Below are positions 1-64,000 of a stretch of 64,000 bases of DNA, piece after piece. The stretch lies in NCBI GenBank assembly GCA_018897105.1, contig JAHILF010000005.1, forward strand, positions 1 to 64,000, in the 5' to 3' direction. This stretch comes from Pseudomonadota bacterium. Its GTDB lineage: Bacteria; Desulfobacterota; Desulfobulbia; Desulfobulbales; SURF-16. Position numbers and translations under genes: made by a program. Every line of letters starts with the position of its first letter. The first letter of the stretch is position 1. The notes beneath the pieces were generated by a model. The model was not told the DNA's origin. It saw nothing but the letters and a program-made list of their open reading frames with translations, and ran no database searches.

Positions 1-21
1 AGAAAAACTGACTACACTCGT

Positions 22-92
22 CGTCACCCCGGCGAAGGCCGGGGTCCAGAATTGTCGTAACTACCTGGATTCCGGCCTTCGCCGGAATGACG
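22..92. repeat. Dispersed palindromic repeat (inverted 28-nt arms)
   Basis: Two arms at 22-49 and 65-92 are near-perfect inverted copies of each other, built around CCGGCGAAGGCCGG and CCGGCCTTCGCCGG and separated by 15 nt. The outer ends read CGTCA...TCCAG and CTGGA...TGACG. This is the common proteobacterial type of intergenic palindromic repeat. A shorter relative built on GTCATTCCGG...CCGGAATCCAT occurs at 3139-3175 and 60866-60902. No coding function is evident. Confidence 0.75.
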
Positions 93-122
93 AACCTGGG
101 CTCAGGCAACCGGCGAAAAGGC

Positions 123-296
123 TTAAGTTAATGACATTGGCGTCACATCGGTAAACTGGGCATAGAATGCCGCCTGGTCGTAAAGATGCTGGGGCGTCAG
201 ACCGTGGCTAGCCATAGATTTTTTGAAGGCGCTTTGAGACTCGACAACCGGTATATTTAGAATTGCCGATTCCCTTATACTGTTCAGGCCGATCAA
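123..296 (-). CDS. Possible small protein or gene remnant (57 aa), unrecognised
   Basis: This frame is too short for the ORF track. On the minus strand it is open from a TTG overlapping the stop of the upstream phosphatase-family gene (TTGA overlap) to a TAA at 123-125. It reads like protein (…NIPVVESQSAFKKSMASHG… then …HLYDQAAFYAQFTDV…). I do not recognise the family. It could be a translationally coupled small protein, or the tail of a gene whose front has been lost. An internal ATG would give about 30 residues. The unusual TTG start and the lack of homology knowledge keep confidence low. Confidence 0.3.
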   Translation of the reverse strand: MIGLNSIRESAILNIPVVESQSAFKKSMASHGLTPQHLYDQAAFYAQFTDVTPMSLT

Positions 297-1264
297 AGGT
301 CCAGGTCAATCCAGGCCGGATCGTGGTCACTGCCATCTCCGCCATGTTTGGTCCGGCGGTCGATGGTCGGATTGGCGAAACGGCCTGCCAGAGCAGGACT
401 TAGCCAGATTTGGTCAAAGAGCTGGTACTCGGGCAATGCCGAGCCCGGCGGATTAAACCGGTGGGTCCAGGCGGTGGTCTGCGGCCCGGGTCCTTGGCCG
501 GTTGATTCGGCCTTGGGTGGGCGAGTCTCTGCCGGGTTTTGCAGGGCATTGATCAGCGGCTGGTTATCTGCCATCAGCATGGGCAGCAGGAATGGGGAGT
601 CCTGCCCGTCATTCATGTCGCCAGTGAGCACGAATTTGCTGTTCGGCCGTTCCATGTGGCTGATGATTCTCGAAATCGTCTCCGCTTGCCGCCGCCGCCG
701 GTTATTGGCGTTCATTGCGCCCTGAACCTGATCCTCCCAATACGGCACGTAGTGACTTTTTAGATGGGTATTATAGAGGGTGAAAAGTTTTTTTCTCTTG
801 TTGTCAAGGATCTCCACCTGCAGCAGGTCCCGGCTGAAAACCCTCTCATCCGGTTTTTCCGGATGGGTAGCTGTCTGGTGGGAGACGATCATGCCGATGG
901 GCAGCTTCGACATGATGCCCACATCAATGAGTCGTTGATCGTTACCTTCCACCAGGGCGATGTACGGATAGAGGCTCTGCAGATACTCCTGGTTGAACTG
1001 TTTAAGGATTTCTATGTGTTCGACTTCCTGGACCGCCAGGACATCGGCATTCATCACCTGGACAATCCGCCTGGCGATTTCCACCGTATCATCTTGTTTT
1101 TTGGCCTTGACCAGCCGCCCCATAAAGGTGCGCACCTTGACGACCGAGCTTTCGAAGGTCAAGGTGATCCCGCCGGGGTCCTCACCGGGTATGTCAGCTA
1201 TTTCGGCTAGGAAATTATAGCGGGAAAAGAGATTGTTGAGATTAAAGGTTCCTACTCTGACCAT
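293..1264 (-). CDS. Endonuclease/exonuclease/phosphatase family protein
   Basis: The 323-residue protein has the full EEP (DNase I/exonuclease III-like) motif set. An N-terminal FNLNNLF strand carries the metal-site Asn. QEVEH supplies the catalytic Glu near residue 80, NTHLKSHY follows near 165, LTGDMND sits near 213, and the C-terminal GSDHDP (about 313) holds the catalytic His. The family cleaves phosphodiester or phosphomonoester bonds of nucleic acids or inositol lipids using a divalent metal. The substrate cannot be told from sequence. There is no signal peptide, so it is likely cytoplasmic. AAGGAG sits just upstream of the chosen ATG. A possible small ORF overlaps its stop codon. Confidence 0.85.
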   Translation of the reverse strand: MVRVGTFNLNNLFSRYNFLAEIADIPGEDPGGITLTFESSVVKVRTFMGRLVKAKKQDDTVEIARRIVQVMNADVLAVQEVEHIEILKQFNQEYLQSLYPYIALVEGNDQRLIDVGIMSKLPIGMIVSHQTATHPEKPDERVFSRDLLQVEILDNKRKKLFTLYNTHLKSHYVPYWEDQVQGAMNANNRRRRQAETISRIISHMERPNSKFVLTGDMNDGQDSPFLLPMLMADNQPLINALQNPAETRPPKAESTGQGPGPQTTAWTHRFNPPGSALPEYQLFDQIWLSPALAGRFANPTIDRRTKHGGDGSDHDPAWIDLDL

Positions 1265-1315
1265 CGTAAGTCTCCTTGGGCTGGATTAATTAGGGTTGCT
1301 GTCATCGCTTACTTT

Positions 1316-1398
1316 TTTACCACAGAGAGCCAGAGAGCACAGAGAACGTTTTTATTATAATCAGTCAGCTCTGTGGAATTTGTGCTTTCCGTGGTAAA
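1316..1398. repeat. CACAGAG/CTCTGTG inverted intergenic repeat, copy 1
   Basis: An imperfect palindrome of about 85 bp starting ACCACAGAGAGC and ending GTGGTAAAT, with an AT-rich centre (GTTTTTATTA) and an inner AGCTCTGTGG. Related copies lie at 4561-4656 and 35191-35282, all between genes. It could fold into a long hairpin RNA. No protein is encoded. Confidence 0.75.
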
Positions 1399-1443
1399 TG
1401 TTGTTCCTTTATAACATCGCAAATCAGCCGCGCTGTCAAGGAT

Positions 1444-2328
1444 CTATGCATCCGCCTTGTTAGGCAGGCTGGTGATTCGGAAGCGTTGCAGATCCGCTAT
1501 GCCTTCCCATTGCGGCAGCCGTGAGATCGGGCCGTCGATCCGCACCAGAGGGGGATTGCGATCCGCCAGCCCGTTGATCTTGGCCCACAGGGTGATGTCG
1601 CCCCAATATTGCGGCGGTGTATCAGCGGCTGCCACGGCGGAGAAAATCTCGGCAGGCGTCGTGCATCCCCCGCGGATAGCCTGCAGGGCCAGGGCTTCAA
1701 GCCTCCCCATCCCGGTTGTGGGATCGGGCTGTTCCTTAAGCCAGCGGCTCACGGCGGCGGGAATCCACGGCAGGGGGGGATCTATGCTGCGTGACAATTC
1801 GGCAAGGAGCATTGGGTCTTGGGTGGCAAAGGCCTTATCCACCACCTCAGCAAAATGGAACTGTTCATCCGTGACCGGCTGCCGCCTGTCATACAGCGAA
1901 GCGAGCTGCCCCGGCTCAAGCTGGCCCAGCCCGTTGAAGGGCACGATGCCGGGAAATGCATCTACACAGAGAAGCTCTGCCTGCCGGATGCCCTGATACA
2001 GCATACAGGTAAGAATGTGGGCGAGCATTGATTGATCAAACAGGCAGGCGTCAAACCACAGGACAATTCGTTCATATTCTGTGGCGGTGGCGATTTTGCG
2101 GTACTGATTCTGCAATGTGCGCAGAATATGCTCCCGATCCAGGCCGCCGCGGGTTGCCTGTCCAAGGAACCAGGCCCGGGCAATAAGGGTATCATCCGTT
2201 GGCCAGCCGGGATTTCTGGGGCCATCATAGAGGATGTCGTGCCAGACAAATACCTCACCGCCCAGGCCGCACTTGGCAAGGTTACTGCCGGCGATATCGC
2301 CGCTGGTGATATGGAGGGTAGTGGTCAT
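1444..2328 (-). CDS. DUF1835 domain-containing protein
   Basis: The 294-residue protein begins TTLHITSGDIAGSNLAK and continues with VWHDILYDGP, the hallmark N-terminus of DUF1835 proteins. The biochemical role of the family is unknown. I moved the start 20 codons inside the track ORF: the second in-frame ATG (2328) is preceded by AAGGAAAGG at good spacing and matches the family N-terminus. No membrane segment or signal peptide is visible. The next gene upstream on the same strand ends 69 bp away, so the two may be co-transcribed. The function is unassigned. Confidence 0.8.
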   Translation of the reverse strand: MTTTLHITSGDIAGSNLAKCGLGGEVFVWHDILYDGPRNPGWPTDDTLIARAWFLGQATRGGLDREHILRTLQNQYRKIATATEYERIVLWFDACLFDQSMLAHILTCMLYQGIRQAELLCVDAFPGIVPFNGLGQLEPGQLASLYDRRQPVTDEQFHFAEVVDKAFATQDPMLLAELSRSIDPPLPWIPAAVSRWLKEQPDPTTGMGRLEALALQAIRGGCTTPAEIFSAVAAADTPPQYWGDITLWAKINGLADRNPPLVRIDGPISRLPQWEGIADLQRFRITSLPNKADA

Positions 2329-2397
2329 AAATTTGCCTTTCCTTACAGGTCCGAGTTGAACGTCCTGCCGCATGCTCTTATCTAGCAAAAGTTTGTC

Positions 2398-2991
2398 TCA
2401 TGCTGTTCGTGATATGAAACGTTGAAACACAGAATTGGCGAGATCTTCGTCTTGAGCCAAGTTGGCAACTCCTATTACTGACAACGACGCAATGATTTCA
2501 GCAAAGGTTAAGACTTCATCGACTTCTTCGGGGGCATATGCTGGTTCGACTGCTTCAACCGTGTTCCAACGCTGAACATGGAGGCCACCAGTATGGGTGT
2601 AGGCACACATAACACTCCAGAGTTTCTGTTTAACATTTGAAAGTACTTGCTCCGAGAAAGCAGGGGGTTCCTCCAGGTCATGAAGCAGAGTATCGACGCG
2701 TGGTGGCTCCCAACCCTTTAGGAAGCGGCGAATTTCCGAGTCTTTCGCGCATAGTGCGAGCCATTCTCCTCGCAAGTATGCTTCGAATGCAATACGTAGC
2801 AGAGCAAAACTTGAGGCGTACAAACGATGTTCGATCAGCACCACAATTGCGTGATGGTGATCCTGCGCGATTGCCAGGCAAGATGCCGCGGCACGGACAC
2901 GATCGTTAGCGGGGATTTCGCGTTCGTGGAGGGCGAGGCGAAGCCACTCAACGTATTCGCCCGCGGTTCGGTGTCTTTCAGAAGAGTTCAT
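2398..2991 (-). CDS. Helical protein of unknown function (DUF6988/DUF5677-like)
   Basis: About 197 residues and mostly helical, with AIAQDHHHAIVVLIEHRLYA and SSFALLRIAFEAYLRGEW in the first half and YTHTGGLHVQRW near residue 125. The pattern resembles bacterial DUF6988/DUF5677-type helical bundles, which may be HEPN-related, but this is from memory and uncertain. The track ORF starts at a TTG. The ATG at 2991 (MNSSERHRTAGEY) fits the predicted fold better, though no clear ribosome-binding site precedes it. It could form a two-gene unit with the downstream DUF1835 gene. Confidence 0.6.
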   Translation of the reverse strand: MNSSERHRTAGEYVEWLRLALHEREIPANDRVRAAASCLAIAQDHHHAIVVLIEHRLYASSFALLRIAFEAYLRGEWLALCAKDSEIRRFLKGWEPPRVDTLLHDLEEPPAFSEQVLSNVKQKLWSVMCAYTHTGGLHVQRWNTVEAVEPAYAPEEVDEVLTFAEIIASLSVIGVANLAQDEDLANSVFQRFISRTA

Positions 2992-3138
2992 GATGTACCA
3001 GTCCGACATGGCATTGCAAATGGTAATCAAAGAAGAGTTGGGTTCTGCAATTTTAACGGATCATATCACCCTGAGGGGTTTTATCCAACTTTTTTGCCTG
3101 TGCAAAAGATTCTTTTTGTTCGTACATACAACCGAGCC

Positions 3139-3175
3139 CGTCATTCCGGGCAAGCAAAGCGCGACCCGGAATCCA
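3139..3175. repeat. GTCATTCCGGGCAAGC palindromic repeat, copy 1
   Basis: A short imperfect palindrome (GTCATTCCGGGCAAGC...GCGACCCGGAATCCAT) that recurs with one difference at 60866-60902 inside the T6SS operon. It belongs to the same broad class as the repeat at 22-92. It lies in the intergenic space upstream of the helical-protein gene. Confidence 0.75.
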
Positions 3176-3256
3176 TCTGGTTTTCCCAAAGCCGGGGACA
3201 GAATGATTTTCGCCAAAACCGCGAAAAAAATTCAGTCCCCTCAGTTTGAGGAAAAA

Positions 3257-3476
3257 TTAATCAGTCTCCCTGCCTTTTTTTGCATCCTCCTCACTCATCC
3301 AGGAATGGGTCAGGGGCAAGTCGTTGCGGGTGCCGGCGGAGAAAAGCATCTGGAAGACATGCATATTGCCATGCCAGAATGAGGAGGAGCAACCCACCAG
3401 GTGAACCGCCACATGCGGACAAAGCGTTCGTCAAACATCTGGAGGACTTCATTTCTGTGTTCCTCAAACCGGGTCA
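3257..3476 (-). pseudogene. C-terminal remnant of a cyclopropane-fatty-acyl-phospholipid synthase
   Basis: Minus-strand reading gives RFEEHRNEVLQMFDERFVRM in one frame. After a one-base slip it continues VHLVGCSSSFWHGNMHVFQM and LFSAGTRNDLPLTHSWMSEE to a TAA at 3257. This matches the C-terminal helix region of CFA-synthase-like SAM methyltransferases (R-F-x-R-M-W ... C-x-x-x-F ... F-x-x-G-x-x-N). Restoring one T in the CGGTTCACC stretch would rejoin the frames. The methyltransferase domain and N-terminus are absent; the DUF1737 gene sits right where they should be. This is a truncated, frameshifted relic of about 72 codons that the ORF track does not show. Confidence 0.7.
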
Positions 3477-3481
3477 GTCAA

Positions 3482-3679
3482 TCACATTTGCTTTATATCG
3501 ATTTCGTTATGAAATTTTCCTTCCACCACTTTAACAACTGCTTGACCGGCAATGACATTTTTCCCGTCAAAGGTCAGGGTCGGATTGCCGTATAGATCCC
3601 AGCCGTCGTTAAGCTTGGCACATACTCTTTTGCAGAATGTTTCATCATCTGGTCCGGTAAGATAGGAGTAGAGCTTCAT
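3482..3679 (-). CDS. DUF1737 domain-containing small protein
   Basis: The 65-residue protein starts MKLYSYLTGPDDETFCKRV and contains LNDGWDLYGNPTLTFDG and GQAVVKVVEG, which is the whole DUF1737 domain. AAGAGGTGATAA lies directly before the ATG. The family has no known activity. Its stop lies only a few bases from the remnant of a CFA-type synthase, so the two may once have been neighbours in an operon. Confidence 0.85.
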   Translation of the reverse strand: MKLYSYLTGPDDETFCKRVCAKLNDGWDLYGNPTLTFDGKNVIAGQAVVKVVEGKFHNEIDIKQM

Positions 3680-4153
3680 TTATCACCTCTTAAGGTTATG
3701 CAATATTTTGTAATGGTCTGGTATGAAACAGACGGGGGGATGCGCGGGCAGTCGGCGGTCCCTCTTGGTTGAGTCTGTTGCGGCAAGATGGGTCTGCATG
3801 AGCAGCACGAGTCAATGGATCTATCCATGGCCGTACATAAAAGTTTTTATCGACAAAGGAGTGGGGTCGAGAGCGGATTCAATACGCCCCGCCGGGCAGA
3901 AACGATCACGCCGGTTATCAGGGGAGGGGCACAGATGCAGCCTCCGGCCGACTCCTGACGGGGCAGGGCAAAGTACCATTCTTCGAACTCAGCGACCAGA
4001 CCGGGGTGCCTTTAAGGCTGGTGAGGCTTGATAGATTGAACGCCCGGTATGGGCGTAAAGTCACCTGTAATGCGTATATTGGTAACATGAATACCATGAT
4101 GCTGGCAAGGGGGTTGTTGCAAGGCATGGCTGAGAAACAGGGGCTGGTATGAG
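3680..4153 (+). other. Gene-poor stretch with a possible decayed reading frame
   Basis: No intact gene is seen here. Two adjacent plus-strand frames read like protein. One ends ...VIRGGAQMQPPADS at a TGA near 3957. The next continues GQGKVPFFELSDQTGVPLRL then LDRLNARYGRKVTCNAYIGN to a TGA at about 4151. Together they look like one frame broken by an indel. I do not recognise the family. The track ORFs at 3723 (plus) and 3918 (minus) have low-quality composition and are treated as shadows. Confidence 0.35.
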
Positions 4154-4446
4154 CTAAAGTAAGCCGTCCAAAGCCAGCATCTCGCCCTCGGCCGCACCTT
4201 CTCTGAGTTTTCTGGCCTGCTGGTATTCGGCTGAGTTATAAAATTTTTTCGCCTGCTCCATGCTGGGGAATTCGATCAATACGACTCTGCGCTTTTCCTC
4301 CGGGCCTTCAAGGGTCATTGTTTCTCCGCCACGGGCGATATGTCTGCCACCGAACTTGGCAATGATGGCAGGCGTTACCTTCAGGTATTCTTTGAATCTA
4401 TCCCAGTCAATGATGTTCACCCTTTTACGACAAGATAAGCGGCCAT
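4154..4446 (-). pseudogene. DUF1330 domain protein with a frameshift near the N-terminus
   Basis: The track ORF (from GTG at 4420) lacks the first strand of the DUF1330 fold. Just upstream, an ATG at 4446 preceded by AAGGAGAGG opens MAAYLVVK, the normal DUF1330 N-terminus, and then meets a TGA. One extra A in the AAAA run (GTAAAAGGG) would join it to VNIIDWDRFKEYLKVTPAII and the rest (GRHIARGGE, VLIEFPSMEQAKKFYNSAEY). The repaired protein would be about 97 residues, typical for this ferredoxin-fold family. This is either a real frameshift or a base error in the run. The body is otherwise well conserved. Confidence 0.75.
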
Positions 4447-4528
4447 AGCGGCGATTTTCCTCTCCTTGCGGTATCCGGATAAAAATTAAAAGGCTTGCCG
4501 TCAGTCTTTATGACCTTTTGGCTGTTTC

Positions 4529-4552
4529 GTATTTATGCCCCTTGCGGGTAAA
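4529..4552. repeat. GTATTTATGCCCCTTGCGGGTAAA repeat unit
   Basis: A short unit (GTATTTATGCCCCTTGCGGG) that recurs with small changes at 35155-35178 and in both orientations inside the element at 40733-40874. Here and at 35.2 kb it lies immediately before a copy of the CACAGAG repeat, so the two form a composite. Confidence 0.65.
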
Positions 4553-4560
4553 GAGTTTTT

Positions 4561-4656
4561 TTCCACCCCAGAGCACACAGAGATCACAGAGAAATAATTT
4601 TTATTACAGTCAGTTAGCTCTGTGGGCTCCGTGCTCTCTGTGGTAAATTTTCAGTT
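4561..4656. repeat. CACAGAG/CTCTGTG inverted intergenic repeat, copy 2
   Basis: Second copy of the family at 1316-1398: CAGAGATCACAGAGAA on the left, TTTTTATTACAG in the middle, and GTGCTCTCTGTGGTAAATTT on the right. It sits 13 bp from the end of the NtrC-type regulator gene and could serve as its transcript end. Confidence 0.75.
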
Positions 4657-4668
4657 TTTACAAAGTCA

Positions 4669-6012
4669 TCATTTTTTGCTGAGCCCATATTTTTTCAGGC
4701 GCCGCCACAGGGTGGTGAGGGGAATGCCGAGAATCTCACTGCTCAGCTTGCGGTTGTTGCCCGTAATATCAAGAACCTTGGAGATATGCTGTTTTTCCAT
4801 GGTTTCCAGGGAGAGCAGGTCCTCGCCCTCGAAGGTGGTAAAAGCCAGTTTTCTGAGATCAGCCGGCAGGTCACGGACCTGGATGCTTTCCCCCTCGGCC
4901 AGCGCCACCGCCCGCTGGATGATGTTTTCCAGTTCGCGGACATTGCCGGGATAATGATAATGCAGAAGGATATCAAGGGTCTGGGGGGAGATCTGCCTGA
5001 TGTCCTTGCTGAAGGCAAGGCCGAATTTCTCGATAAAATGGCTGATCAGCAGCGGGATATCGTCTTTTCTTTCCGTGAGCTTGGGCAGACGGATGGTGAC
5101 CACGTTGAGGCGGTAAAAGAGGTCCTCCCGGAATGAACCCGCCTCGACCTCCTTTTTCAGGTCCTTGTTGGTGGCGGCGATGATGCGGATATCCAGATCA
5201 ATGGCCTTGGTGCCGCCCACCCTGAAAATCTGTCTTTCCTGCAGTACATGCAGCAGTTTGACCTGCATGGACAGGGGCATCTCGCCTATCTCGTCTAAAA
5301 ATACGGTGCCTTCTGAAGCGGTTTCGAGCAGGCCGATTTTGGTGGCGGTGGCGCCGGTAAAGGCGCCTTTCTCATGGCCGAACAGTTCACTGGCGATGAG
5401 TTCTTCGGCAAACCCGCCGCAGTTGAAGGCGATGAAAGCATTTTCTTTTCTGGGACTCAGGGAATGGATGGATCTGGCTGCCATCTGTTTGCCGGTACCG
5501 GTCTCCGCCTGCAGCAGGACATTGCAGTTGACCATGGCCACTTTATTGATCATGGCGAAGACCTCCTGCATGGCCGGGCTGGAACCGACAAAGCCGGAAA
5601 TGGTGCCGCCGTTGCTCAAGGCCTGACGGAGAGCACGGTTTTCCTCAAGCAGTTCGATTTTTTTTCTGGCCGTGTTGGCCAGCAGCCTAATGTCATGACG
5701 CTTGAAGGGCTTGGTGATGTAATGGAAGGCGCCAGCCTTGATGGCATCCACCGCTGTTTCAATTGAGGCGTTGCCGGTTATGATGATCGCCTCCGTATCT
5801 TCAAATCTGCTTTTGACCTGGGTGAGAATTTCCATGCCGTGTATGTCCGGTAGATGCAGATCGATAAACACAATAGGGAAAGTTTGCTGGCCAAGTCTCT
5901 GCAAAAAGGAATGGCCGTCCAGAAAATATTCCACTTCAAATCCTTCTGCGTCAAGAACGCGTTTGATATGGCGGCAGGCCATCTCCTCATCATCAATTAT
6001 GGCGGCTTTCAT
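4669..6012 (-). CDS. Sigma-54-dependent response regulator (NtrC family)
   Basis: The 447-residue protein has three domains. The receiver (1-120) has the acidic pair in IDDEE, the phospho-acceptor Asp in FIDLHLP and the Lys in ITKPF. The AAA+ domain (about 140-370) has Walker A AETGTGKQ, the sigma-54 contact loop GAFTGA and Walker B VFLDEIGEMP. A C-terminal Fis-type helix-turn-helix (NNRKLSSEILGIPLTTLWRR) follows. It activates sigma-54 promoters when phosphorylated. It overlaps the histidine kinase gene by 20 bp, so the two form a cotranscribed two-component pair. The target genes cannot be read from the window. Confidence 0.93.
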   Translation of the reverse strand: MKAAIIDDEEMACRHIKRVLDAEGFEVEYFLDGHSFLQRLGQQTFPIVFIDLHLPDIHGMEILTQVKSRFEDTEAIIITGNASIETAVDAIKAGAFHYITKPFKRHDIRLLANTARKKIELLEENRALRQALSNGGTISGFVGSSPAMQEVFAMINKVAMVNCNVLLQAETGTGKQMAARSIHSLSPRKENAFIAFNCGGFAEELIASELFGHEKGAFTGATATKIGLLETASEGTVFLDEIGEMPLSMQVKLLHVLQERQIFRVGGTKAIDLDIRIIAATNKDLKKEVEAGSFREDLFYRLNVVTIRLPKLTERKDDIPLLISHFIEKFGLAFSKDIRQISPQTLDILLHYHYPGNVRELENIIQRAVALAEGESIQVRDLPADLRKLAFTTFEGEDLLSLETMEKQHISKVLDITGNNRKLSSEILGIPLTTLWRRLKKYGLSKK

Positions 6013-7447
6013 CTTGATTTCCCTGCTGTTTTTCCTGGTTTGCCGCTATGGGCAGATAGATTGTAAATTTTGTCCCGATATTCACTTCACTCTTTACTTC
6101 AACATAGCCCCCATGTTTTTTGATAATACCGTAAACAATGGAAAGGCCAAGGCCGGTGCCGGCACCGACTTCCTTGGTGGTGTAAAAAGGATCGAAAATA
6201 TGGCCGATAATCTCCGGCGGTATGCCCGGTCCCGTATCGATGACGTTTATCTTGAGCAAGTTGTTCGGTGCGAGTCTGGCATTGAGGTAAATGAGCCCCC
6301 CCCCCTGGGGCATCGCCTGGATGGAGTTGACGAACAAGTTGATGAATACCTGCTGCAGTTTCTGCATATCACCCATGACGAGGGGGAGATCCTCGTGGAT
6401 ATAATTTTCAAACCAGATGGCGTTGATCATCAGCTGGTTGGCGATGAGCTTGTGGGAGGCTTCCACTACGTCCTTGATGCGGAGCGGTACGGAGGATGGA
6501 GCTTTGTCCCGGGAAAAATCGAGCAGGTTCTTGACAACCCCGGAGGCCCTCTCCGTCTGGCTGATGATGTCGGCAATGATCTCTTTTGTCTCTGTTTCGG
6601 AAAGGGCACCGTATTCTTCCATCAGGGTATCTGCTGACAGGGAAATGTTGTTAAGGGGGTTGTTTAATTCGTGGGCAATACCGGAGGAGAAGGTGCCGAT
6701 GGCGGCCAGCTTGCGGGATTGCACCAGCTGTTCCTTTCTGGCATCGATCTCGGCGACCATCTTGTTGAAGTTAATAATCAGGACGGAGATCTCATCCTGT
6801 ATTTTAGCGTTATCGGCAATGGGGGTGAATTTGTCATTGGCCACGTCACGTGTAGCCTTCTGGACAAAGGCGATGCGTTTCAATACGTTCCTGACCTGCA
6901 GCTGGAAGATGAGAATAAGGGTAAAGAAAAGGGTGCCCGTGATGCTGACAAATCGGTAAAAGAGCAGTTCGAGGCTGCTGTGCAGGCGGTCATGCTTGCG
7001 TTTGACCAGCTTCTCGGCGAACTCCACCATGTCCCGGCCTGATTCCCTGATCCCCAGGGAGTCTATCTCGGCGGAGTAACTGTATTTCCTGAATATTTCC
7101 TTGTATTGGTAGAAGGTGCCGAGAAAATTATCATATTCCTGCCTGTCCGTAACTTCAAGAATGTCATCCTCCAGGATGGCGATATGTGATTGGATCTTGG
7201 ACAGAAAAACTAAAATGGGGGAGACGTTGTCGGTCCCTATTCCGAAGAGGAAATTTTTCTCATACCGGCGTAACTCCAGTACATCGTCTAAAAAACTATG
7301 AAACTGCTCCAGGGCCATGAGTTTCTTTTTCAGGGAAAATATCTGCCATGAGTAATCAGGCAGCAGCAGGCCGCCAAACACCATAAACAGTATGGTGATA
7401 AAAATGAGCCTTCGTCTGATGGTATGTCTCCCAACGAGACGTTCCAT
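5993..7447 (-). CDS. Membrane sensor histidine kinase
   Basis: The 484-residue protein has a TM helix at about 13-33 (FITILFMVFGGLLLPDYSW) and a helical extracytoplasmic region of about 140 residues. A second TM lies at about 160-190, then a HAMP-like linker. HisKA carries the phospho-His in SGIAHELNNPLNN, and the HATPase domain has NLFVNSIQAMP, DTGPGIPP and GTGLGLSIVYG boxes. It most likely phosphorylates the overlapping downstream NtrC-type regulator. AGGAGA precedes the ATG. The sensor region is not a recognised PAS or Cache domain and its ligand is unknown. The architecture resembles NtrB/ZraS-like kinases of deltaproteobacteria. Confidence 0.92.
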   Translation of the reverse strand: MERLVGRHTIRRRLIFITILFMVFGGLLLPDYSWQIFSLKKKLMALEQFHSFLDDVLELRRYEKNFLFGIGTDNVSPILVFLSKIQSHIAILEDDILEVTDRQEYDNFLGTFYQYKEIFRKYSYSAEIDSLGIRESGRDMVEFAEKLVKRKHDRLHSSLELLFYRFVSITGTLFFTLILIFQLQVRNVLKRIAFVQKATRDVANDKFTPIADNAKIQDEISVLIINFNKMVAEIDARKEQLVQSRKLAAIGTFSSGIAHELNNPLNNISLSADTLMEEYGALSETETKEIIADIISQTERASGVVKNLLDFSRDKAPSSVPLRIKDVVEASHKLIANQLMINAIWFENYIHEDLPLVMGDMQKLQQVFINLFVNSIQAMPQGGGLIYLNARLAPNNLLKINVIDTGPGIPPEIIGHIFDPFYTTKEVGAGTGLGLSIVYGIIKKHGGYVEVKSEVNIGTKFTIYLPIAANQEKQQGNQDESRHN

Positions 7448-7948
7448 GTTTTTTCTCCTATCTTACCCATGACGCCTAACGTTTCAACTTGAAATAAGAC
7501 AGATATACCATGTAGCCGGTAATTGCCAACAAGAAACTTCAGAACTCCCGAGGTCGTGACGTAATTCCAATGTTATGCCACCATCCCGGATTCTTGCTTG
7601 TTGCCAGTTTGAGTGCCTAAAATACTTTAAGTACTTTAAGTGCCTTAAATGAATGGTTTTTCTGCTTAGACCGCGCCGCAACTTCAAGTAGTTTATACCC
7701 ACTAGGGGCACAAGATACCCACCACAAGGGCACAAGAGCAATTTGCGCACCTTAGGCACTCTTCTCGAACCTCGATTAGGGTATCAACGCAAAATCTACC
7801 GCAATCAGGTTGTCTGAACTTTGTGTCAGGGGAATAAGGAGGCAGGATGGGTCGTCTGCGGGGTTGCCTGTGGCGATGGGACGATGCGGGGACACATCAT
7901 TGCTGGGTTGGACGGCATTCTCCTCGGGCTGATTAGTTATTTGGCTAA
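7448..7948. other. 500-bp gene-free region with short tandem repeats
   Basis: No convincing gene is present. On the plus strand there is a run of ACTTTAAGT units (7621-7650) and two near-tandem units of the form TACCCAC..GGGCACAAGA (about 7697-7738). The latter resemble inverted relatives of the GTATTTATGCCCCTTGCGGG repeat found elsewhere here. The 91-residue minus-strand ORF across the region takes its KYLKYF-like composition from the repeat and is not credible. The region upstream of the kinase start may hold its promoter, but no clear boxes were seen. Confidence 0.5.
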
Positions 7949-8371
7949 TTACTTAAGCAGGTCGCCGTTGCCCACTAACTGCAGAATCTTATACGGATCA
8001 CCCTTTTCATTGTAGAGAGTCAAGGCATTGGCTCCGGCCAGGGATACCTTGCCGCAATGGGAGATATAGTCCGTACCGCTTCCCGAGCGGCGCGCCCGAC
8101 GCAGGCAGAAGTTATTATTTTCGTCAATCTTCCAGGTATCTGATGAGCGGACGTTACCGGAGGGAAAGAGGATGGTATATTTGCCGTCACTGGCAAAATA
8201 GATATGACTGCTTTTCGGTATATCGTCCGACGCTGTTATCAGGAAGGTTCTGTCGGAGAGAATTTTTTTCAGCTCAGCGGTGGAAAGATAGCCTGCCTGG
8301 GCGGAAACGTTGGGGGCGGAGAAAAGAAAGGGGACAAACAGCAAGAAAAGAAACAGAATGGATTGTTTCAT
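7949..8371 (-). CDS. Exported protein of unknown function
   Basis: The 140-residue protein has a clear Sec signal peptide (MKQSILFLFLLFVPFLF, probable cleavage after VSAQA). The mature domain, of about 115 residues, looks beta-rich: FLITASDDIPKSSHIYFASD, then DTWKIDENNNFCLRR and YISHCGKV. Two Cys in the mature part could form a disulfide. The internal ATG at 8371 is preceded by GGGAGAG and starts the signal peptide, so I preferred it to the track start. The fold vaguely recalls small DUF995-like periplasmic proteins, but I cannot assign a family. Confidence 0.7.
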   Translation of the reverse strand: MKQSILFLFLLFVPFLFSAPNVSAQAGYLSTAELKKILSDRTFLITASDDIPKSSHIYFASDGKYTILFPSGNVRSSDTWKIDENNNFCLRRARRSGSGTDYISHCGKVSLAGANALTLYNEKGDPYKILQLVGNGDLLK

Positions 8372-8522
8372 GATGACTCTCCCGGGCAGACGCATTGCTG
8401 GTTGTAAAAAAATCGGTCAAAGGCGGATTGTTTCCTGTGGCTTCCAGGATAAACCCGCCCTTGCACGGGTGTCAAGAGAGAATGAGGGAAAATAGGGGTG
8501 AGGACCATCTGTCCTCCTGCTC

Positions 8523-8966
8523 TTAAGCGAGCATTGCCTTGCGCCAGCCCGCCTCCTTGAGGCGGCTGATTCGGTTGACGGCCCAGGCGTTGATTTCCTG
8601 CAGATACCTTTTGGGGTTCTCGTCTTTCCTGGCAATGATACGCTCCCTTTCACCGGCAATATCCTCTGACTCACCGGGATACATTTCCCGCCAGGTGGCA
8701 TAGCCCTGATCAAAAATAAATTCCGGATTGATCTCCTCGGCTGACAGGGAGAGTCTGGTGAGACCATACATTCTGGCAAGGGTCATGTCATACTCGATGA
8801 TCCAGTCGTTATCCTGAAGCATGGTTTCCCGGTTGATGGGGGTGTCCGCCGAACAGACCGGGCAGAAAAGGCGCTCCAGCACATTGGGATCCATAATATT
8901 GTCGCGCAAATGAAACTGTACCTGTCTGCCGCCGCATTCACATTTTTTCTTCACTTCAATACACAT
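8523..8966 (-). CDS. Small zinc-ribbon-like protein of unknown function
   Basis: About 147 residues. The N-terminal CECGG and the later FCPVC, 26 residues apart, form a likely four-Cys zinc knuckle. The remainder is helical and acidic (LSLSAEEINPEFIFDQGYAT, then ISRLKEAGWRKAML). There is no signal peptide. The ATG at 8966 has GGAGGAAATC just before it and is preferred to the track start four codons earlier. The function is unknown. It lies between an exported protein and the SNF2 helicase, all on the minus strand. Confidence 0.65.
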   Translation of the reverse strand: MCIEVKKKCECGGRQVQFHLRDNIMDPNVLERLFCPVCSADTPINRETMLQDNDWIIEYDMTLARMYGLTRLSLSAEEINPEFIFDQGYATWREMYPGESEDIAGERERIIARKDENPKRYLQEINAWAVNRISRLKEAGWRKAMLA

Positions 8967-9049
8967 GATTTCCTCCACTATATTAATGAGTTGATTTTTT
9001 CAACACCATAGCATTAACGGAGGGAAATGCAAAGAAATAATAATTATTA

Positions 9050-12000
9050 CTAAAAATCTCCCAGGAGTTCCAGCAGATCTTCCGCCCGCAGTTTATGGCT
9101 CATATCGCTGCCTTCAAGGAGGCTGTCCGCCAGTTCGCGTTTGTCATGATGTAATCTGATGATTTTTTCCTCAATGGTGTTTTTGGTCACAAGCCGGTAA
9201 ACAGTCACGGGACGCGTCTGGCCGATGCGATGCGCCCGATCCGATGCCTGATCCTCCACCGCCGGGTTCCACCATGGGTCCATGTGGATAACATAATCGG
9301 CCGCGGTGAGATTGAGCCCCAGGCCGCCTGCCTTGAGGCTGATGAGGAAGAGATCGCCGTCTCCCGCCTGGAACTCAGTCACCTGTTCCTGGCGTTTCAG
9401 CGTTGGAGTGGAGCCGTCAAGATATTTATAGGGGATATGGCGCTCGTCGAGAAAGGCGCGGAGAATGTGCAGGTGCCGGGCAAACTGGCTGAAAACCAGG
9501 GCCTTATGGCGGTTTTCGATAAGATCCGTGATGATGGTGCCGAAAAGCTCGAGTTTGGAGCTTTGAATGGTCGTATCCGGTTGGACAAGCTTGGGATTGC
9601 AGCAGGCCTGCCGCAGTTTCATGATTTCTGCCAGGATCTGCATATGCCGGTGGGAGGGAGAGGCGTCACTGCGTACGATTTTTTCCAGGGCGCGGAAGCG
9701 TAATGCTTCGTAGAAGGCTGTCTCTTCAGGGCTCATATTGACCTGGAGAGTGACTTCTGTCCGCGGCGGCAGTTCCTCCAGGACCTGACTTTTCAAACGT
9801 CGCAGGATGAAGGGCTGGATCAGTTTTTTTAATTTTTTCCGGGCATTCTTGTCCTTGTCTTTTTCAATGGCCAGGGCATAGCGCTGATTGAACTGATCCA
9901 GGGAACCGAGCAGGCCCGGGTTGATGAAGTTGAAAAGATTCCACAGTTCTCCCAGGTGGTTTTCGATGGGGGTGCCGGTGGTGATCATCTTGAAATTGCC
10001 ATCGAGTTCCATGGCTGCCCTTGAGCGCTTGGTGGCAATATTTTTGATGGCCTGGGCCTCGTCCAGCACGATGACCTGCCATTTTCGGGAAGAAAGGAGT
10101 GTGGTTTCCTGTTGCAGAAGACCGTAGCTGCAGATAAGCACGTCAAAAGGCGCAAGAATGTCAAGCAGCTGTTGCCGTTCTTTGCCACCGAAGATCACCG
10201 CCTGCAGGGTGGGAGCGAAACGGAGGATTTCCTCCTGCCAGTTCATGCAGACAGAGGTGGGGGCCACCACCAGGGAAGGGCCCTGGGTCGCCTCCTGCAG
10301 AATGATGCCCAGGCTCTGCACGGTTTTCCCCAGTCCCATATCGTCGGCCAGACAGGCGCCCACACCCCAGTGTTTGAGACGGGCCAGCCATTTGAATCCC
10401 TCAATCTGGTACTCGCGTAGTTCAGCCTGCAGGGTTGTCGGCACGTCACTGTGAAAGGAGCGTGATTCCCGGATGCGCTGCAGCTGCTCCTGCCAATGGC
10501 TGTCGGCGGTCAACTGAACGCCGCTTTCCGTGAAACCTTCCAGGGCGCAGGATGCCAGGGGATGCATCCGCCGTTTCTGGCCAAGGGGTTCGGTAAAGGA
10601 GGTTAATTCATCCAGCTGTTTGCGGAATTCCCGGGACAGGGCCATAAATTCGCCTTTGCCCAGCGGAATGAATCTGCCGGAATTGGCCTGGGTCAGTTCC
10701 AGCAGCGTTTTCATCTCCATCACCTTTTCCTGGTCGATGGTGAGCTGTCCTTCCAGTTCAAACCAGTTCTGTTTCTGTCTGATCTGCACATGGAAATCAT
10801 GAAACGAGGCATGATGCCGGATGGTGAGTTTTTCCCCTTCCGGCCACTCTATGATGACATCATCCCCCAGGTTCTGGATTTCAGAAAGAACCTCAAGGCA
10901 ATCCTGCAGATCTTCGATGAACCATTCGCCGTCCATTCCGCCCAGTCTGGCCAGGGTCGGGCATCTTTCTTCAATCTGCGTGCAGTTCTCTCTCTCCTTG
11001 TCAAGGTTGCGACAGGTTTGCAGGCGTTTGCCGTTGATTTCGGCCATGACGTTCATCGCCCCTTCGCCTGGGTAGAGATAGGGCCCGCCGGTGGCAAAGG
11101 GCTTAACCAGCATGGAGACTCTGAAGCCGTTACCCACCTGCAGCAGTTGCATGATGATCTTGTCCGCCGCAGGTACCTCTTCGATTTCTCTGGAGGTGGC
11201 GCCGATATCAGAGTGAATGGTCAGACAGGAGGAAAGATTGCCCAGGGTTTCAAGGGCCTGTTTTTTAGCGCCTTCCGGAACGATAAGGCCGTCGTCGCCG
11301 ATGATTGCCGCAATTTTGCGGTGTTTTTCGGAGATCTCGATAATCCGGAAGCGGGTGGGGGTTTCCCGTAAGGCCATTACTTTTTCGTCGCCGATGGGTG
11401 AGGAAAATTCCAGCAGCACCTTGTCATCTTTCTGGGTGGCATGCAGTTCCGGTTCCCCTCTGGTGAATTCAACCGGCACTGAGGTGTGTGTGCTGGAAAA
11501 GAGCAGGGGGTGACCGACTAGGGCGGACAGGGTCTCATCCATGTCAAATTCAAAGGATGTTTCATGGCTGAACTCCTTTTTGCGTAATGTTGCCCTGATT
11601 CTCTGGTCCTGCTCTGTGAGGAAAGAGAGATTTTCTCCGGCATACAGACGCTTCAAGGCCACGGAGCGTCCCTGGCTCCATTTGCCGCTGGCGGTAAGCT
11701 TCTGTTCCCTGGGGTAAATGGTAACAAAACCGTCCTTGAAGTCCACCATCCAGACCATTCTGTACTGGAGTTGACCATTCTCTTCATTTTCCAGGCTGAC
11801 GATATTCAGGGCCTTCAGAGCCCGTTGCCACGATTTCTCATGGGGAAGCACGGAGTGCAGAGAGGTGAGTGCCGATTCCCCGCAGATGGAGCGGCTGAAT
11901 TCTTGATACGACTCGATTTCGGTGGCTTGATAGAGCAGGGAAGCATATTCCATGGCCAGCCAGTCGTAGCCGTTTTCTCTGGCCCGGATGTAAAATTCAT

Positions 12001-13195
12001 GCAGTTCGTGGCGCTGGGCTGATTCCAGCGTGCCGTTGAGCCAGAAACTGCCTAGGCCCATGAACAGGGCCGTCACCGCATCTTTTTCCCCCTGTTGCCA
12101 TATCTGTGCAGTGGAGTCCAGCTTGAAGTTTTCCAGTTTTGCCTTGGTCACCTTCTGAAGAATCCTGTAGGCAGGAAGCAGGGGATTATTACTCTGCTCT
12201 GTTTCCAAGGTGGAGATGAAGGTGGCAATGATCGGATACTTTCTGTAGTCTCCTGATTTCAGCAGAGCCAGGATGAAGATGAGTCCTTCCATGCCGATGA
12301 AAAAAACGTTTTTCGACTCTTTTTTGAGGCGCAGATCGATCAGATCCTCCTGAAAGCTGGCGATGGCATCGCTGTTGCGGCCCTCCAGGAATTCCAGCCA
12401 GCCCCGCAGGCCGAAGGAATCAATATAATTTTTGCCTTCGGCGATTTTTTCACGGGCTGCCTCGATGTCGGCGCGTAGGAGCTGGTTGAGGATAAGCAGA
12501 TAATAGACTGAGGGCCAACCCGGTGGAGGGATGATCTTCAGGATGTTTTCATCGGAGAGATAGGCAAGGGGCTGGGCAAACGATTCAAGATGGAGCAGGC
12601 TTTTTCTGCTTATTTCATGCAGGCTGTGGAGCTGCAGGTGGGGCGGCAGGGTGCTGAACCACTGCGCCTCAAACGGGTTGTTGACGATCTCCACCAGGGG
12701 CGAGTGCTGTTCCGAGGTTTCCGGGCAGTCATAATAGCGCAGCAGATGGTCATTGAAATGATCGAAATCGTTCAGATACAGCCCGATGCGCATTTCCCGC
12801 AGATGGCGCTGGCCTTTCTGCAGCAGGGTATCGTACGCCTGCCCCTGGACGGGAAGATTTTTGGCGATGATGCGGGCCATGCGGGCAAAGTTGCCTGCGC
12901 TCAGGGCCTTTCTGCTGATGATTTCAACAATAAGGGGGTTGCACTGGCAGCGCCAGGTCGCGAGACCCTGTTCCTGCAGTTTGCGCAGCGCCGCTGATTG
13001 CGAACGCTTCTCACCGGGCATACTTTCGTCATCATGCCTGCCGGTGAATTCCCGAAAACAGCTGATGGTGGTTGCAGCGCCGGCGGGCTCGAAAACAATC
13101 GCGATGAACTGGAGCAGTTTCTGCTCCTCCGGCGCTAGAGCATCGTATTGTGAGAGCAGGTGCGTAATTTCCTGGGTGAATGAAAAATTTGCCAT
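9050..13195 (-). CDS. SNF2-family DNA-dependent ATPase/helicase
   Basis: The 1381-residue protein has a long helical N-terminal part (about 1-880) followed by a complete SNF2 motor. Walker A is LADDMGLGKTVQ (about 952), the DEAQ box is VLDEAQAIKN (about 1047), and TTGTPIENHLGELWNLFNF follows. The C-terminal helicase lobe has LVFSQFARHLHIL, LISLKAGGLGLNLTAAD and DRAHRIGQTRPVTVYRL (about 1322). SNF2 proteins translocate on double-stranded DNA and remodel protein-DNA complexes; bacterial members include RapA-like proteins and defence helicases. The N-terminal portion shows no recognised nuclease or zinc (SWIM) motif. No adjacent restriction or defence genes support a specific role. Confidence 0.9.
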   Translation of the reverse strand: MANFSFTQEITHLLSQYDALAPEEQKLLQFIAIVFEPAGAATTISCFREFTGRHDDESMPGEKRSQSAALRKLQEQGLATWRCQCNPLIVEIISRKALSAGNFARMARIIAKNLPVQGQAYDTLLQKGQRHLREMRIGLYLNDFDHFNDHLLRYYDCPETSEQHSPLVEIVNNPFEAQWFSTLPPHLQLHSLHEISRKSLLHLESFAQPLAYLSDENILKIIPPPGWPSVYYLLILNQLLRADIEAAREKIAEGKNYIDSFGLRGWLEFLEGRNSDAIASFQEDLIDLRLKKESKNVFFIGMEGLIFILALLKSGDYRKYPIIATFISTLETEQSNNPLLPAYRILQKVTKAKLENFKLDSTAQIWQQGEKDAVTALFMGLGSFWLNGTLESAQRHELHEFYIRARENGYDWLAMEYASLLYQATEIESYQEFSRSICGESALTSLHSVLPHEKSWQRALKALNIVSLENEENGQLQYRMVWMVDFKDGFVTIYPREQKLTASGKWSQGRSVALKRLYAGENLSFLTEQDQRIRATLRKKEFSHETSFEFDMDETLSALVGHPLLFSSTHTSVPVEFTRGEPELHATQKDDKVLLEFSSPIGDEKVMALRETPTRFRIIEISEKHRKIAAIIGDDGLIVPEGAKKQALETLGNLSSCLTIHSDIGATSREIEEVPAADKIIMQLLQVGNGFRVSMLVKPFATGGPYLYPGEGAMNVMAEINGKRLQTCRNLDKERENCTQIEERCPTLARLGGMDGEWFIEDLQDCLEVLSEIQNLGDDVIIEWPEGEKLTIRHHASFHDFHVQIRQKQNWFELEGQLTIDQEKVMEMKTLLELTQANSGRFIPLGKGEFMALSREFRKQLDELTSFTEPLGQKRRMHPLASCALEGFTESGVQLTADSHWQEQLQRIRESRSFHSDVPTTLQAELREYQIEGFKWLARLKHWGVGACLADDMGLGKTVQSLGIILQEATQGPSLVVAPTSVCMNWQEEILRFAPTLQAVIFGGKERQQLLDILAPFDVLICSYGLLQQETTLLSSRKWQVIVLDEAQAIKNIATKRSRAAMELDGNFKMITTGTPIENHLGELWNLFNFINPGLLGSLDQFNQRYALAIEKDKDKNARKKLKKLIQPFILRRLKSQVLEELPPRTEVTLQVNMSPEETAFYEALRFRALEKIVRSDASPSHRHMQILAEIMKLRQACCNPKLVQPDTTIQSSKLELFGTIITDLIENRHKALVFSQFARHLHILRAFLDERHIPYKYLDGSTPTLKRQEQVTEFQAGDGDLFLISLKAGGLGLNLTAADYVIHMDPWWNPAVEDQASDRAHRIGQTRPVTVYRLVTKNTIEEKIIRLHHDKRELADSLLEGSDMSHKLRAEDLLELLGDF

Positions 13196-13397
13196 TTTGG
13201 TAGTATACCATATAATTGCTGTCTGACTTCCTCATTTTTATCAGACAATATGTTCAAGGCCAATTTTTTTGCCCGGCTTGCCTCTCTGTCAACCGCATGC
13301 TCCTGGTCGGGTATATGGGGATAATTTTGTCCGGTTATGATGCCGGTGTCATGCTTTTTAACTGGACAAAGTTCTTTTTTTTCAGTTTGTTCATCAT

Positions 13398-14150
13398 ATG
13401 AAAATACACTTTTTAGGGGTTGGCGAAGCCTGTGATGAACGCTGTCCCAATACATCGCTTCATGTGACAGCGGGAAAGGGGCAGCGGTTCCTGCTGGATT
13501 GCGGTTTTACCACCCCCCATCTCTATTTTGCCCTGAGCAGCGATCAGGACGAACTGGACGCGGTCTGGATTTCTCACTTTCATGGTGATCATTTTTTCGG
13601 TATGCCACTGTTGCTTCTCAGATTCTGGGAAATGGGCCGGAGAAAAAAGCTGGTTATCGCCGGGCAGCAGGGCACCCGGGAAAAAATTACGTCGGCCATG
13701 GAGCTTGCCTACCCGGGCTTTCTGCCGCGGCTCAGGTACCACCTTGATTTTGTGGAAATAGAACCGGGGCAGGTCCGGGAGATTGCCGGCACGATCTGGA
13801 GTACAGCGGAAAACATCCATTCCCAGCGTTGTCTGTCCTTATGTATCGCTGACAGCTCGCACCGGATTTTTTACAGCGGGGATGGCCGGCCGACCAGGGA
13901 GACGGAAACCCTGGCTGCAGGATGTGATTTGATCGTCCACGAAGCCTTCAGGCTGGAGGGGGAAGTGGAAAACCACGGCAATATCATGAACTGTCTGGAA
14001 TTTGCCGGCCGCGCCGGGGGGAAACATCTTGCCCTGGTACATGTGGAGCGAACCTGCAGAGAAACCGCCAAGATAAAAGTTGCCGGGCTGGAACGTAGCA
14101 GCGGGCCCCATGTTTTTCTGCCGGAACCGGGTGATATGTTTGTGTTATGA
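13398..14150 (+). CDS. MBL-fold metallo-hydrolase (RNase Z-like)
   Basis: The 250-residue protein has the metallo-beta-lactamase signature SHFHGDHFFG (HxHxDH, about residue 57), a Glu/His pair in AENIHSQRC, the metal-ligand Asp in YSGDGRP, HEAF, and a terminal His in LVHVERT. The fold and motif order resemble the RNase Z/arylsulfatase branch. It lacks the long flexible arm of tRNA-processing RNase Z, so the substrate is uncertain. Its stop codon TGA is formed partly by the first bases of the MITE-like element at 14149, which suggests the original 3' end was changed by insertion. Confidence 0.8.
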   Translation: MKIHFLGVGEACDERCPNTSLHVTAGKGQRFLLDCGFTTPHLYFALSSDQDELDAVWISHFHGDHFFGMPLLLLRFWEMGRRKKLVIAGQQGTREKITSAMELAYPGFLPRLRYHLDFVEIEPGQVREIAGTIWSTAENIHSQRCLSLCIADSSHRIFYSGDGRPTRETETLAAGCDLIVHEAFRLEGEVENHGNIMNCLEFAGRAGGKHLALVHVERTCRETAKIKVAGLERSSGPHVFLPEPGDMFVL

Positions 14151-14325
14151 GCCTCTTGCAAAAGGAACGTCGTAGCGAGATCGAGAGAAAAATATTCTGT
14201 GCAAGGATGAGTTGTGAAACCGCCCGGAAGCGTAGCAGTGCTACGGTGAAGACGATTTCACCAGGAAGACGCCGCACAGGATATTTTTAGCCGATCGGAG
14301 TAGATGTTCATTTTGCAAGAGGCTC
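14149..14325. mobile_element. 177-bp MITE-like element with 15-bp perfect terminal inverted repeats
   Basis: The ends GAGCCTCTTGCAAAA (14149-14163) and TTTTGCAAGAGGCTC (14311-14325) are perfect inverted copies. Further inside, AAAAATATTCTGTGC pairs with GCACAGGATATTTTT with one mismatch, and the centre has CGTAGCAGTGCTACG. The whole unit can fold into one long hairpin. No transposase is encoded. It may be a non-autonomous transposable element or a structured repeat. It sits exactly at the 3' end of the hydrolase gene. Confidence 0.7.
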
Positions 14326-14358
14326 GTATAAGAAGAATTCTTTTATAGACGTGAAGAA

Positions 14359-15417
14359 ATGGAAAAGATGATGAAATTCCAAGGGCTCGGAGTGGTCAAG
14401 GCTGCGGCCTGGGCCACCTTGCTGGTGTGCATGACGCTCATTTTCAAAACCCTGGGCTTCCTGTTTGTCCCTTTTTTCATCTCGCTGCTGCTCTGCTACG
14501 CCCTGGGTATTCCCATGGAAATCCTGCAGCGTCTCAAAGTCCCCAGCTCTCTGCGCATCATCATCGTGGTTTTTTTCATCCTCACGGTTCTCTATCTCAT
14601 CGGCAACATGGTAAGCCTTAATATTAAAGAATTTTACCTGCAGCTTCCCGAGTTTGAGAAGAAATTCTGGGACTATGCCGCGTATCTGCTCAAATGGTTC
14701 AATATCAGCCCAGATCAGGCCCGGGAAATGTATGACTCGGTCATCAAGAGCTTCAAACAGGTCGACCTGCAACCCATCGGCAGCATGGTGCAGCGCTTGA
14801 GCGGTTCCTTTTTTTCCTTTTTCGGTAACATGTTCTGGGTGATTCTGATCATGGTGTTCATGCTGGCCGAGCGGGAGAGTATTACCCAGCGCCTGGTCGA
14901 GGGGTTGGGGCCTAAAAATGCCGGGCCGGCGCTTGAGGTCATCGGCCGGATCAACAAGGCGGTGCAGAGCTATCTCGGCCTGAAGACCCTGATCAGTCTG
15001 TTGACCGGAGTGCTGGTCACCGTCGCCCTGGTTCTTTTTGACGTTCCTTTTGCCCTGCTCTGGGGCGTGCTGGCCTTTCTGCTGAATTTCATCCCCAATA
15101 TCGGCTCGCTGATAGCCGTGCTGCCGCCGGTGGCCATCACCCTTTTTCAGTTCGGCTCTTTCGGTAAGGCCGCCCTGGTGGCGCTTATCCTGGTGCTCAT
15201 CCAGATGGTGGTGGGTAATATCCTGGAACCGAAAGTCATGGGCAGGGGTCTTAACCTCAGTCCCCTGGTGGTTCTGCTCTCCCTGGTTTTCTGGGGATGG
15301 ATGTGGGGAATTGCCGGCATGCTGCTGTCCGTTCCCCTGACCGCCGCCTTGAAAATCGCCTTTGAACAGCTTGACTCCACTCGAGCAGTGGCTATATTAA
15401 TGAGTGCTAAGAAATAA
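14359..15417 (+). CDS. AI-2E/PerM family membrane transporter
   Basis: The 352-residue polytopic protein has paired TM helices near the N-terminus (AAAWATLLVCMTLIFKTLGF and a second following). A soluble helical segment lies at about 85-160. Further helices carry ALLWGVLAFLLNFIPNIGSL, and VGNILEPKVMGRGLNLSPLV ends with LVFWGWMWGIAGMLLSVPLT. These are the conserved signatures of the AI-2E transporter (PerM/YhhQ-like, UPF0118) family. Members export or exchange small solutes, including Na+/H+ in some cases. The substrate cannot be read here. Confidence 0.88.
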   Translation: MEKMMKFQGLGVVKAAAWATLLVCMTLIFKTLGFLFVPFFISLLLCYALGIPMEILQRLKVPSSLRIIIVVFFILTVLYLIGNMVSLNIKEFYLQLPEFEKKFWDYAAYLLKWFNISPDQAREMYDSVIKSFKQVDLQPIGSMVQRLSGSFFSFFGNMFWVILIMVFMLAERESITQRLVEGLGPKNAGPALEVIGRINKAVQSYLGLKTLISLLTGVLVTVALVLFDVPFALLWGVLAFLLNFIPNIGSLIAVLPPVAITLFQFGSFGKAALVALILVLIQMVVGNILEPKVMGRGLNLSPLVVLLSLVFWGWMWGIAGMLLSVPLTAALKIAFEQLDSTRAVAILMSAKK

Positions 15418-15542
15418 GAGCTTATTTATGTATGGACAAACACTTAAGATGATTTTATAAAAATTCTGGGCGCAGCAGCGCCGCATGGTTTGCTTAACCA
15501 AGACTTTCAACCCTTTTTTACATATTACGGAGGAGCAAGAAA

Positions 15543-16259
15543 ATGTACGGAAATGGCTTTAATAGAACGGTTACCGTTTCTCAGGCCGAAACCCAGGCCT
15601 CAACAATTTTCCTGGCCAAGGTTTTCAACTGGATGGCCATAGGGCTGGGTCTCACCGGCCTGATGGCCTTTCTGGTGGCGAACTCGGAAACTGCCATGCA
15701 GATTTTCATCTTTAACCCCATGATGCGCTGGGGCATCATTATTGCCGAGCTGGGGCTGGTTTTTTATCTGTCAGCCAGGGTGATGCGTCTGTCTCCCCAG
15801 GTGGCAACCGCCCTCTTTCTCATCTACTCGGCACTTAACGGCGTCACTCTGTCCGTCATCCTGCATATTTATACAGCCACTTCCGTGGCCGCAACCTTCT
15901 TTATCACCGCTGGCATGTTCGGCGCCATGGCCATTTACGGCATGGTAACCAAGAAGGATCTCTCCGGCCTGGGCTCCTTCATGTTCATGGGGCTTATCGG
16001 CATCATCATTGCCTCGGTGGTCAACATCTTCCTGCAGAGCTCCATGATGGCCTGGATCGTTTCCGGCCTTGGCGTGATTATCTTCACCGGGCTCACCGCC
16101 TATGACGTGCAGAAAATCACCCAGATCGGCGCCTCCGGCATTATGCGGGAGGGCGAAGGCGCCATCCGCAAGGGGGCGATCATGGGCGCCCTGGCCCTGT
16201 ATCTTGATTTCATCAACCTGTTCCTTAGCCTGCTGCATTTCCTCGGCAACCGGGATTAG
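15543..16259 (+). CDS. Bax inhibitor-1/YccA family membrane protein
   Basis: The 238-residue protein has seven hydrophobic helices. The N-terminus is short and polar (MYGNGFNRTVTVSQAETQAS). Family signatures include VFNWMAIGLGLTGLMAF, ALNGVTLSVI, AMAIYGMVTKKDLSGLGSF, and a C-terminal FTGLTAYDVQKI with ALALYLDFINLFLSLLHFLG. GGAGGAGCAAG precedes the ATG. Members are small TM proteins implicated in Ca2+ leak and interaction with the FtsH protease (YccA in E. coli). No operon partner is evident; a palindrome follows at 16298. Confidence 0.92.
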   Translation: MYGNGFNRTVTVSQAETQASTIFLAKVFNWMAIGLGLTGLMAFLVANSETAMQIFIFNPMMRWGIIIAELGLVFYLSARVMRLSPQVATALFLIYSALNGVTLSVILHIYTATSVAATFFITAGMFGAMAIYGMVTKKDLSGLGSFMFMGLIGIIIASVVNIFLQSSMMAWIVSGLGVIIFTGLTAYDVQKITQIGASGIMREGEGAIRKGAIMGALALYLDFINLFLSLLHFLGNRD

Positions 16260-16297
16260 TTTTTGACCGCCTGGATTTTGCCGCGGAGTAATTTGTA

Positions 16298-16319
16298 GGG
16301 GCGGTTCGCGAACCGCCCC
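16298..16319. repeat. Perfect 22-bp GC-rich palindrome
   Basis: GGGGCGGTTCGCGAACCGCC plus CC forms a perfect palindrome 39 bp after the YccA-like gene. It would fold into a strong hairpin, but no T-tract follows, so a terminator role is uncertain. Similar short palindromes are common as dispersed repeats. Confidence 0.6.
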
Positions 16320-16390
16320 CCTTGTATCTAAGCGGGATGATTGCATGGGTATGACACGGGTACAAATGAATGATTGCCAATTGTCATTCC

Positions 16391-16530
16391 TGTAGGGGCA
16401 CCCCTTGTGGGTGCCCTGGGAGCGGGCTACCCGTTGTGTGTCACTGTCCAGGCAGTTCGAGTTCGGGTACTGCATGATGGCCTATTCGGTACCCCCCTGG
16501 GATAGGGCACCCACAAGGGGTGCCCCTACA
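16391..16530. mobile_element. 140-bp inverted-repeat element upstream of the TIR-STAND gene
   Basis: A perfect 27-nt inverted repeat bounds this element: TGTAGGGGCACCCCTTGTGG... at 16391-16417 and its reverse complement at 16504-16530. The 86-nt centre has no coding capacity. It is of the kind seen as dispersed non-autonomous elements in deltaproteobacteria. It lies 167 bp upstream of the TIR-STAND start and may mark the left edge of the accessory cassette. Confidence 0.7.
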
Positions 16531-16696
16531 TCCCCATCCGCTTTCTTCCTTTTTTTTTCTCTTTCCTGCCATCCCATAGCAGTTTTATCTTGCAAATTCT
16601 TTGATTGCGGGGTTTTTTCTGAGCAATCATTCATTTTCAGGGAGGTTGCCATTCTCCCTGTTTCCCGCTAAACAGCCAACCCGGAAAGAGAATCGG

Positions 16697-19621
16697 ATGA
16701 GTACTGCCAGGCCCACGGTGTTCATCAGTTACAGCCACCTGGATGAGGAGTGGAAAAATCAGCTTCTCCCGCATCTCAAGGCCTTTGAGCAGCAGGGTGA
16801 TCTGCTGCTCTGGCATGACCGCAGGATCGACACCGGCGCGGACTGGTATCCTGAGATCCAACAGGCGGTGGAGGGGGCTCGGGTGGCGGTCTGCCTCATC
16901 ACCAAAAATTTCCTGGCCTCGGATTTTATTACCAAGGAGGAGGTGCCGGCCCTGCTCAAACGGCGGGAGGCAGAAGACCTGACCATCCTGCCCCTGCTGG
17001 TCTCACCCTGCACCTGGCAGCGTATTCGCTGGCTCAAGGGCATCCAGATGTTTCCCCCGGACAACAAGTGTCTTGCCGCCATAAAAGATGAAACAGAGTG
17101 TGAGCAACTGCTCGTGGATTTTGCGGTCAAGGTTGTGGATCGGGCATTGGCAACGGGCCAGAATCATGAGGTTTCCGTTTTTGAAAATCTGCTGGGTAAC
17201 GACGTTTCGGAAGGGGTGACGGACCGGGCGCTGCCGGGCCTCTTGGGTAAGGATGTTCACGCTTACCAGGATCTCTTGGTCAACATTGACTTTTCGGCAG
17301 AACCACCCAGCCAATCGAGTTTCCCTACCTCGCTCTTAGAATTATTGCTGCCTCCAGTGGAGATCTCCCGTCTGCCCGTGACCGGGGCTGAACTCTTTGG
17401 CCGGGAGGCGGAATTGGAATTGCTGGACAGCGTCTGGGAGCAGGGCAAAAGTAATGTCGTCTGTTTTGTGGCCTGGGGCGGGGTGGGCAAATCCACCCTG
17501 ATCAACAAATGGCTGACGGAGATGGCTGCGGACAGCTATCGCGGTGCTGCCAATGTCTTTGGCTGGTCTTTTTACAGCCAAGGAACCGGCGAACGGGTCA
17601 CCTCGGCGGACCGCTTCATTGCCGATGCCTTGGCCTGGTTCGGCGACCCGGATCCTATGACCGGCTCTCCCTGGGACAAGGGCCAGCGGCTGGCAGGCCT
17701 CATCAAGCAGCAGCGGACGCTGCTGGTGCTTGACGGCCTGGAGCCACTGCAGGCCGAGCATGATTTTGACAAGGGCCGCATCAAGGACCCCGGCCTGGCG
17801 GCCCTGGTTGCGGAACTGGCCAGGAATAATCCCGGCCTCTGCCTCATCACCAGCCGGGAAGAGGTGGCCGATCTCCGTCGTTTCCCGCAAACTGTTCAGG
17901 CACGAAACCTGGAGCAGATTTCCGCCGCAGCGGGCCGGGCTCTGCTGCGGGTTGGCGGGGTGCAGGGCAAGGACCTGGAGCTGGAGGAGGCTTCGAGAGA
18001 ATTCGGCAACCATGCCCTGGCCGTTAAGCTCCTGGCCGCCTATCTCCATGAGATCCCCGGCCACCATATCAAAGAGGCGGCCGACATCCCTGACCTGGAA
18101 ATCCCCGAGGAGCATGGTCGCCAACCCCGGCGGGTCATGGCTGCCCTGGTCGGTCTTTTAGGGGATTCACCGGAGGTCGAGTACCTGCGGATTCTTGGCC
18201 TCTTTGACCGCCCGGCGGACAAAGAGGCCCTGGCCGCGCTGCTCACCCCGCCTGCCATCCCGGATCTCACCGGTCGCATCATGGCCGTTAAGGAGGAAGA
18301 CCGCCATGAATGCCTCACTCGCCTACGGCGCCTGGGTCTCCTTGCCCCGGCAAGCAGCCAACGACCCGGTGATCTGGACTGCCACCCCCTGGTGCGGGAG
18401 CATTTTTGTGACCTTCTTCGGGAGCAATTCCCCGCAGCCTGGCAGCAGGGCAACCTACGACTCTATGAGTATTATAAAAGTGTTGCCAAGGAATACCCGG
18501 AAACCATCGAGGAGATGACCCCTCTCTTTTACGCCTGCGCCCATGGTTGCCGGGCTGGTCGCCAGCAGGAGGCGTTAGATAAGGTTTATTGGAAACGAAT
18601 TAGTAGAAAGCAGGAAGCTTACATTAATCATAAACTCGGCGCTTTAGGCTCTGATTTGGCTGCCCTTGCTAATTTTTTTGAGTTACTGTGGGAACGGCCC
18701 ATTGCGGGGCTAACCGAGAAGGGTTGGTTTTTTCTCTTAGGTTGTGCAGGTTTCAACCTTCGAGCCTTAGGCCAGCTGAGCGAGGCCTCTAGGCCAATGG
18801 AAGCTAGTCTGGATGCTGCTGTGGTAGGGAAAGACTGGGAAAACGCCGCCATAGCTGCCGCCAACCTTAGCGAACTCTGTCTTGCATTAGGCAAGGTGGA
18901 CCAGGCTATGAAGTATGGGGAGCGATCGGTGGAATTGGCCGACTGGAGCGGTGATGTTTTCCAGCGCTTGGCCAGACGCACCACCCATGCATCTTCCCTC
19001 CATCAGGCTGGCCAATTAGCTGTGGCAGAGGAATTATTCCACCAAGCTGAGGCCATACATCGGGAACGCCAACCCCTGTATCCCTTTCTCAACTCCATGC
19101 CAGGCTTCTTATACTGCGACCTACTTCTCAATCTACATAAGCCGACCGAGGCTTTGGAACGAGCTGAGAAAGCATTGGGGGAGAGCAAAACGCATGGAGT
19201 CCTTCGTGATATCGGCCTGGATTACCTCACCCTAGGTCGAGCTTGCTTTTGGCTGGGTGATTCAGATACTGCTGCCACTCACCTGGACCGTGCTATGGAC
19301 TTCCTGCGCAAGGCAAATGAACAGGAGTTGCTGGTTCGCGGCCTCCTAGCCCAGGCCGCCTTCTGGCGGGAGCAAGGGCAGTTCCATGCCGCCCGCCGGG
19401 ACTTGGATGAGGTTCTGGAGATCGTCGAGCGGTGCGGCATGCGGCTCTTCCTCACCGACTATCATCTGGAAAGCTGCCGCCTGCTGCTGGCTGAAAACGA
19501 CCTGCCCTCCGCCCGCGGTCACCTGGGCCTGGCCAAAAAACTGGTCGAGGAAACCGGCTACCACCGTCGTGACCGGGAGGTAGAGGAACTTGAAAAGCTG
19601 TTGGCCGATGTCAAACGATGA
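16697..19621 (+). CDS. TIR-STAND ATPase-TPR protein (putative immune sensor)
   Basis: The protein has 974 residues. The N-terminal TIR domain (about 5-140) shows TVFISYSHLDEEW, LLLWHDRRIDTGADW and FLASDFITKEEVPALL; the last is the region that holds the catalytic Glu in NADase TIRs. The STAND/NB-ARC-like NTPase has Walker A AWGGVGKSTLINKW (about 260), Walker B-like LLVLDGLEPL (about 341) and sensor region LCLITSREEVADLRR. The C-terminal third (about 590-960) is helical repeat of TPR type (LDYLTLGRACFWLGDSDTAA). I chose the ATG at 16697, where the TIR domain begins; the 32 extra N-terminal track residues look non-coding. Inferred role: a sensor that oligomerises and degrades NAD+. The TPR-coding stretch has lower GC and rarer codons than its flanks. 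Confidence 0.88.
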   Translation: MSTARPTVFISYSHLDEEWKNQLLPHLKAFEQQGDLLLWHDRRIDTGADWYPEIQQAVEGARVAVCLITKNFLASDFITKEEVPALLKRREAEDLTILPLLVSPCTWQRIRWLKGIQMFPPDNKCLAAIKDETECEQLLVDFAVKVVDRALATGQNHEVSVFENLLGNDVSEGVTDRALPGLLGKDVHAYQDLLVNIDFSAEPPSQSSFPTSLLELLLPPVEISRLPVTGAELFGREAELELLDSVWEQGKSNVVCFVAWGGVGKSTLINKWLTEMAADSYRGAANVFGWSFYSQGTGERVTSADRFIADALAWFGDPDPMTGSPWDKGQRLAGLIKQQRTLLVLDGLEPLQAEHDFDKGRIKDPGLAALVAELARNNPGLCLITSREEVADLRRFPQTVQARNLEQISAAAGRALLRVGGVQGKDLELEEASREFGNHALAVKLLAAYLHEIPGHHIKEAADIPDLEIPEEHGRQPRRVMAALVGLLGDSPEVEYLRILGLFDRPADKEALAALLTPPAIPDLTGRIMAVKEEDRHECLTRLRRLGLLAPASSQRPGDLDCHPLVREHFCDLLREQFPAAWQQGNLRLYEYYKSVAKEYPETIEEMTPLFYACAHGCRAGRQQEALDKVYWKRISRKQEAYINHKLGALGSDLAALANFFELLWERPIAGLTEKGWFFLLGCAGFNLRALGQLSEASRPMEASLDAAVVGKDWENAAIAAANLSELCLALGKVDQAMKYGERSVELADWSGDVFQRLARRTTHASSLHQAGQLAVAEELFHQAEAIHRERQPLYPFLNSMPGFLYCDLLLNLHKPTEALERAEKALGESKTHGVLRDIGLDYLTLGRACFWLGDSDTAATHLDRAMDFLRKANEQELLVRGLLAQAAFWREQGQFHAARRDLDEVLEIVERCGMRLFLTDYHLESCRLLLAENDLPSARGHLGLAKKLVEETGYHRRDREVEELEKLLADVKR

Positions 19622-19693
19622 AATCAGTCGTTATTTGACGAAGACAATACGAGAATATCCCATCATCACACCCCAAGTATGGAGGATCCGGAA

Positions 19694-22600
19694 ATGATCA
19701 AGCTCATCGTTGAAGGCAAACCGCATGACACCACAACAACAATTCCTGATGATCTGCGGGATCTTCTGGTCGGCGAGCGCTGCGAGCTGGTTGATTTTGA
19801 CCTCGATACCAGAAGTCGCGGTGTGGAAGAGGCTCCACCTCCAATTGAAATCAAGGCCAATGAAGACGACCTGTTGGAACTGGAGCTGGAGGGCGGTGCA
19901 CGGATCTGGATGAGCGTGGCTGAATACCGTGACCACATCGCCGCCCGCTCAATGCGCGGCCCGCAGGAAAAGGGGACGGTCCGGATCAATGCCAGCCTGC
20001 CGCAAATGACCGAGGAGCGCGGGATCTTGCAGTGGGTTGTCAAGAGGCTGCGTTTCCTGGGTTTTGATGTGGCCGAGGGTGCGGCCGAAAAACTGGCCGA
20101 ACGGATCGACACCAGAAAAGGCCTGGAGGGACTCTATAGCTGTTCCATCGACAAGGAGAAACTGGAGCTGTACGAGCACCCGGACTTTCCGAGCGGGGCT
20201 GATCCGTTCCTGGTCTTTATCCACGGCACCATGTCCAGCACGGAAGGCAGTTTCGGCGGATTGTGGAGCGAGCAGCCCCAGGTACGCCGGCGGCTGGCCG
20301 AACATTATGACGGCCGGACCTACGCCTTTGAGCATAAGACCTTTTCCGAAAGCCCCATTGTCAACGCCCTGGCCTTGGCCAAGGCCCTGCCTGACGGAGC
20401 GCGCCTTCACTTGGTGAGCCACTCCCGGGGGGGCATGATCGGCGAACTCCTGTGCCGAGGCGGCAGGTTATTGACAGATGGGGCCACAGCGCTCTTTGAT
20501 GATACTGACTTTAAACTGTTCAAGGCCGCTGACCAGGCCGTGCCGCGTAGCGCCCTGCGGGAACTGGAGGCGGTGCTGCGGCAGAAACGGTTTACCGTTG
20601 AACGGTTCGTGCGGGTGGCCTGCCCGGCCCGGGGCACAACCCTGGCGTCAAAGCGGCTTGACCGCTATCTCTCACTGTTGAACCTGGGGCTCTCATCCCT
20701 GGACAAGAGCGGTTGGGCAGGGGATATCTTGTGGCTGGTGGGGGCAATTATCAAAGAACGCACCGACCCCCGCGTCATGCCGGGTCTGGAGGCGATGATG
20801 CCCGAGTCCACCACTGTCAAACTGTTGAACCGGTCCGATGTGACGGTTACCGGAGCGCTGCGGGTCATTGCCGGAGATTACGACGGCGGCAGCATACTCG
20901 GCTGGGTGGCCAATTGGGCAACGGAAGGATTTTTCGGCTCCGAGAACGACACGGTGATCAACACCCCGTCCATGTATGGCGGCGCTCTCCGGCAGGAAAA
21001 CCTTGGCTGGTATTACTTTGCCCAGGGCAGTAATGTTTGGCATTTCAGCTATTTCAGAGAGCAGATCACAGCTGGACTTCTGGCCGACGGTCTGCTCCAG
21101 GATGGGACGGAGAGGGCCGGGTTCCTGCCCATCTCTCAGGCCCCGCATCGGCACGACCCCATCGGCCGGGGCGTTGCTCTGGATTTCGCCGTTGAAGGGT
21201 GGGGCGCTCCCCTGGGGTGCAAAGCACCGTCAGCCAACGGCAGAAAACCGCTTGTGCTTCTGGTGCCGGGGATCATGGGGAGTCACCTGCAGGTCGCGGA
21301 CAGGAGGGTCTGGCTGGATTTTCTGGCCATTGCCCGCGGCAAATTGAAAGAACTCGACATTGATGCGTCGGGGGTGACCACGGACGGCGCCATGAAGCTG
21401 TCCTATGGAGACTTTGGTTCCTTTCTCTCAGCAAAAAATGAGGTCATTTACTTCCCCTATGACTGGCGGCGGCCGCTACGGGAACAGGGTACGGAATTTG
21501 CCCGTTTCATGGGCCAGGTGCTCGACGCGGCAGCGGCAAACGGCAGGCCTGTGCGAATCGTGGCCCACTCCATGGGTGGACTCCTGGTGCGCATGGCAGC
21601 GGTTCTCTCCAATCCCGAGCGGAACGGCAACCGCTGGTGGGAACGTTTCAGCGCGGCCGGCACAACCAACCGACTGGTCATGGCCGGTACACCCAATAAA
21701 GGCTCGTGGACCGTGCCCTACGCTCTCACTGGACGTGATTCCATTGTCAAGGTGCTGGCCGCCGTGGATTTGAGTCATGATAGAGAGGAGATCCTGCGAT
21801 GTATTTCCGGCTTTACCGGATTTCTGGAGATGCTTCCAGACGACGGGGATGGCCACTGCTTCGACATTGATAGCTGGGAGAAGTGGCAGAAGGCGGACGG
21901 GGAGGAATGGCCCCTTCCCGATGCCGCTTTACTCGCTGCCTGCCGTGAAAACCGCAGGCTTCTTGACCGATTTGATTTTACCGGAGATGCCGGAATAATC
22001 CGTTACGTAGCCGGCTGTGAGGATGAAACTCCGTCCGGGGTCCGGATCGTTAACGCGAAGGGCAGGAATGAACTCATTTTTGACCGCTCCACTAAGGGGG
22101 ACGGCCGGGTCCTCTGGGCCACGGGTATCCCTAAAGGAATCAAGACATGGTACGTGAATGCCGCCCACGGCGATATTTTGAACCAGGAAGATGCCTTCAA
22201 TGGCCTGTCTGAGATCATCGAATACGGTGAGACCAGCCTGCTGCCCACTGAACCGCCGGCCCGGCGTGCGCTTGCGGCTGGGGAAGAGATTATGGTTGAC
22301 CGGGGGTTGCCGATGTATCCGGATCAGAACATGCTTATCCGTGCCGCTTTGGGGGGGAGGATTCTTCCACCCAGGGATCGGAGGACCGAGAAATTTCCTG
22401 CATTCAAGGTCGTGGTCTGCCATGGGGATTTACTGGCAGCTAGGAATCCGGTGGCTGTTGGGCATTATTTCGGTGATACCATCAACGGCAGCGAGGCGGT
22501 CCTGGACCGGCGGCTCGACGGGCTGCTCACCCGGCGTTATCAACTCGGAATTTATACCGGTGCCGAGGGGAGCGTCAATGTCTTTGTTCATACGGAAAAC

Positions 22601-25123
22601 AAGAAAAAATATACCGCCATCATTATCGGTTTGGGTCAGGTCGGCGAGCTGACCCAAGCCCGACTTGCCAACTGCTTTGCCAGGGCGATCCTGGAATTTG
22701 CCACCTCGCCTGCTGTAGATGCCATTGGGCCACAGGGGGTTGAACTTTCCATCAGCACCCTGCTCATCGGCAGCGGTTCAGGCTGGGGTCTCGGGGTTCA
22801 GGAAAGCGTTCGTGGCTTGGTTGACGGTGCCCGGCGCGCCAATATGAAACTTGCAGAATTGGACGGCGCACCGATTCGGCTGCGTGAGTTGGAACTCCTT
22901 GAGATTTTTGAGGATAGAGCGCTCATCGCCCTGCGCGCTGTTCGCAGCCTTGCCACCCTCGGGGGGCTCGCAGGGGTCGAGTACGAGGCCTCCCTGCGCT
23001 GTGGAACCGGCGGACTTCAGCGGGCGGTCTGCGAGGATGGCGGCGACTGGTGGCAGCGACTCAAGGTGGAGATGAATGACAAGGACGAGTTGAAGTTTAC
23101 CTCCCTGACCGGCCTGGCCCGCATCGAGGAAAGGGGGCAGCCTACCCAGCTGGCCCTGGTGGATCGTCTGGTGAAGAATGCCGTAACCAATTCGTCGATC
23201 TCAACCCGGGAGATGAACGCCATTTACAACCTTTTGTTCCCCAACTCATTGAAAATGAGTGCCCCGGACCAGGGCGATCTGCTGCTGATGCTCGACCCCA
23301 AAACCGCAGGTTATCCATGGGAGATGATGTATGTCGGAGAAGGGACGCAGAAGGAGCCCCTGGCCTTACGGGCCGGTTTGATCCGGCAGCTCAGTCTGCC
23401 TGAATTCCGGGAACGGCCGGTGTACAGCTCACGGCAACATGCCCTGGTCATTGCCGATCCAGACCTGAAGTCAAGCAAATTTCCCGAGCTTTCCGGCGCC
23501 CTGCAGGAAGGGAAAGCGGTGGTCAGGATTCTTGAGCAGAAGGGATTTCAGGTGGAAAGGCAGTTGCAAAGCGACCCGCTTTCGATTGCCGGCGCCCTTT
23601 TCGCCGGCGACTACCGTATTCTCCATCTGGCCGGACACGGGGTTTTTGAGTATCCTATTACCAGTAAAGGCAGGGATGGCACCAGCAGAACCAGCCTTGT
23701 CACCGGCATGGTTCTGGAATGGCCGACAAATGCAGAAACCGAAAAGGATGATGCCCGGCAGGACCCGGTCCTGTTGACCGCCGTGGAAGTTCGTCAGATG
23801 ATCGCCGTGCCGGAGTTGGTCTTTATCAACTGCTGTTTTCTGGGCCAGATGGAGGGCCTTGACAAGTGGTTTGCCAAACGGCATCTCTTTGCCGCCAGCC
23901 TTGCTGCTAAATTTATCAGCATGGGGGTGCGAGCCGTGGTGGCCGCTGGCTGGGCAGTGAACGACAGCGCAGCCGAAATATTCGCCACTTCCTTTTACAA
24001 TGCCATGTTCGATGGTCACACCTTTGGCGATGCGGTTCGCGCCGCCCGTTGCAAGGCCCATGAGCAGGTGGGGAGTTGCAATACCTGGGCCGCATACCAG
24101 TGTTATGGCGATCCTGGTTTTCGTTTCCGGGAGAACCATGCGGCACGTCCGAGAAAGTTTTTCCTTGCCCCCCGAGAGGTGGTGTGCGAGTTGCGCGCCT
24201 TGGGCGAGAAGAAAAGGGATGCGCGGGGCAACCGGCTGAGCTCCGCTGACCTGACACGAGATCTGGAGCAGCTTGAACGTCTTATTCCACATGAATGGAT
24301 GATACAAAATGGCGAGATCCGGGCCGCCCTAGCCGCTGTTTATGCCGAATTGGGAGATAACGACCGGGCCATCGAACACTACGAGGCCGCTGAGATATGC
24401 CGGGACGGCGGCTGTACGGTTCGAGATCTGAACCAGTTGTCCAACCTGCGGGTCCGGCGGGCGCAAGATTATCCGCCTGAGCAGGCGGATAAGGAAATAC
24501 TTAGGGAGATAGAAATTCTCACCAGAAGGGCGGGCGAATTGGGTGAGACCCCCGATATCTGCACCATAACCGGCAGTGCGGTAAAGCGGCTGTTGCTGAA
24601 GGTGGCCGACAAGAAACCGACAAAGAAGAAAGAACTGGCGGACCTCATCCGTTTGATGGAGGAATGGTATGAGAAGGCAGTGAAAAGTGACGGTGAATTG
24701 GATCCCTATGCCGCCATGAACTCAATCTGTGCCGCCATCATCGAGGAGTGCTGGGCGGTATCGCCATCGCCTAACCAGGAAAAATTGGCAAAGATCCGCA
24801 ACCTCCTTGATCAAGCGACTATGGCCGGGCAGCGCCTGGAAGAAAAGGACCCGCGTTTCTGGAACGGGGTTCATGCCATCGACGCCGATCTCTACCGTTT
24901 TATTCTGACCCGGATGAAGGGAGGATTGGAGATCGATGGTGTTCCGGATACAAAGGAATTAAATGAGCGGTATAACAATCTGGCGGACAAATACGGTACC
25001 CCCCGGAAGATGGGTTCGGTTGCGGATCAGATCAAATTTGTCGCTCGTTTCCTGCCGGAGAAGGAGATGAAAGAGGTTAAGCACGACCTTGAGAAATTGG
25101 CAGAAAATTTGAGAAAGGGATAG
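19694..25123 (+). CDS. Dual alpha/beta-hydrolase-CHAT protease fusion protein
   Basis: The protein has 1809 residues from the ATG at 19694, which has GGAGG 8 nt upstream; an earlier ATG at 19679 has none. Positions below count from 19679. Hydrolase 1 has VFIHGTMSSTEG (about 178) and nucleophile elbow SHSRGG (247). Hydrolase 2 (LCAT-like) has LVPGIMGSHL (527), FPYDWRRPL and elbow AHSMGG (628). A middle domain starts VVVCHGDLLAARNPVAVGHY. The CHAT caspase-like domain has its His in LHLAGHG (1318) and Cys in LVFINCCF (1383), then AVVAAGWAVND. A helical TPR-like tail ends the protein. No signal peptide is visible. Inferred role: a multi-effector hydrolase/protease acting with the TIR-STAND gene 72 bp upstream. 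Substrates are unknown. Confidence 0.85.
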   Translation: MIKLIVEGKPHDTTTTIPDDLRDLLVGERCELVDFDLDTRSRGVEEAPPPIEIKANEDDLLELELEGGARIWMSVAEYRDHIAARSMRGPQEKGTVRINASLPQMTEERGILQWVVKRLRFLGFDVAEGAAEKLAERIDTRKGLEGLYSCSIDKEKLELYEHPDFPSGADPFLVFIHGTMSSTEGSFGGLWSEQPQVRRRLAEHYDGRTYAFEHKTFSESPIVNALALAKALPDGARLHLVSHSRGGMIGELLCRGGRLLTDGATALFDDTDFKLFKAADQAVPRSALRELEAVLRQKRFTVERFVRVACPARGTTLASKRLDRYLSLLNLGLSSLDKSGWAGDILWLVGAIIKERTDPRVMPGLEAMMPESTTVKLLNRSDVTVTGALRVIAGDYDGGSILGWVANWATEGFFGSENDTVINTPSMYGGALRQENLGWYYFAQGSNVWHFSYFREQITAGLLADGLLQDGTERAGFLPISQAPHRHDPIGRGVALDFAVEGWGAPLGCKAPSANGRKPLVLLVPGIMGSHLQVADRRVWLDFLAIARGKLKELDIDASGVTTDGAMKLSYGDFGSFLSAKNEVIYFPYDWRRPLREQGTEFARFMGQVLDAAAANGRPVRIVAHSMGGLLVRMAAVLSNPERNGNRWWERFSAAGTTNRLVMAGTPNKGSWTVPYALTGRDSIVKVLAAVDLSHDREEILRCISGFTGFLEMLPDDGDGHCFDIDSWEKWQKADGEEWPLPDAALLAACRENRRLLDRFDFTGDAGIIRYVAGCEDETPSGVRIVNAKGRNELIFDRSTKGDGRVLWATGIPKGIKTWYVNAAHGDILNQEDAFNGLSEIIEYGETSLLPTEPPARRALAAGEEIMVDRGLPMYPDQNMLIRAALGGRILPPRDRRTEKFPAFKVVVCHGDLLAARNPVAVGHYFGDTINGSEAVLDRRLDGLLTRRYQLGIYTGAEGSVNVFVHTENKKKYTAIIIGLGQVGELTQARLANCFARAILEFATSPAVDAIGPQGVELSISTLLIGSGSGWGLGVQESVRGLVDGARRANMKLAELDGAPIRLRELELLEIFEDRALIALRAVRSLATLGGLAGVEYEASLRCGTGGLQRAVCEDGGDWWQRLKVEMNDKDELKFTSLTGLARIEERGQPTQLALVDRLVKNAVTNSSISTREMNAIYNLLFPNSLKMSAPDQGDLLLMLDPKTAGYPWEMMYVGEGTQKEPLALRAGLIRQLSLPEFRERPVYSSRQHALVIADPDLKSSKFPELSGALQEGKAVVRILEQKGFQVERQLQSDPLSIAGALFAGDYRILHLAGHGVFEYPITSKGRDGTSRTSLVTGMVLEWPTNAETEKDDARQDPVLLTAVEVRQMIAVPELVFINCCFLGQMEGLDKWFAKRHLFAASLAAKFISMGVRAVVAAGWAVNDSAAEIFATSFYNAMFDGHTFGDAVRAARCKAHEQVGSCNTWAAYQCYGDPGFRFRENHAARPRKFFLAPREVVCELRALGEKKRDARGNRLSSADLTRDLEQLERLIPHEWMIQNGEIRAALAAVYAELGDNDRAIEHYEAAEICRDGGCTVRDLNQLSNLRVRRAQDYPPEQADKEILREIEILTRRAGELGETPDICTITGSAVKRLLLKVADKKPTKKKELADLIRLMEEWYEKAVKSDGELDPYAAMNSICAAIIEECWAVSPSPNQEKLAKIRNLLDQATMAGQRLEEKDPRFWNGVHAIDADLYRFILTRMKGGLEIDGVPDTKELNERYNNLADKYGTPRKMGSVADQIKFVARFLPEKEMKEVKHDLEKLAENLRKG

Positions 25124-25222
25124 AAAGGAGGTCTGTTTTTTTATACTCTTTATCAGGCCAAGTCATTGTCTGGTAAAAAGATTGCCGCGAAATCCGGATT
25201 TTTTGAGCAAAAAGGAGAGACC

Positions 25223-25540
25223 ATGAGCACGCCTGTGAAAAAGATCGATACCCCTTTCGGGGAGTATGCGCCGCGGGTTGCCAGCCACGACGAACTGGAG
25301 CGCGCGGCAGCGGTCATGGGGGACGCGGTGGAGGCAATCGCCCGGGTCAACCATGACAGGTGGGCGGCGGAGAGGATTTTCCAGGGGTGGCGCTACGGGG
25401 AAGAGCGGGATGATGCCCGGAAGCTGCATCCGGATCTCGTCCCGTATGAGCTCCTCTCCGAGGCGGAAAAACGAATCGACGTGGAGGGCGCCAAAGCGAT
25501 CATTGCCGAACTGATCAGGCTTGGAATTCTTCGGCAATGA
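25223..25540 (+). CDS. RyR-domain small protein
   Basis: The 105-residue protein is almost entirely one RyR (ryanodine-receptor repeat) domain: NHDRWAAERIFQGWRYGEER, DDARKLHPDLVPYELLSEAE, then AKAIIAELIRLGIL. These conserved aromatic and basic positions match bacterial RyR domains. The ATG at 25223 has AAAGGAGAGACC upstream and is preferred to the TTG start in the track. It is the last gene of the cassette and is followed by a strong hairpin terminator. The same frame stays open back to the amber stop of the CHAT gene. The RyR role in bacteria is unproven; ligand binding or regulation of the effectors is an inference. Confidence 0.85.
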   Translation: MSTPVKKIDTPFGEYAPRVASHDELERAAAVMGDAVEAIARVNHDRWAAERIFQGWRYGEERDDARKLHPDLVPYELLSEAEKRIDVEGAKAIIAELIRLGILRQ

Positions 25541-25561
25541 TTGCTTGAACAGAATAGACAT

Positions 25562-25597
25562 AAAAAGGGAACTGACTGTCCGGTCAGTTCCCTTTTT
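25562..25597. terminator. Bidirectional intrinsic terminator
   Basis: A perfect 15-bp stem (AAAAAGGGAACTGAC / GTCAGTTCCCTTTTT) with a 6-nt loop lies between the plus-strand RyR gene and the convergent minus-strand gene. T-runs on both strands suit termination in both directions. It closes the TIR-CHAT-RyR cassette. Confidence 0.9.
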
Positions 25598-25638
25598 ATG
25601 TTATGGCCAGGTTGGCGGAAATCAGGGAATCTCAGATT

Positions 25639-26571
25639 TCAGTTGCCATACAGTGTTTTATACTTTTCCTGCAGCTGCAGAAGATTATCCAGGTATTTGT
25701 CCTTGTTCTCCAGGCCGGATGTCGCGGTCATTTCCTCGATAAGGCTGTTGATGGGATATCTGATATCAATGCCCAGGGGATTGGCGTTTTTCATGTTGGC
25801 CAGGTCCATGACCAGTACGCAGTAATATTTGACCAAGGTTCTGAAAGCCGGTTCGCGGCGTAACAGATAGGACTGGCCGCCCAGTGTATTGAGAAAGAAG
25901 GTCGAGTAACTGTACATATCCTCCATGGGCAACTGGATCGGATATTGAATGTTCTGACACTCATCACGGTGCAGGATGAGAGAGTAAAACTCAGCCAGCA
26001 CCGGTTCTAACTGACCTTTTTCCAGGGCCATGATTTTTTTCAGGGTAAAGATATTTTTTTCCCCCAGGACACGATAAAAGTGAGCCGCATTCTGGAGTAT
26101 GGACAGGAGATTGTCCGTTTCTCTGGTGATGGTGGGTTTGTTGGTCCGCAGTTTATTGATAATCGTGGTGAAGTATGCCTTTGAACCCCCTTCCAGGGTG
26201 AGGTCGATAATGTAATCCTCCTGGTCCAGTCGGGCAAAAAACGCATCAATTCCGGCTGAGGTGGTTTTGCAGGGATCCATGGTAATGTCTTGGCCGGCTG
26301 CCTGGTTATCGGCTTCGGCACCGGACTCGGCCTGCATGCCGGCTGAGTCGCTCTGGCCGGTGGATTTGGAGCCTTCCTGGGTGGAAAGTTCTTTGTCAAG
26401 AATAGTCATCTTTTCCTGGAGTTTCTGCTGCTCCTGCTCCAGGGAGATGGCCGTTCTCTTGTCCGCTTTTCTGTTGGCATTAACTAGGAGCAATGCTGCA
26501 ACAGCGGCAAGGACGAGAAGAACAAGGATAATAATTGTTTTGGTGGGGGTGGTTTTCGTGGCGTTTGACAT
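25639..26571 (-). CDS. Membrane-anchored protein of unknown function
   Basis: The 310-residue protein has one N-terminal TM (IIILVLLVLAAVAALLLVNA, about 14-33), then a coiled-coil-prone stretch (LEQEQQKLQEKMTILDKELS). A low-complexity Ser/Gly/Gln linker follows, then a helical C-terminal domain (LTLEGGSKAYFTTIINKLRT, LRREPAFRTLVKYYCVLVMD). It is probably a bitopic protein with the bulk in the periplasm. AAGAAGTG precedes the ATG. I do not recognise a family. It is convergent with the RyR cassette and shares its terminator. Confidence 0.75.
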   Translation of the reverse strand: MSNATKTTPTKTIIILVLLVLAAVAALLLVNANRKADKRTAISLEQEQQKLQEKMTILDKELSTQEGSKSTGQSDSAGMQAESGAEADNQAAGQDITMDPCKTTSAGIDAFFARLDQEDYIIDLTLEGGSKAYFTTIINKLRTNKPTITRETDNLLSILQNAAHFYRVLGEKNIFTLKKIMALEKGQLEPVLAEFYSLILHRDECQNIQYPIQLPMEDMYSYSTFFLNTLGGQSYLLRREPAFRTLVKYYCVLVMDLANMKNANPLGIDIRYPINSLIEEMTATSGLENKDKYLDNLLQLQEKYKTLYGN

Positions 26572-26732
26572 GATTATTCACTTCTTGTCATTTAAAGATT
26601 TTTTTTGATAATATATGACGAAATAGGACTTCTGCATGGCTTGGAAGGATTTTATTTGTTATGCTGCAAGTTAATGTATCTTGCTTTGTTTATTCCGTCA
26701 AACAGAAATACGAATGGTTTCGTAATAACTCC

Positions 26733-26815
26733 CGGCACCGAATTTTCGTGACGATAAATAAGGAATTTATCATGCACTGTATGGCTGTCGAGAGGTTGTT
26801 GCGAGACAGTCAAAT
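26733..26815. repeat. GGCACCGAATTT...GACAGTCAAA intergenic repeat, copy 1
   Basis: The stretch GGCACCGAATTTTCGTGACG...TTATCATGCACTGTATGGCTGTCGAGAGG recurs nearly unchanged within 40769-40829. Its right end GTTGTTGCGAGACAGTCAAA also occurs at 35281-35300. It is a mosaic of repeat modules lying directly upstream of the CheY-like gene. No coding role is evident. Confidence 0.7.
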
Positions 26816-26850
26816 ATTTTTTCTTATATCCCCCTGACATCAATCTGTAA

Positions 26851-27276
26851 ATGGTCAGCGGACAACAAAATAACGATAGCAGCTCTTTCCTTGATTATAT
26901 GACAAAGGCATCCGTGAAACTTCTGGTGGTGGATGATTCAAGGGTAATGAGGCGCATTATCTCCTCATTCCTGGCAAAAATGGGATATGAAGATGTGCTG
27001 GAGGCGTCGGACGCCAACAGCGCCCTGAAGATTATTGCCACAGAGCCGGTTGCGGCGGTCATTTCCGACTATTCCATGCCCGGTTTGAATGGCCTGGATC
27101 TCTTGAAGGCCATCCGCCGTGACCCCATGCATAAGAACCTGCCGTTTGTCATGGTAACAGCCGAGGCGCAACTCGGGCAGATAATCGCCGCATTCAGAGA
27201 AGGGGCGCAGCAGTATGTAACCAAACCTTTTACCGCCGAATATATGGAGTATATCATTAAAAAGGTTATGCGGTAA
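26851..27276 (+). CDS. CheY-like single-domain response regulator
   Basis: The 141-residue protein is one receiver domain: VDDSRVMRRI, phospho-acceptor Asp in VISDYSMPGLNGLDLL, the conserved Ser/Thr position in MVTAEAQ, and Lys in YVTKPF. There is no output domain, so it acts by protein contact, as CheY does. The start is unclear: the track ATG (26851) and an ATG 16 codons later (26899, MTKASVKLLVVDD) both lack strong ribosome-binding sites. No cognate kinase or chemotaxis gene is nearby. The next gene, an unknown 185-aa protein, starts 27 bp downstream. Confidence 0.9.
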   Translation: MVSGQQNNDSSSFLDYMTKASVKLLVVDDSRVMRRIISSFLAKMGYEDVLEASDANSALKIIATEPVAAVISDYSMPGLNGLDLLKAIRRDPMHKNLPFVMVTAEAQLGQIIAAFREGAQQYVTKPFTAEYMEYIIKKVMR

Positions 27277-27303
27277 TCATGGCACGGCAATAACAAAAAT
27301 TGT

Positions 27304-27861
27304 ATGATCTTGAATATGATATCTTTTCCGAATAAGAAAAAGAGCAATAACTGGCTGGAGAGATGTCTTCCCTTTGTCTCAAAAAGTCCGGAAATGAAGA
27401 TCAGGTGGCTTATCGGTGTCTTCAGAAAAGGAATTTTGTCCCAGGAGGAAATAACTCCTTATATCCGTTTATTGCTGCTTGAGAAAAGCGGGGAGGAACA
27501 GGGACAACTCAAGCAAGCATTCAGTGAACTTGAGGTGGAGATGCAGTATCGTTTTCTGGAGGCGGCAGATATCTATGATACACCGAAATTGTTTGCCTTA
27601 TGTCCGAATCCGACATTGAGACACGCGGAAATTGCCCTTTTGAAGAAAATCCCACCCTATGAGAAAAAAACGCAGCTCATTCTTGACAAGATTTTTTATG
27701 CCATAAGGGATCATTCCAGGGGAATGCTTGAGCAGGCGGCTGAATTGTTGATCAAGGAAGGGAAAGCTCCGGAGAATTTTCGGGATAATTATTCAAGATT
27801 TCAGGAAATTCTGCAGGATGAGGAATTACTTCTCTCGCTTTACCCCAATGCCAGGGGATGA
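27304..27861 (+). CDS. Hypothetical helical protein
   Basis: The 185-residue protein is charged and helix-rich, with no signal peptide or TM. Segments such as SKSPEMKIRWLIGVFRKGIL, FLEAADIYDTPKLFALCPNP and HAEIALLKKIPPYEKKTQLI suggest HEAT/TPR-like helical pairs. I do not recognise a family. It follows the CheY-like gene by 27 bp on the same strand and may be its operon partner. A start at the second Met (MISFPNKKK) is also possible. Confidence 0.6.
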   Translation: MILNMISFPNKKKSNNWLERCLPFVSKSPEMKIRWLIGVFRKGILSQEEITPYIRLLLLEKSGEEQGQLKQAFSELEVEMQYRFLEAADIYDTPKLFALCPNPTLRHAEIALLKKIPPYEKKTQLILDKIFYAIRDHSRGMLEQAAELLIKEGKAPENFRDNYSRFQEILQDEELLLSLYPNARG

Positions 27862-27894
27862 CAGGACAAAATATTGGTGTACTCAAGTCTGGGG

Positions 27895-27929
27895 GCAACT
27901 GGATGCTGGCCGTACCGACATCCAGTTGC
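27895..27929. terminator. Hairpin between convergent genes
   Basis: A perfect 11-bp stem (GCAACTGGATG / CATCCAGTTGC) with a 13-nt loop lies midway between two convergent genes. No strong T-run follows on either strand, so termination is plausible but not certain. Confidence 0.45.
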
Positions 27930-27944
27930 ATAGATCCGCTTGAA

Positions 27945-28208
27945 CTATTTCTTTTTCTTGCCGCCTGAGGCCCTCTTTGCTGCTTTCAGAGGGTTGACCT
28001 TGATGGTGCTGACAACTATCTCAGGTTTTTTGTGGGTGGCAAAATTGCAGATACCCAGACGCCATTTTGCATCGGGAAAGGCGAAAGTCTGACAATACTT
28101 GTTATTGTTTGCCTCGACGACTCTGTCGCATCCATCACACTGATCAATGATGGGATTAAAAAAACCGCTGCTTTGCAGTTCACTTGCTGTCGGTGCATTG
28201 GTAGCCAT
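27945..28208 (-). CDS. PxxKW family cysteine-rich protein
   Basis: The 87-residue protein has the family-naming motif FPDAKWRLGICNFATH. Four Cys (IDQCDGCDRVV, NKYCQTF, LGICNF) could bind a metal or cluster. The tail is strongly basic (KAAKRASGGKKKK). AAGGAGGATCC lies upstream of the ATG. The family is typical of sulfate reducers and related deltaproteobacteria and has no proven function. Confidence 0.85.
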   Translation of the reverse strand: MATNAPTASELQSSGFFNPIIDQCDGCDRVVEANNNKYCQTFAFPDAKWRLGICNFATHKKPEIVVSTIKVNPLKAAKRASGGKKKK

Positions 28209-28549
28209 GACAGGATCCTCCTTGTATGAAAAATAAGAATATTTGTCTCAATAGAAAAATAAATTTGTGTTTACGAAACATATCTATCTAAATGAAAGAG
28301 ATGGCTCTGTCAACAGAAAAAAGTGCCTTGGAACCATGCTGCCGGCCCGTGGTCAGGTTTTTGCATCAGTTTGGGGTGAATGGAGAAAAAGTCCATAAGA
28401 AATGGAAAATATTGTCAATAAAGTTGTATTTCCGCAAATCTTGATATAAAATTTATTTCTGGATGCTGGTGATCAGCCGCTTTGCGGTGAAAAAAAACAT
28501 TTCACTTTCGTGAGTGTCTCATCCTGTAACGAAACAAAAGGATAATTTC
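28209..28549. other. Intergenic region between divergent PxxKW and pilC genes
   Basis: About 340 bp without a gene. It is AT-rich near both ends, fitting divergent promoters. A TATAAA-like box (about 28445) lies upstream of pilC but lacks a good partner -35 box, so no promoter is claimed. No repeat family members were seen. Confidence 0.4.
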
Positions 28550-29758
28550 ATGCCTGTCTATGTCTGGAAGGGAGTTAATTCATACGGTGAGAAGAGAAAA
28601 GGAAAAATCGAGGCTCACAGTGAAGCTGCCGCGCTTTCCCAGTTAAAGAAGATCAGAATCAAGCCGAGCGTTCTGAAGGAGGCGCAAAAAGATATTTTCA
28701 GCAACATTGCCATGTTCCAGCCGAAGGTGACCGGCAAGGATGTGGTGATTTTTACCCGGCAGCTGTCAACGATGATTGATGCCGGTCTTCCTCTGGTGCA
28801 AAGTCTGGATATTCTCGCGGCTCAGCAGGAAAATATTACTTTTAAAAAAATACTGACCGCTATCCGTACTGACGTCGAATCAGGTATGACCTTTGCCGAC
28901 GGCATGAAAAAACACCCCAAGGTTTTTGACAATCTCTACTGCAACATGATTGATGCCGGTGAAGTCGGCGGTATTCTCGACACCATTCTGACCCGTCTTG
29001 CCAACTTTATGGAAAAAAGCATGGTCCTGAAAAAAAAGATCAAGGGTGCCATGACCTATCCGGTGATCTGTCTCTGTATCGCTCTCGTCATCACTGCCGT
29101 CATTTTGATATTTGTCGTACCGGTTTTTGCCAAAATGTTTGCCGATTTCGGTTCGGCGCTCCCGGCTCCCACCCAGATTGTGGTCGACGCCAGTGATTTT
29201 GTCAAAAGTAATTTTTTCTTCATGGGCGCAGCCATTGTCTTTGTCGTTGTCGGCATCAAGAAAATTTATAACACGGAAAAGGGGCGGAAAAAAATCGACA
29301 AACTGGTCATTAACGCTCCTGTATTCGGGCCGCTTATCCGCAAGGTGGCGGTGGCAAAATTCAGCAGAACACTGGGCACCATGCTGCGCAGCGGCGTCCC
29401 CATTCTGGATTCGCTGACCGTGGTCGGCAAAACATCGGGCAACACGGTTATCGAGCAGGCAGTATTCAGGGTGGCGGACAGCATTACTGAGGGACGTTCC
29501 ATTGCCGAACCGTTGGAAGAGACGGGTGTTTTCCCCAGTATGGTTGTGCAGATGATCAATGTTGGTGAGGCCACGGGTGCTCTTGACACCATGCTGGAGA
29601 AGATTGCGGATTTTTACGATGAAGAGGTTGATCAGGCTGTGGAGAACATGACCGCCATGATTGAGCCTTTTATGATGGTTTTTCTCGGTGGTCTCATCGG
29701 CGGACTTGTCATCGCCATGTATCTGCCGATTTTCAAGATGGCGAGCGTTGTCGGTTAG
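28550..29758 (+). CDS. pilC: Type IV pilus inner-membrane platform protein (PilC/GspF family)
   Basis: The 402-residue protein has the two T2SSF repeats of the family. The first has FTRQLSTMIDAGLPLVQSLD, the second KFSRTLGTMLRSGVPILDSL; each is followed by TM helices (MTYPVICLCIALVITAVILI and the C-terminal MMVFLGGLIGGLVIAMYLPI). PilC anchors the assembly and retraction ATPases at the inner membrane. The ATG at 28550 (MPVYVWKG, AGGATAA upstream) is the family start, 12 codons inside the track ORF. No pilB, pilT or pilin genes are in the window, so it is an isolated locus. Confidence 0.9.
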   Translation: MPVYVWKGVNSYGEKRKGKIEAHSEAAALSQLKKIRIKPSVLKEAQKDIFSNIAMFQPKVTGKDVVIFTRQLSTMIDAGLPLVQSLDILAAQQENITFKKILTAIRTDVESGMTFADGMKKHPKVFDNLYCNMIDAGEVGGILDTILTRLANFMEKSMVLKKKIKGAMTYPVICLCIALVITAVILIFVVPVFAKMFADFGSALPAPTQIVVDASDFVKSNFFFMGAAIVFVVVGIKKIYNTEKGRKKIDKLVINAPVFGPLIRKVAVAKFSRTLGTMLRSGVPILDSLTVVGKTSGNTVIEQAVFRVADSITEGRSIAEPLEETGVFPSMVVQMINVGEATGALDTMLEKIADFYDEEVDQAVENMTAMIEPFMMVFLGGLIGGLVIAMYLPIFKMASVVG

Positions 29759-29844
29759 GATGTCTTTTCCCCCCTTTCTCGGCCGGCCCGCATCTTTTTT
29801 TAGGCCATTTGCTTGTTTTAAAAAAGAAAATTACTTAGTTATTG

Positions 29845-29873
29845 TTGACAAAACATCAAGTTGAATTGATAAT
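29845..29873 (+). promoter_or_regulatory. Sigma-70-type promoter for enolase
   Basis: TTGACA (29845-29850) and GATAAT (29868-29873) are separated by 17 bp, one mismatch from the consensus pair. It lies 80 bp upstream of the eno ATG and points the right way. Confidence 0.7.
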
Positions 29874-29941
29874 TGTCTAAGTTGTATCAGCAAAAAAAAT
29901 CAAGATGATGATTTGCATCGCTTTCACAGCAATAAAATTGA

Positions 29942-31246
<1,305 letters not shown>

Positions 31247-31297
31247 GCATGTCTGACCACAACCCTATGGTTCTACAAATGATGGAGGTTTAGCAAC

Positions 31298-31585
31298 ATG
31301 ACCCTGACTAAGGCTGATTTGGTGCAGAAAATTTATCAAACGCATAATTTAACAAAGGCACAGGCAACCTCGATTGTTGAAACATTCCTGAAAATCAGCA
31401 AGGATTGTCTGGCTAATGGCGATGATCTTCTGATAAGCGGTTTTGGCAAGTTCAACATTAAAGACAAAAATGCCAGAAGGGGACGTAATCCTCAGACCGG
31501 CAAGGAGTTGATCCTGACTGCCCGCAAGGTGGTTACCTTCAAGCCGTCAGGGATCCTGCGCGACAGAGTAAACGGGATTCTATAA
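31298..31585 (+). CDS. ihfA: Integration host factor subunit alpha (HU/IHF family)
   Basis: The 95-residue protein covers the whole HU/IHF fold: MTLTKADLVQKIYQ, the beta-arm start SGFGKFNIKDKNARRGRNPQ and the DNA-intercalating Pro region NPQTGKELIL. The alpha-type assignment rests on the ARRGRNPQTG region and N-terminus; a general HU-like protein is possible. It bends DNA and would assist the sigma-54 promoters implied by the activators in this window. GGAGG lies upstream of the ATG. A T-rich hairpin follows the gene. Confidence 0.85.
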   Translation: MTLTKADLVQKIYQTHNLTKAQATSIVETFLKISKDCLANGDDLLISGFGKFNIKDKNARRGRNPQTGKELILTARKVVTFKPSGILRDRVNGIL

Positions 31586-31640
31586 CAGACATTCCAGGTA
31601 AAGACTCAAACAGAACCTTTGCTGTCTGTTTTGTCCTGTC

Positions 31641-31685
31641 AGACGGGTGCGTTTTTCCGAAATGGAAAACTACCCGTCTTTTTTT
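31641..31685 (+). terminator. Intrinsic terminator after ihfA
   Basis: AGACGGGT (31641) pairs with ACCCGTCT (31672), with an inner GTTTTTCC/GGAAAAC stem, followed by TTTTTTT. It separates the eno-ihfA unit from the lipid A genes. Confidence 0.85.
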
Positions 31686-31841
31686 ATTGTTCAGACGGGA
31701 ATTTCTGATAGATTAAGAGCTTATTTGCCGAACAACCTGCTAAGCACGTGAGCAATAAAGATTGATGGGGGGTCTGATGGGCATGATACCCTCAGAGGTA
31801 TTGCAGATCCCGGACAGTAAATAATAACGCAGAGCAAAATA

Positions 31842-32903
31842 ATGACACAGAAAACAAGAACACTGGCGGAGCTTGCCGCGTTAGTCGAAGGAGAATTGCT
31901 CGGTGACCCGGAGGTGAGGATCGCCGCTTTCAATGATGTGGCCCACGCATCTGCCGGGGAGATCACCTTCATCGCCCAAGGGAAATATGCTGACCAGTTG
32001 GAGCGGAGCAAAGCCTCGGCGGTCATTGTGCCCCAAAATATACAGGAAGTTGCCCTGCCGGCTATCCGGGTAAAAAATCCCTACCTGGCGGCCGCCATGA
32101 TTCATAACCTGTTTTATAAAAGGCTGCTCCCGGCCCCGGGGATCCATGAGAGTGCCGTGATCGGCGCGGATTGCCGCATTGCTGCTTCGGTGTCCATTGC
32201 CCCGTTGGCGGTTGTCGGCCGGGGAGTCACCCTTGGGGAAGAAGTTGTCATCGAGTCCGGGGTAGTTATCGGCGATGACGTGATCATCGGCGATGGGACA
32301 ATTCTTGAGGCAAACGTGGTGGTGCGGACGGGCTGCAGAATCGGCAGTCGGGTGATTCTTTACAGCGGCGCGGTGATCGGCAGTGACGGCTTTGGCTATG
32401 CCACCAATTCCCGTGGCATCCATATCAAGCGTCCCCAGGTCGGCAATGTGGTGCTTGAAGATGACGTCGAGATCGGAGCAAATACCTGCATTGACAGGGC
32501 CACCTTCGGCAGTACGGTGATCGGCAAGGGCACGAAAATCGATAATCTGGTGCAGATCGGCCATAATGCGGAGGTCGGAGAGGGATGCCTGATGGTGTCT
32601 CAAAGCGGACTTGCCGGCAGCTGCAAACTGGGCAATGGCGTTGTGTTGGCCGGCCAATCCGGGGTTGGAGATCATGTTGAGGTCGGCGACGGGGTCATGG
32701 CTGCGGGCCGGAGCGGCATCAACAGCAACGTCAAGCCGGGCTCGGTGGTTGCCGGTTTCCCGGCTATCGCCTATAAGGAATGGCTGCAGGCGGCCACGGC
32801 TTTTTCCCGGATTCCCCAGTTGTTGAAAGATGTTCGCCGCTTGCGTAGGCAGGTGAGTGAACTGGCAGGCGATGGAAAAAATAAGGAGACAGGAGATGAG
32901 TGA
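31842..32903 (+). CDS. lpxD: UDP-3-O-(3-hydroxyacyl)glucosamine N-acyltransferase
   Basis: The 353-residue protein has the LpxD N-terminal uridine-binding domain (RTLAELAALVEGELLGDPEV, then VKNPYLAAAMIHNLF) and a long left-handed beta helix of hexapeptide repeats. The active-site region is TRAcyl-type: VQIGHNAEVGEGCLMVSQSG carries the catalytic His. It adds the second acyl chain from acyl-ACP in lipid A biosynthesis. Its stop overlaps the fabZ start by 8 bp. The order lpxD-fabZ-lpxA-lpxI is the classic lipid A cluster. Confidence 0.95.
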   Translation: MTQKTRTLAELAALVEGELLGDPEVRIAAFNDVAHASAGEITFIAQGKYADQLERSKASAVIVPQNIQEVALPAIRVKNPYLAAAMIHNLFYKRLLPAPGIHESAVIGADCRIAASVSIAPLAVVGRGVTLGEEVVIESGVVIGDDVIIGDGTILEANVVVRTGCRIGSRVILYSGAVIGSDGFGYATNSRGIHIKRPQVGNVVLEDDVEIGANTCIDRATFGSTVIGKGTKIDNLVQIGHNAEVGEGCLMVSQSGLAGSCKLGNGVVLAGQSGVGDHVEVGDGVMAAGRSGINSNVKPGSVVAGFPAIAYKEWLQAATAFSRIPQLLKDVRRLRRQVSELAGDGKNKETGDE

Positions 32904-33342
32904 AGTCGTTACGCAATATGATATCAATGAAATTTTAAAGCTGCTTCCCCACCGCTACCCCTTTATTCTGGTTGACCGGGTTCTTGCGGTGACACCCGGT
33001 GAAGCAATCAGGGCATTAAAAAATGTCACCATTAATGAGCCCTTTTTCCAAGGGCATTTCCCCTCCGAGCCGGTAATGCCCGGAGTGCTGGTGATGGAGG
33101 GGATGGCCCAGGCAGGTGCGATCCTGGCCTACCTTACCGATAAAGAGAAGATCGGCAAGAATCTTGTTTATTTTGCCGGCATGGATGGGGTGCGTTTCAG
33201 GAAAAAAATTGTTCCCGGTGATCAGATTATCTATGAATTAAATATCATAAAACGTAAAGCAAAACTTTTCAAAATTGCCGGCAAGGCCTTTGTGGATGGC
33301 CAGCTGGCAGCAGAGGCGGAACTGATGGCCACCTTTTCCTGA
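32896..33342 (+). CDS. fabZ: 3-hydroxyacyl-ACP dehydratase
   Basis: The 148-residue hot-dog-fold enzyme has LLPHRYPFILVDRV with the catalytic His and GHFPSEPVMPGVLVMEGMAQ with the catalytic Glu. It dehydrates 3-hydroxyacyl-ACP in fatty acid elongation and competes with LpxA/LpxD for substrate, which explains its placement. The ATG at 32896 has AAGGAGACAGG upstream and overlaps the lpxD stop; the track ORF starts 13 codons too early. Confidence 0.96.
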   Translation: MSEVVTQYDINEILKLLPHRYPFILVDRVLAVTPGEAIRALKNVTINEPFFQGHFPSEPVMPGVLVMEGMAQAGAILAYLTDKEKIGKNLVYFAGMDGVRFRKKIVPGDQIIYELNIIKRKAKLFKIAGKAFVDGQLAAEAELMATFS

Positions 33343-33500
33343 TACCTCTTGCCGGCTGCGAGAAAGGCTGGTAATTGCAGGCCGTCTGTGTTAAACAGAC
33401 AAGTTTTCATTACCACTTTCCACCCCTGTGCAAATGAGGTTGGAAACCGGCACGCCGGCATGCATCTTAATACATGTAACACTTAACATCTTGTGAAAAT

Positions 33501-34301
33501 ATGACTATTCACCCTACAGCTATTATTGACTCGGGTGCTGAACTCGATTCCTCAGTTTCTGTCGGACCCTATGCGATTATCGGCAAAGGGGTCAGGATCG
33601 ATGCTGACTCCCAGATAGGCCCCCATGCCTTTCTTTCCGGCCCTCTCACCATCGGTAAGGCCAATAACATCGGGGCCTTTTCCTGCATCGGCGCTCCTCC
33701 CCAGGACATCAAATATAAGGGCGAGGAAACCTTACTGAAAATCGGTGACGGCAATATCATCAGGGAATACTGTTCCCTCCATCGCGGCAGCCCAGGCGGT
33801 CACGGGGTCACCACCATCGGCAGCAACTGCATGCTCATGGCCTATTCCCATGTGGCCCATGACTGCACGATCGGCAACAACGTCATTCTGGTCAATAATG
33901 CCACCCTGGGTGGGCACGTGGAGATCGGCGATCGGGTCACCGTGGGCGGCATGACGGCTGTCCATCAGTTCTCCCGTATCGGGGAATACTCTTTTATCGG
34001 CGGCATGTCCGGTATCAGCATGGATGTACCGCCCTATGTTATCGTAGCCGGCATCCGCAATGACATGCAGGTGCGCGGCATTAACAAGATCGGGCTCAAG
34101 CGGGCCGGATTCAGCAATGACGATATCAGAAATCTCGGCAGGGCATTTACCTTGATATTCAAAACCAGGGAATTGCTGCTTCAGGAAGCGCTGGAGAAGG
34201 TGAAGACGGAAATTCCCGATTCCGCCCCGGTGGCGAGGATGGTAGAATTTTTCAATGTTTCCAACCGCAATGTGGTTAGATTAAGCAGTGATGACGAGTA
34301 G
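33501..34301 (+). CDS. lpxA: UDP-N-acetylglucosamine O-acyltransferase
   Basis: The 266-residue protein is a hexapeptide-repeat beta helix (IHPTAIIDSGAELDSSVSVG onward) with the LpxA catalytic His in LMAYSHVAHDCTIGNN and family signature GAPPQDIKYKGE. A C-terminal helical cap follows (RAGFSNDDIRNLGRAF). It performs the first step of lipid A synthesis, acylating UDP-GlcNAc. About 160 bp separate it from fabZ, with a small hairpin (GTCTGT/ACAGAC) but no clear promoter. Its end overlaps lpxI. Confidence 0.96.
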   Translation: MTIHPTAIIDSGAELDSSVSVGPYAIIGKGVRIDADSQIGPHAFLSGPLTIGKANNIGAFSCIGAPPQDIKYKGEETLLKIGDGNIIREYCSLHRGSPGGHGVTTIGSNCMLMAYSHVAHDCTIGNNVILVNNATLGGHVEIGDRVTVGGMTAVHQFSRIGEYSFIGGMSGISMDVPPYVIVAGIRNDMQVRGINKIGLKRAGFSNDDIRNLGRAFTLIFKTRELLLQEALEKVKTEIPDSAPVARMVEFFNVSNRNVVRLSSDDE

Positions 34302-35124
34302 GATCGGGATCATTGCCGGCGGGGGGCAGTTTCCCTATCTTTTTGCCGAAGCGGCGAAAAAAGCCGGGCGTGAGGTGGTCATTATCGGCCACAAAGGGGA
34401 GAGCCATCCTGATCTGGAGGCCATAGCGGATTGTTTCTGCTGGGTGAAACTCGGTCAGCTGGGCAAGATCATCAAATTCTTCCAAAAAGAGAAGGTGGAG
34501 GAAACGGTCTTTCTCGGCACGATCACCAAAACCCGTATTTTCCGCGATGTGCTCCCTGACCTGAAAGGGATATCCCTGTGGAATAAAATTGATGTGCGCC
34601 AGGATGATGCCATCCTGCGGGCCTTTGCGGGTGAGCTGGAAAAGGAGGGGATCAAGGTGCTTGACTCCACCCTTTATCTGCAGCATCTTCTTTTCCCGGC
34701 CGGCATTCTCACCTGCAAAAAGCCGACTGCCGGCCAGAGGCGTGATATTGACTTTGGTTTTCAGATGGCCCGTGCCATCGGTAAACTTGATATCGGCCAG
34801 TGCGTGGTGGTCCGCGATATGGCGGTCGTGGCCGTGGAGGCCATCGAGGGAACGGATGCCGCCATCAAAAGGGGCGGAGCCCTGGCCCGGGAAAAAGCAG
34901 TAGTGGTGAAGGTGAAAAAACCTGACCAGGATTTTCGCTTTGATCTGCCGGCCATTGGTCCGACTACCATTGAATCCATGCAGGAAGTAAGGGCTGCCGT
35001 ATTGGCTGTTGAAGCAGGCCAGGCTCTTTTTTTTGATCGGGAGACGGTGATAAGCCAGGCCGATAAGGCCGGAATTGTGGTGGTCGGGGTGCAAGTGGGA
35101 GCAGACGGCAGGTTGGAGTTCTGA
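34291..35124 (+). CDS. lpxI: UDP-2,3-diacylglucosamine diphosphatase LpxI
   Basis: The 277-residue protein matches LpxI (former DUF1009): RIGIIAGGGQFPYLFAEAAK at the start, FLGTITKTRIFRDVLPD, and the C-terminal catalytic domain with FGFQMARAIGKLDIGQCVVV, AVEAIEGTDAAIKRGG and DLPAIGPTTIESM. It hydrolyses UDP-diacylglucosamine to lipid X and replaces LpxH in deltaproteobacteria. The ATG at 34291 (or GTG at 34288) lies within the end of lpxA, so translation is probably coupled. Confidence 0.95.
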   Translation: MTSRIGIIAGGGQFPYLFAEAAKKAGREVVIIGHKGESHPDLEAIADCFCWVKLGQLGKIIKFFQKEKVEETVFLGTITKTRIFRDVLPDLKGISLWNKIDVRQDDAILRAFAGELEKEGIKVLDSTLYLQHLLFPAGILTCKKPTAGQRRDIDFGFQMARAIGKLDIGQCVVVRDMAVVAVEAIEGTDAAIKRGGALAREKAVVVKVKKPDQDFRFDLPAIGPTTIESMQEVRAAVLAVEAGQALFFDRETVISQADKAGIVVVGVQVGADGRLEF

Positions 35125-35154
35125 TCAGTCCCACACCTCAAACTTGATGGCTGC

Positions 35155-35178
35155 GTATTGATGCCCTTTGAGGGTAAA
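35155..35178. repeat. GTATTTATGCCCCTTGCGGG-type repeat unit, second site
   Basis: GTATTGATGCCCTTTGAGGGTAAA, a variant of the unit at 4529-4552. As there, it is followed within about 15 bp by a CACAGAG-type repeat. Confidence 0.6.
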
Positions 35179-35190
35179 ATAAGTCATTTT

Positions 35191-35300
35191 TTCACCACCG
35201 AGCACGCAGAGATCACAGAGAACGTTTTTATTACTGATAGTTAGCTCTGTTGGCTCGGTGCTCTCCGTGGTTAATTTTCAGTTGTTGCGAGACAGTCAAA
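35191..35300. repeat. CACAGAG/CTCTGTG inverted repeat, copy 3, with GACAGTCAAA tail
   Basis: Third copy of the family (GCAGAGATCACAGAGAACG on the left, GTGCTCTCCGTGGTTAATTT on the right). It runs into GTTGTTGCGAGACAGTCAAA, which also ends the repeat at 26733-26815. It fills the space between lpxI and the nucleotidyltransferase gene and ends 27 bp before that start codon. Confidence 0.7.
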
Positions 35301-35326
35301 CTTTCAATTTTTTCAGCATTTTTTTC

Positions 35327-36193
35327 ATGAAAGCCATGATACTTGCCGCGGGTTTCGGTACCCGGCTGAGGCCCTATTCCCTGCTCAGGCCGAAACCCCT
35401 CTTTCCGGTGCTTGATCTCCCTCTGATCCTGCGGCATATTGCCCAGTTGCGGGAGGCGGGATGTGACGCCATTCTGGTGAACTGCCATCATTTACGGGAA
35501 CAGATTGTCGATCTGCTCGCCGGCCTGGATGGCATTTTTCTGCAGCAGGAACCGATTGAGCTGGGAACCGGGGGTGGTATGCGCATGGCCCGGGATTTTT
35601 TCGGATCAGAACCGGTGCTGGTGATCAACGGCGATATTTTTCATACCATTGATCTGGCCCGGGTTTATCAGGAGCACTGCAGCTCAGGGGCTGACGCCAC
35701 CCTGGTACTCCATGACTGTCCGCGCTTTAACAATGTCTCGGTGGATGATAAGCTGGATATTACCGCTTTTGGCGCAGGGGGAAGCGCCAGAAAGATGGCC
35801 TTTACCGGCATCCATGTTCTTGACCCGAACCTGCTCTCGGTGATTACACCGGGCATTTTCTACAATATCATTGACTGTTATCGCTACTGGATCGCGCGAG
35901 GCAAGAAAATCCGCGCCCATGTTGTCCATGACCACTTCTGGACGGATATGGGCACGCCCGAGGATTATCTCGACCTGCATCGGGTGCTGTTGACCCGGGA
36001 GCCGTTTAAAGGGGCTTCGCCCTTTTATTACGGCAGCGGCGTGGCAATACCTGCTGATCTGCAGAGCAGAGACTGGCTGTGTGTGGGGGCAGGTGCCCGC
36101 ATCGGCCGCCACTGCCGTTTAAGCCGGGTGGTGGTCTGGAATGGCGCCCAAGTGCCGGATGGGACAATACTGGAAGATGTGATTGTCGTCTGA
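35327..36193 (+). CDS. Sugar-1-phosphate nucleotidyltransferase (MurU-like)
   Basis: The 288-residue protein starts with the nucleotide-binding signature MILAAGFGTRLRPYS, then RPKPLFPVLD and catalytic/metal residues in VLVINGDIFHTI. A short hexapeptide-like tail follows (ADLQSRDWLCVGAGARIGRH). It is likely a uridylyltransferase acting on a hexose-1-phosphate. The next gene, an aminoglycoside-kinase-like enzyme, overlaps it by one base (TGATG). This pairing is that of MurU with AmgK in cell-wall sugar recycling, so UDP-MurNAc or UDP-GlcNAc formation is inferred. The ATG at 35327 is inside the track ORF, whose N-terminus is repeat sequence. Confidence 0.85.
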   Translation: MKAMILAAGFGTRLRPYSLLRPKPLFPVLDLPLILRHIAQLREAGCDAILVNCHHLREQIVDLLAGLDGIFLQQEPIELGTGGGMRMARDFFGSEPVLVINGDIFHTIDLARVYQEHCSSGADATLVLHDCPRFNNVSVDDKLDITAFGAGGSARKMAFTGIHVLDPNLLSVITPGIFYNIIDCYRYWIARGKKIRAHVVHDHFWTDMGTPEDYLDLHRVLLTREPFKGASPFYYGSGVAIPADLQSRDWLCVGAGARIGRHCRLSRVVVWNGAQVPDGTILEDVIVV

Positions 36194-37257
36194 TGACTGA
36201 AAACACCAAAGAAAAAGAGTTGATTTTTGGCCTGCTGCGGGAACTTCATCTCTTGCAGGACGGGGCCTTGCCGCAGCTGGACAAGATGAGCGGTGACGGC
36301 TCGGATCGCTCATTTTACCGAATCCTGCTTGAGGCAGGGCTCTCCTTCATCGCCGTTTTTCCGTCGCCGACCCTGACCAAGGGAATGAAGGAACAGGCTG
36401 CGGCCTTTCGCATCGGCGTCCATCTGCATGACAAGGGCGTGCCGGTGCCGGAAATTGCCGGCTATGACAAAAAAAACGGCCTGCTTCTCTTTGAGGATCT
36501 GGGCAATGTTCACCTACAGGCCGTTGTCCGCGAGGCACGCGTATTTGCCGAGGTGGAACCCCTTTACCGCCAGGCTATTGACGGATTGATCCGCTTTCAA
36601 CTGGAGGGGGCGCGCAATTTTGATACCCGCTTCTGCTGGGATACCCCCCGTTATGACATGTCGCTCATGCTCAGCCGGGAATCGGATTATTTCAGATTTT
36701 CCTTCTGCCGGGATTACATGGGCAAGATAGCCGATGATCCTCGGCTGCTGCTTGAACTGCAGCATATTGCCCGCAGGGCTGCCCTGGAACCGGCCCGGTA
36801 TCTGCTGCATCGTGACTTTCAGTCCCGTAATCTGCTGGTGCATGGAGGCAAAGTGCATATCATTGATTATCAGGGGGCGCGGCTCGGCCCGCTTGGTTAT
36901 GATCTGGCCTCACTGCTGCTTGATCCCTATGCAGGTTTAAGCCTGGAGTCACAGGACGTGCTGTATGGTTATTATTGTGATACCATAAGCGGACTGCTTT
37001 CTCTTGATCAGGAAAATTTCCGGGCAGGCTATTACTGTCTGGCTCTGCAGCGTAATCTGCAGATTCTGGGTGCCTTTGCCTTTTTGAGTCAGATAAAAGG
37101 CAAGATTTTTTTCGAACAATTTATTCTGCCGGCGGCAGGTTCACTCAAAGCGCTTTTGCAAGATTCCCTGGGCAGGGAATACCTCTCCCTGGCCGGGCTT
37201 GTCGACGAGCTGGAAGAACAGCTGAAAAAGGCGCAATTTTTCCGAATGGATGATTAA
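36193..37257 (+). CDS. Sugar anomeric kinase (AmgK-like phosphotransferase)
   Basis: The 354-residue protein has an aminoglycoside-phosphotransferase/ChoK-like fold: an N-terminal nucleotide lobe (KMSGDGSDRSFYRILLE), hinge LLLFEDLGNVHLQ, catalytic loop YLLHRDFQSRNLLVHGG and metal-binding IIDYQGARLGPLGYDLASLL. AmgK family members phosphorylate MurNAc or GlcNAc at C1 for the partner nucleotidyltransferase encoded just upstream. The ATG at 36193 overlaps the upstream stop. der starts 3 bp after its stop, so three genes form a tight unit. Confidence 0.85.
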   Translation: MTENTKEKELIFGLLRELHLLQDGALPQLDKMSGDGSDRSFYRILLEAGLSFIAVFPSPTLTKGMKEQAAAFRIGVHLHDKGVPVPEIAGYDKKNGLLLFEDLGNVHLQAVVREARVFAEVEPLYRQAIDGLIRFQLEGARNFDTRFCWDTPRYDMSLMLSRESDYFRFSFCRDYMGKIADDPRLLLELQHIARRAALEPARYLLHRDFQSRNLLVHGGKVHIIDYQGARLGPLGYDLASLLLDPYAGLSLESQDVLYGYYCDTISGLLSLDQENFRAGYYCLALQRNLQILGAFAFLSQIKGKIFFEQFILPAAGSLKALLQDSLGREYLSLAGLVDELEEQLKKAQFFRMDD

Positions 37258-37259
37258 CT

Positions 37260-38603
37260 ATGCAAAATTCCCGTTGCCCTCTGGTGGCCCTTGTCGGCCG
37301 ACCCAATGTAGGCAAATCGACCCTGTTTAACCGGATTACCAAGGCGAGGAAGGCGATCGTCGATCCTACTCCGGGAGTCACCCGTGACCGTCATTATGAA
37401 AAGGTAACGGTAAACGACCGGCAGTTTATTCTCGTTGATACGGGCGGCATAGAGATTGCCCGGGACGAAACCATGAGCTCGCTGATTCAGCAGCAGACCC
37501 AGCAGGCCATTGAGGAGGCGGATATCATCGTCCTGCTGCTCGATGCAAGAGGAGGACTGCTGGCGGAAGATTATGAAGTGGTTAACATGCTGCGGCGGGT
37601 CGATAAACCGTTTTTCCATGTGGTCAATAAGATTGACGGGCCGGAACAGGAGGAGACCCTGCTTGCCCAATTTTATGAGCTGGGCATTGACCGCCTCTGG
37701 GGTGTTTCGGCAGAGCACGGGTACGGCGTAGCGTATTTCCTCGAAAATCTGGTGGCCAGCATGGCCCCCGCTGAAGAAGGGGAGGTCTTGCCGGACGACA
37801 CCATTAAAATTGCCTGCATCGGCCGCCCCAATGTGGGCAAATCATCATTGATCAATCGTCTGCTCGGCGAGGAACGCATGGTGGTTTCGGAGATTCCCGG
37901 CACCACCCGTGATGCGGTGGACACCCTGCTTGAAAGAAATGGGCGCAACTATCTTCTCATCGACACCGCCGGCATCCGGCGCAAGGGCAAGGTAACGGAA
38001 AAGCTGGAAAAGTTCAGTGTCATGCGAGCCCTGTCCACCCTGGAGCGATGTGACATTGCCCTGCTGCTCATCGACGCAGGAGAAGGGATCACCGAACAGG
38101 ATACCAAGGTGATCAGCTATGCCTTGGAGCGCGGCCGGGCCTGTCTGCTCCTGGTCAACAAGTGGGACCTGGTAAAAAATGAGAAAAAACAGCAGAAGAA
38201 AATTCTTGAAGAGGTGGCCATGGCCACGCGTTTCATGGAATATGCACCGGTGCTCAATATCTCGGCTCTCACCGGGGCAGGCACCAACAGGATTTTTTCC
38301 GTGCTGGATGAGGTCTATAAGCAGTATACTGCGAAGTTTTCCACCAATATGATCAACAACATTCTCCGGAAAGCGGTGGAAACCCACAACCCTTCGCTCC
38401 ACAAGGGAAAACGGCTCAAATTTTATTACACCACCCAGGTGGGAATCAAGCCGCCTACCTTTATCATCTTTGTCAACTACCCGAAAGGGGTGCATTTTTC
38501 CTACCATCGTTTCCTTGCCAATCAGTTCAGCGCCGGCCTCGGGCTGGATAAGATCCCCGTGAAAATTATCTTGAAGGAGCGGCAGCGCAAGAAGTACGAC
38601 TGA
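37260..38603 (+). CDS. der: Ribosome biogenesis GTPase Der (EngA)
   Basis: The 447-residue protein carries two tandem GTPase domains and a C-terminal KH-like domain, the signature of Der. Domain 1: GRPNVGKSTLFNRI, DTGGIE and NKID. Domain 2: GRPNVGKSSLINRL, DTAGIRRKGK and NKWD. The KH part contains HKGKRLKFYYTTQVGIKPPT and ends RQRKKYD. It is needed for 50S subunit assembly. The gene directly follows the AmgK-like gene. Confidence 0.97.
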   Translation: MQNSRCPLVALVGRPNVGKSTLFNRITKARKAIVDPTPGVTRDRHYEKVTVNDRQFILVDTGGIEIARDETMSSLIQQQTQQAIEEADIIVLLLDARGGLLAEDYEVVNMLRRVDKPFFHVVNKIDGPEQEETLLAQFYELGIDRLWGVSAEHGYGVAYFLENLVASMAPAEEGEVLPDDTIKIACIGRPNVGKSSLINRLLGEERMVVSEIPGTTRDAVDTLLERNGRNYLLIDTAGIRRKGKVTEKLEKFSVMRALSTLERCDIALLLIDAGEGITEQDTKVISYALERGRACLLLVNKWDLVKNEKKQQKKILEEVAMATRFMEYAPVLNISALTGAGTNRIFSVLDEVYKQYTAKFSTNMINNILRKAVETHNPSLHKGKRLKFYYTTQVGIKPPTFIIFVNYPKGVHFSYHRFLANQFSAGLGLDKIPVKIILKERQRKKYD

Positions 38604-38988
38604 CAGTCCGGGAGCACCCGGTCAGCATGCCGGAACATTTGCTTGATTTTACGGGTTACCGTTGGGTGGTCATCAGCCCATTTATGATGAAAGTGTCTCT
38701 CTTTGCCAACATTTTTTCCGTAGTCGCGCTATTTTTTTTGAGTAATTCTAATAAAATAGTTGGTGAAACGTAAAAAAATCATATAATGGGTATAATATCC
38801 TTAAGCGGGGGGCAGCCCTTGTTATCTTCTTTTTGGTGGGGTAGACTTTATCGCGTGGGTTGCGCGTAATAGCGTGTGGCTGGCAGTGCGAAACCTTGCA
38901 GCATCTTGAGAGCTTATTTGCAGACAAAGCCCTCAGCTGATTCCTGTAAAAATTCCCCGGCAACGGGTGGATTCTGCAGCCCGGGTTA
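38604..38988. other. Intergenic region upstream of the enhancer-binding protein
   Basis: 385 bp without a gene. A GC hairpin (CCGGGAGCACCCGG) follows der without a T-run. Two TATAAT boxes (about 38782 and 38793) in an AT-rich stretch could belong to a promoter for the downstream regulator, but the matching -35 boxes are weak. Confidence 0.4.
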
Positions 38989-40425
38989 ATGCGCGAAGAA
39001 ATGGACAATGATGGGACAGATATGGAGACCAAGATGACGTATCCTCAACAGAAGCAACGGAAGGTGACTCTGTTGCTGATTGCTGAAGATGACAGTTTCT
39101 CCCAGCAGTTACACAACGATCTGCTCGGCAACGGGTTTCTGATGCGGAAAATAATTCTCGGGGGTGAAGGTGAAGATTTCCCGGAAATATTGAATGTGGA
39201 TGCCGTTGTTGTCTGCTCCTGCCAGCCGGATCCATTGGACGGCATCTATCTTCTGGAACGGTTTAAATCCCTTGGCCATGAGATGTCCATATTTCTGGTT
39301 GCCCGCCATGGCTCGGAAAAAAAGGCCGTTGCCGCCCTTAGGTCCGGTGCCACCGATTATTTCTCCGGACCGGATGCCAATGAAGAACTGACCCGTTGCA
39401 TCAAGCATCATTTACATGATCGGGCCGCCGCCTTTGAGATATCGTCAGCTGAAAAAATAAAGGACCAAAACGGCGAATCCGAACTGGTGGGCGCCAGCAG
39501 GCAGATGCAGGAACTGCGGAATTACCTGCTGAAAGTTGCCAACCGGGACAGCATCGTGCTCGTTACAGGTGAGACGGGAACCGGCAAGGAGTTGACGGCG
39601 GATTATATCCATTCCCACAGCCGGCGGAAAAATATGCCGCTGATCCGCATCAATTCTTCTGCCATGCCTGAACAACTGGTGGAAAGCGAGCTTTTCGGCT
39701 ATGAAAAAGGGGCTTTCACCGGTGCCGTCAGCGCCAAGCCTGGCAAATTCGAACAGGCTCACGGCGGTACGCTTTTTCTTGACGAAATCGGCGAGATGTC
39801 ATCCTTTGCCCAGGCAAAGATCCTGCGTATTCTGGAATGCGGGCGGGTTCACCGCCTGGGCGGCAGTGTTGCCACGGACATTGACGTGCGGATCATTGCC
39901 GCGACGAATCAGGACCTGGAGCAACTGGTGGAGCAGGGACGGTTCAGAAAGGATCTTTTTTTCCGGTTGAATGTGGCGCGGGTGCATCTGCCTCCTCTAC
40001 GTGACCGCAGAGAGGATATCCCTGTGTTGCTGAGCAAGTTTGTCAAGGATTTCAATACGCTTTTTGGCCTGCATACCAAAGGATTCAGTGAAAAGGCCTG
40101 GTTTTCCCTGTTGAAATATGATTGGCCCGGCAATATCCGTGAGCTGAGAAATGTCCTGGAGGCAACCTATATCAACGGCCCGTCCGATACGATCACTTTC
40201 CGTGATCTGCCCAAGCCTTTCCAGCAGATGTTTTACGGTGGGGATTTTCGGCCCAAGAGTGAACGTGACCAGGTGCTGTCTGCGCTTTTTGCCGCTAACT
40301 GGAACAAGAGCAAGGCTGCCGAGAAACTCAACTGGTCCCGCATGACTCTTTACCGGAAGATGGCCAAACATCAGATAGTGCAACACCGCAGTATCCGTAC
40401 GCCATTTTCTGTGATACGCCAGTAA
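38989..40425 (+). CDS. Sigma-54 activator with degenerate receiver domain
   Basis: The 478-residue protein has an N-terminal receiver-like domain (about 23-140): it keeps IAEDDSF, but the phospho-acceptor site reads VVVCSCQPDP with no Asp in place, and the usual KP is GP in YFSGPD. The AAA+ domain is intact: GETGTGKELTAD, GAFTGA and LFLDEIGEMS, with RIIAATNQDL. A Fis-type HTH (NKSKAAEKLNWSRMTLYRKM) ends it. It should activate sigma-54 promoters without normal phosphorylation. The start is uncertain: several in-frame ATGs lie within the first 17 codons, and the last (GGAGACCAAG upstream) is plausible. No partner kinase is adjacent. Confidence 0.88.
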   Translation: MREEMDNDGTDMETKMTYPQQKQRKVTLLLIAEDDSFSQQLHNDLLGNGFLMRKIILGGEGEDFPEILNVDAVVVCSCQPDPLDGIYLLERFKSLGHEMSIFLVARHGSEKKAVAALRSGATDYFSGPDANEELTRCIKHHLHDRAAAFEISSAEKIKDQNGESELVGASRQMQELRNYLLKVANRDSIVLVTGETGTGKELTADYIHSHSRRKNMPLIRINSSAMPEQLVESELFGYEKGAFTGAVSAKPGKFEQAHGGTLFLDEIGEMSSFAQAKILRILECGRVHRLGGSVATDIDVRIIAATNQDLEQLVEQGRFRKDLFFRLNVARVHLPPLRDRREDIPVLLSKFVKDFNTLFGLHTKGFSEKAWFSLLKYDWPGNIRELRNVLEATYINGPSDTITFRDLPKPFQQMFYGGDFRPKSERDQVLSALFAANWNKSKAAEKLNWSRMTLYRKMAKHQIVQHRSIRTPFSVIRQ

Positions 40426-40918
40426 TTGTCCGGCACTTGTCACATTACCTTGTGACGTCCATCTGTCACATTCTGCCCTGAGTCCGTTAGCCACCAGCCG
40501 AAAGGCTGAAATTCCGTCCTGTTTCCCTTATATTGCCGTTCCAATCCGTCCCTTGCCCTTCCACCTGTTACAGGTTTGCCGGGAAATGATTTTGACTGAC
40601 GTCAATCATTTCGCCTAATATATTGTTTTGTTTGGTTTATTTATTTATGCCTCCTGTGGCGCGGATTTTGATTAGCTTAAAACCGGTAGCAATAGTGTTT
40701 TCGCTTCATCCGACCGGGGAAAATTGATGAGTTCGTATTTATGCCCCTTCAGGGTAAAAAAATCTTGGCACCGAATTTCCGTGACGATAAATCAGTAACT
40801 TATCATGCACTGTACGGCTGTCGAGAGGGTTTTTACCCAAGGGGCATAAATACCCGCAAGGGGCATAAATACGAGACAGTCAAAAATTCCGCAAACCATA
40901 AAAAAGGGTAAGGCAACT
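40426..40918. other. Intergenic region with a repeat element
   Basis: 493 bp without a gene between the sigma-54 activator and the DUF3467 gene. The right part holds the inverted-repeat element at 40733-40874. The left part (40426-40730) contains no ORF, repeat or clear promoter that I can support. Confidence 0.5.
40733..40874. repeat. 142-bp element with 17-bp perfect inverted ends
   Basis: TCGTATTTATGCCCCTT (40733-40749) and AAGGGGCATAAATACGA (40858-40874) are perfect inverted copies; an extra right-arm unit (AAGGGGCATAAATACC) lies at 40839-40854. The centre carries GGCACCGAATTTCCGTGACG...GGCTGTCGAGAGG, shared with 26733-26800. GACAGTCAAA follows, as at the other two sites. No transposase is present. 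It ends 44 bp before the DUF3467 start codon. Confidence 0.7.
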
Positions 40919-41176
40919 GTGAGCAAAACAATTGAAGGCAGGTACGCGAATTATTTTGATATCGGGCATAACGCCTTTGAATTTGTTATTGATTGCGGCC
41001 AGTATTTTCAGGAAAATAATGATGTCGTCTGTCATACCCGCATCATAACCAGTCCGGTCTATGCAGCGGCGCTGTTGCAGGTTCTTGCCGATGGCTTGAA
41101 GAGCTACAGGGAAAAGTATGGCGAGATTCCGGAAATCGAGGAGACAACGGTAAAGGGATGGAGCATGCTCTGTTAG
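40919..41176 (+). CDS. DUF3467 domain-containing small protein
   Basis: The 85-residue protein matches DUF3467: YANYFDIGHNAFEFVIDCGQ at the start, then TRIITSPVYAAALLQVLADG and YREKYGEIPEIEE. It starts with GTG and has AAGGGTAAGG upstream. The family is small, cytoplasmic and of unknown function. A repeat element lies immediately upstream. Confidence 0.8.
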   Translation: MSKTIEGRYANYFDIGHNAFEFVIDCGQYFQENNDVVCHTRIITSPVYAAALLQVLADGLKSYREKYGEIPEIEETTVKGWSMLC

Positions 41177-41307
41177 CGTTTCTGCCCGGTATCTCGTAGA
41201 ATTTCCAGCTTTTTACGATTTTGATCATTCCTGCCCCATCATTGCTGAAGAGGACATTATGTCTCTGCGGTGCAGTTTTTCTTTCATAACTGGATAACAG
41301 CGAAAGT

Positions 41308-42690
41308 GTGAAGCTCATGACAACCGGTAAATCTGCAACTGCCTCGGCAAAACTCATTATTGCCGCAGGGGGAATCATGGAAAAACAAACCCCCCGAGGG
41401 ATCATGATTGCCGTGATCCTACGCGACCGTTATGGGGAGGAATGGGCTTTGCCCAAGGGGAAACTGGAAGAGGGGGAATCCCTTGAAGAGGCAGCCCTGC
41501 GGGAAGTCAATGAAGAAACCGGCTGCCGGGCGGTGATCACCTCTTTTGCCGGTACCAGTTTTTATCATCCCGGCAAGGCCCCGAAAGTGGTTTTTTTCTG
41601 GAGGATGCTTGCCTCAGATGAATGCCGTTTTACCCCTTCAAGAGAGATAAAAAAACTAGAGTGGCTTACCCCCCGGGAGGCATTGCGGCGGCTGACCCAT
41701 AATGAGGAAAAAAAGTTGGTGGCCGCCATCTACGGCAGGGCAAATGATATTGATCGCTACCTGCCCACCTTTTCCCGCTTTTTTCAGACAGCCAACCTGA
41801 TCTTTACCAGAATTACCGCCATGCATCGGTGGCAGAGGTTGTCGGCCACTATAAATTCCTATGCCATGGAACTCGAGTGCCGGGAAAATGTCTTTCGGGG
41901 CCAAAAGAGCTCTTGTGAGCCCTGCATTGAGGAGGCAAGGGAGGCGCTACGCCGGGCTCAACAGGCGCTTGATGACCAGGGTGACATCGATGGCGGCTGG
42001 AAGTATTTTTTTGCTGCGCAACGGATGGAGATATTTTCCCTGGATCAGGACCAGTTGCGGACCAAAGCCATTGTCCTGTACAATGAGTCGGAAAAACTGA
42101 CCGGCTGGCGCAAGGAGGCGGTGCGCGATCTTCTCGCGGATGTGGAGAACGGGGCTGCCATGACTCGGGAGCATGTTTTCCAGGCCGCCCTGGTCATTGA
42201 CGAAAACTATATGAACCAGGCCTATAAGGACGGATTACTGCGCAGCCACGTTGTCTATCTGGCCCTGATCCTTTTGGTGCAGATCAGTTTTCTCTCCTTT
42301 AATTTCAGCCAGATAAAGAGGGTTTTTTCCTCCGCCACGGAACTGCCGTTATCGGATGACTGGATGTTTGTTAGCGTGATGGTTTTCGGTCTGCTCGGCG
42401 GCACGGTAAGCGCCATAGTATCCGCCCCCACCGCCACCAAGTCAACAAGGGTACCGGAAATGGCCCATACCATCCGGGTCACCATGCTGCGCATTCTCAT
42501 GGGCATGGTGTCGGCTTTGCTCATCGTCATGATTATCAAGTCAGGCATCGGCGCGCAAGTTTTCAATAAAGAGATTTTCGACAAACTGGGAAAAACAAAT
42601 TATTTCCTGCTGCTTGCAGCATTTGTCTCCGGTTTTTCCGAAAGACTGGTGCTCCGGTCAATACGGCTTTTTGTGGATAAAAAGCCGTGA
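41308..42690 (+). CDS. NUDIX hydrolase fused to a membrane domain
   Basis: The 460-residue protein has a NUDIX domain (about 10-150) with a full Nudix box: GKLEEGESLEEAALREVNEE then TG. A helical cytoplasmic segment (about 160-300) follows. A C-terminal membrane domain has four hydrophobic helices (about 312-332, 352-374, 392-412, 430-448), e.g. YLALILLVQISFLSFNF and MLRILMGMVSALLIVMII. NUDIX enzymes hydrolyse nucleoside diphosphates linked to another moiety. The membrane fusion is unusual and its role unknown. The start may be GTG 41308 or ATG 41317; the AAGGI strand must be included. Confidence 0.82.
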   Translation: MKLMTTGKSATASAKLIIAAGGIMEKQTPRGIMIAVILRDRYGEEWALPKGKLEEGESLEEAALREVNEETGCRAVITSFAGTSFYHPGKAPKVVFFWRMLASDECRFTPSREIKKLEWLTPREALRRLTHNEEKKLVAAIYGRANDIDRYLPTFSRFFQTANLIFTRITAMHRWQRLSATINSYAMELECRENVFRGQKSSCEPCIEEAREALRRAQQALDDQGDIDGGWKYFFAAQRMEIFSLDQDQLRTKAIVLYNESEKLTGWRKEAVRDLLADVENGAAMTREHVFQAALVIDENYMNQAYKDGLLRSHVVYLALILLVQISFLSFNFSQIKRVFSSATELPLSDDWMFVSVMVFGLLGGTVSAIVSAPTATKSTRVPEMAHTIRVTMLRILMGMVSALLIVMIIKSGIGAQVFNKEIFDKLGKTNYFLLLAAFVSGFSERLVLRSIRLFVDKKP

Positions 42691-42756
42691 GGACCGATCG
42701 AGTCTTGCAGCAGCGGTAAATGATGGTCAGATTAAATCATAAAGGGGAGTCTGGTG

Positions 42757-45021
42757 ATGCAATTAACGAAAGAACAGGAAGAGGCATCCGGGCGGCTGCT
42801 GACAGGTGATGCGGATAACAGAATCTTCTGGAGCGACAATGGCAAAATAGCAAAATTTATCATGGGACGACTCTCTGCACCCTCAGGGGATGACCCGGAA
42901 ACCATTGCCCGGGCCTTTATTTCTGATAACCGGGAACTCTTCGCCCTGGCAGCGGATGTGCCTGAGCGGCTTGAGGTGTCATCCATTGAACATGACCGAC
43001 AGGGCCATTCACATGTCTGCCTGGCCCAGTTCATCCGGGATGTGCCGGTGCATGAGGGTTCGGTGCAGGTGCATATCAACGGTGACGGCGTGGTGACCGC
43101 TTACAAGGACAACCGGTTGGCTGAGGCGGATGTGGATTTCCAGCCGCGTTTCAGTGAGGTGAATGCCGTGCATGCCGCCATGGCGGATATCGGCGAGGAG
43201 CAGGGTGAGAAGCAGCAGAGCAGGCGCTGTCTCTATCGGCATACCGACAAAAAAGTACATCTGGCCTGGCAGGTGGAAATAGTGGTCCAGCATGAGCATG
43301 GTGCACGCTTTTATTTCATCGATGCCCATGACGGCAGCGTGCTCTACCGCTTTTCCGAAAGCAGGGCCATCATGGCACAGAAGACCTATACGGCAAAAAA
43401 TCAGCAGACTCTGCCCGGTACTCTGGTTGTCCAGGATGAACAGACTTCCACCGATGAGGTGGTGCAGGCTGCCCATAACAATGCCAAAGAGGTCTACAAG
43501 TATTACCAGAAAACCTTCGGCCGCGACAGTTATGACAATCAGGGCTCCCCCCTGGTGTCCACGGTTCATTTCGGTCAGTCCTACAACAACGCCTACTGGA
43601 ACAGCTACCGGAAGCAGATGGTCTACGGCGACGGAGACGGCCGGCAGTGGCTGCCTCTGGCCTATGCCTTGGACATTGTCGGCCATGAATTCACCCATGC
43701 CATCACCTCCTGTACCGCCCGTTTTGTCTATGCCGAACAGTCCGGCGCCCTGGATGAGGCATTTGCCGATTTCTTCGGGGTGATGATAGCGAGCGACGGG
43801 GAGATAGTGGACTGGCAGATGGGGGAGGGAGTCTATACCCCTTACCGCAGCGGCGACGCCCTGCGCGATCTGTCAGATCCTTCCCGCTACGGTCTGCCGG
43901 ACCACATGGACTCTTTCATGCATATCCGGCCCGATGAGCTGCCTGATGGGGAAAAAAATGACCTGGGCTGGGTTCATTATAACTGCGGCATTCCCTGCAA
44001 GGCGGCCTATCTCACCGTGGCCGGGGGCACCCACCACGGCATCACGGTGGAAGGCATAGGCAGGGAAAAGGCGGAGCAGATCTATTTCCTCGGTCTGACC
44101 GAATATATGCGCAGCTCCACCCTGAGCCGCTGGACCTTTGAGCAGGCACGCTTTGCGGCGCTGAATGCTTGCCGCCAGCTGTACGACGACCAGGGCAGGG
44201 AATATGCCGCCCTTAAGAATGCCTGGGCCGCAGTCGGGGTGGGGGAACCGGCAGCCAGGTTCGCCGTGATCGACAAGGAGGTCAGCCCGTCGCTTGCCAT
44301 CCCGGACAATAAGCCCCAGGGAGTCAGCAGCTCCATTCAAATCGAGGAACAGGGGATTCTCAGGGAATTAACCGTGGTTGTCATGATTAACCATTCCTAC
44401 ATAAACGACCTGCGGGTGCGACTGGTGTCCCCCGGCGGCGAGGAGGTTGTGCTGCATGACCGTACCGGTGGGGAGGAGGATGACATCATTGAGGAGTACC
44501 GCATGGACAACACCCCTGATCTGTTGAAGTTTGTCGGCGATATGGTGCAGGGAGAATGGCAATTGATCGTTGCCGATCATGCCCGGCTTGATCAGGGCAC
44601 CCTGGCCAGCTGGGGCTTGACCATGGCCATGGAAAAACTTGAACAGAAAAGCCTGGCCAGGGAGGTTGGACTTGAGCTGCCCATCCCGGACAACAGCCCC
44701 CAGGGGGTTGCCGGCATCATCTCCGTTGAGGAGAGCGGCACCATTCTCCATGCTGATGTGACCGTTGATATCTCCCATACCTGGGTCGGGGATCTGCAGC
44801 TCATTCTCATGGATCCGTCCGGCAGCGAAATGGTGCTGCACGACCGGTCGGGCTCCAGTCGCCATGACATAAAAAAAACCTACAGCACCCGCACTGACGA
44901 CGTGCTGCGTCAGCTGGTCGGTGCTGCGATGCAGGGCGACTGGACCTTAAAGGTGAGTGACCTGGCCGCTCAGGATACCGGCATCCTGCATGGATGGAAA
45001 ATGGAGATCCTGTACAGCTGA
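42757..45021 (+). CDS. M4 (thermolysin-like) metallopeptidase with tandem P domains
   Basis: The 754-residue protein has a propeptide-like part (VHEGSVQVHINGDGVVTAYK), a zinc site VGHEFTHAI (HExxH, about 310) and the third-ligand Glu motif SGALDEAFADFFG. A thermolysin-type helical lobe follows, then two P/Homo-B domains (from about 513 and 639), each opening IPDN.PQGV and containing VVLHDR or MVLHDR. The family is normally secreted, but no signal peptide is seen: the start MQLTKEQEEASGRLL is hydrophilic and AAAGGGGAG precedes it. Export route and activation are therefore unclear. The neighbour is SapC, a family linked with S-layer metalloproteases. Confidence 0.88.
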   Translation: MQLTKEQEEASGRLLTGDADNRIFWSDNGKIAKFIMGRLSAPSGDDPETIARAFISDNRELFALAADVPERLEVSSIEHDRQGHSHVCLAQFIRDVPVHEGSVQVHINGDGVVTAYKDNRLAEADVDFQPRFSEVNAVHAAMADIGEEQGEKQQSRRCLYRHTDKKVHLAWQVEIVVQHEHGARFYFIDAHDGSVLYRFSESRAIMAQKTYTAKNQQTLPGTLVVQDEQTSTDEVVQAAHNNAKEVYKYYQKTFGRDSYDNQGSPLVSTVHFGQSYNNAYWNSYRKQMVYGDGDGRQWLPLAYALDIVGHEFTHAITSCTARFVYAEQSGALDEAFADFFGVMIASDGEIVDWQMGEGVYTPYRSGDALRDLSDPSRYGLPDHMDSFMHIRPDELPDGEKNDLGWVHYNCGIPCKAAYLTVAGGTHHGITVEGIGREKAEQIYFLGLTEYMRSSTLSRWTFEQARFAALNACRQLYDDQGREYAALKNAWAAVGVGEPAARFAVIDKEVSPSLAIPDNKPQGVSSSIQIEEQGILRELTVVVMINHSYINDLRVRLVSPGGEEVVLHDRTGGEEDDIIEEYRMDNTPDLLKFVGDMVQGEWQLIVADHARLDQGTLASWGLTMAMEKLEQKSLAREVGLELPIPDNSPQGVAGIISVEESGTILHADVTVDISHTWVGDLQLILMDPSGSEMVLHDRSGSSRHDIKKTYSTRTDDVLRQLVGAAMQGDWTLKVSDLAAQDTGILHGWKMEILYS

Positions 45022-45066
45022 CGTGAGAAGGGAAAGGCTGCACTTTTTGGCTGGCGGATTTGCCTC

Positions 45067-45795
45067 CTATTTGGGCTGGGCAAAGAATTTATCCAGCATG
45101 CGGGGAAAGTTGGACAGCGAGGTCAGATGGCTGTAAATCCAGGCAAATTCACCTTCTCTAAAAAAATCGAGCACCTTTGCATCTTCGAGGGCGCGCAGTT
45201 TTTCCTCGTTCACCACAAAGATGCCGTTCAGTCTAAATTTCTTGCTGCCGTCCCTGGTGCCGAATTCGGCCTTCATTTCCTGCAGCACGCCGCTATCCGC
45301 CAGACGGGAGATAAAAGAATTGGTATGCTGCATCTGCATATGATAATCCTGGATCAGCTGTACCGCTTTTTCCAACATCGGCGCCGGGGTTCCGTCTTCA
45401 TTGAAGACGGGAGCGCCCTTTTCCGCGTCAATTCCCTTGTATGCTTCATCGATGCAGATGTTCAGCTTGCCCGCCTCATTGGTGGTTGAGGGTACGAACG
45501 GATAACGCCTGATGTAGGCGGGAATGTAATAGCCGTTCCATTTTCCTTCCTTGGAGACAAAGAGGTTCTGGTTATCCTGCAGCCCTAAAATGATGGTGGG
45601 GATGTATGCTCCCTGGCTGTTTTTGATGAAGGCAATGGGGTATTCCTTTGCTGCCTCGATGAATTCCACCCCGGCAATGGGTATGGAATTGGCCGAGGCG
45701 GCAAAGAAAAAATCAGTCACCGGAGCAACTCTGGTTTTTTTGTGTTTCGTGATGTCGAGAACCACGATTTTCTCATAGATGAGCATCTGGGGCAT
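45067..45795 (-). CDS. SapC family protein
   Basis: The 242-residue protein matches SapC: FFFAASANSIPIAGVEFIEA, KEYPIAFIKNSQGAYIPTII, NLFVSKEGKWNGYYIPAYIR, and a C-terminal LNGIFVVNEEKLRALEDAKV. In Caulobacter, SapC is associated with the S-layer protease locus; the molecular role is unknown. AGGAG lies upstream of the ATG. It is convergent with the M4 peptidase gene, 46 bp between stops. An intrinsic terminator separates it from the upstream cytochrome gene. Confidence 0.88.
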   Translation of the reverse strand: MPQMLIYEKIVVLDITKHKKTRVAPVTDFFFAASANSIPIAGVEFIEAAKEYPIAFIKNSQGAYIPTIILGLQDNQNLFVSKEGKWNGYYIPAYIRRYPFVPSTTNEAGKLNICIDEAYKGIDAEKGAPVFNEDGTPAPMLEKAVQLIQDYHMQMQHTNSFISRLADSGVLQEMKAEFGTRDGSKKFRLNGIFVVNEEKLRALEDAKVLDFFREGEFAWIYSHLTSLSNFPRMLDKFFAQPK

Positions 45796-45821
45796 TTTTG
45801 TCTCCTGAAAAAAAATAAAAA

Positions 45822-45853
45822 ACGGCTGTAAAAACGTTCCTTTTTACAGCCGT
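45822..45853 (-). terminator. Intrinsic terminator after the cytochrome c gene
   Basis: On the minus strand a perfect 13-bp stem (ACGGCTGTAAAAA / TTTTTACAGCCGT) is followed by a long T-run (TTTTTTATTTTTTTT). It ends the cytochrome transcript before the sapC start. Confidence 0.88.
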
Positions 45854-45874
45854 GTTCTGTGTGGGTTTTGCCGG

Positions 45875-46189
45875 CTATTTTGCCAGGGATTTGATGTAGA
45901 GCTTAAGCGACTCCATGGCAACGGTATTTTCACTGATGCCTTCACCCTGCAGGGGCCCCTTGATACACTGGTTGATCAGAGCGGCCAGGTCGGATCTGGC
46001 GCCCGCCTTTTCCATTCCCTTGCCGTTTGCATGGCAGGTATTGCAGCTTTTGTCATTTTTGGATGCGCCCAGCCCCGCATTATTAAACAGGGTGTGGCCG
46101 AGCTCCACCGAGGCCTCTTCGGCCTGGACCGGCAGCGCAAAGAGCACGAGAGCACATGCTGCGGCGAGTAGTGTGACGGTTTTTTTCAT
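45875..46189 (-). CDS. Periplasmic monohaem c-type cytochrome
   Basis: The 104-residue preprotein has a signal peptide (MKKTVTLLAAACALVLFALP, cleavage after VQA) and a single haem-binding motif CNTCH. A Met in TVAMESLKLYIKSLAK may be the second axial ligand. It is a small electron carrier of the class I cytochrome c type, in the periplasm. The ATG at 46189 has AAGGAGTCC upstream; the track ORF starts 29 codons too early. It is monocistronic, with its own terminator. Confidence 0.88.
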   Translation of the reverse strand: MKKTVTLLAAACALVLFALPVQAEEASVELGHTLFNNAGLGASKNDKSCNTCHANGKGMEKAGARSDLAALINQCIKGPLQGEGISENTVAMESLKLYIKSLAK

Positions 46190-46540
46190 TTTGGACTCCT
46201 TGTTTGAGTGGTGAAAAGGTGTTTCTCCTGCAAGATGAAAGAGTGGAAACGGGACGGATTTTCGGCGGCCCCGCAATCCAGCCGAGAGAGGCTGCTGCCT
46301 GCATTATTATGTTATAAAAATGAGAAAAGGCAACATCATTTTTTTTTCGGATGGGAATTCAGGGACCTCTCTTTCGGTCTGCGATGAAGACAAATACCAG
46401 TAGGGTCACCCTCTGACTGCCAGCGGAAAGTTTCTGTTAAAAGAAGTTGAAATTAAAAGGAATATTACCTAGAGTGATTTTATTACTGAGCAAATGCATT
46501 TGAATGAATTTCCGTTCACTCATAATAAAAGGATGTCTGC

Positions 46541-48682
46541 GTGGATCAAATTTTGGCAACCGAATCCCTGCTCCCCTGGCTTGAGCCGGAATCCTCCAAG
46601 GTTTACCTGAAGGTTTCTGCGCCGGGTAGGGATTCATCCGTGCCAGCAGTGCCGTTTGCTTTCCCACTTCTTGACGCCTCTTCGCCCCTTGCCCGCCTTG
46701 TTCCCGCCTCTTTCACTGACGGTTCACCACAGACGATCAAGGATGTCTTTCTGCTGGTGCAGAAGGACCAGTATACCTTTTCGGAAACTCAGGTGCCCTT
46801 CAGCAATCGGGATATCGATGCGATGTGGCGGCAAACCGGGGAAGTCGCGGCTGTAGATGATGGAGCCCCCATTGCCACCGGACTGCTTTGCCCGGCTGGC
46901 GGCAGCGCCGGTATGCCCCTGTGGAGGTCACTTTTTTATTGCGTGCTCCGGCAACTTTTTTTTCATCCCCCCTGTCCCCGCTGCGGTAAATTGCTGGAAC
47001 TTTGCGCTGCAGATGAGGTGCTGACTGCTGCCGGCCTGCCGGCCTATTCCTCGAGTCTGCAGCGTTTCCTTTTCTGCCCCGCCTGCCAGGGTGGAGGCGG
47101 GCAGACGGAGTTTTTCGCCTATGCCGCCCCGGATACAGCCGCTCCTTTGGTCAAAAACCGACTCGCCCTGATCGATGAATTTGCCCAACTTGTCGGCAAC
47201 AATAAAGTGGGGACGGATTTTCCCTGCCAAGACTGCCCCCAGAGCGGGGAGTGTTTCGGGCCGGGCAAACAGGCGGCAACAAGGATTATCCCCTTGGCCT
47301 TTTATCCGTTTAGAATGATCGTCACCCCTGCCCGGCAACTCCATGCCGCCGATTTTCTCTCCCTTATTTCCGGGGCGTCAGGGGCGGAACTTGCGGGCCA
47401 GCTTGAGGTAGCGGGTCTGCCGGGCCGGGCTGCCTGTGTCAAGGCCTTGGGCGGCCGGGAAGGGGGCAGGATATCCCTGTTTTTTCAAGACGCACGACGT
47501 TTTCCGGAGGTGCTCTATCTGAAACTGGCCCTGCTGGCACAGATCAGCAGAGCCGCTTTTCCCGCCTTGTCCCATCTGCAGCATGCGGATCTACGGCTTT
47601 CTATCGATCAGTTCTGGGTTGACTTTGCCGACTATGAGGGGCCATTGCCCTATTTCTGGAATTTCCGGGCTATGCCGCTGGCCATCGGTTTGACTCCGCC
47701 ACCTCCGTCCGCTTTCCTGAAGGTCCCGGAAGCCCTTGGCATCCACACCCTTTCCCTGCTGTGGTTCAATGTCCTGGTGGCAAATAGCAGCCAGACACCC
47801 CGGGATATTACGCAATCTCTCGCTGATTTTTATGAAAAGCATCAGGCAGAGGCGGAACCGGATTTTCCCGCCTCTGCCGGTTTTAGCCCCGGCAACATTT
47901 TCTGGCGGCCTGTTGCTCAACAGCTTCCTGCAGAATGGCTTGCCCTCTGGCAGCAGGCTTTGGGGCTGGGCTGGTCTCTGCTGCGCCAGTCGTGCCAGCC
48001 GGCAGCTGATTTTTCGGCAGCAACCTTCACTGCCCAGTTGGCTCGCCTGGCCGAGGAGGTGAAGCAGAGCCTGTTTGCCGTTGAGGCTGTGCCGGTTATG
48101 GCAATGCCTGCGGAAGATAGCGAGGGGGCCATCTGCCGGATCCTGCTCGACATCCGGCAGAAGTGGATGGCGGAGCTGCCAAGCGAACCCGCAGTGCAGG
48201 GAGTTGCCGCAGATGCGGCTGGTCAGGTTGAGGGGCAGGTCGTGGAGCTGCCGGAGGAAGAAGATCTGGAAAAAACAGTAATGATGACTGCGGACCAGCT
48301 TGCGATACTCATGCGGAAAGAAGCCCAGCCTGCCAGTGCCCCGCAGACCCATGTCGTTGATGAGGCACCGCCGACCATCAGCCCTGTGTCACCAGTAGGC
48401 GGGTCCCCAGCAGGCAAGTCCGCGGAGAAAACGGTGCATCCCGTCACGGATGAGCAAGCCGGTCTTGAAAAGACAGTGATCATGAGTGCCGATGCAATTG
48501 CTGCACTGCTTGCCGGCCGCAGCGGTAAAGCCACCCCCCCCGCCCCGGCACCAAGCGAGAAGAAGCCGGCACCGGCGAAACAGCAGTTGCCTGATGCCGC
48601 GGAGGCCGGGCTTTCTGAAACAGTGATGATCAATCCGAAACAACTTGAAGCGCTGAGGAAAATGAAAAAGAATGACAAATAG
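46541..48682 (+). CDS. T6SS-operon protein with Cys clusters and repeated TVMM motifs
   Basis: The 713-residue protein has a GTG start (AAAAGGATG upstream). Cys-rich segments at about 145-230 (CPRCGKLLELC, LFCPACQGG, CQDCPQSGEC) suggest metal binding. The middle is helical. The Pro/Ala-rich tail has three related motifs: LEKTVMMTADQLAILM (about 576), LEKTVIMSADAIAALL (642) and LSETVMINPKQLEALR (690). There is no signal peptide. I know no assigned family. It overlaps the next gene by 11 bp and leads the T6SS operon, so a role in T6SS control or assembly is inferred. The Thr-Val motifs resemble phosphothreonine ligands for FHA domains, which is speculation. Confidence 0.7.
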   Translation: MDQILATESLLPWLEPESSKVYLKVSAPGRDSSVPAVPFAFPLLDASSPLARLVPASFTDGSPQTIKDVFLLVQKDQYTFSETQVPFSNRDIDAMWRQTGEVAAVDDGAPIATGLLCPAGGSAGMPLWRSLFYCVLRQLFFHPPCPRCGKLLELCAADEVLTAAGLPAYSSSLQRFLFCPACQGGGGQTEFFAYAAPDTAAPLVKNRLALIDEFAQLVGNNKVGTDFPCQDCPQSGECFGPGKQAATRIIPLAFYPFRMIVTPARQLHAADFLSLISGASGAELAGQLEVAGLPGRAACVKALGGREGGRISLFFQDARRFPEVLYLKLALLAQISRAAFPALSHLQHADLRLSIDQFWVDFADYEGPLPYFWNFRAMPLAIGLTPPPPSAFLKVPEALGIHTLSLLWFNVLVANSSQTPRDITQSLADFYEKHQAEAEPDFPASAGFSPGNIFWRPVAQQLPAEWLALWQQALGLGWSLLRQSCQPAADFSAATFTAQLARLAEEVKQSLFAVEAVPVMAMPAEDSEGAICRILLDIRQKWMAELPSEPAVQGVAADAAGQVEGQVVELPEEEDLEKTVMMTADQLAILMRKEAQPASAPQTHVVDEAPPTISPVSPVGGSPAGKSAEKTVHPVTDEQAGLEKTVIMSADAIAALLAGRSGKATPPAPAPSEKKPAPAKQQLPDAAEAGLSETVMINPKQLEALRKMKKNDK

Positions 48683-49421
48683 CGCTCAGCTCAAGCAAAT
48701 AACCAAAGAAATCAGGCAGATTTATCAGGCGGACAGGGTCAATGCCGCAGCCCTGGTTGAGGAGCATCTCATTCATGCCTTGGCCGATTACAGCGCTTCA
48801 GAGCGGCTGGCCTTTCTGGAAAGATGCCTCGCCGGTTTCGGCCATATTCCCGCGGTGCCATCACCTCCTCCGGCCTCCCCGGCCGAGGTGAGTTCCGAGG
48901 CATTCAACAAGCTGTTGACAATGCTTCTTGGCAAAGAGATATTGGAGAGAGAGCTGTCAACCGAGGAGATGATCAAACACCTGGCCGCCGCCTTGAATAC
49001 CGTTTTTGATTCGGTCAATAAGCTGATAGGCGGCATCAATGCCACCCTGATGGGCAGCGCCTCGGGCGAGGAAACCATTCGGGTTGTGATCAGTTCCAGT
49101 ATTGATGAAAAGAAAGGGATCGCTTCCCTGGAGAAATATCTTGATCAGATCGGTCAGTTTTTCGCCATAGCCCTGCGGGCATATAAGGAGGCCGCCCAGA
49201 CCAAGATCGGTGAAATTTTAAATGAGCTGGATCCTGTACGTATTGCTGAAGAGAATGAAAACGGTCTGAAATTCGGGCCGTTGCGCAAGGCGCATCAGTT
49301 TGACTGCTACCAGGATAAGTATAAGACCCTGCTGAACTGGCAGCGATCCGGACTGCTCTTGGAAGCGTTTATGAAGGAATTTGAAAAAAATTGCCAAAAG
49401 CTTTATCTGAAGAGGGAGTAA
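48672..49421 (+). CDS. T6SS-associated protein of unknown function
   Basis: The 249-residue protein is cytoplasmic and helical. It has a Pro-rich linker (PAVPSPPPASPAE) after about 58 residues, then LLTMLLGKEILERELSTEEM and a C-terminal domain with ENGLKFGPLRKAHQFDCYQD. The last segment is faintly like the C-terminal region of T6SS FHA-associated proteins (TagH), but there is no FHA domain here. Its stop abuts the tssJ start codon with no gap. Together with the upstream 713-residue protein it is probably a T6SS accessory pair. Confidence 0.6.
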   Translation: MTNSAQLKQITKEIRQIYQADRVNAAALVEEHLIHALADYSASERLAFLERCLAGFGHIPAVPSPPPASPAEVSSEAFNKLLTMLLGKEILERELSTEEMIKHLAAALNTVFDSVNKLIGGINATLMGSASGEETIRVVISSSIDEKKGIASLEKYLDQIGQFFAIALRAYKEAAQTKIGEILNELDPVRIAEENENGLKFGPLRKAHQFDCYQDKYKTLLNWQRSGLLLEAFMKEFEKNCQKLYLKRE

Positions 49422-49976
49422 ATGAAAAATTATTGGAAGCTATCCTGGGGAATTTTGTGTCTTTTTTTTCTTGCATCCTGCGCCAAGGTGCCGCCGCCAC
49501 CCCCGGTACCGCCTGCGCCGCCGCAGTATTCCTACAGCAAGGATGCCGTCAAGATTCAGATCAATTCAGATTCCCAGCTGAATCTCTATCAGTCCAGCCC
49601 CCATACCCTGCTGCTCTGCGTTTACCAGCTCAGCGATCCCAACGCCTTCTACCGGCTGACCGGAGACATCGACGGCATCTACAAGCTGCTCTCCTGTAGC
49701 CAGTTCGACCCCAGCGTCACCCATTCCAAACGCTTCATTGTCCAGCCTGATCAGAAAGTCACCTATACCCTTGATCGGGCTGAGGGCACCAAGTATGTGG
49801 CCATTGGTGCGGGTTACTACAATGTCCGCAAGGAGGATGTCACGCGTCTTTTTGAAATTCCCGTCGTGGAGAAAAAATCGGAAACATCCGATACACTCCG
49901 CGTGCTGGAACCGGATGTCCTTACTGTCGATATTGACTTGGGTCCAACCAAGATCAGCAGTATTACCGGTCAATAA
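49422..49976 (+). CDS. tssJ: T6SS outer-membrane lipoprotein TssJ
   Basis: The 184-residue protein has a lipoprotein signal with lipobox LASC (Cys about residue 20), then a Pro-rich segment and the TssJ beta-sandwich (AVKIQINSDSQLNLYQSSPH, LLLCVYQLSDPNAFYRLTGD, YVAIGAGYYNVRKEDVTRLF). TssJ anchors the TssJLM membrane complex in the outer membrane. The ATG directly follows the upstream stop, with AAGAGGGAG as its ribosome-binding site. About 100 bp separate it from tssK. Confidence 0.92.
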   Translation: MKNYWKLSWGILCLFFLASCAKVPPPPPVPPAPPQYSYSKDAVKIQINSDSQLNLYQSSPHTLLLCVYQLSDPNAFYRLTGDIDGIYKLLSCSQFDPSVTHSKRFIVQPDQKVTYTLDRAEGTKYVAIGAGYYNVRKEDVTRLFEIPVVEKKSETSDTLRVLEPDVLTVDIDLGPTKISSITGQ

Positions 49977-50076
49977 ACAGCCGGCCTGACTGGCGCAAGG
50001 CCTGCCTGCCGGGCCTTGTCGATGTCCAGGCTGAAGCTGCTCCGGGGTTACAATATCCGATACATGGAAGGGGATT

Positions 50077-51471
50077 ATGGTGGATATCAACAGATCGATT
50101 TTTTGGCACCAGGGGCTTTTTCTCCAGCCCCATCATTTTCAGCAGCATGACCTGTATATCCAGGATCTGCACCAGCCGTTCCGGAAATTTCTCAATCCCT
50201 ACTTCTGGGGTGTGGCGGCCATGGAGGCCTCCCGCGGGGCGCTGGACAATTTTTCCTTTGACATCCTGAAAGGGGAGTTTGTCTTTCAGGATGGCACCTA
50301 TGTGGTCTTTCCGGGCAATGCCGTGCTGGCAAAGCGATCTTTCAAAAACGCCTGGGTTGAGGAGGACAAGCCCTTCACCATTTATCTCGGGTTGAAAAAA
50401 TTGGATGAGGCCGGCAGTAATGTGACGGAGCTGGCAAGTCTTGACAAGATCGGCGAGGTATCGACCCGCTATGTGACCCTGGCTGAACCGGAACAGATCA
50501 ATGACCTGTATGAAAACGGCCCGCCCGGCGAGGTGAAAAAACTGCATCTGGTGCTGAAACTTTTCTGGGACAGTGAAAAGGAAATGGTGGGCGATTATCT
50601 GCTTCTCCCCCTGGCCCAGCTGGAAAGGGACGGCGAGGTGATCCGCTTTGTGCCGGGCTTTGCCCCACCTGCGGTCACCCTGCAGAGTTCCGAGGTGCTT
50701 ATCCAGACCGTCAAAAACATCCGGGACCAGATCGGCAGCCGCAGCCGGCAGCTCGATGAGTACAAGGCCCAGCGCGGCATCCATACCAGTGATTTCGGCG
50801 CCCGGGACATGGTCTTCATGCTGGCCCTGCGCAGCCTGAACAGGTATGTGCCGCTGCTGTTTCATCTCACCGAGCCGGCCTTTACCCATCCCTGGCCCGT
50901 CTTCGGACTGCTGCGCCAGCTGATCGGCGAGCTTTCCTCCTTTTCCAGCACCGTGAATGTGCTGGGAGAACTGGACGACGGCCAGGCCCTGCTCGGCGCT
51001 TATAACCATAATGACCTGGGCAAATGCTTCCTGGCCGCCCAGTCCCTGATTTCCCGTCTGCTGGATGAGATCACCGCCGGCCCCGAATACATCATCAGGC
51101 TGGTCTTTGACGGAACCTATTACATCGGTGATCTGCTGCCGGCTCATTTCACCGAAGGCAACCGCTATTACCTGGTGGTGGAGACCGAGGAGGAACCTCA
51201 ACAGGTGCTCGACGCCCTGCAGGGCATCGCCAAACTCGGCTCGCGAGAGTCACTGCCGCTGCTCATTGCCCGGGCGCTGCCCGGCGTTGCTCTGGAACAT
51301 CTTGCCATCCCGCCCCAGGAGTTGCCCCGGCGGGCGCATTGCCTCTATTTCCAGATCAATCATCATGGGGATCAATGGGGCAATGTGGTGAAAGGCAACA
51401 ATTTGGCATTATACTGGGACAATGCGCCGGATGATTTCAAGGCGGAACTGATGGTCGTAGGGAGGTCGTGA
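50077..51471 (+). CDS. tssK: T6SS baseplate protein TssK
   Basis: The 464-residue protein opens with the TssK signature INRSIFWHQGLFLQPHHFQQ and contains YLGLKKLDEAG, VLKLFWDSEKEMVGDYLLLP, VLIQTVKNIRDQIGSRSRQL and a C-terminal YFQINHHGDQWGNV. TssK connects the baseplate to the TssLM membrane complex. GGAAGGGGATT precedes the ATG. Its stop falls just before the tssL start. Confidence 0.96.
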   Translation: MVDINRSIFWHQGLFLQPHHFQQHDLYIQDLHQPFRKFLNPYFWGVAAMEASRGALDNFSFDILKGEFVFQDGTYVVFPGNAVLAKRSFKNAWVEEDKPFTIYLGLKKLDEAGSNVTELASLDKIGEVSTRYVTLAEPEQINDLYENGPPGEVKKLHLVLKLFWDSEKEMVGDYLLLPLAQLERDGEVIRFVPGFAPPAVTLQSSEVLIQTVKNIRDQIGSRSRQLDEYKAQRGIHTSDFGARDMVFMLALRSLNRYVPLLFHLTEPAFTHPWPVFGLLRQLIGELSSFSSTVNVLGELDDGQALLGAYNHNDLGKCFLAAQSLISRLLDEITAGPEYIIRLVFDGTYYIGDLLPAHFTEGNRYYLVVETEEEPQQVLDALQGIAKLGSRESLPLLIARALPGVALEHLAIPPQELPRRAHCLYFQINHHGDQWGNVVKGNNLALYWDNAPDDFKAELMVVGRS

Positions 51472-51473
51472 CA

Positions 51474-52151
51474 ATGCGTTTACGGGATTGCTTTGCCGAA
51501 CTGGTGGCATATGTGGCCTATTTTTTAAAGAGCGACATCCAGAACAGTCTCTCCTACAGCCAGGTGCAGACCGATGTGCAGCGGCTGCTGTCGGAAAGTG
51601 ACACCATGGTGCGGCAGGGGCAGATTTCCAGCGAGGAATACGATGAGGCGCGCTTTGCCATCTGTGCCTGGATCGATGAGTCGATTCTTAATTCACCCTG
51701 GCAGGGCCGGACGCAATGGCAAAAGGAACTCCTGCAGCGCAGGTATTATCAGACCACAGATGCCGGTGAAGAGTTCTTTGAACGGCTGAACCGGCTTGAC
51801 CAGCAGCAGCGTGGCGCCAGGGAAATTTACTATCTCTGTCTGGCCATGGGTTTCAAGGGCAGGTATCACCAGCAAGGTGACGATCTGCTGCTCGACCAGC
51901 TCAAGACATCCAATCTCAAATACCTGCTGGGCAGCTCGGTTGGCCTGCCTGCCCTGGACCGGACCGAGCTTTTTCCCGAGGCCTACCCGGTGGAAAGCGC
52001 CGGTCCAGCCTCCGCAGCCAAACAGAGCATTTTTACCCCGGCGGCCATCGCGGTGTTTGTGTCTCCTGTGGTGCTGTTCGGAGTACTATTTTTCATTTAT
52101 ACCTTTATCTTGAATAATATCGGTGAGAATTTCCTGAAAGCGGTGTCCTGA
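51474..52151 (+). CDS. tssL: T6SS inner-membrane protein TssL (DotU/IcmH)
   Basis: The 225-residue protein has a cytoplasmic hook domain typical of TssL (LRDCFAELVAYVAYFLKSDI, RFAICAWIDESILNSPWQGR, EFFERLNRLDQQQRGARE) and one C-terminal TM (IAVFVSPVVLFGVLFFIYTF). It has no OmpA-like peptidoglycan-binding extension. The ATG at 51474 has GGGAGG upstream and is preferred to the GTG two codons earlier. It overlaps tssM by one base (TGATG). Confidence 0.95.
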   Translation: MRLRDCFAELVAYVAYFLKSDIQNSLSYSQVQTDVQRLLSESDTMVRQGQISSEEYDEARFAICAWIDESILNSPWQGRTQWQKELLQRRYYQTTDAGEEFFERLNRLDQQQRGAREIYYLCLAMGFKGRYHQQGDDLLLDQLKTSNLKYLLGSSVGLPALDRTELFPEAYPVESAGPASAAKQSIFTPAAIAVFVSPVVLFGVLFFIYTFILNNIGENFLKAVS

Positions 52152-55100
52152 TGAAACAATTCTGGCGAATACTGATAAAATCCCTCCTGGTTATCACGGG
52201 CCTTGCCCTGGTCATTCTGCTGGTGGCAGGGCTGGTCCTCATCCTGGACTGGCCCTGGTGGACCGGGTTCTTTTTTCTCCTTTTGCTATTCGGCGCGGCA
52301 ATCGGCGTTATTCTGGTGCGCAAAATTCTGCGGCGGCGCGGGGAACAGAAGTTCGTTGACCAGATCATCTCCCAGGATGATCTGAAGCTGAAGGCCATGG
52401 CGGCCCAGGAGAGAGATGAAGCGCAACTTCTCCAGGCCCGCTGGAAGGAGGCCATCGACACCCTGAAAAGCTCCCATCTGCGCAAATTCGGCAATCCCCT
52501 CTATGTCCTGCCCTGGTATCTGGTGATCGGTGAGAGCGGTTCCGGCAAAACCACTGCCATCAAAAGCGCCCGGCTGTCTTCACCCTTTGCCGCGGCAGCC
52601 CAGGTGTCGGGCATCTCGGGCACAAGGAACTGCGACTGGTGGTTCTTTGAGCAGGCGATCATTCTCGATACAGCCGGTCGTTATGCCATCCCGGTACATG
52701 AGAGCCGTGACAAGGACGAGTGGCACAGTTTTCTTGGCCTGCTGGCCAAGTTCAGGAAAAAGGAACCGCTGAACGGCCTGATCGTCACCGTCTCCGCCAG
52801 CAAACTGCTTGAGGCAAGCCAGGAGGAGCTTGAACGGGAGGGGCTGCAGATCCGTTCGCGCATTGATGAGATCATGCTGGCCATCGGCAGCAAATTCCCG
52901 GTCTACGTCATGGTGACCAAATGCGACCTGATCAAGGGCATGACCCATTTCTGCGACAAGCTGCCGGAAAAGGTGGTCAATCAGGCCATGGGGGTGATTA
53001 ATCCCCAGCACATGAAGGTAACCCCGGCCTTCTGGACCAATGCTGTGGATACAGTCAGTGAACGGGTCGGCAATCTTCTCCTGCGGGTGCTCCATGACAC
53101 CAAGTCCAGCAAAGTGGACCCGGCCCTCATTCTTTTCCCCAGTGAATTTGAAAGATTACGCACTGGCCTGCACAACTTCATGGCCAAGGCCTTCCAGGAA
53201 AACCCCTATCAGGAAACACCCATCCTCAGAGGTCTTTTCTTTACCAGCGGCAGGCAGGAAGGCACCCCATACTCCCATTTTCTCCAGAAGCTTGGGTTGC
53301 TGGGTGAGAAGGAAGTGCTGCCCGGCACCAACAAAGGGCTCTTTCTCCATGATTTTTTTGCCAGGATACTGCCCATGGACAGGGGCATTTTTGCCCCCAC
53401 CACCCGTTCCCTGGAGTGGCAGCGGCTGAGCCGCAATCTGGGACTGACCTCCTGGGTGGCCCTGATCATCGCCCTCTGCGGGCTGATGAGTTTTTCTTTT
53501 GTCAAGAACCTGCAGACCATGCGGGAGGTGCCCAAGGAGTTCCTGCAGCAGTCCGGCCCGGTGATGCAGGGGGATCTGCTGATGGATGTGGTCAGTCTTG
53601 ATCAGTACCAGCAGGCAATTCTGCGTATTGAGCAGCGGAACAAAAACTGGTGGATGCCGCGCTTCGGTCTGACCCATAGCATTGAGGTGGAGAGACAGCT
53701 GAAGGCGAAATTCAGCCAGCAGTTCAGAAAGACCTTTCTCATGCCGCTGGACAAGAGGATGGCGGACAGGATGGCGGGCTTTAATCTCGCCACCCCTGAT
53801 CAGCTGCTCAACCGCCATATCAGCCATCTGGTCCGCCGCATCAATCTTTTGAAAAAACGGCTGCAGACCAATGATTACCAAGCCTTGTCCGACATGCCCC
53901 AGGTGCCTTTTCTCATCCTGCTCTCCCAGGAGCAGAAAGAAATGATCCCGGAAATCAGAAAGAAGATGGGCAGCATCTATCTCCATTATCTCTACTGGAA
54001 TCAGGATGACAGCCAGGTCAACCTGGAGCTCACCGAGCTGCAGAACTGGCTGAAATTCTGCCTGGCCTCCAAGGGGGGGAGGCTTGACTGGCTGATTCCC
54101 TGGGCCAACGAGCAGGAGAATCTTGCCCAGGTGACGCTGGCCGACTTCTGGGGCGGCAGCAGGAATGTCCAGGATGCTGTCAGGGTGGCCCCGGCCTTCA
54201 GCCGCAAGGGCAAGGCGATGATTGACGCCTTTCTGCAGGAGATCGAGGCCGCGCTGCCGGAGCCCGGTCCTTCTCTGATCGCCCGCCAGAAACTTGAATT
54301 TGCCGACAGGTACCGCCAGAGTTATCTGGAGGAGTGGCGCAGTTTTGCCGCAGGCTTCAGCCAGGGGACAAAACGACTGGCCGGCTATGAGGAATGGCTG
54401 CCCATGGCCCAGAAGATCACCTCGTTGACCGGTCCCTATCTGACCCTGCTTGACAAGATGGCCGATGAATGCACGACGGTTGCCGGGGAGGGCAAGAGTG
54501 TGCCTGCCTGGGTGGCGCTGACCACCTCCTATCGCAACCTGCGCGCCCAGGCCGAGGTGCTGGCCAGGTCCGAAGGAGGCGGCGGCCTGCTGGCCAAGGC
54601 CGGGGAAAAGTCCATGAATCTGATTGATAAGGTGGGGCAGAAGCTTGACAGCGGCCGCCCCGAGAATCTCGAAAACCAGCTGCAGGCCGCCAAGGCCCTC
54701 AGAGACTTTCAGAACTCCCTGCAGGATGTCATGCCCACCCTGTCGCCGCGCAAGGCCGCCTATGATACCGCCGCAGCGGTGTTCAAGGATGAAAAGAACC
54801 CCATTGCCACGGGCCGGCAGGCGATTGCCAGAATGAAAACCTATATGACCTCCGGCAAAAAGGATGAAGATGTCTTCTGGGCACTGATCAATGGTTCCAT
54901 TAACTTTCTGTGGGATTTTGAAAGGGCCGAGGCTGCCTGTTATCTGCAGGACCGTTGGGAAAAGGATGTGCTGGTGGAAGTCCAGGGCATCAGCGATCAG
55001 CAGAAGGTGATGCAGCTGCTGCTTGATGAGGACGGTTATGCCATGAAGTTCGTCAAAGGTCCGGCCGCACCCTTTATCAGCAGAAACCCCAGTAAAGGGT

Positions 55101-55636
55101 ATTACGCAGTGCGGGCTCTCGATGGCCAGGTTGCCTTTGATCCGACTTTCTTTACCTTTCTGACCAAGGGGGTGAGTGCCAAGAGAACGGTCCAGGCCAG
55201 TTATGATGTGTCCATCAAGGGCCTGCCCACCGATGTTAATCAGGAGGCCATGATAAAACCCCATGCAACCCATGTTGAGCTGCAATGCGCCAGCGGCAGC
55301 GTCAAGTTGAATAACTTCCAGTTCCCGGAAACGAAAACCTTCCAGTGGTCGCCGGAAACCTGCGGGGATGTTGTCTTTGAAATTGAGGTGAGCAATCTGG
55401 TGCTCACCAAGATTTACAAAGGCAGCCGGGCTTTTGTCAGCTTTCTCCAGGACTTCAAAACCGGTCAGATGTCCTTTTATCCCGGGGACTTCCCCGAACA
55501 GAAAGAGGAGCTGCAGCGGCTGGGCATAAAATATATCAAGGTCAGCTATCAGTTTGCCGGCAACGGTCCTATTCTCCAGCTGCAGCAGGCATCCCCCGGC
55601 CAGGTGCCGTCGCGAGTGGTGCAATGCTGGGATTAG
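52151..55636 (+). CDS. tssM: T6SS membrane complex protein TssM (IcmF)
   Basis: The 1161-residue protein has two TM helices at the N-terminus (LLVITGLALVILLVAGLVLI and TGFFFLLLLFGAAIGVILV). A cytoplasmic NTPase-like domain follows with intact Walker A GESGSGKTTAIKS (about 125). A third TM lies near 435 (VALIIALCGLMSFSFV), and then a large periplasmic part. The C-terminal beta domain contains LNNFQFPETKTFQWSPETCG. It bridges the inner and outer membranes with TssJ and TssL. It overlaps tagF by 13 bp. Confidence 0.96.
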   Translation: MKQFWRILIKSLLVITGLALVILLVAGLVLILDWPWWTGFFFLLLLFGAAIGVILVRKILRRRGEQKFVDQIISQDDLKLKAMAAQERDEAQLLQARWKEAIDTLKSSHLRKFGNPLYVLPWYLVIGESGSGKTTAIKSARLSSPFAAAAQVSGISGTRNCDWWFFEQAIILDTAGRYAIPVHESRDKDEWHSFLGLLAKFRKKEPLNGLIVTVSASKLLEASQEELEREGLQIRSRIDEIMLAIGSKFPVYVMVTKCDLIKGMTHFCDKLPEKVVNQAMGVINPQHMKVTPAFWTNAVDTVSERVGNLLLRVLHDTKSSKVDPALILFPSEFERLRTGLHNFMAKAFQENPYQETPILRGLFFTSGRQEGTPYSHFLQKLGLLGEKEVLPGTNKGLFLHDFFARILPMDRGIFAPTTRSLEWQRLSRNLGLTSWVALIIALCGLMSFSFVKNLQTMREVPKEFLQQSGPVMQGDLLMDVVSLDQYQQAILRIEQRNKNWWMPRFGLTHSIEVERQLKAKFSQQFRKTFLMPLDKRMADRMAGFNLATPDQLLNRHISHLVRRINLLKKRLQTNDYQALSDMPQVPFLILLSQEQKEMIPEIRKKMGSIYLHYLYWNQDDSQVNLELTELQNWLKFCLASKGGRLDWLIPWANEQENLAQVTLADFWGGSRNVQDAVRVAPAFSRKGKAMIDAFLQEIEAALPEPGPSLIARQKLEFADRYRQSYLEEWRSFAAGFSQGTKRLAGYEEWLPMAQKITSLTGPYLTLLDKMADECTTVAGEGKSVPAWVALTTSYRNLRAQAEVLARSEGGGGLLAKAGEKSMNLIDKVGQKLDSGRPENLENQLQAAKALRDFQNSLQDVMPTLSPRKAAYDTAAAVFKDEKNPIATGRQAIARMKTYMTSGKKDEDVFWALINGSINFLWDFERAEAACYLQDRWEKDVLVEVQGISDQQKVMQLLLDEDGYAMKFVKGPAAPFISRNPSKGYYAVRALDGQVAFDPTFFTFLTKGVSAKRTVQASYDVSIKGLPTDVNQEAMIKPHATHVELQCASGSVKLNNFQFPETKTFQWSPETCGDVVFEIEVSNLVLTKIYKGSRAFVSFLQDFKTGQMSFYPGDFPEQKEELQRLGIKYIKVSYQFAGNGPILQLQQASPGQVPSRVVQCWD

Positions 55637-56364
55637 GCAGATCCGCCGGCAACTGGCAATGGCAACTATCCGGAAAGCATCCGGTGGCCAAGGATTTCTT
55701 TGTCCTCGGCGACAAAAATCCGATGGCCGAGGCCTTTGCCCAGTGGATACGCCTCGGGACCGAACAGAGCACAGCCGGCCGCGAGATGCTCGTTGCCAAC
55801 TGTTCGTGGCGGTTCTGGGCCAAAACCGGCAACCGGCAAAACCTGGTCTGCGGGGTGATGCGCAACAGCTGTGATTTCATGGGCCGTCCCTATCCGCTGC
55901 TGGTCATGGGGACGGGTGTGCTGGACAGGTGGGAGGAGAACTGGGAGCTGCTGCCCCTGGCCTGTGAAGGGCTATGGAGCCAGATGGAACAGATGGCCAC
56001 CAAGAATTACCAGGAGCTTGACCGGCTCAAGGAGGATCTGCTCATGCTCCGTCCGCCCCACGCCCGCTGGCAGGATCTGCACCGGCAAAGCGCTGAGCTG
56101 CTTGACGGGCTGTTGCCCGGCGACCTGCCTGTGCTTGCGACCGGTGAACAGGACGCCCTGTTTCTGCCCCTGCGCTGTGCGGACCATTGCGACCCCTTTG
56201 CCCTGATCATCCATCTGCACCGGGTGCTGAAAGAAAAAATCAGCGTGGTGCCCAATACCATATTTGTCGGCGGACCGCTTGAGCAGCCTGGTTTTGCCCT
56301 TTTTACCAGGCCGCTGAATATCGCTGATTTTGCCCGGATGTGGCAGCCTCTGACAGTTATATGA
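55624..56364 (+). CDS. tagF: T6SS-associated protein TagF
   Basis: The 246-residue protein matches TagF: WQWQLSGKHPVAKDFFVLGD, AEAFAQWIRLGTEQS, the aromatic core FWAKTGNRQNLVCGVMRNSC, and a C-terminal VVPNTIFVGGPLEQPGFALF. In Pseudomonas TagF restrains T6SS firing post-translationally. No PpkA/PppA kinase-phosphatase pair or FHA protein is seen in this window. It begins inside the tssM end. Confidence 0.92.
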   Translation: MLGLGRSAGNWQWQLSGKHPVAKDFFVLGDKNPMAEAFAQWIRLGTEQSTAGREMLVANCSWRFWAKTGNRQNLVCGVMRNSCDFMGRPYPLLVMGTGVLDRWEENWELLPLACEGLWSQMEQMATKNYQELDRLKEDLLMLRPPHARWQDLHRQSAELLDGLLPGDLPVLATGEQDALFLPLRCADHCDPFALIIHLHRVLKEKISVVPNTIFVGGPLEQPGFALFTRPLNIADFARMWQPLTVI

Positions 56365-56505
56365 TCTTTTTTTATTTGAAATGCATGATTTGCAGGTGAT
56401 ACAAGGTAATAAGCTGCTTTGGTTCCTCCTGCAGGAATGAATGTACATATCAGGTATGTACTTTCTGCCGCAAAACCTTAATAGATGAGAAAGGATACTT
56501 TTCTT

Positions 56506-57327
56506 GTGACAGTAAAAGAATTGATCAAATCAGGCAAACTCACTGAGGCCAGGCAGCAGCTCGTCGCCGCAGTGCGGGATAAACCGGGGGATTTGGCAGC
56601 CCGCACCCTGCTGTTTCAGGTGCTCTGCTTTTGCGGGGAGTGGGACAAGGCGGACCGCCATCTGGAGGCCATAGCCACCCAGGACCCCAGCCGGGAGGCC
56701 GGGGTTATCGGCTACCGGAACCTGATCCGGGCGGAAAAGGAACGGCTTGTGGTCATGGAAGAGGGCGGCTGCGCCTCCTTTCTGACCGAACCGCCTGCCT
56801 ATCTTACCCTTTACACCGCGGCCCGGGCCAAACTGTCTGAAAAAAAAGTGGACGAGGCGGAAGAGCTCTGCAAACGGATTGATGGGCAGATACCGGCCAT
56901 CTCGGGTGTGGCCAACGGCAGCCCCTTTGCCGGTTTCCGCGACACCGACACCCTACTGGCGCCGTTTCTTGAGGTGATGGCCCATGAACGCTATCTGTGG
57001 GTGCCCTTTGAATCCCTGCGGGAGCTCTCCATCACCCCACCCCAAACCCTGCTTGACCTGCTCTGGGTTTCCGCCCATGTCACCACCTGGGAGGGATATG
57101 CCATGAACTGCTTTCTGCCGGTATTGTACCCCGGATCCTTTATCCAGGAGGATGAGCGGATCAGACTGGGGCGGATGACCGACTGGATTTCCCTCGGCGG
57201 CTCTCTGGCCCGCGGGATCGGGCAGCACGTTTTTGAGGTGGATGGACAGGATATGGCCATTCTGGAAATTACTGATGTCACCTTCAACTTTCCCCAAATG
57301 AAAACTGACGATGAAGAGAAACATTGA
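56506..57327 (+). CDS. tagJ: T6SS accessory protein TagJ (ImpE family)
   Basis: The 273-residue protein has the ImpE/TagJ pattern: an N-terminal TPR-like pair (LIKSGKLTEARQQLVAAVRD, TLLFQVLCFCGEWDKADRHL) and a C-terminal domain with GFRDTDTLLAPFLEVMAHER, YLWVPFESLRELSI and LPVLYPGSF. TagJ contacts the TssB sheath component and is linked with ClpV recycling. I prefer the GTG at 56506, with AAAGGA 10 nt upstream, to the ATG at 56485. It overlaps tssA by 17 bp. Confidence 0.9.
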   Translation: MTVKELIKSGKLTEARQQLVAAVRDKPGDLAARTLLFQVLCFCGEWDKADRHLEAIATQDPSREAGVIGYRNLIRAEKERLVVMEEGGCASFLTEPPAYLTLYTAARAKLSEKKVDEAEELCKRIDGQIPAISGVANGSPFAGFRDTDTLLAPFLEVMAHERYLWVPFESLRELSITPPQTLLDLLWVSAHVTTWEGYAMNCFLPVLYPGSFIQEDERIRLGRMTDWISLGGSLARGIGQHVFEVDGQDMAILEITDVTFNFPQMKTDDEEKH

Positions 57328-58690
57328 TATTGAAGCGATACTGACGCCTCTGACCGGGGATAATCCCGCCGGCGAATATCTCCGCTACAGTCCGGTTTAT
57401 GACGAGATCCAGGAGGCGAGAAGGGCGGATGACATGCTTGACCGGGGTGACTGGCAGCATGAAATCAAGACCTCGGACTGGGAAAAGGTGCTGACCCTTA
57501 GTGTGCAGGCACTCTCGGAAAAGACCAAGGACCTGCAGATTGCCGCCTGGCTGCTCGAGGCCATGACCTATACCGAAGGTTTTACCGGCGTCAATGCAGG
57601 GCTGACCATCATCACCTCCTTTATGCAGGATTTCTGGGAGCATCTGTACCCCGAGATAGAGGATGATGATCTGGAATACCGCATCGGTCCTTTGGAGTTT
57701 ATCAATGACAAGCTCTGGCTGCCGATCAAGCAGATCCCGGTGACGGACAGCGCTTCCACACCGGGTTATTCATGGATGAAGTGGCAGGAATCCCGTCAGG
57801 TAGGTTCTGAAAAGGACACCCTCAACCAGTATGGCGATGTGGACGATGACAAAAAACGACAGCGCCAGGAACTGATATCGGAAGGGAAACTAACGGCCGA
57901 GGAGTTTGACGCCGCTGTTTCCGCATCCTCCAAGGTCTTCTATGTCACCCTGGCCGAGGATGTCACCGCCTGTCTTGCCCGGTTTGCCGAGCTTGACCGC
58001 GTTGTCGACGAGAAATTCGGCAGGGAGGCGCCGCGGCTGGCGGAGTTGAAATCCTCATTGGAAGATTGCGAGCAGCTGGTTACCAGAATACTGAAGGAAA
58101 AAAGGGAACGGGAGCCTGATGCAGTACCCGAAGCGGAAGAGGCCCCCTCTGATGCAGCGGCTGCGGCAGAAGACGTTCCTGTCCAGGATGTTGCTCCCCG
58201 GCAGGCGGGGCAGGCTCAGTCCTCTCCGGCTGCGGCAGGGCTAGCCGCCGCGGCGCTGCCGCCGGGTCAGTACCATGTCAATCGCCTGCTCGGTTCTACC
58301 GGCATTGAAGAGGCGGTGTGGCAGGACGCCCTGGCCAAGCTCAAGTCCGGCGGCATCAAGCAGGCCCTGGAGCATCTGCTGGGGGCCTCCTGTAGTGCCC
58401 AGTCCATCAGGGAAAAAACAAATTTTCGTCTGCTCATGGCCCGGCTCTGCCTGAAGGCCGAGCGGCCGGACCTGGCCAGGCCCATCGTCGAAGAGCTGCA
58501 TACCCTCATCGGCGAGCTGCAGCTTGAGCGCTGGGAGTCACCCATCTGGCTTGCAGAGGTGCTGGAGACACTGTACATGTGCCTCACCGCAGAAGGGGCA
58601 TCGGATGATGATCGCTATCGGGCCAGGGAGCTGTTGACCAGGCTCTGCACCCTGGATGTGACCAAGGCAATGGAATATACCCTCGAGTGA
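57311..58690 (+). CDS. tssA: T6SS cap/assembly protein TssA
   Basis: The 459-residue protein has the ImpA N-terminal domain (AILTPLTGDNPAGEYLRYSP, WLLEAMTYTEGFTGVNAGL, IGPLEFINDKLW). An Ala/Pro-rich linker lies at about 265-315. The C-terminal domain is VasJ/VasL-like (LKSGGIKQALEHLLGASCSA, ERWESPIWLAEVLETLYMCL). TssA organises baseplate and sheath assembly and caps the distal end of the tail. About 100 bp separate it from tssB. Confidence 0.92.
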   Translation: MKRNIDIEAILTPLTGDNPAGEYLRYSPVYDEIQEARRADDMLDRGDWQHEIKTSDWEKVLTLSVQALSEKTKDLQIAAWLLEAMTYTEGFTGVNAGLTIITSFMQDFWEHLYPEIEDDDLEYRIGPLEFINDKLWLPIKQIPVTDSASTPGYSWMKWQESRQVGSEKDTLNQYGDVDDDKKRQRQELISEGKLTAEEFDAAVSASSKVFYVTLAEDVTACLARFAELDRVVDEKFGREAPRLAELKSSLEDCEQLVTRILKEKREREPDAVPEAEEAPSDAAAAAEDVPVQDVAPRQAGQAQSSPAAAGLAAAALPPGQYHVNRLLGSTGIEEAVWQDALAKLKSGGIKQALEHLLGASCSAQSIREKTNFRLLMARLCLKAERPDLARPIVEELHTLIGELQLERWESPIWLAEVLETLYMCLTAEGASDDDRYRARELLTRLCTLDVTKAMEYTLE

Positions 58691-58789
58691 TGGCCCATCA
58701 GGGCGAGTTGCAACAGCGAAGGAACAATGCGATGCAATAGGTTTTGTACAGACCTTGTATCATGTGGAAAATGAAAAAGGAGGAGTAAC

Positions 58790-59317
58790 ATGGCAAAAGA
58801 AAGTCTGCAGCATACCCTGGACAGGGTACGCTCTCCGAGGGTCCAGATCACCTATGACGTGGAGGTGGGGGACGCCATCGAGATGAAGGAAATACCTTTT
58901 GTGGTCGGGGTGCTGGCCGACTTGTCAGGCAAGCCGGACAAACCGTTGCCCAAGCTGAAGGAAAGAAAATTCATCGAGATCGACCGCGATAATTTCAACA
59001 ACGTCATGGAGGGCATGAAACCGCGTCTTGCTTTTCGTGTCGACAACAAGCTGACCAATGACGATTCCCAGATTGCGGTTGAACTCCGTTTCAAATCCAT
59101 GGATGATTTCCATCCTGAACGGGTTGCCGAACAGATCACCCCGGTGCGCAAGCTGGTGGATGCGCGGCGGCGGCTTTCCGAACTGCTCAACAAACTGGAC
59201 GGCAATGACAAACTCGACGAACTGCTCCAGGATGTCATTTCCAACAGCGATTCTCTGCAGAAACTGAGCAAAGAGGCCGGTGTGGATAAAAAGGAAGATG
59301 AAAAGGATAAAGAGTAA
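58790..59317 (+). CDS. tssB: T6SS contractile sheath small subunit TssB
   Basis: The 175-residue protein matches TssB/VipA: SLQHTLDRVRSPRVQITYDV, EMKEIPFVVGVLADLSGKP, RKFIEIDRDNFNNVMEGMKP and FKSMDDFHPERVAEQI, with a charged Lys/Asp/Glu tail. It polymerises with TssC into the sheath around the Hcp tube. AAGGAGGAG precedes the ATG. tssC follows after 14 bp. Confidence 0.97.
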   Translation: MAKESLQHTLDRVRSPRVQITYDVEVGDAIEMKEIPFVVGVLADLSGKPDKPLPKLKERKFIEIDRDNFNNVMEGMKPRLAFRVDNKLTNDDSQIAVELRFKSMDDFHPERVAEQITPVRKLVDARRRLSELLNKLDGNDKLDELLQDVISNSDSLQKLSKEAGVDKKEDEKDKE

Positions 59318-59331
59318 AGGAGGTAGCAAAG

Positions 59332-60828
59332 ATGGCCGGAAATGAACAGCAGGTACAGCCGGAGGCCGCTCAGGCAACGGCAGTGCAGGAAGAAAAAAGC
59401 CTCCTGGACCAGATAATCGAGGATGGGCGTCTTGCCCGGGAGGAAAGTCAGAAACCCTGGGCCAAAGACATCGTCAGCGAGTTTGTATCCCAGATCCTGG
59501 AGGGGACGATAACGGTTTCCAAGAATACGGAGGCCATGATCAATGCCAGAATCAGCGAGATTGACAAGCTGATTTCCGCTCAGCTCAACGCGGTCATGCA
59601 TCACGAGGATTTCCAGAAACTGGAAGGTTCCTGGCGCGGTCTGTCATACCTGGTTTCCCAGTCAGAAACCGGGGAAAAGCTCAAGATCAGGGTGATGAAT
59701 GTCAACAAGAAAGATCTGCTCAAGGACATGGAAAAGGCCTCCGAGTTTGACCAGTCCGCCCTGTTCAAAAAGATCTATGAGGAAGAGTTCGGCATGTTCG
59801 GCGGCTCTGCCTATGGCGCCCTGATCGGCGATTACGAATTCAGCAATCATCCCCAGGATATCACCCTGCTGGAGAAAATCTCCCAGGTGGCGGCCGCGGC
59901 CCATGCTCCTTTCCTTTCCGCGGCAGCACCCCAGCTGTTTAATCTTGACACCTTTACCGAACTTGGCGAACCCCGGGATATGGCCAAAATCTTCCAGAGC
60001 GTTGCGTACGCCAAATGGAAGTCGTTCCGGGAATCAGAGGATTCCCGCTATGTGGCCCTGGCCATGCCCCATATTCTCATGCGCCTGCCCTACGGCAAGG
60101 CCAATGTGCCGGTGGAGGCCTTTGATTTTGAGGAGCAGGTGGACGGCACCGATCACAAGAAGTATCTGTGGGGCAATGCCGCCTATGCCCTGGGCACCCG
60201 GCTGACCGAGGCCTTTGCCAAGTATCACTGGTGCGCCGCCATCCGGGGCGTGGAGGGCGGCGGCCTGGTGCAGGGGTTGCCCGTGCATACCTTCCAGACG
60301 GACGAGGGTGATGTCGCCCTTAAGTGCCCCACCGAGATCGCTATTACCGACCGGCGTGAAAAAGAGCTGGCCGATCTGGGCTTTGTCCCGCTGCTGCACT
60401 GCAAGGGTACCGATTATGCCGCCTTTTTCAGTACCCAGTCGGCCAACAAGCCCAAAGTGTATGATACGGATGCAGCTAATGCCAATGCCAGATTGTCCTC
60501 GCAGATACAGTACATTCTTGCCGTGTCACGGTTTGCTCATTACCTCAAATCCATGATGCGCGACAAGATCGGCAGCTTCATGACCCGCAAGAACGCCGAG
60601 GATTTCCTCAACCGCTGGATCAACAACTATGTCCTGCTGGATGATAATGCCAGCCAGGAGATGAAGGCCAAGTATCCCCTGCGGGAGGCCCGTATCGATG
60701 TCAGTGAAGTACCGGGCAAACCGGGGGTTTACCGGGCGGTGAGTTTTCTCAAGCCCCACTTCCAGCTCGATGAACTGACCGTTTCCCTGCGCCTGGTTGC
60801 CGAGTTGCCGCCGCCGGCAAAGGGGTAA
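59332..60828 (+). CDS. tssC: T6SS contractile sheath large subunit TssC
   Basis: The 498-residue protein matches TssC/VipB: HEDFQKLEGSWRGLSYLV, IYEEEFGMFGGSAYGALIGD, YVALAMPHILMRLPYG, KYHWCAAIRGVEGGGLVQGL, FLNRWINNYVLLD and C-terminal RAVSFLKPHFQLDELTVSLR. It is the major sheath protein with TssB. AAGGAGGTAGC lies upstream. A repeat-bearing 156-bp gap follows before hcp. Confidence 0.97.
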   Translation: MAGNEQQVQPEAAQATAVQEEKSLLDQIIEDGRLAREESQKPWAKDIVSEFVSQILEGTITVSKNTEAMINARISEIDKLISAQLNAVMHHEDFQKLEGSWRGLSYLVSQSETGEKLKIRVMNVNKKDLLKDMEKASEFDQSALFKKIYEEEFGMFGGSAYGALIGDYEFSNHPQDITLLEKISQVAAAAHAPFLSAAAPQLFNLDTFTELGEPRDMAKIFQSVAYAKWKSFRESEDSRYVALAMPHILMRLPYGKANVPVEAFDFEEQVDGTDHKKYLWGNAAYALGTRLTEAFAKYHWCAAIRGVEGGGLVQGLPVHTFQTDEGDVALKCPTEIAITDRREKELADLGFVPLLHCKGTDYAAFFSTQSANKPKVYDTDAANANARLSSQIQYILAVSRFAHYLKSMMRDKIGSFMTRKNAEDFLNRWINNYVLLDDNASQEMKAKYPLREARIDVSEVPGKPGVYRAVSFLKPHFQLDELTVSLRLVAELPPPAKG

Positions 60829-60865
60829 AGGAACTGTTTAGCTGATGAGCTGTTGAGCTGCTGAA

Positions 60866-60902
60866 CGTCATTCCGGGCAAGCGAAGCGCGACCCGGAATC
60901 CA
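60866..60902. repeat. GTCATTCCGGGCAAGC palindromic repeat, copy 2
   Basis: Almost identical to 3139-3175 (GTCATTCCGGGCAAGC...GCGACCCGGAATCCAT). It lies between tssC and hcp within the T6SS operon. The surrounding AGCTGTTGAGCTGCTGA-like bases also hold short repeats. It may modulate the mRNA level of the downstream genes. Confidence 0.75.
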
Positions 60903-60984
60903 TGAATAAGCTGTTAAGTTGATAAGCCATGAGCCATAAACCATGAGCTATTAGACAGAAAAAACTTAAAGGAGGAGAAACACT

Positions 60985-61473
60985 ATGTCAGCTGATAATT
61001 ATCTGCAGATTACCGGAATAAAGGGCGAAAGTACGGATGACAAACATAAGGATTGGATCGAGATTCTTTCCTTTAACTGGGGCGTTTCCCAGATGGCCTC
61101 GGCCTCCCAGAGTACCTCCGGCGGCGGGACCAGCCAGCGGGCCGATTTCCAGGATCTCTCCATCGTCAAGTTGATGGACAGCGCCTCGCCATTGTTGTTC
61201 AAGGCCTGCGCCACAGGCGTACATCTCGATGAGGTGAAACTGGAGCTGTGCCGCGCCGGCGGCGATAAGCTGCTCTACATGGAGTACATCATGAACAATG
61301 TCATTATCAGTTCGCTCAGCGTCGGCGGCGGTGGCGGCGGCGAACCCACGGAATCGGTCACCTTCAACTACGGCAAGATCAAGTTGAATTATATCAAGCA
61401 GGCCCGCAAGGGCGGCGGCGCCTCGGGCAACGTGCCTGCCGGCTGGGATCTTCAGAACAACAAGGACTTTTAA
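60985..61473 (+). CDS. hcp: T6SS tube protein Hcp (TssD)
   Basis: The 162-residue protein is of Hcp1 type: MSADNYLQITGIKGESTDDK, WIEILSFNWGVSQMAS, FQDLSIVKLMDSASPLLFKA, and C-terminal ESVTFNYGKIKLNYI. It forms hexameric rings that stack into the inner tube and can carry effectors. AAAGGAGGAG precedes the ATG, a strong site fitting high expression. It sits between tssC and tssE. Confidence 0.96.
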   Translation: MSADNYLQITGIKGESTDDKHKDWIEILSFNWGVSQMASASQSTSGGGTSQRADFQDLSIVKLMDSASPLLFKACATGVHLDEVKLELCRAGGDKLLYMEYIMNNVIISSLSVGGGGGGEPTESVTFNYGKIKLNYIKQARKGGGASGNVPAGWDLQNNKDF

Positions 61474-61491
61474 GCCGCTAAGACCGTGCTG

Positions 61492-61962
61492 ATGAAAAAG
61501 AGCCAGGCGGCCCAGGCCTCCATACTGAGCAGGCTCGTGGACCAGGAACCTGCTGTCACCCATGAGCCTGCTCAGCAACTTTTCTCCGTTGGTCAGATCA
61601 AGGATGCCGTAGCGCGGGATCTGGAAAATCTCCTGAATACCAGGAGAAATATCATTACCCCGCCTGCTTCGTACCGGGAGGTCGGCAACTCCCTGTTTGT
61701 CTATGGTCTGCCTGATTTCACCAGCCGGAACCCGGCCCACATCGCGGTGCGGTCCCAGTTGCGTCTGGAAATTGAAAAGACCATCTCCCATTTTGAACCG
61801 CGGTTGAAAAATGTTGCCGTGCATATTGATTCCCCCGGGGCAATGGGCAGGAATCTGCAATTCAGAATTACCGGGGTGTTGGTGGTGGAATCCATAGCCG
61901 AACAGGTGGTTTTCGACACCAGTTTTGATTTGAACAGAAGCAGATACTCCATCCTGAAGTAG
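61492..61962 (+). CDS. tssE: T6SS baseplate protein TssE (gp25-like)
   Basis: The 156-residue protein has the gp25/lysozyme-like fold of TssE: SQAAQASILSRLVDQEPA, then the family motifs IKDAVARDLENLLNTR, EVGNSLFVYGLPDFTSRNPA, LRLEIEKTISHFEPRLKNVA. The start is ATG 61492; the GTG two codons earlier is less likely. TssE joins TssFGK in the baseplate wedge. It lies 18 bp after hcp. Confidence 0.93.
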   Translation: MKKSQAAQASILSRLVDQEPAVTHEPAQQLFSVGQIKDAVARDLENLLNTRRNIITPPASYREVGNSLFVYGLPDFTSRNPAHIAVRSQLRLEIEKTISHFEPRLKNVAVHIDSPGAMGRNLQFRITGVLVVESIAEQVVFDTSFDLNRSRYSILK

Positions 61963-62018
61963 CCGGGCAGGGATGGGTTTACCGAGCTGTATTACTTCAG
62001 GATTTTTTTGAGACGGTC

Positions 62019-63824
62019 ATGGATGATGCACTGCTGAGCTATTACGAGCGGGAACTGAGCTATGTCAGGCAGATGGGAGCGGAGTTTGCCCGCAAATATC
62101 CCAAGATTGCCGGCCGGCTTCTCCTGGAGCGCGACAGATCGACGGATCCCCACACGGAAAGGCTGATTGAGGCCTTTGCCTTTATCAGCGGCCGTATCCA
62201 CAAAAAAATTGATGATGATTTCCCGGAGATCACGGAATCGTTATTCAATATCATCTACCCCCATTACAATAATCCGATTCCGTCGCTGACCATCGTCCGT
62301 TTTGAGCCGATCATGCAGAACATCTCCGAGGCGGGCTATCTCATCGACCGCGGCACAAAACTCTATTCCCGGGCGGTCAATAGCACTCCGTGCCAGTTCC
62401 GAACCTGCCAGCCGGTGCACATCTGGCCGGTGGAGGTGGTCTCAGCCGGTTTCAAGGATCCCAAGGTGCTGAAGAAAGGCGCCCAGCAGGCCATTCATCT
62501 CCAACTCAAGACAAATAACAAGATTCCTTTTTCCAGCCTGGCCTGGCAAAACCTGCGCTTCTTCCTGCATGGCCAGCATGAGCACGTCTTCAACCTCTAC
62601 GAGCTGCTGTTCAATAATGTCTGCCATGTGGAATGCGAAGCTCCGGGCGGCCAGGGGCCGGCGCGCAGCATCTCCCTGGGAGCGTCAGCCGTCACTCCGG
62701 TGGGCTTTGACGATGAGGAGGGTATCCTGCCGTTTTCCCAGAGATCCTTTCCCGGCTATCGCCTGCTGTTCGAGTACTTTTCCTTTGCCGAGAAATTTCT
62801 TTTTTTCGATCTGCAGGGGCTGAACCGGGTAAAGGAGGCAAAGATCGATGACACTCTGGACATCTGGATCTATCTGAACAGAACCGCTAAATCCAACCTG
62901 ATTATCAGCAGGGACACCTTCTGTCTCAATGCGGCGCCGGCAATCAATCTCTTTTCCAAGACCGCCGAGCCCATCCGGGTTGAGCAGCGCAAGACCGAAT
63001 ACCAGGTGGTGCCGGATATTCGGCGCCAGGACGCCATGGAGGTGTACAGTATTGACCGGGTCACCGCCTCCCTGGGGGCCAAGGCAGGGGATCTGTTCGA
63101 ATACCGGCCGTTCTACTCCATGCGCCACCACCTGCGGGAGGACGACGAAAACAGCAGGCAGGCCTTCTGGCATATCCAGCGGCGGCAGTCGGAAAGAAAA
63201 GGGGACAACGGCACCGATGTCTATCTCTCCTTTACCGATTTGGATTTCCAGCCCACGGATCCGGGGGTGGAGATCCTGACCATTCATACCACATGCACCA
63301 ACCGGGACCTGCCATCCCGGCTGCCCATCGGCGCCCCTGACGGAGATTTTGATCTGGAGATCGCCGCCCCCCTGGCCAGGGTTGTCGGTATCATGAAACC
63401 GACGCCCACCCGACGGCCCTCATTGGGAGGGGCGCTGCACTGGCGTTTGATTTCGCACCTGTCCCTGAACTATCTCTCCATTGTTGAGGGAGGAGAAGAG
63501 GCGCTCAGGGAAATCCTCCGGCTCTATGATTTTGATAACTCCCCTGCCACCAGGCAGCAGATCAACGGCATCACCCGTCTGAGCTCCCGTTTCATCACCA
63601 AGCGGATGGGGCGCTCAATGGGGCGGGGAGTGCAGGTTGTCATTGAATTCGACGAAGACAAGTATGTCGGTACGGGCATCTTTCTCTTTGCCAGTGTTCT
63701 GGAAAGGTTTCTGGGCCAGTATGTTTCGGTCAATTCCTTCATTCAGATGGTGGCACGGACCATTCAGAATAAAGAGGTGTTGAAGGAGTGGGCTCCGAGA
63801 AGCGGCAACCGAATTCTTCTTTAG
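62019..63824 (+). CDS. tssF: T6SS baseplate protein TssF
   Basis: The 601-residue protein matches TssF/VasA: LLSYYERELSYVRQMGAEFA, FARKYPKIAGRLLLERDRST, DPHTERLIEAFAFISGRIHK, FNIIYPHYNNPIPSLTIVRF, and C-terminal GRGVQVVIEFDEDKYVGTGI, FASVLERFLGQYVSVNSFIQ. It is the largest wedge component of the baseplate. It overlaps the start of tssG by 37 bp. Confidence 0.96.
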   Translation: MDDALLSYYERELSYVRQMGAEFARKYPKIAGRLLLERDRSTDPHTERLIEAFAFISGRIHKKIDDDFPEITESLFNIIYPHYNNPIPSLTIVRFEPIMQNISEAGYLIDRGTKLYSRAVNSTPCQFRTCQPVHIWPVEVVSAGFKDPKVLKKGAQQAIHLQLKTNNKIPFSSLAWQNLRFFLHGQHEHVFNLYELLFNNVCHVECEAPGGQGPARSISLGASAVTPVGFDDEEGILPFSQRSFPGYRLLFEYFSFAEKFLFFDLQGLNRVKEAKIDDTLDIWIYLNRTAKSNLIISRDTFCLNAAPAINLFSKTAEPIRVEQRKTEYQVVPDIRRQDAMEVYSIDRVTASLGAKAGDLFEYRPFYSMRHHLREDDENSRQAFWHIQRRQSERKGDNGTDVYLSFTDLDFQPTDPGVEILTIHTTCTNRDLPSRLPIGAPDGDFDLEIAAPLARVVGIMKPTPTRRPSLGGALHWRLISHLSLNYLSIVEGGEEALREILRLYDFDNSPATRQQINGITRLSSRFITKRMGRSMGRGVQVVIEFDEDKYVGTGIFLFASVLERFLGQYVSVNSFIQMVARTIQNKEVLKEWAPRSGNRILL

Positions 63825-64000
63825 CGGAAAGTCTTTTTGAGGAATTTTATAACTTTTCCTTTTTTAAGGCGGTGGACCTGCTGGAGAAACTGTCCCCGGA
63901 CTGCAAACCCCTGGGCCAGACCCTTGATCCCCGCCGGGAAGCGGTGCGTTTTTCCGTCAGACCGGGTCTGGAATTTGCGCCGAGCGACATCGCCGGTCTC
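63788..64000 (+). CDS. tssG: T6SS baseplate protein TssG (5' part only)
   Basis: From a GTG at 63788 the frame reads SLAESLFEEFYNFSFFKAVD, LLEKLSPDCKPLGQTLDPRR, then EAVRFSVRPGLEFAPSDIAG to the window edge. The F-F-x-A-V-x-L-L-E and V-R-F-x-x-x-P-x-L-x-F-x-P-S-D-I patterns are the TssG/VasB N-terminus. AAAGAGG lies about 10 nt before the GTG. The gene is cut by the window end (71 codons visible). tssH and tssI presumably lie further right. Confidence 0.88.
   Translation, partial: MGSEKRQPNSSLAESLFEEFYNFSFFKAVDLLEKLSPDCKPLGQTLDPRREAVRFSVRPGLEFAPSDIAGL

Follow-up and report, generated by a model that had tools for sequence, protein, structure and literature searches.

A T6SS operon protein with a degenerate kinase-like body and repeated threonine motifs, and its proposed place in a split Fha-type phosphorylation pathway

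T6SSs that are controlled by threonine phosphorylation differ between bacteria in their phospho-target, which is either Fha or TssL. In P. aeruginosa the target is Thr362 of Fha1 (PMC5995506), and in Acidovorax Fha is phosphorylated by PpkA and condensates are formed (PMC12607579). The A. tumefaciens Fha requires phosphorylation of Thr14 in order to bind a TssL peptide with its FHA domain, the Kd being 1.6 mM for the peptide DLPpTVVEI and 0.54 mM for a longer peptide (PMC3953482). Here we describe a protein, named g1, from a T6SS operon within a stretch of 64,000 nucleotides, which was analysed as a whole and is referred to as the window. As judged from conservation, genomic context, predicted fold and co-occurrence, the system to which g1 belongs is most likely a split version of the PpkA/PppA/Fha threonine phosphorylation pathway and not a separate kind of system. 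Like this pathway it is linked to a T6SS and has a TagH-like gene, g2, in front of TssJ-TssK, and it comprises a Ser/Thr kinase, a PP2C phosphatase and FHA proteins as well as a putative ligand similar to DLPpTVVEI (PMC3953482). However, the FHA domain is absent from g2 and apparently resides on a tandem-FHA protein of its own. Moreover, a new protein with a multi-site tail takes the place of TssL or Fha as the proposed ligand, and the kinase and phosphatase genes are usually found away from the core operon.

The reading we prefer, with a probability of roughly 60%, is that g1 serves as a scaffold and phospho-switch for T6SS assembly, with a tail that the tandem-FHA protein reads in trans and with g2 acting at the TssJ/K/L/M complex. 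A Ser/Thr kinase encoded elsewhere would phosphorylate the threonines of the g1 tail and a PP2C phosphatase would reverse this, the tandem-FHA protein (contig C90, 334 aa) would bind the phosphothreonines via its intact FHA1, and at the TssJ/K/L/M complex g1 would have g2 as its partner. The function of a canonical Fha/TagH would thus be divided in three, since in the proposed scheme g1 is the phospho-ligand, g2 the core-binding domain and the tandem-FHA protein the reader in trans. The multiple sites of g1 would give a multivalent threshold for T6SS assembly, the direction of this control being presumed; as the number of sites differs between homologues, multivalent binding would determine assembly, perhaps via condensates like those reported for PpkA-Fha in Acidovorax (PMC12607579). 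Whether all of this amounts to the Fha switch in a split and multivalent form, made up of a scaffold derived from a dead kinase that mostly has 2-9 phosphothreonine sites, an FHA-less TagH, a tandem-FHA reader and a kinase/PP2C pair, is in our estimate an even call. Since the proposed ligand and its reader are separate proteins and the repeated sites are near-identical, phospho-binding, valency and the effects of Thr-to-Ala exchanges are directly testable with peptides and one FHA domain.

The g1 gene and its family in T6SS operons

The gene g1 (46541..48682, forward strand as all features named below) begins with a GTG start codon, the position of which is the same in the aligned homologues, and ends with a TAG stop codon, its 3' end being overlapped by the start of g2 (48672). 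A sequence-only reading had described it as the first gene of a T6SS operon, encoding 713 residues with three Cys-pair segments and a tail with three TV(M/I)(M/I) motifs. The open reading frame and the downstream gene order agree with this, and the pairs C145/C148, C179/C182, and C229/C232 are present, as are the motifs LEKTVMM, LEKTVIM, and LSETVMI. The operon has the order g1-g2-TssJ-TssK-TssL-TssM-TagF-ImpE-TssA-TssB-TssC-Hcp-TssE-TssF, the T6SS genes from TssJ onwards covering positions 49422..63824. Among these, TssJ, TssK, TssL, TagF, ImpE, and TssA were identified by Pfam/NCBIfam searches, and TssM, TssB, TssC, Hcp, TssE, and TssF were named by sequence and gene order, not by family search. 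The contig (C74) runs on past the window and beyond TssF for another 5.2 kb (64001-69204, L027).

Among 97 genomes, namely that of the window and 96 relatives that were searched, g1 is present in ten, and in the relatives concerned it stands directly before g2 wherever the contig permits. When 84,980 species genomes were scanned, 69 g1 loci were obtained, many of them in MAGs; the hosts are mostly Desulfobacterota, and Nitrospirota, anammox Planctomycetota, a member of the Zixibacteria, Acidobacteria and others also occur. A recognisable g2 follows g1 within 325 bp in 54 of the 57 loci that have room downstream, the remaining three being distant outgroups (Zixibacteria L120, Acidobacteria L121 and L123), and wherever a contig extends for more than 2.5 kb downstream of g1, TssJ/TssK are present. 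Homologues without T6SS linkage, which would have spoken against the sequence-only reading, were therefore not encountered, and the profile search and inspection of genomic context that it had proposed place the family in T6SS operons. g1 is thus a widely conserved protein of these operons that was previously undescribed: Pfam, NCBIfam, and PHROGs gave no match to it and have no model of the family, yet it is found in T6SS operons of Desulfobacterota, where it is frequent, of some Nitrospirota, of anammox Planctomycetota and of others. Openly licensed papers contain neither a description of the g1 family, be it from Desulfobacterota, from Geobacter or from anammox bacteria, nor an account of it as a T6SS pseudokinase.

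Threonine motifs of the tail

The motifs lie in the tail of g1 (residues 547-713, 48179..48679), and AF2 confidence is below 50 for its modelled part (547-573). Motif 1 is LEKTVMM with T579 (48266..48286), motif 2 is LEKTVIM with T645 (48464..48484), and motif 3 is LSETVMI with T694 (48611..48631); a decayed copy, AEKTVHP (48422..48442), is found between motifs 1 and 2. In the alignment of the nine closest homologues the columns of T579 and T694 do not vary. Motif 3 stands close to the C-terminus, which is usual in the family, as the last copy is 9-22 residues away from the end in most tail-bearing members. These members have from 1 to 9 strict copies, mostly 2-9, and the window g1 has three. 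In 63 homologous tails the core motif was observed 194 times, compared to 2.2 times expected when each tail was shuffled with its composition kept, and the motif is kept across phyla. Pro, Ala, and Glu abound in the tails, which may suggest that the repeats are low-complexity noise of a disordered tail, but given this excess at kept composition and the conservation across phyla the probability of noise is practically nil, and the shuffle test rules it out. When any residue was allowed at the central position, Thr occupied it in 166 of the 167 loose matches, Ala in one and Ser in none. Poor conservation of the threonines, the other finding that would have counted against the sequence-only reading, is therefore not seen. 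The three outgroups L120, L121, and L123 have no such motif.

Averaged over the family, a site has acidic residues at -7 to -4, L/I at -3, E or K at -1, the Thr, V/I, I/V and L/I/M, followed mostly by S and P. The short amphipathic helix that had been noticed after each motif is hence plausible in the window protein and its near relatives and does not extend to the wider family, which mostly has S and P at this place. The tail sites have the traits of FHA ligands, with a fixed Thr that is never replaced by Ser, acidic residues upstream and a hydrophobic residue at +3. These flanks resemble the published consensus for a bacterial Thr kinase, as PknA-dependent sites of M. tuberculosis are acidic at -1 and from -3 to -6 and carry Leu/Val at +3 (PMC7164672). 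Moreover, the g1 consensus D-L/I-x-E/K-T-V-I/V-L resembles the TssL phosphothreonine peptide DLPpTVVEI of A. tumefaciens (PMC3953482). The earlier proposal that the repeats are docking sites similar to phosphothreonine ligands of FHA domains is thereby supported at the sequence level, as the Thr is fixed, the flanks fit published sites and a tandem-FHA gene co-occurs with g1.

The motifs may also be ordinary docking peptides, which for example add a beta strand to a T6SS core protein and keep the Thr for packing. The T-V-I-L core is prone to form a beta strand and the last copy is near the C-terminus in most homologues, as it would be for a docking tip. However, invariance is limited to the Thr and the flanking residues vary across the g1 family, the acidic run upstream fits kinase and FHA sites, and FHA, PP2C, and kinase genes co-occur with or are adjacent to g1, so we consider such packing unlikely. 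In the genome of the window the pattern EKT(V/I/M)(I/M) in acidic context is confined to g1, the other matches being single and without acidic context; within the window itself, too, the acidic EKTV-type motif is found in g1 only. In one Desulfobacterales locus (L081:2670-7439) g1, g2, and a canonical FHA-TagH gene are found together, and there the g1 motifs look decayed.

Kinase-like body and Cys-rich insert

The AF2 model of residues 1-573, built with 49 sequences, has a mean pLDDT of 84.6 and a pTM of 0.84. The best 50 PDB matches in Foldseek are all protein kinases, including IRAK4 and the pseudokinase IRAK3, with probabilities of up to 1.00, weak E-values (best 7e-3) and a TM score of about 0.44 on the target. 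The profile of the whole g1 family has no match among kinase profiles and gives chance matches only against PDB sequences, whereas the outgroups alone do match: their profile aligns to Ser/Thr kinases in three colinear parts, the N-lobe (3e-4), the catalytic loop PHLDLHPQSVL against IIHRDISPQNIL of kinases (3e-6), and helix F (with DLYSLGMMLWALL; 9e-5). With approximate limits, a part similar to the N-lobe spans residues ~20-141 (46598..46963; from AF2, Foldseek, column counts and the outgroup profile) and one similar to the C-lobe residues ~245-510 (47273..48070; from the homologue alignment, AF2, Foldseek, column counts and the outgroup profile). The outgroups retain the beta-3 Lys (VAVK-type), a catalytic-loop-like motif of the HLDLHP type and a DLYSLG-type motif. 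In the tail-bearing family, the column of the beta-3 Lys is mostly Leu or Val (Leu72 in the window g1), the Asp of HxD is kept in 18 of 49 sequences, and no DFG was seen among these 49. Because the catalytic residues are lost, g1 can be read as a putative dead kinase, which differs from PpkA and other active Ser/Thr kinases by the missing beta-3 Lys, conserved HRD Asp, and DFG.

Between the two lobes lies the best conserved part of g1, a Cys-rich insert from C134 to C238 (46940..47254) with nine conserved Cys. The three CxxC pairs and the single residues C134, C155, and C238 are invariant in the nine closest homologues, and each of the nine is kept in 47-49 of 49 sequences. Judged by this pattern, the insert is a probable zinc-binding region. 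Altogether, the model and the alignments indicate that the g1 body has a degenerate, catalytically dead protein kinase fold with a Cys-rich insert. It would share the overall two-lobe fold with protein kinases and pseudokinases such as IRAK4 and IRAK3, but differ from them by the lost catalytic residues, by the insert between the lobes and by the fact that some homologues have no more than a remnant of the C-lobe. The short homologues L021, L038, and L039 are without roughly residues 280-545, which is most of the C-lobe part, and keep the Cys region and the tail; the tail is therefore independent of the C-lobe. That g1 is an active kinase which phosphorylates its own tail could be assumed from the kinase fold and from the Lys and HLDL motif of the outgroups. 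Nevertheless, this is highly improbable, since short homologues without most of the C-lobe still have the tail, and it was rejected because the catalytic residues are gone in the tail-bearing family.

TagH-like neighbour, tandem-FHA protein and candidate kinases

The gene g2 (48672..49421) encodes a protein of 249 aa without an FHA domain that is similar to the C-terminus of TagH (PF20232, 19.0 bits at a cut-off of 23.7). All ten members of the g2 alignment match PF20232, the best with 1.9e-5, the g2 profile matches one canonical TagH weakly, and the AF2 model of g2 is of low confidence. Like TagH/Fha (PF00498 and PF20232), g2 is located directly upstream of TssJ-TssK, and it may have the PF20232 C-terminal domain, for which its score in the window is below the Pfam cut-off, but unlike there neither g1 nor g2 has an FHA domain. 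In the outgroups the positional counterpart of g2 reaches 37.9 bits for PF20232 in L120, which is above the Pfam cut-off, and in L121 it combines an FHA domain with a sub-threshold PF20232 match. Together with L081, in which a canonical FHA-TagH gene comes after g2, this suggests that g2 may derive from a TagH by loss of the FHA domain.

No FHA domain is encoded in g1, g2 or elsewhere in the window, and the genome of the window has six. In five Desulfuromonadales loci (L082, L091, L102, L111, and L122), of which L091 is from Geobacter sp. OR-1 (NZ_BAZF01000006), a tandem-FHA gene stands immediately upstream of g1. The genome of the window has an orthologue of this gene on contig C90 (L030:4150-5154, reverse strand, 334 aa), near one of the two PP2C phosphatase genes found in this genome. 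The residues R34, S50, R51, H53, and N76 of FHA1, which are of the phosphothreonine type, are invariant in 13 of 13 sequences, and the second FHA domain is degenerate. A full-length orthologue is present in 9 of 10 relatives with g1 and in 0 of 87 without it (Fisher p = 7e-12, kinship ignored). Furthermore, none of the five relatives that have a T6SS without g1 (G010, G011, G050, G078, and G084) contains it (p = 0.002, kinship ignored), and therefore the tandem-FHA protein is tied to g1 and not to T6SSs in general. Among 50 distant genomes, with a threshold of at least 100 bits, it was found in 43 of 47 with a tail-bearing g1, as compared to none of the three outgroups that have no tail (p = 0.002, kinship ignored). 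It is missing in the other four tail-bearing genomes and in G074, where assemblies may be incomplete. The sequence-only reading had hinted at a kinase-FHA layer encoded outside of the window, and the co-occurring gene on contig C90 is in line with this. Between the tandem-FHA and PP2C genes, a small conserved protein of ~82 aa (ETQHLEKRFGVIAIE...) is encoded at L155:1378-1623, L156:6420-6740, and L157:7365-7607. TssB/TssC-like genes are found near the tandem-FHA gene in the distant genomes L195, L196, L201, L203, and L208, with two TssC-like genes in L203.

The tandem-FHA/PP2C/kinase module may as well serve the same T6SS by acting on another target, such as TssL or the kinase itself, and the g1 tail may bind something else. 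The phosphothreonine is carried by TssL in A. tumefaciens (PMC3953482) and by Fha1 in P. aeruginosa (PMC5995506), and the tandem-FHA genes are often distant from g1. However, as the three outgroups without tail have no tandem-FHA gene and the acidic motif in the window is confined to g1, such a separate target is quite improbable, and g1 as the ligand of the tandem-FHA protein is preferred.

Of 32 distinct tandem-FHA neighbourhoods, 20 contain a PP2C gene and 16 a Ser/Thr kinase gene, as counted with profiles that were partly built from some of the same loci. The g1-bearing chromosome of G058 has, ~30 kb from g1, a module in which kinase, PP2C, and tandem-FHA genes are together, near PAAR- and VgrG-like genes. 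The best candidate kinase of the window genome is encoded on contig C49 and is 66% identical to a kinase near the FHA gene in G018. An exclusive, dedicated partnership with g1 is ruled out by orthologues that also occur in genomes without g1, and the C49 kinase is therefore a candidate only. A second kinase module on contig C5 (L028, 7441-12902) has genes for an FHA-adenylate cyclase, an FHA-FHA protein, a kinase-WD40 protein, and PP2C; its FHA proteins have GDETVAFL and GDETVFVN beside the FHA domain, a motif similar to that of g1. Contig C49 (L029, 6082-17038) contains genes for a TPR lipoprotein, a LysM-polysaccharide deacetylase, an adenylate cyclase, and kinases, as is the case in G018 (L157). 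Further on, a LysM/peptidoglycan-binding gene is followed by a gene for a protein of 665 aa, which is possibly secreted.
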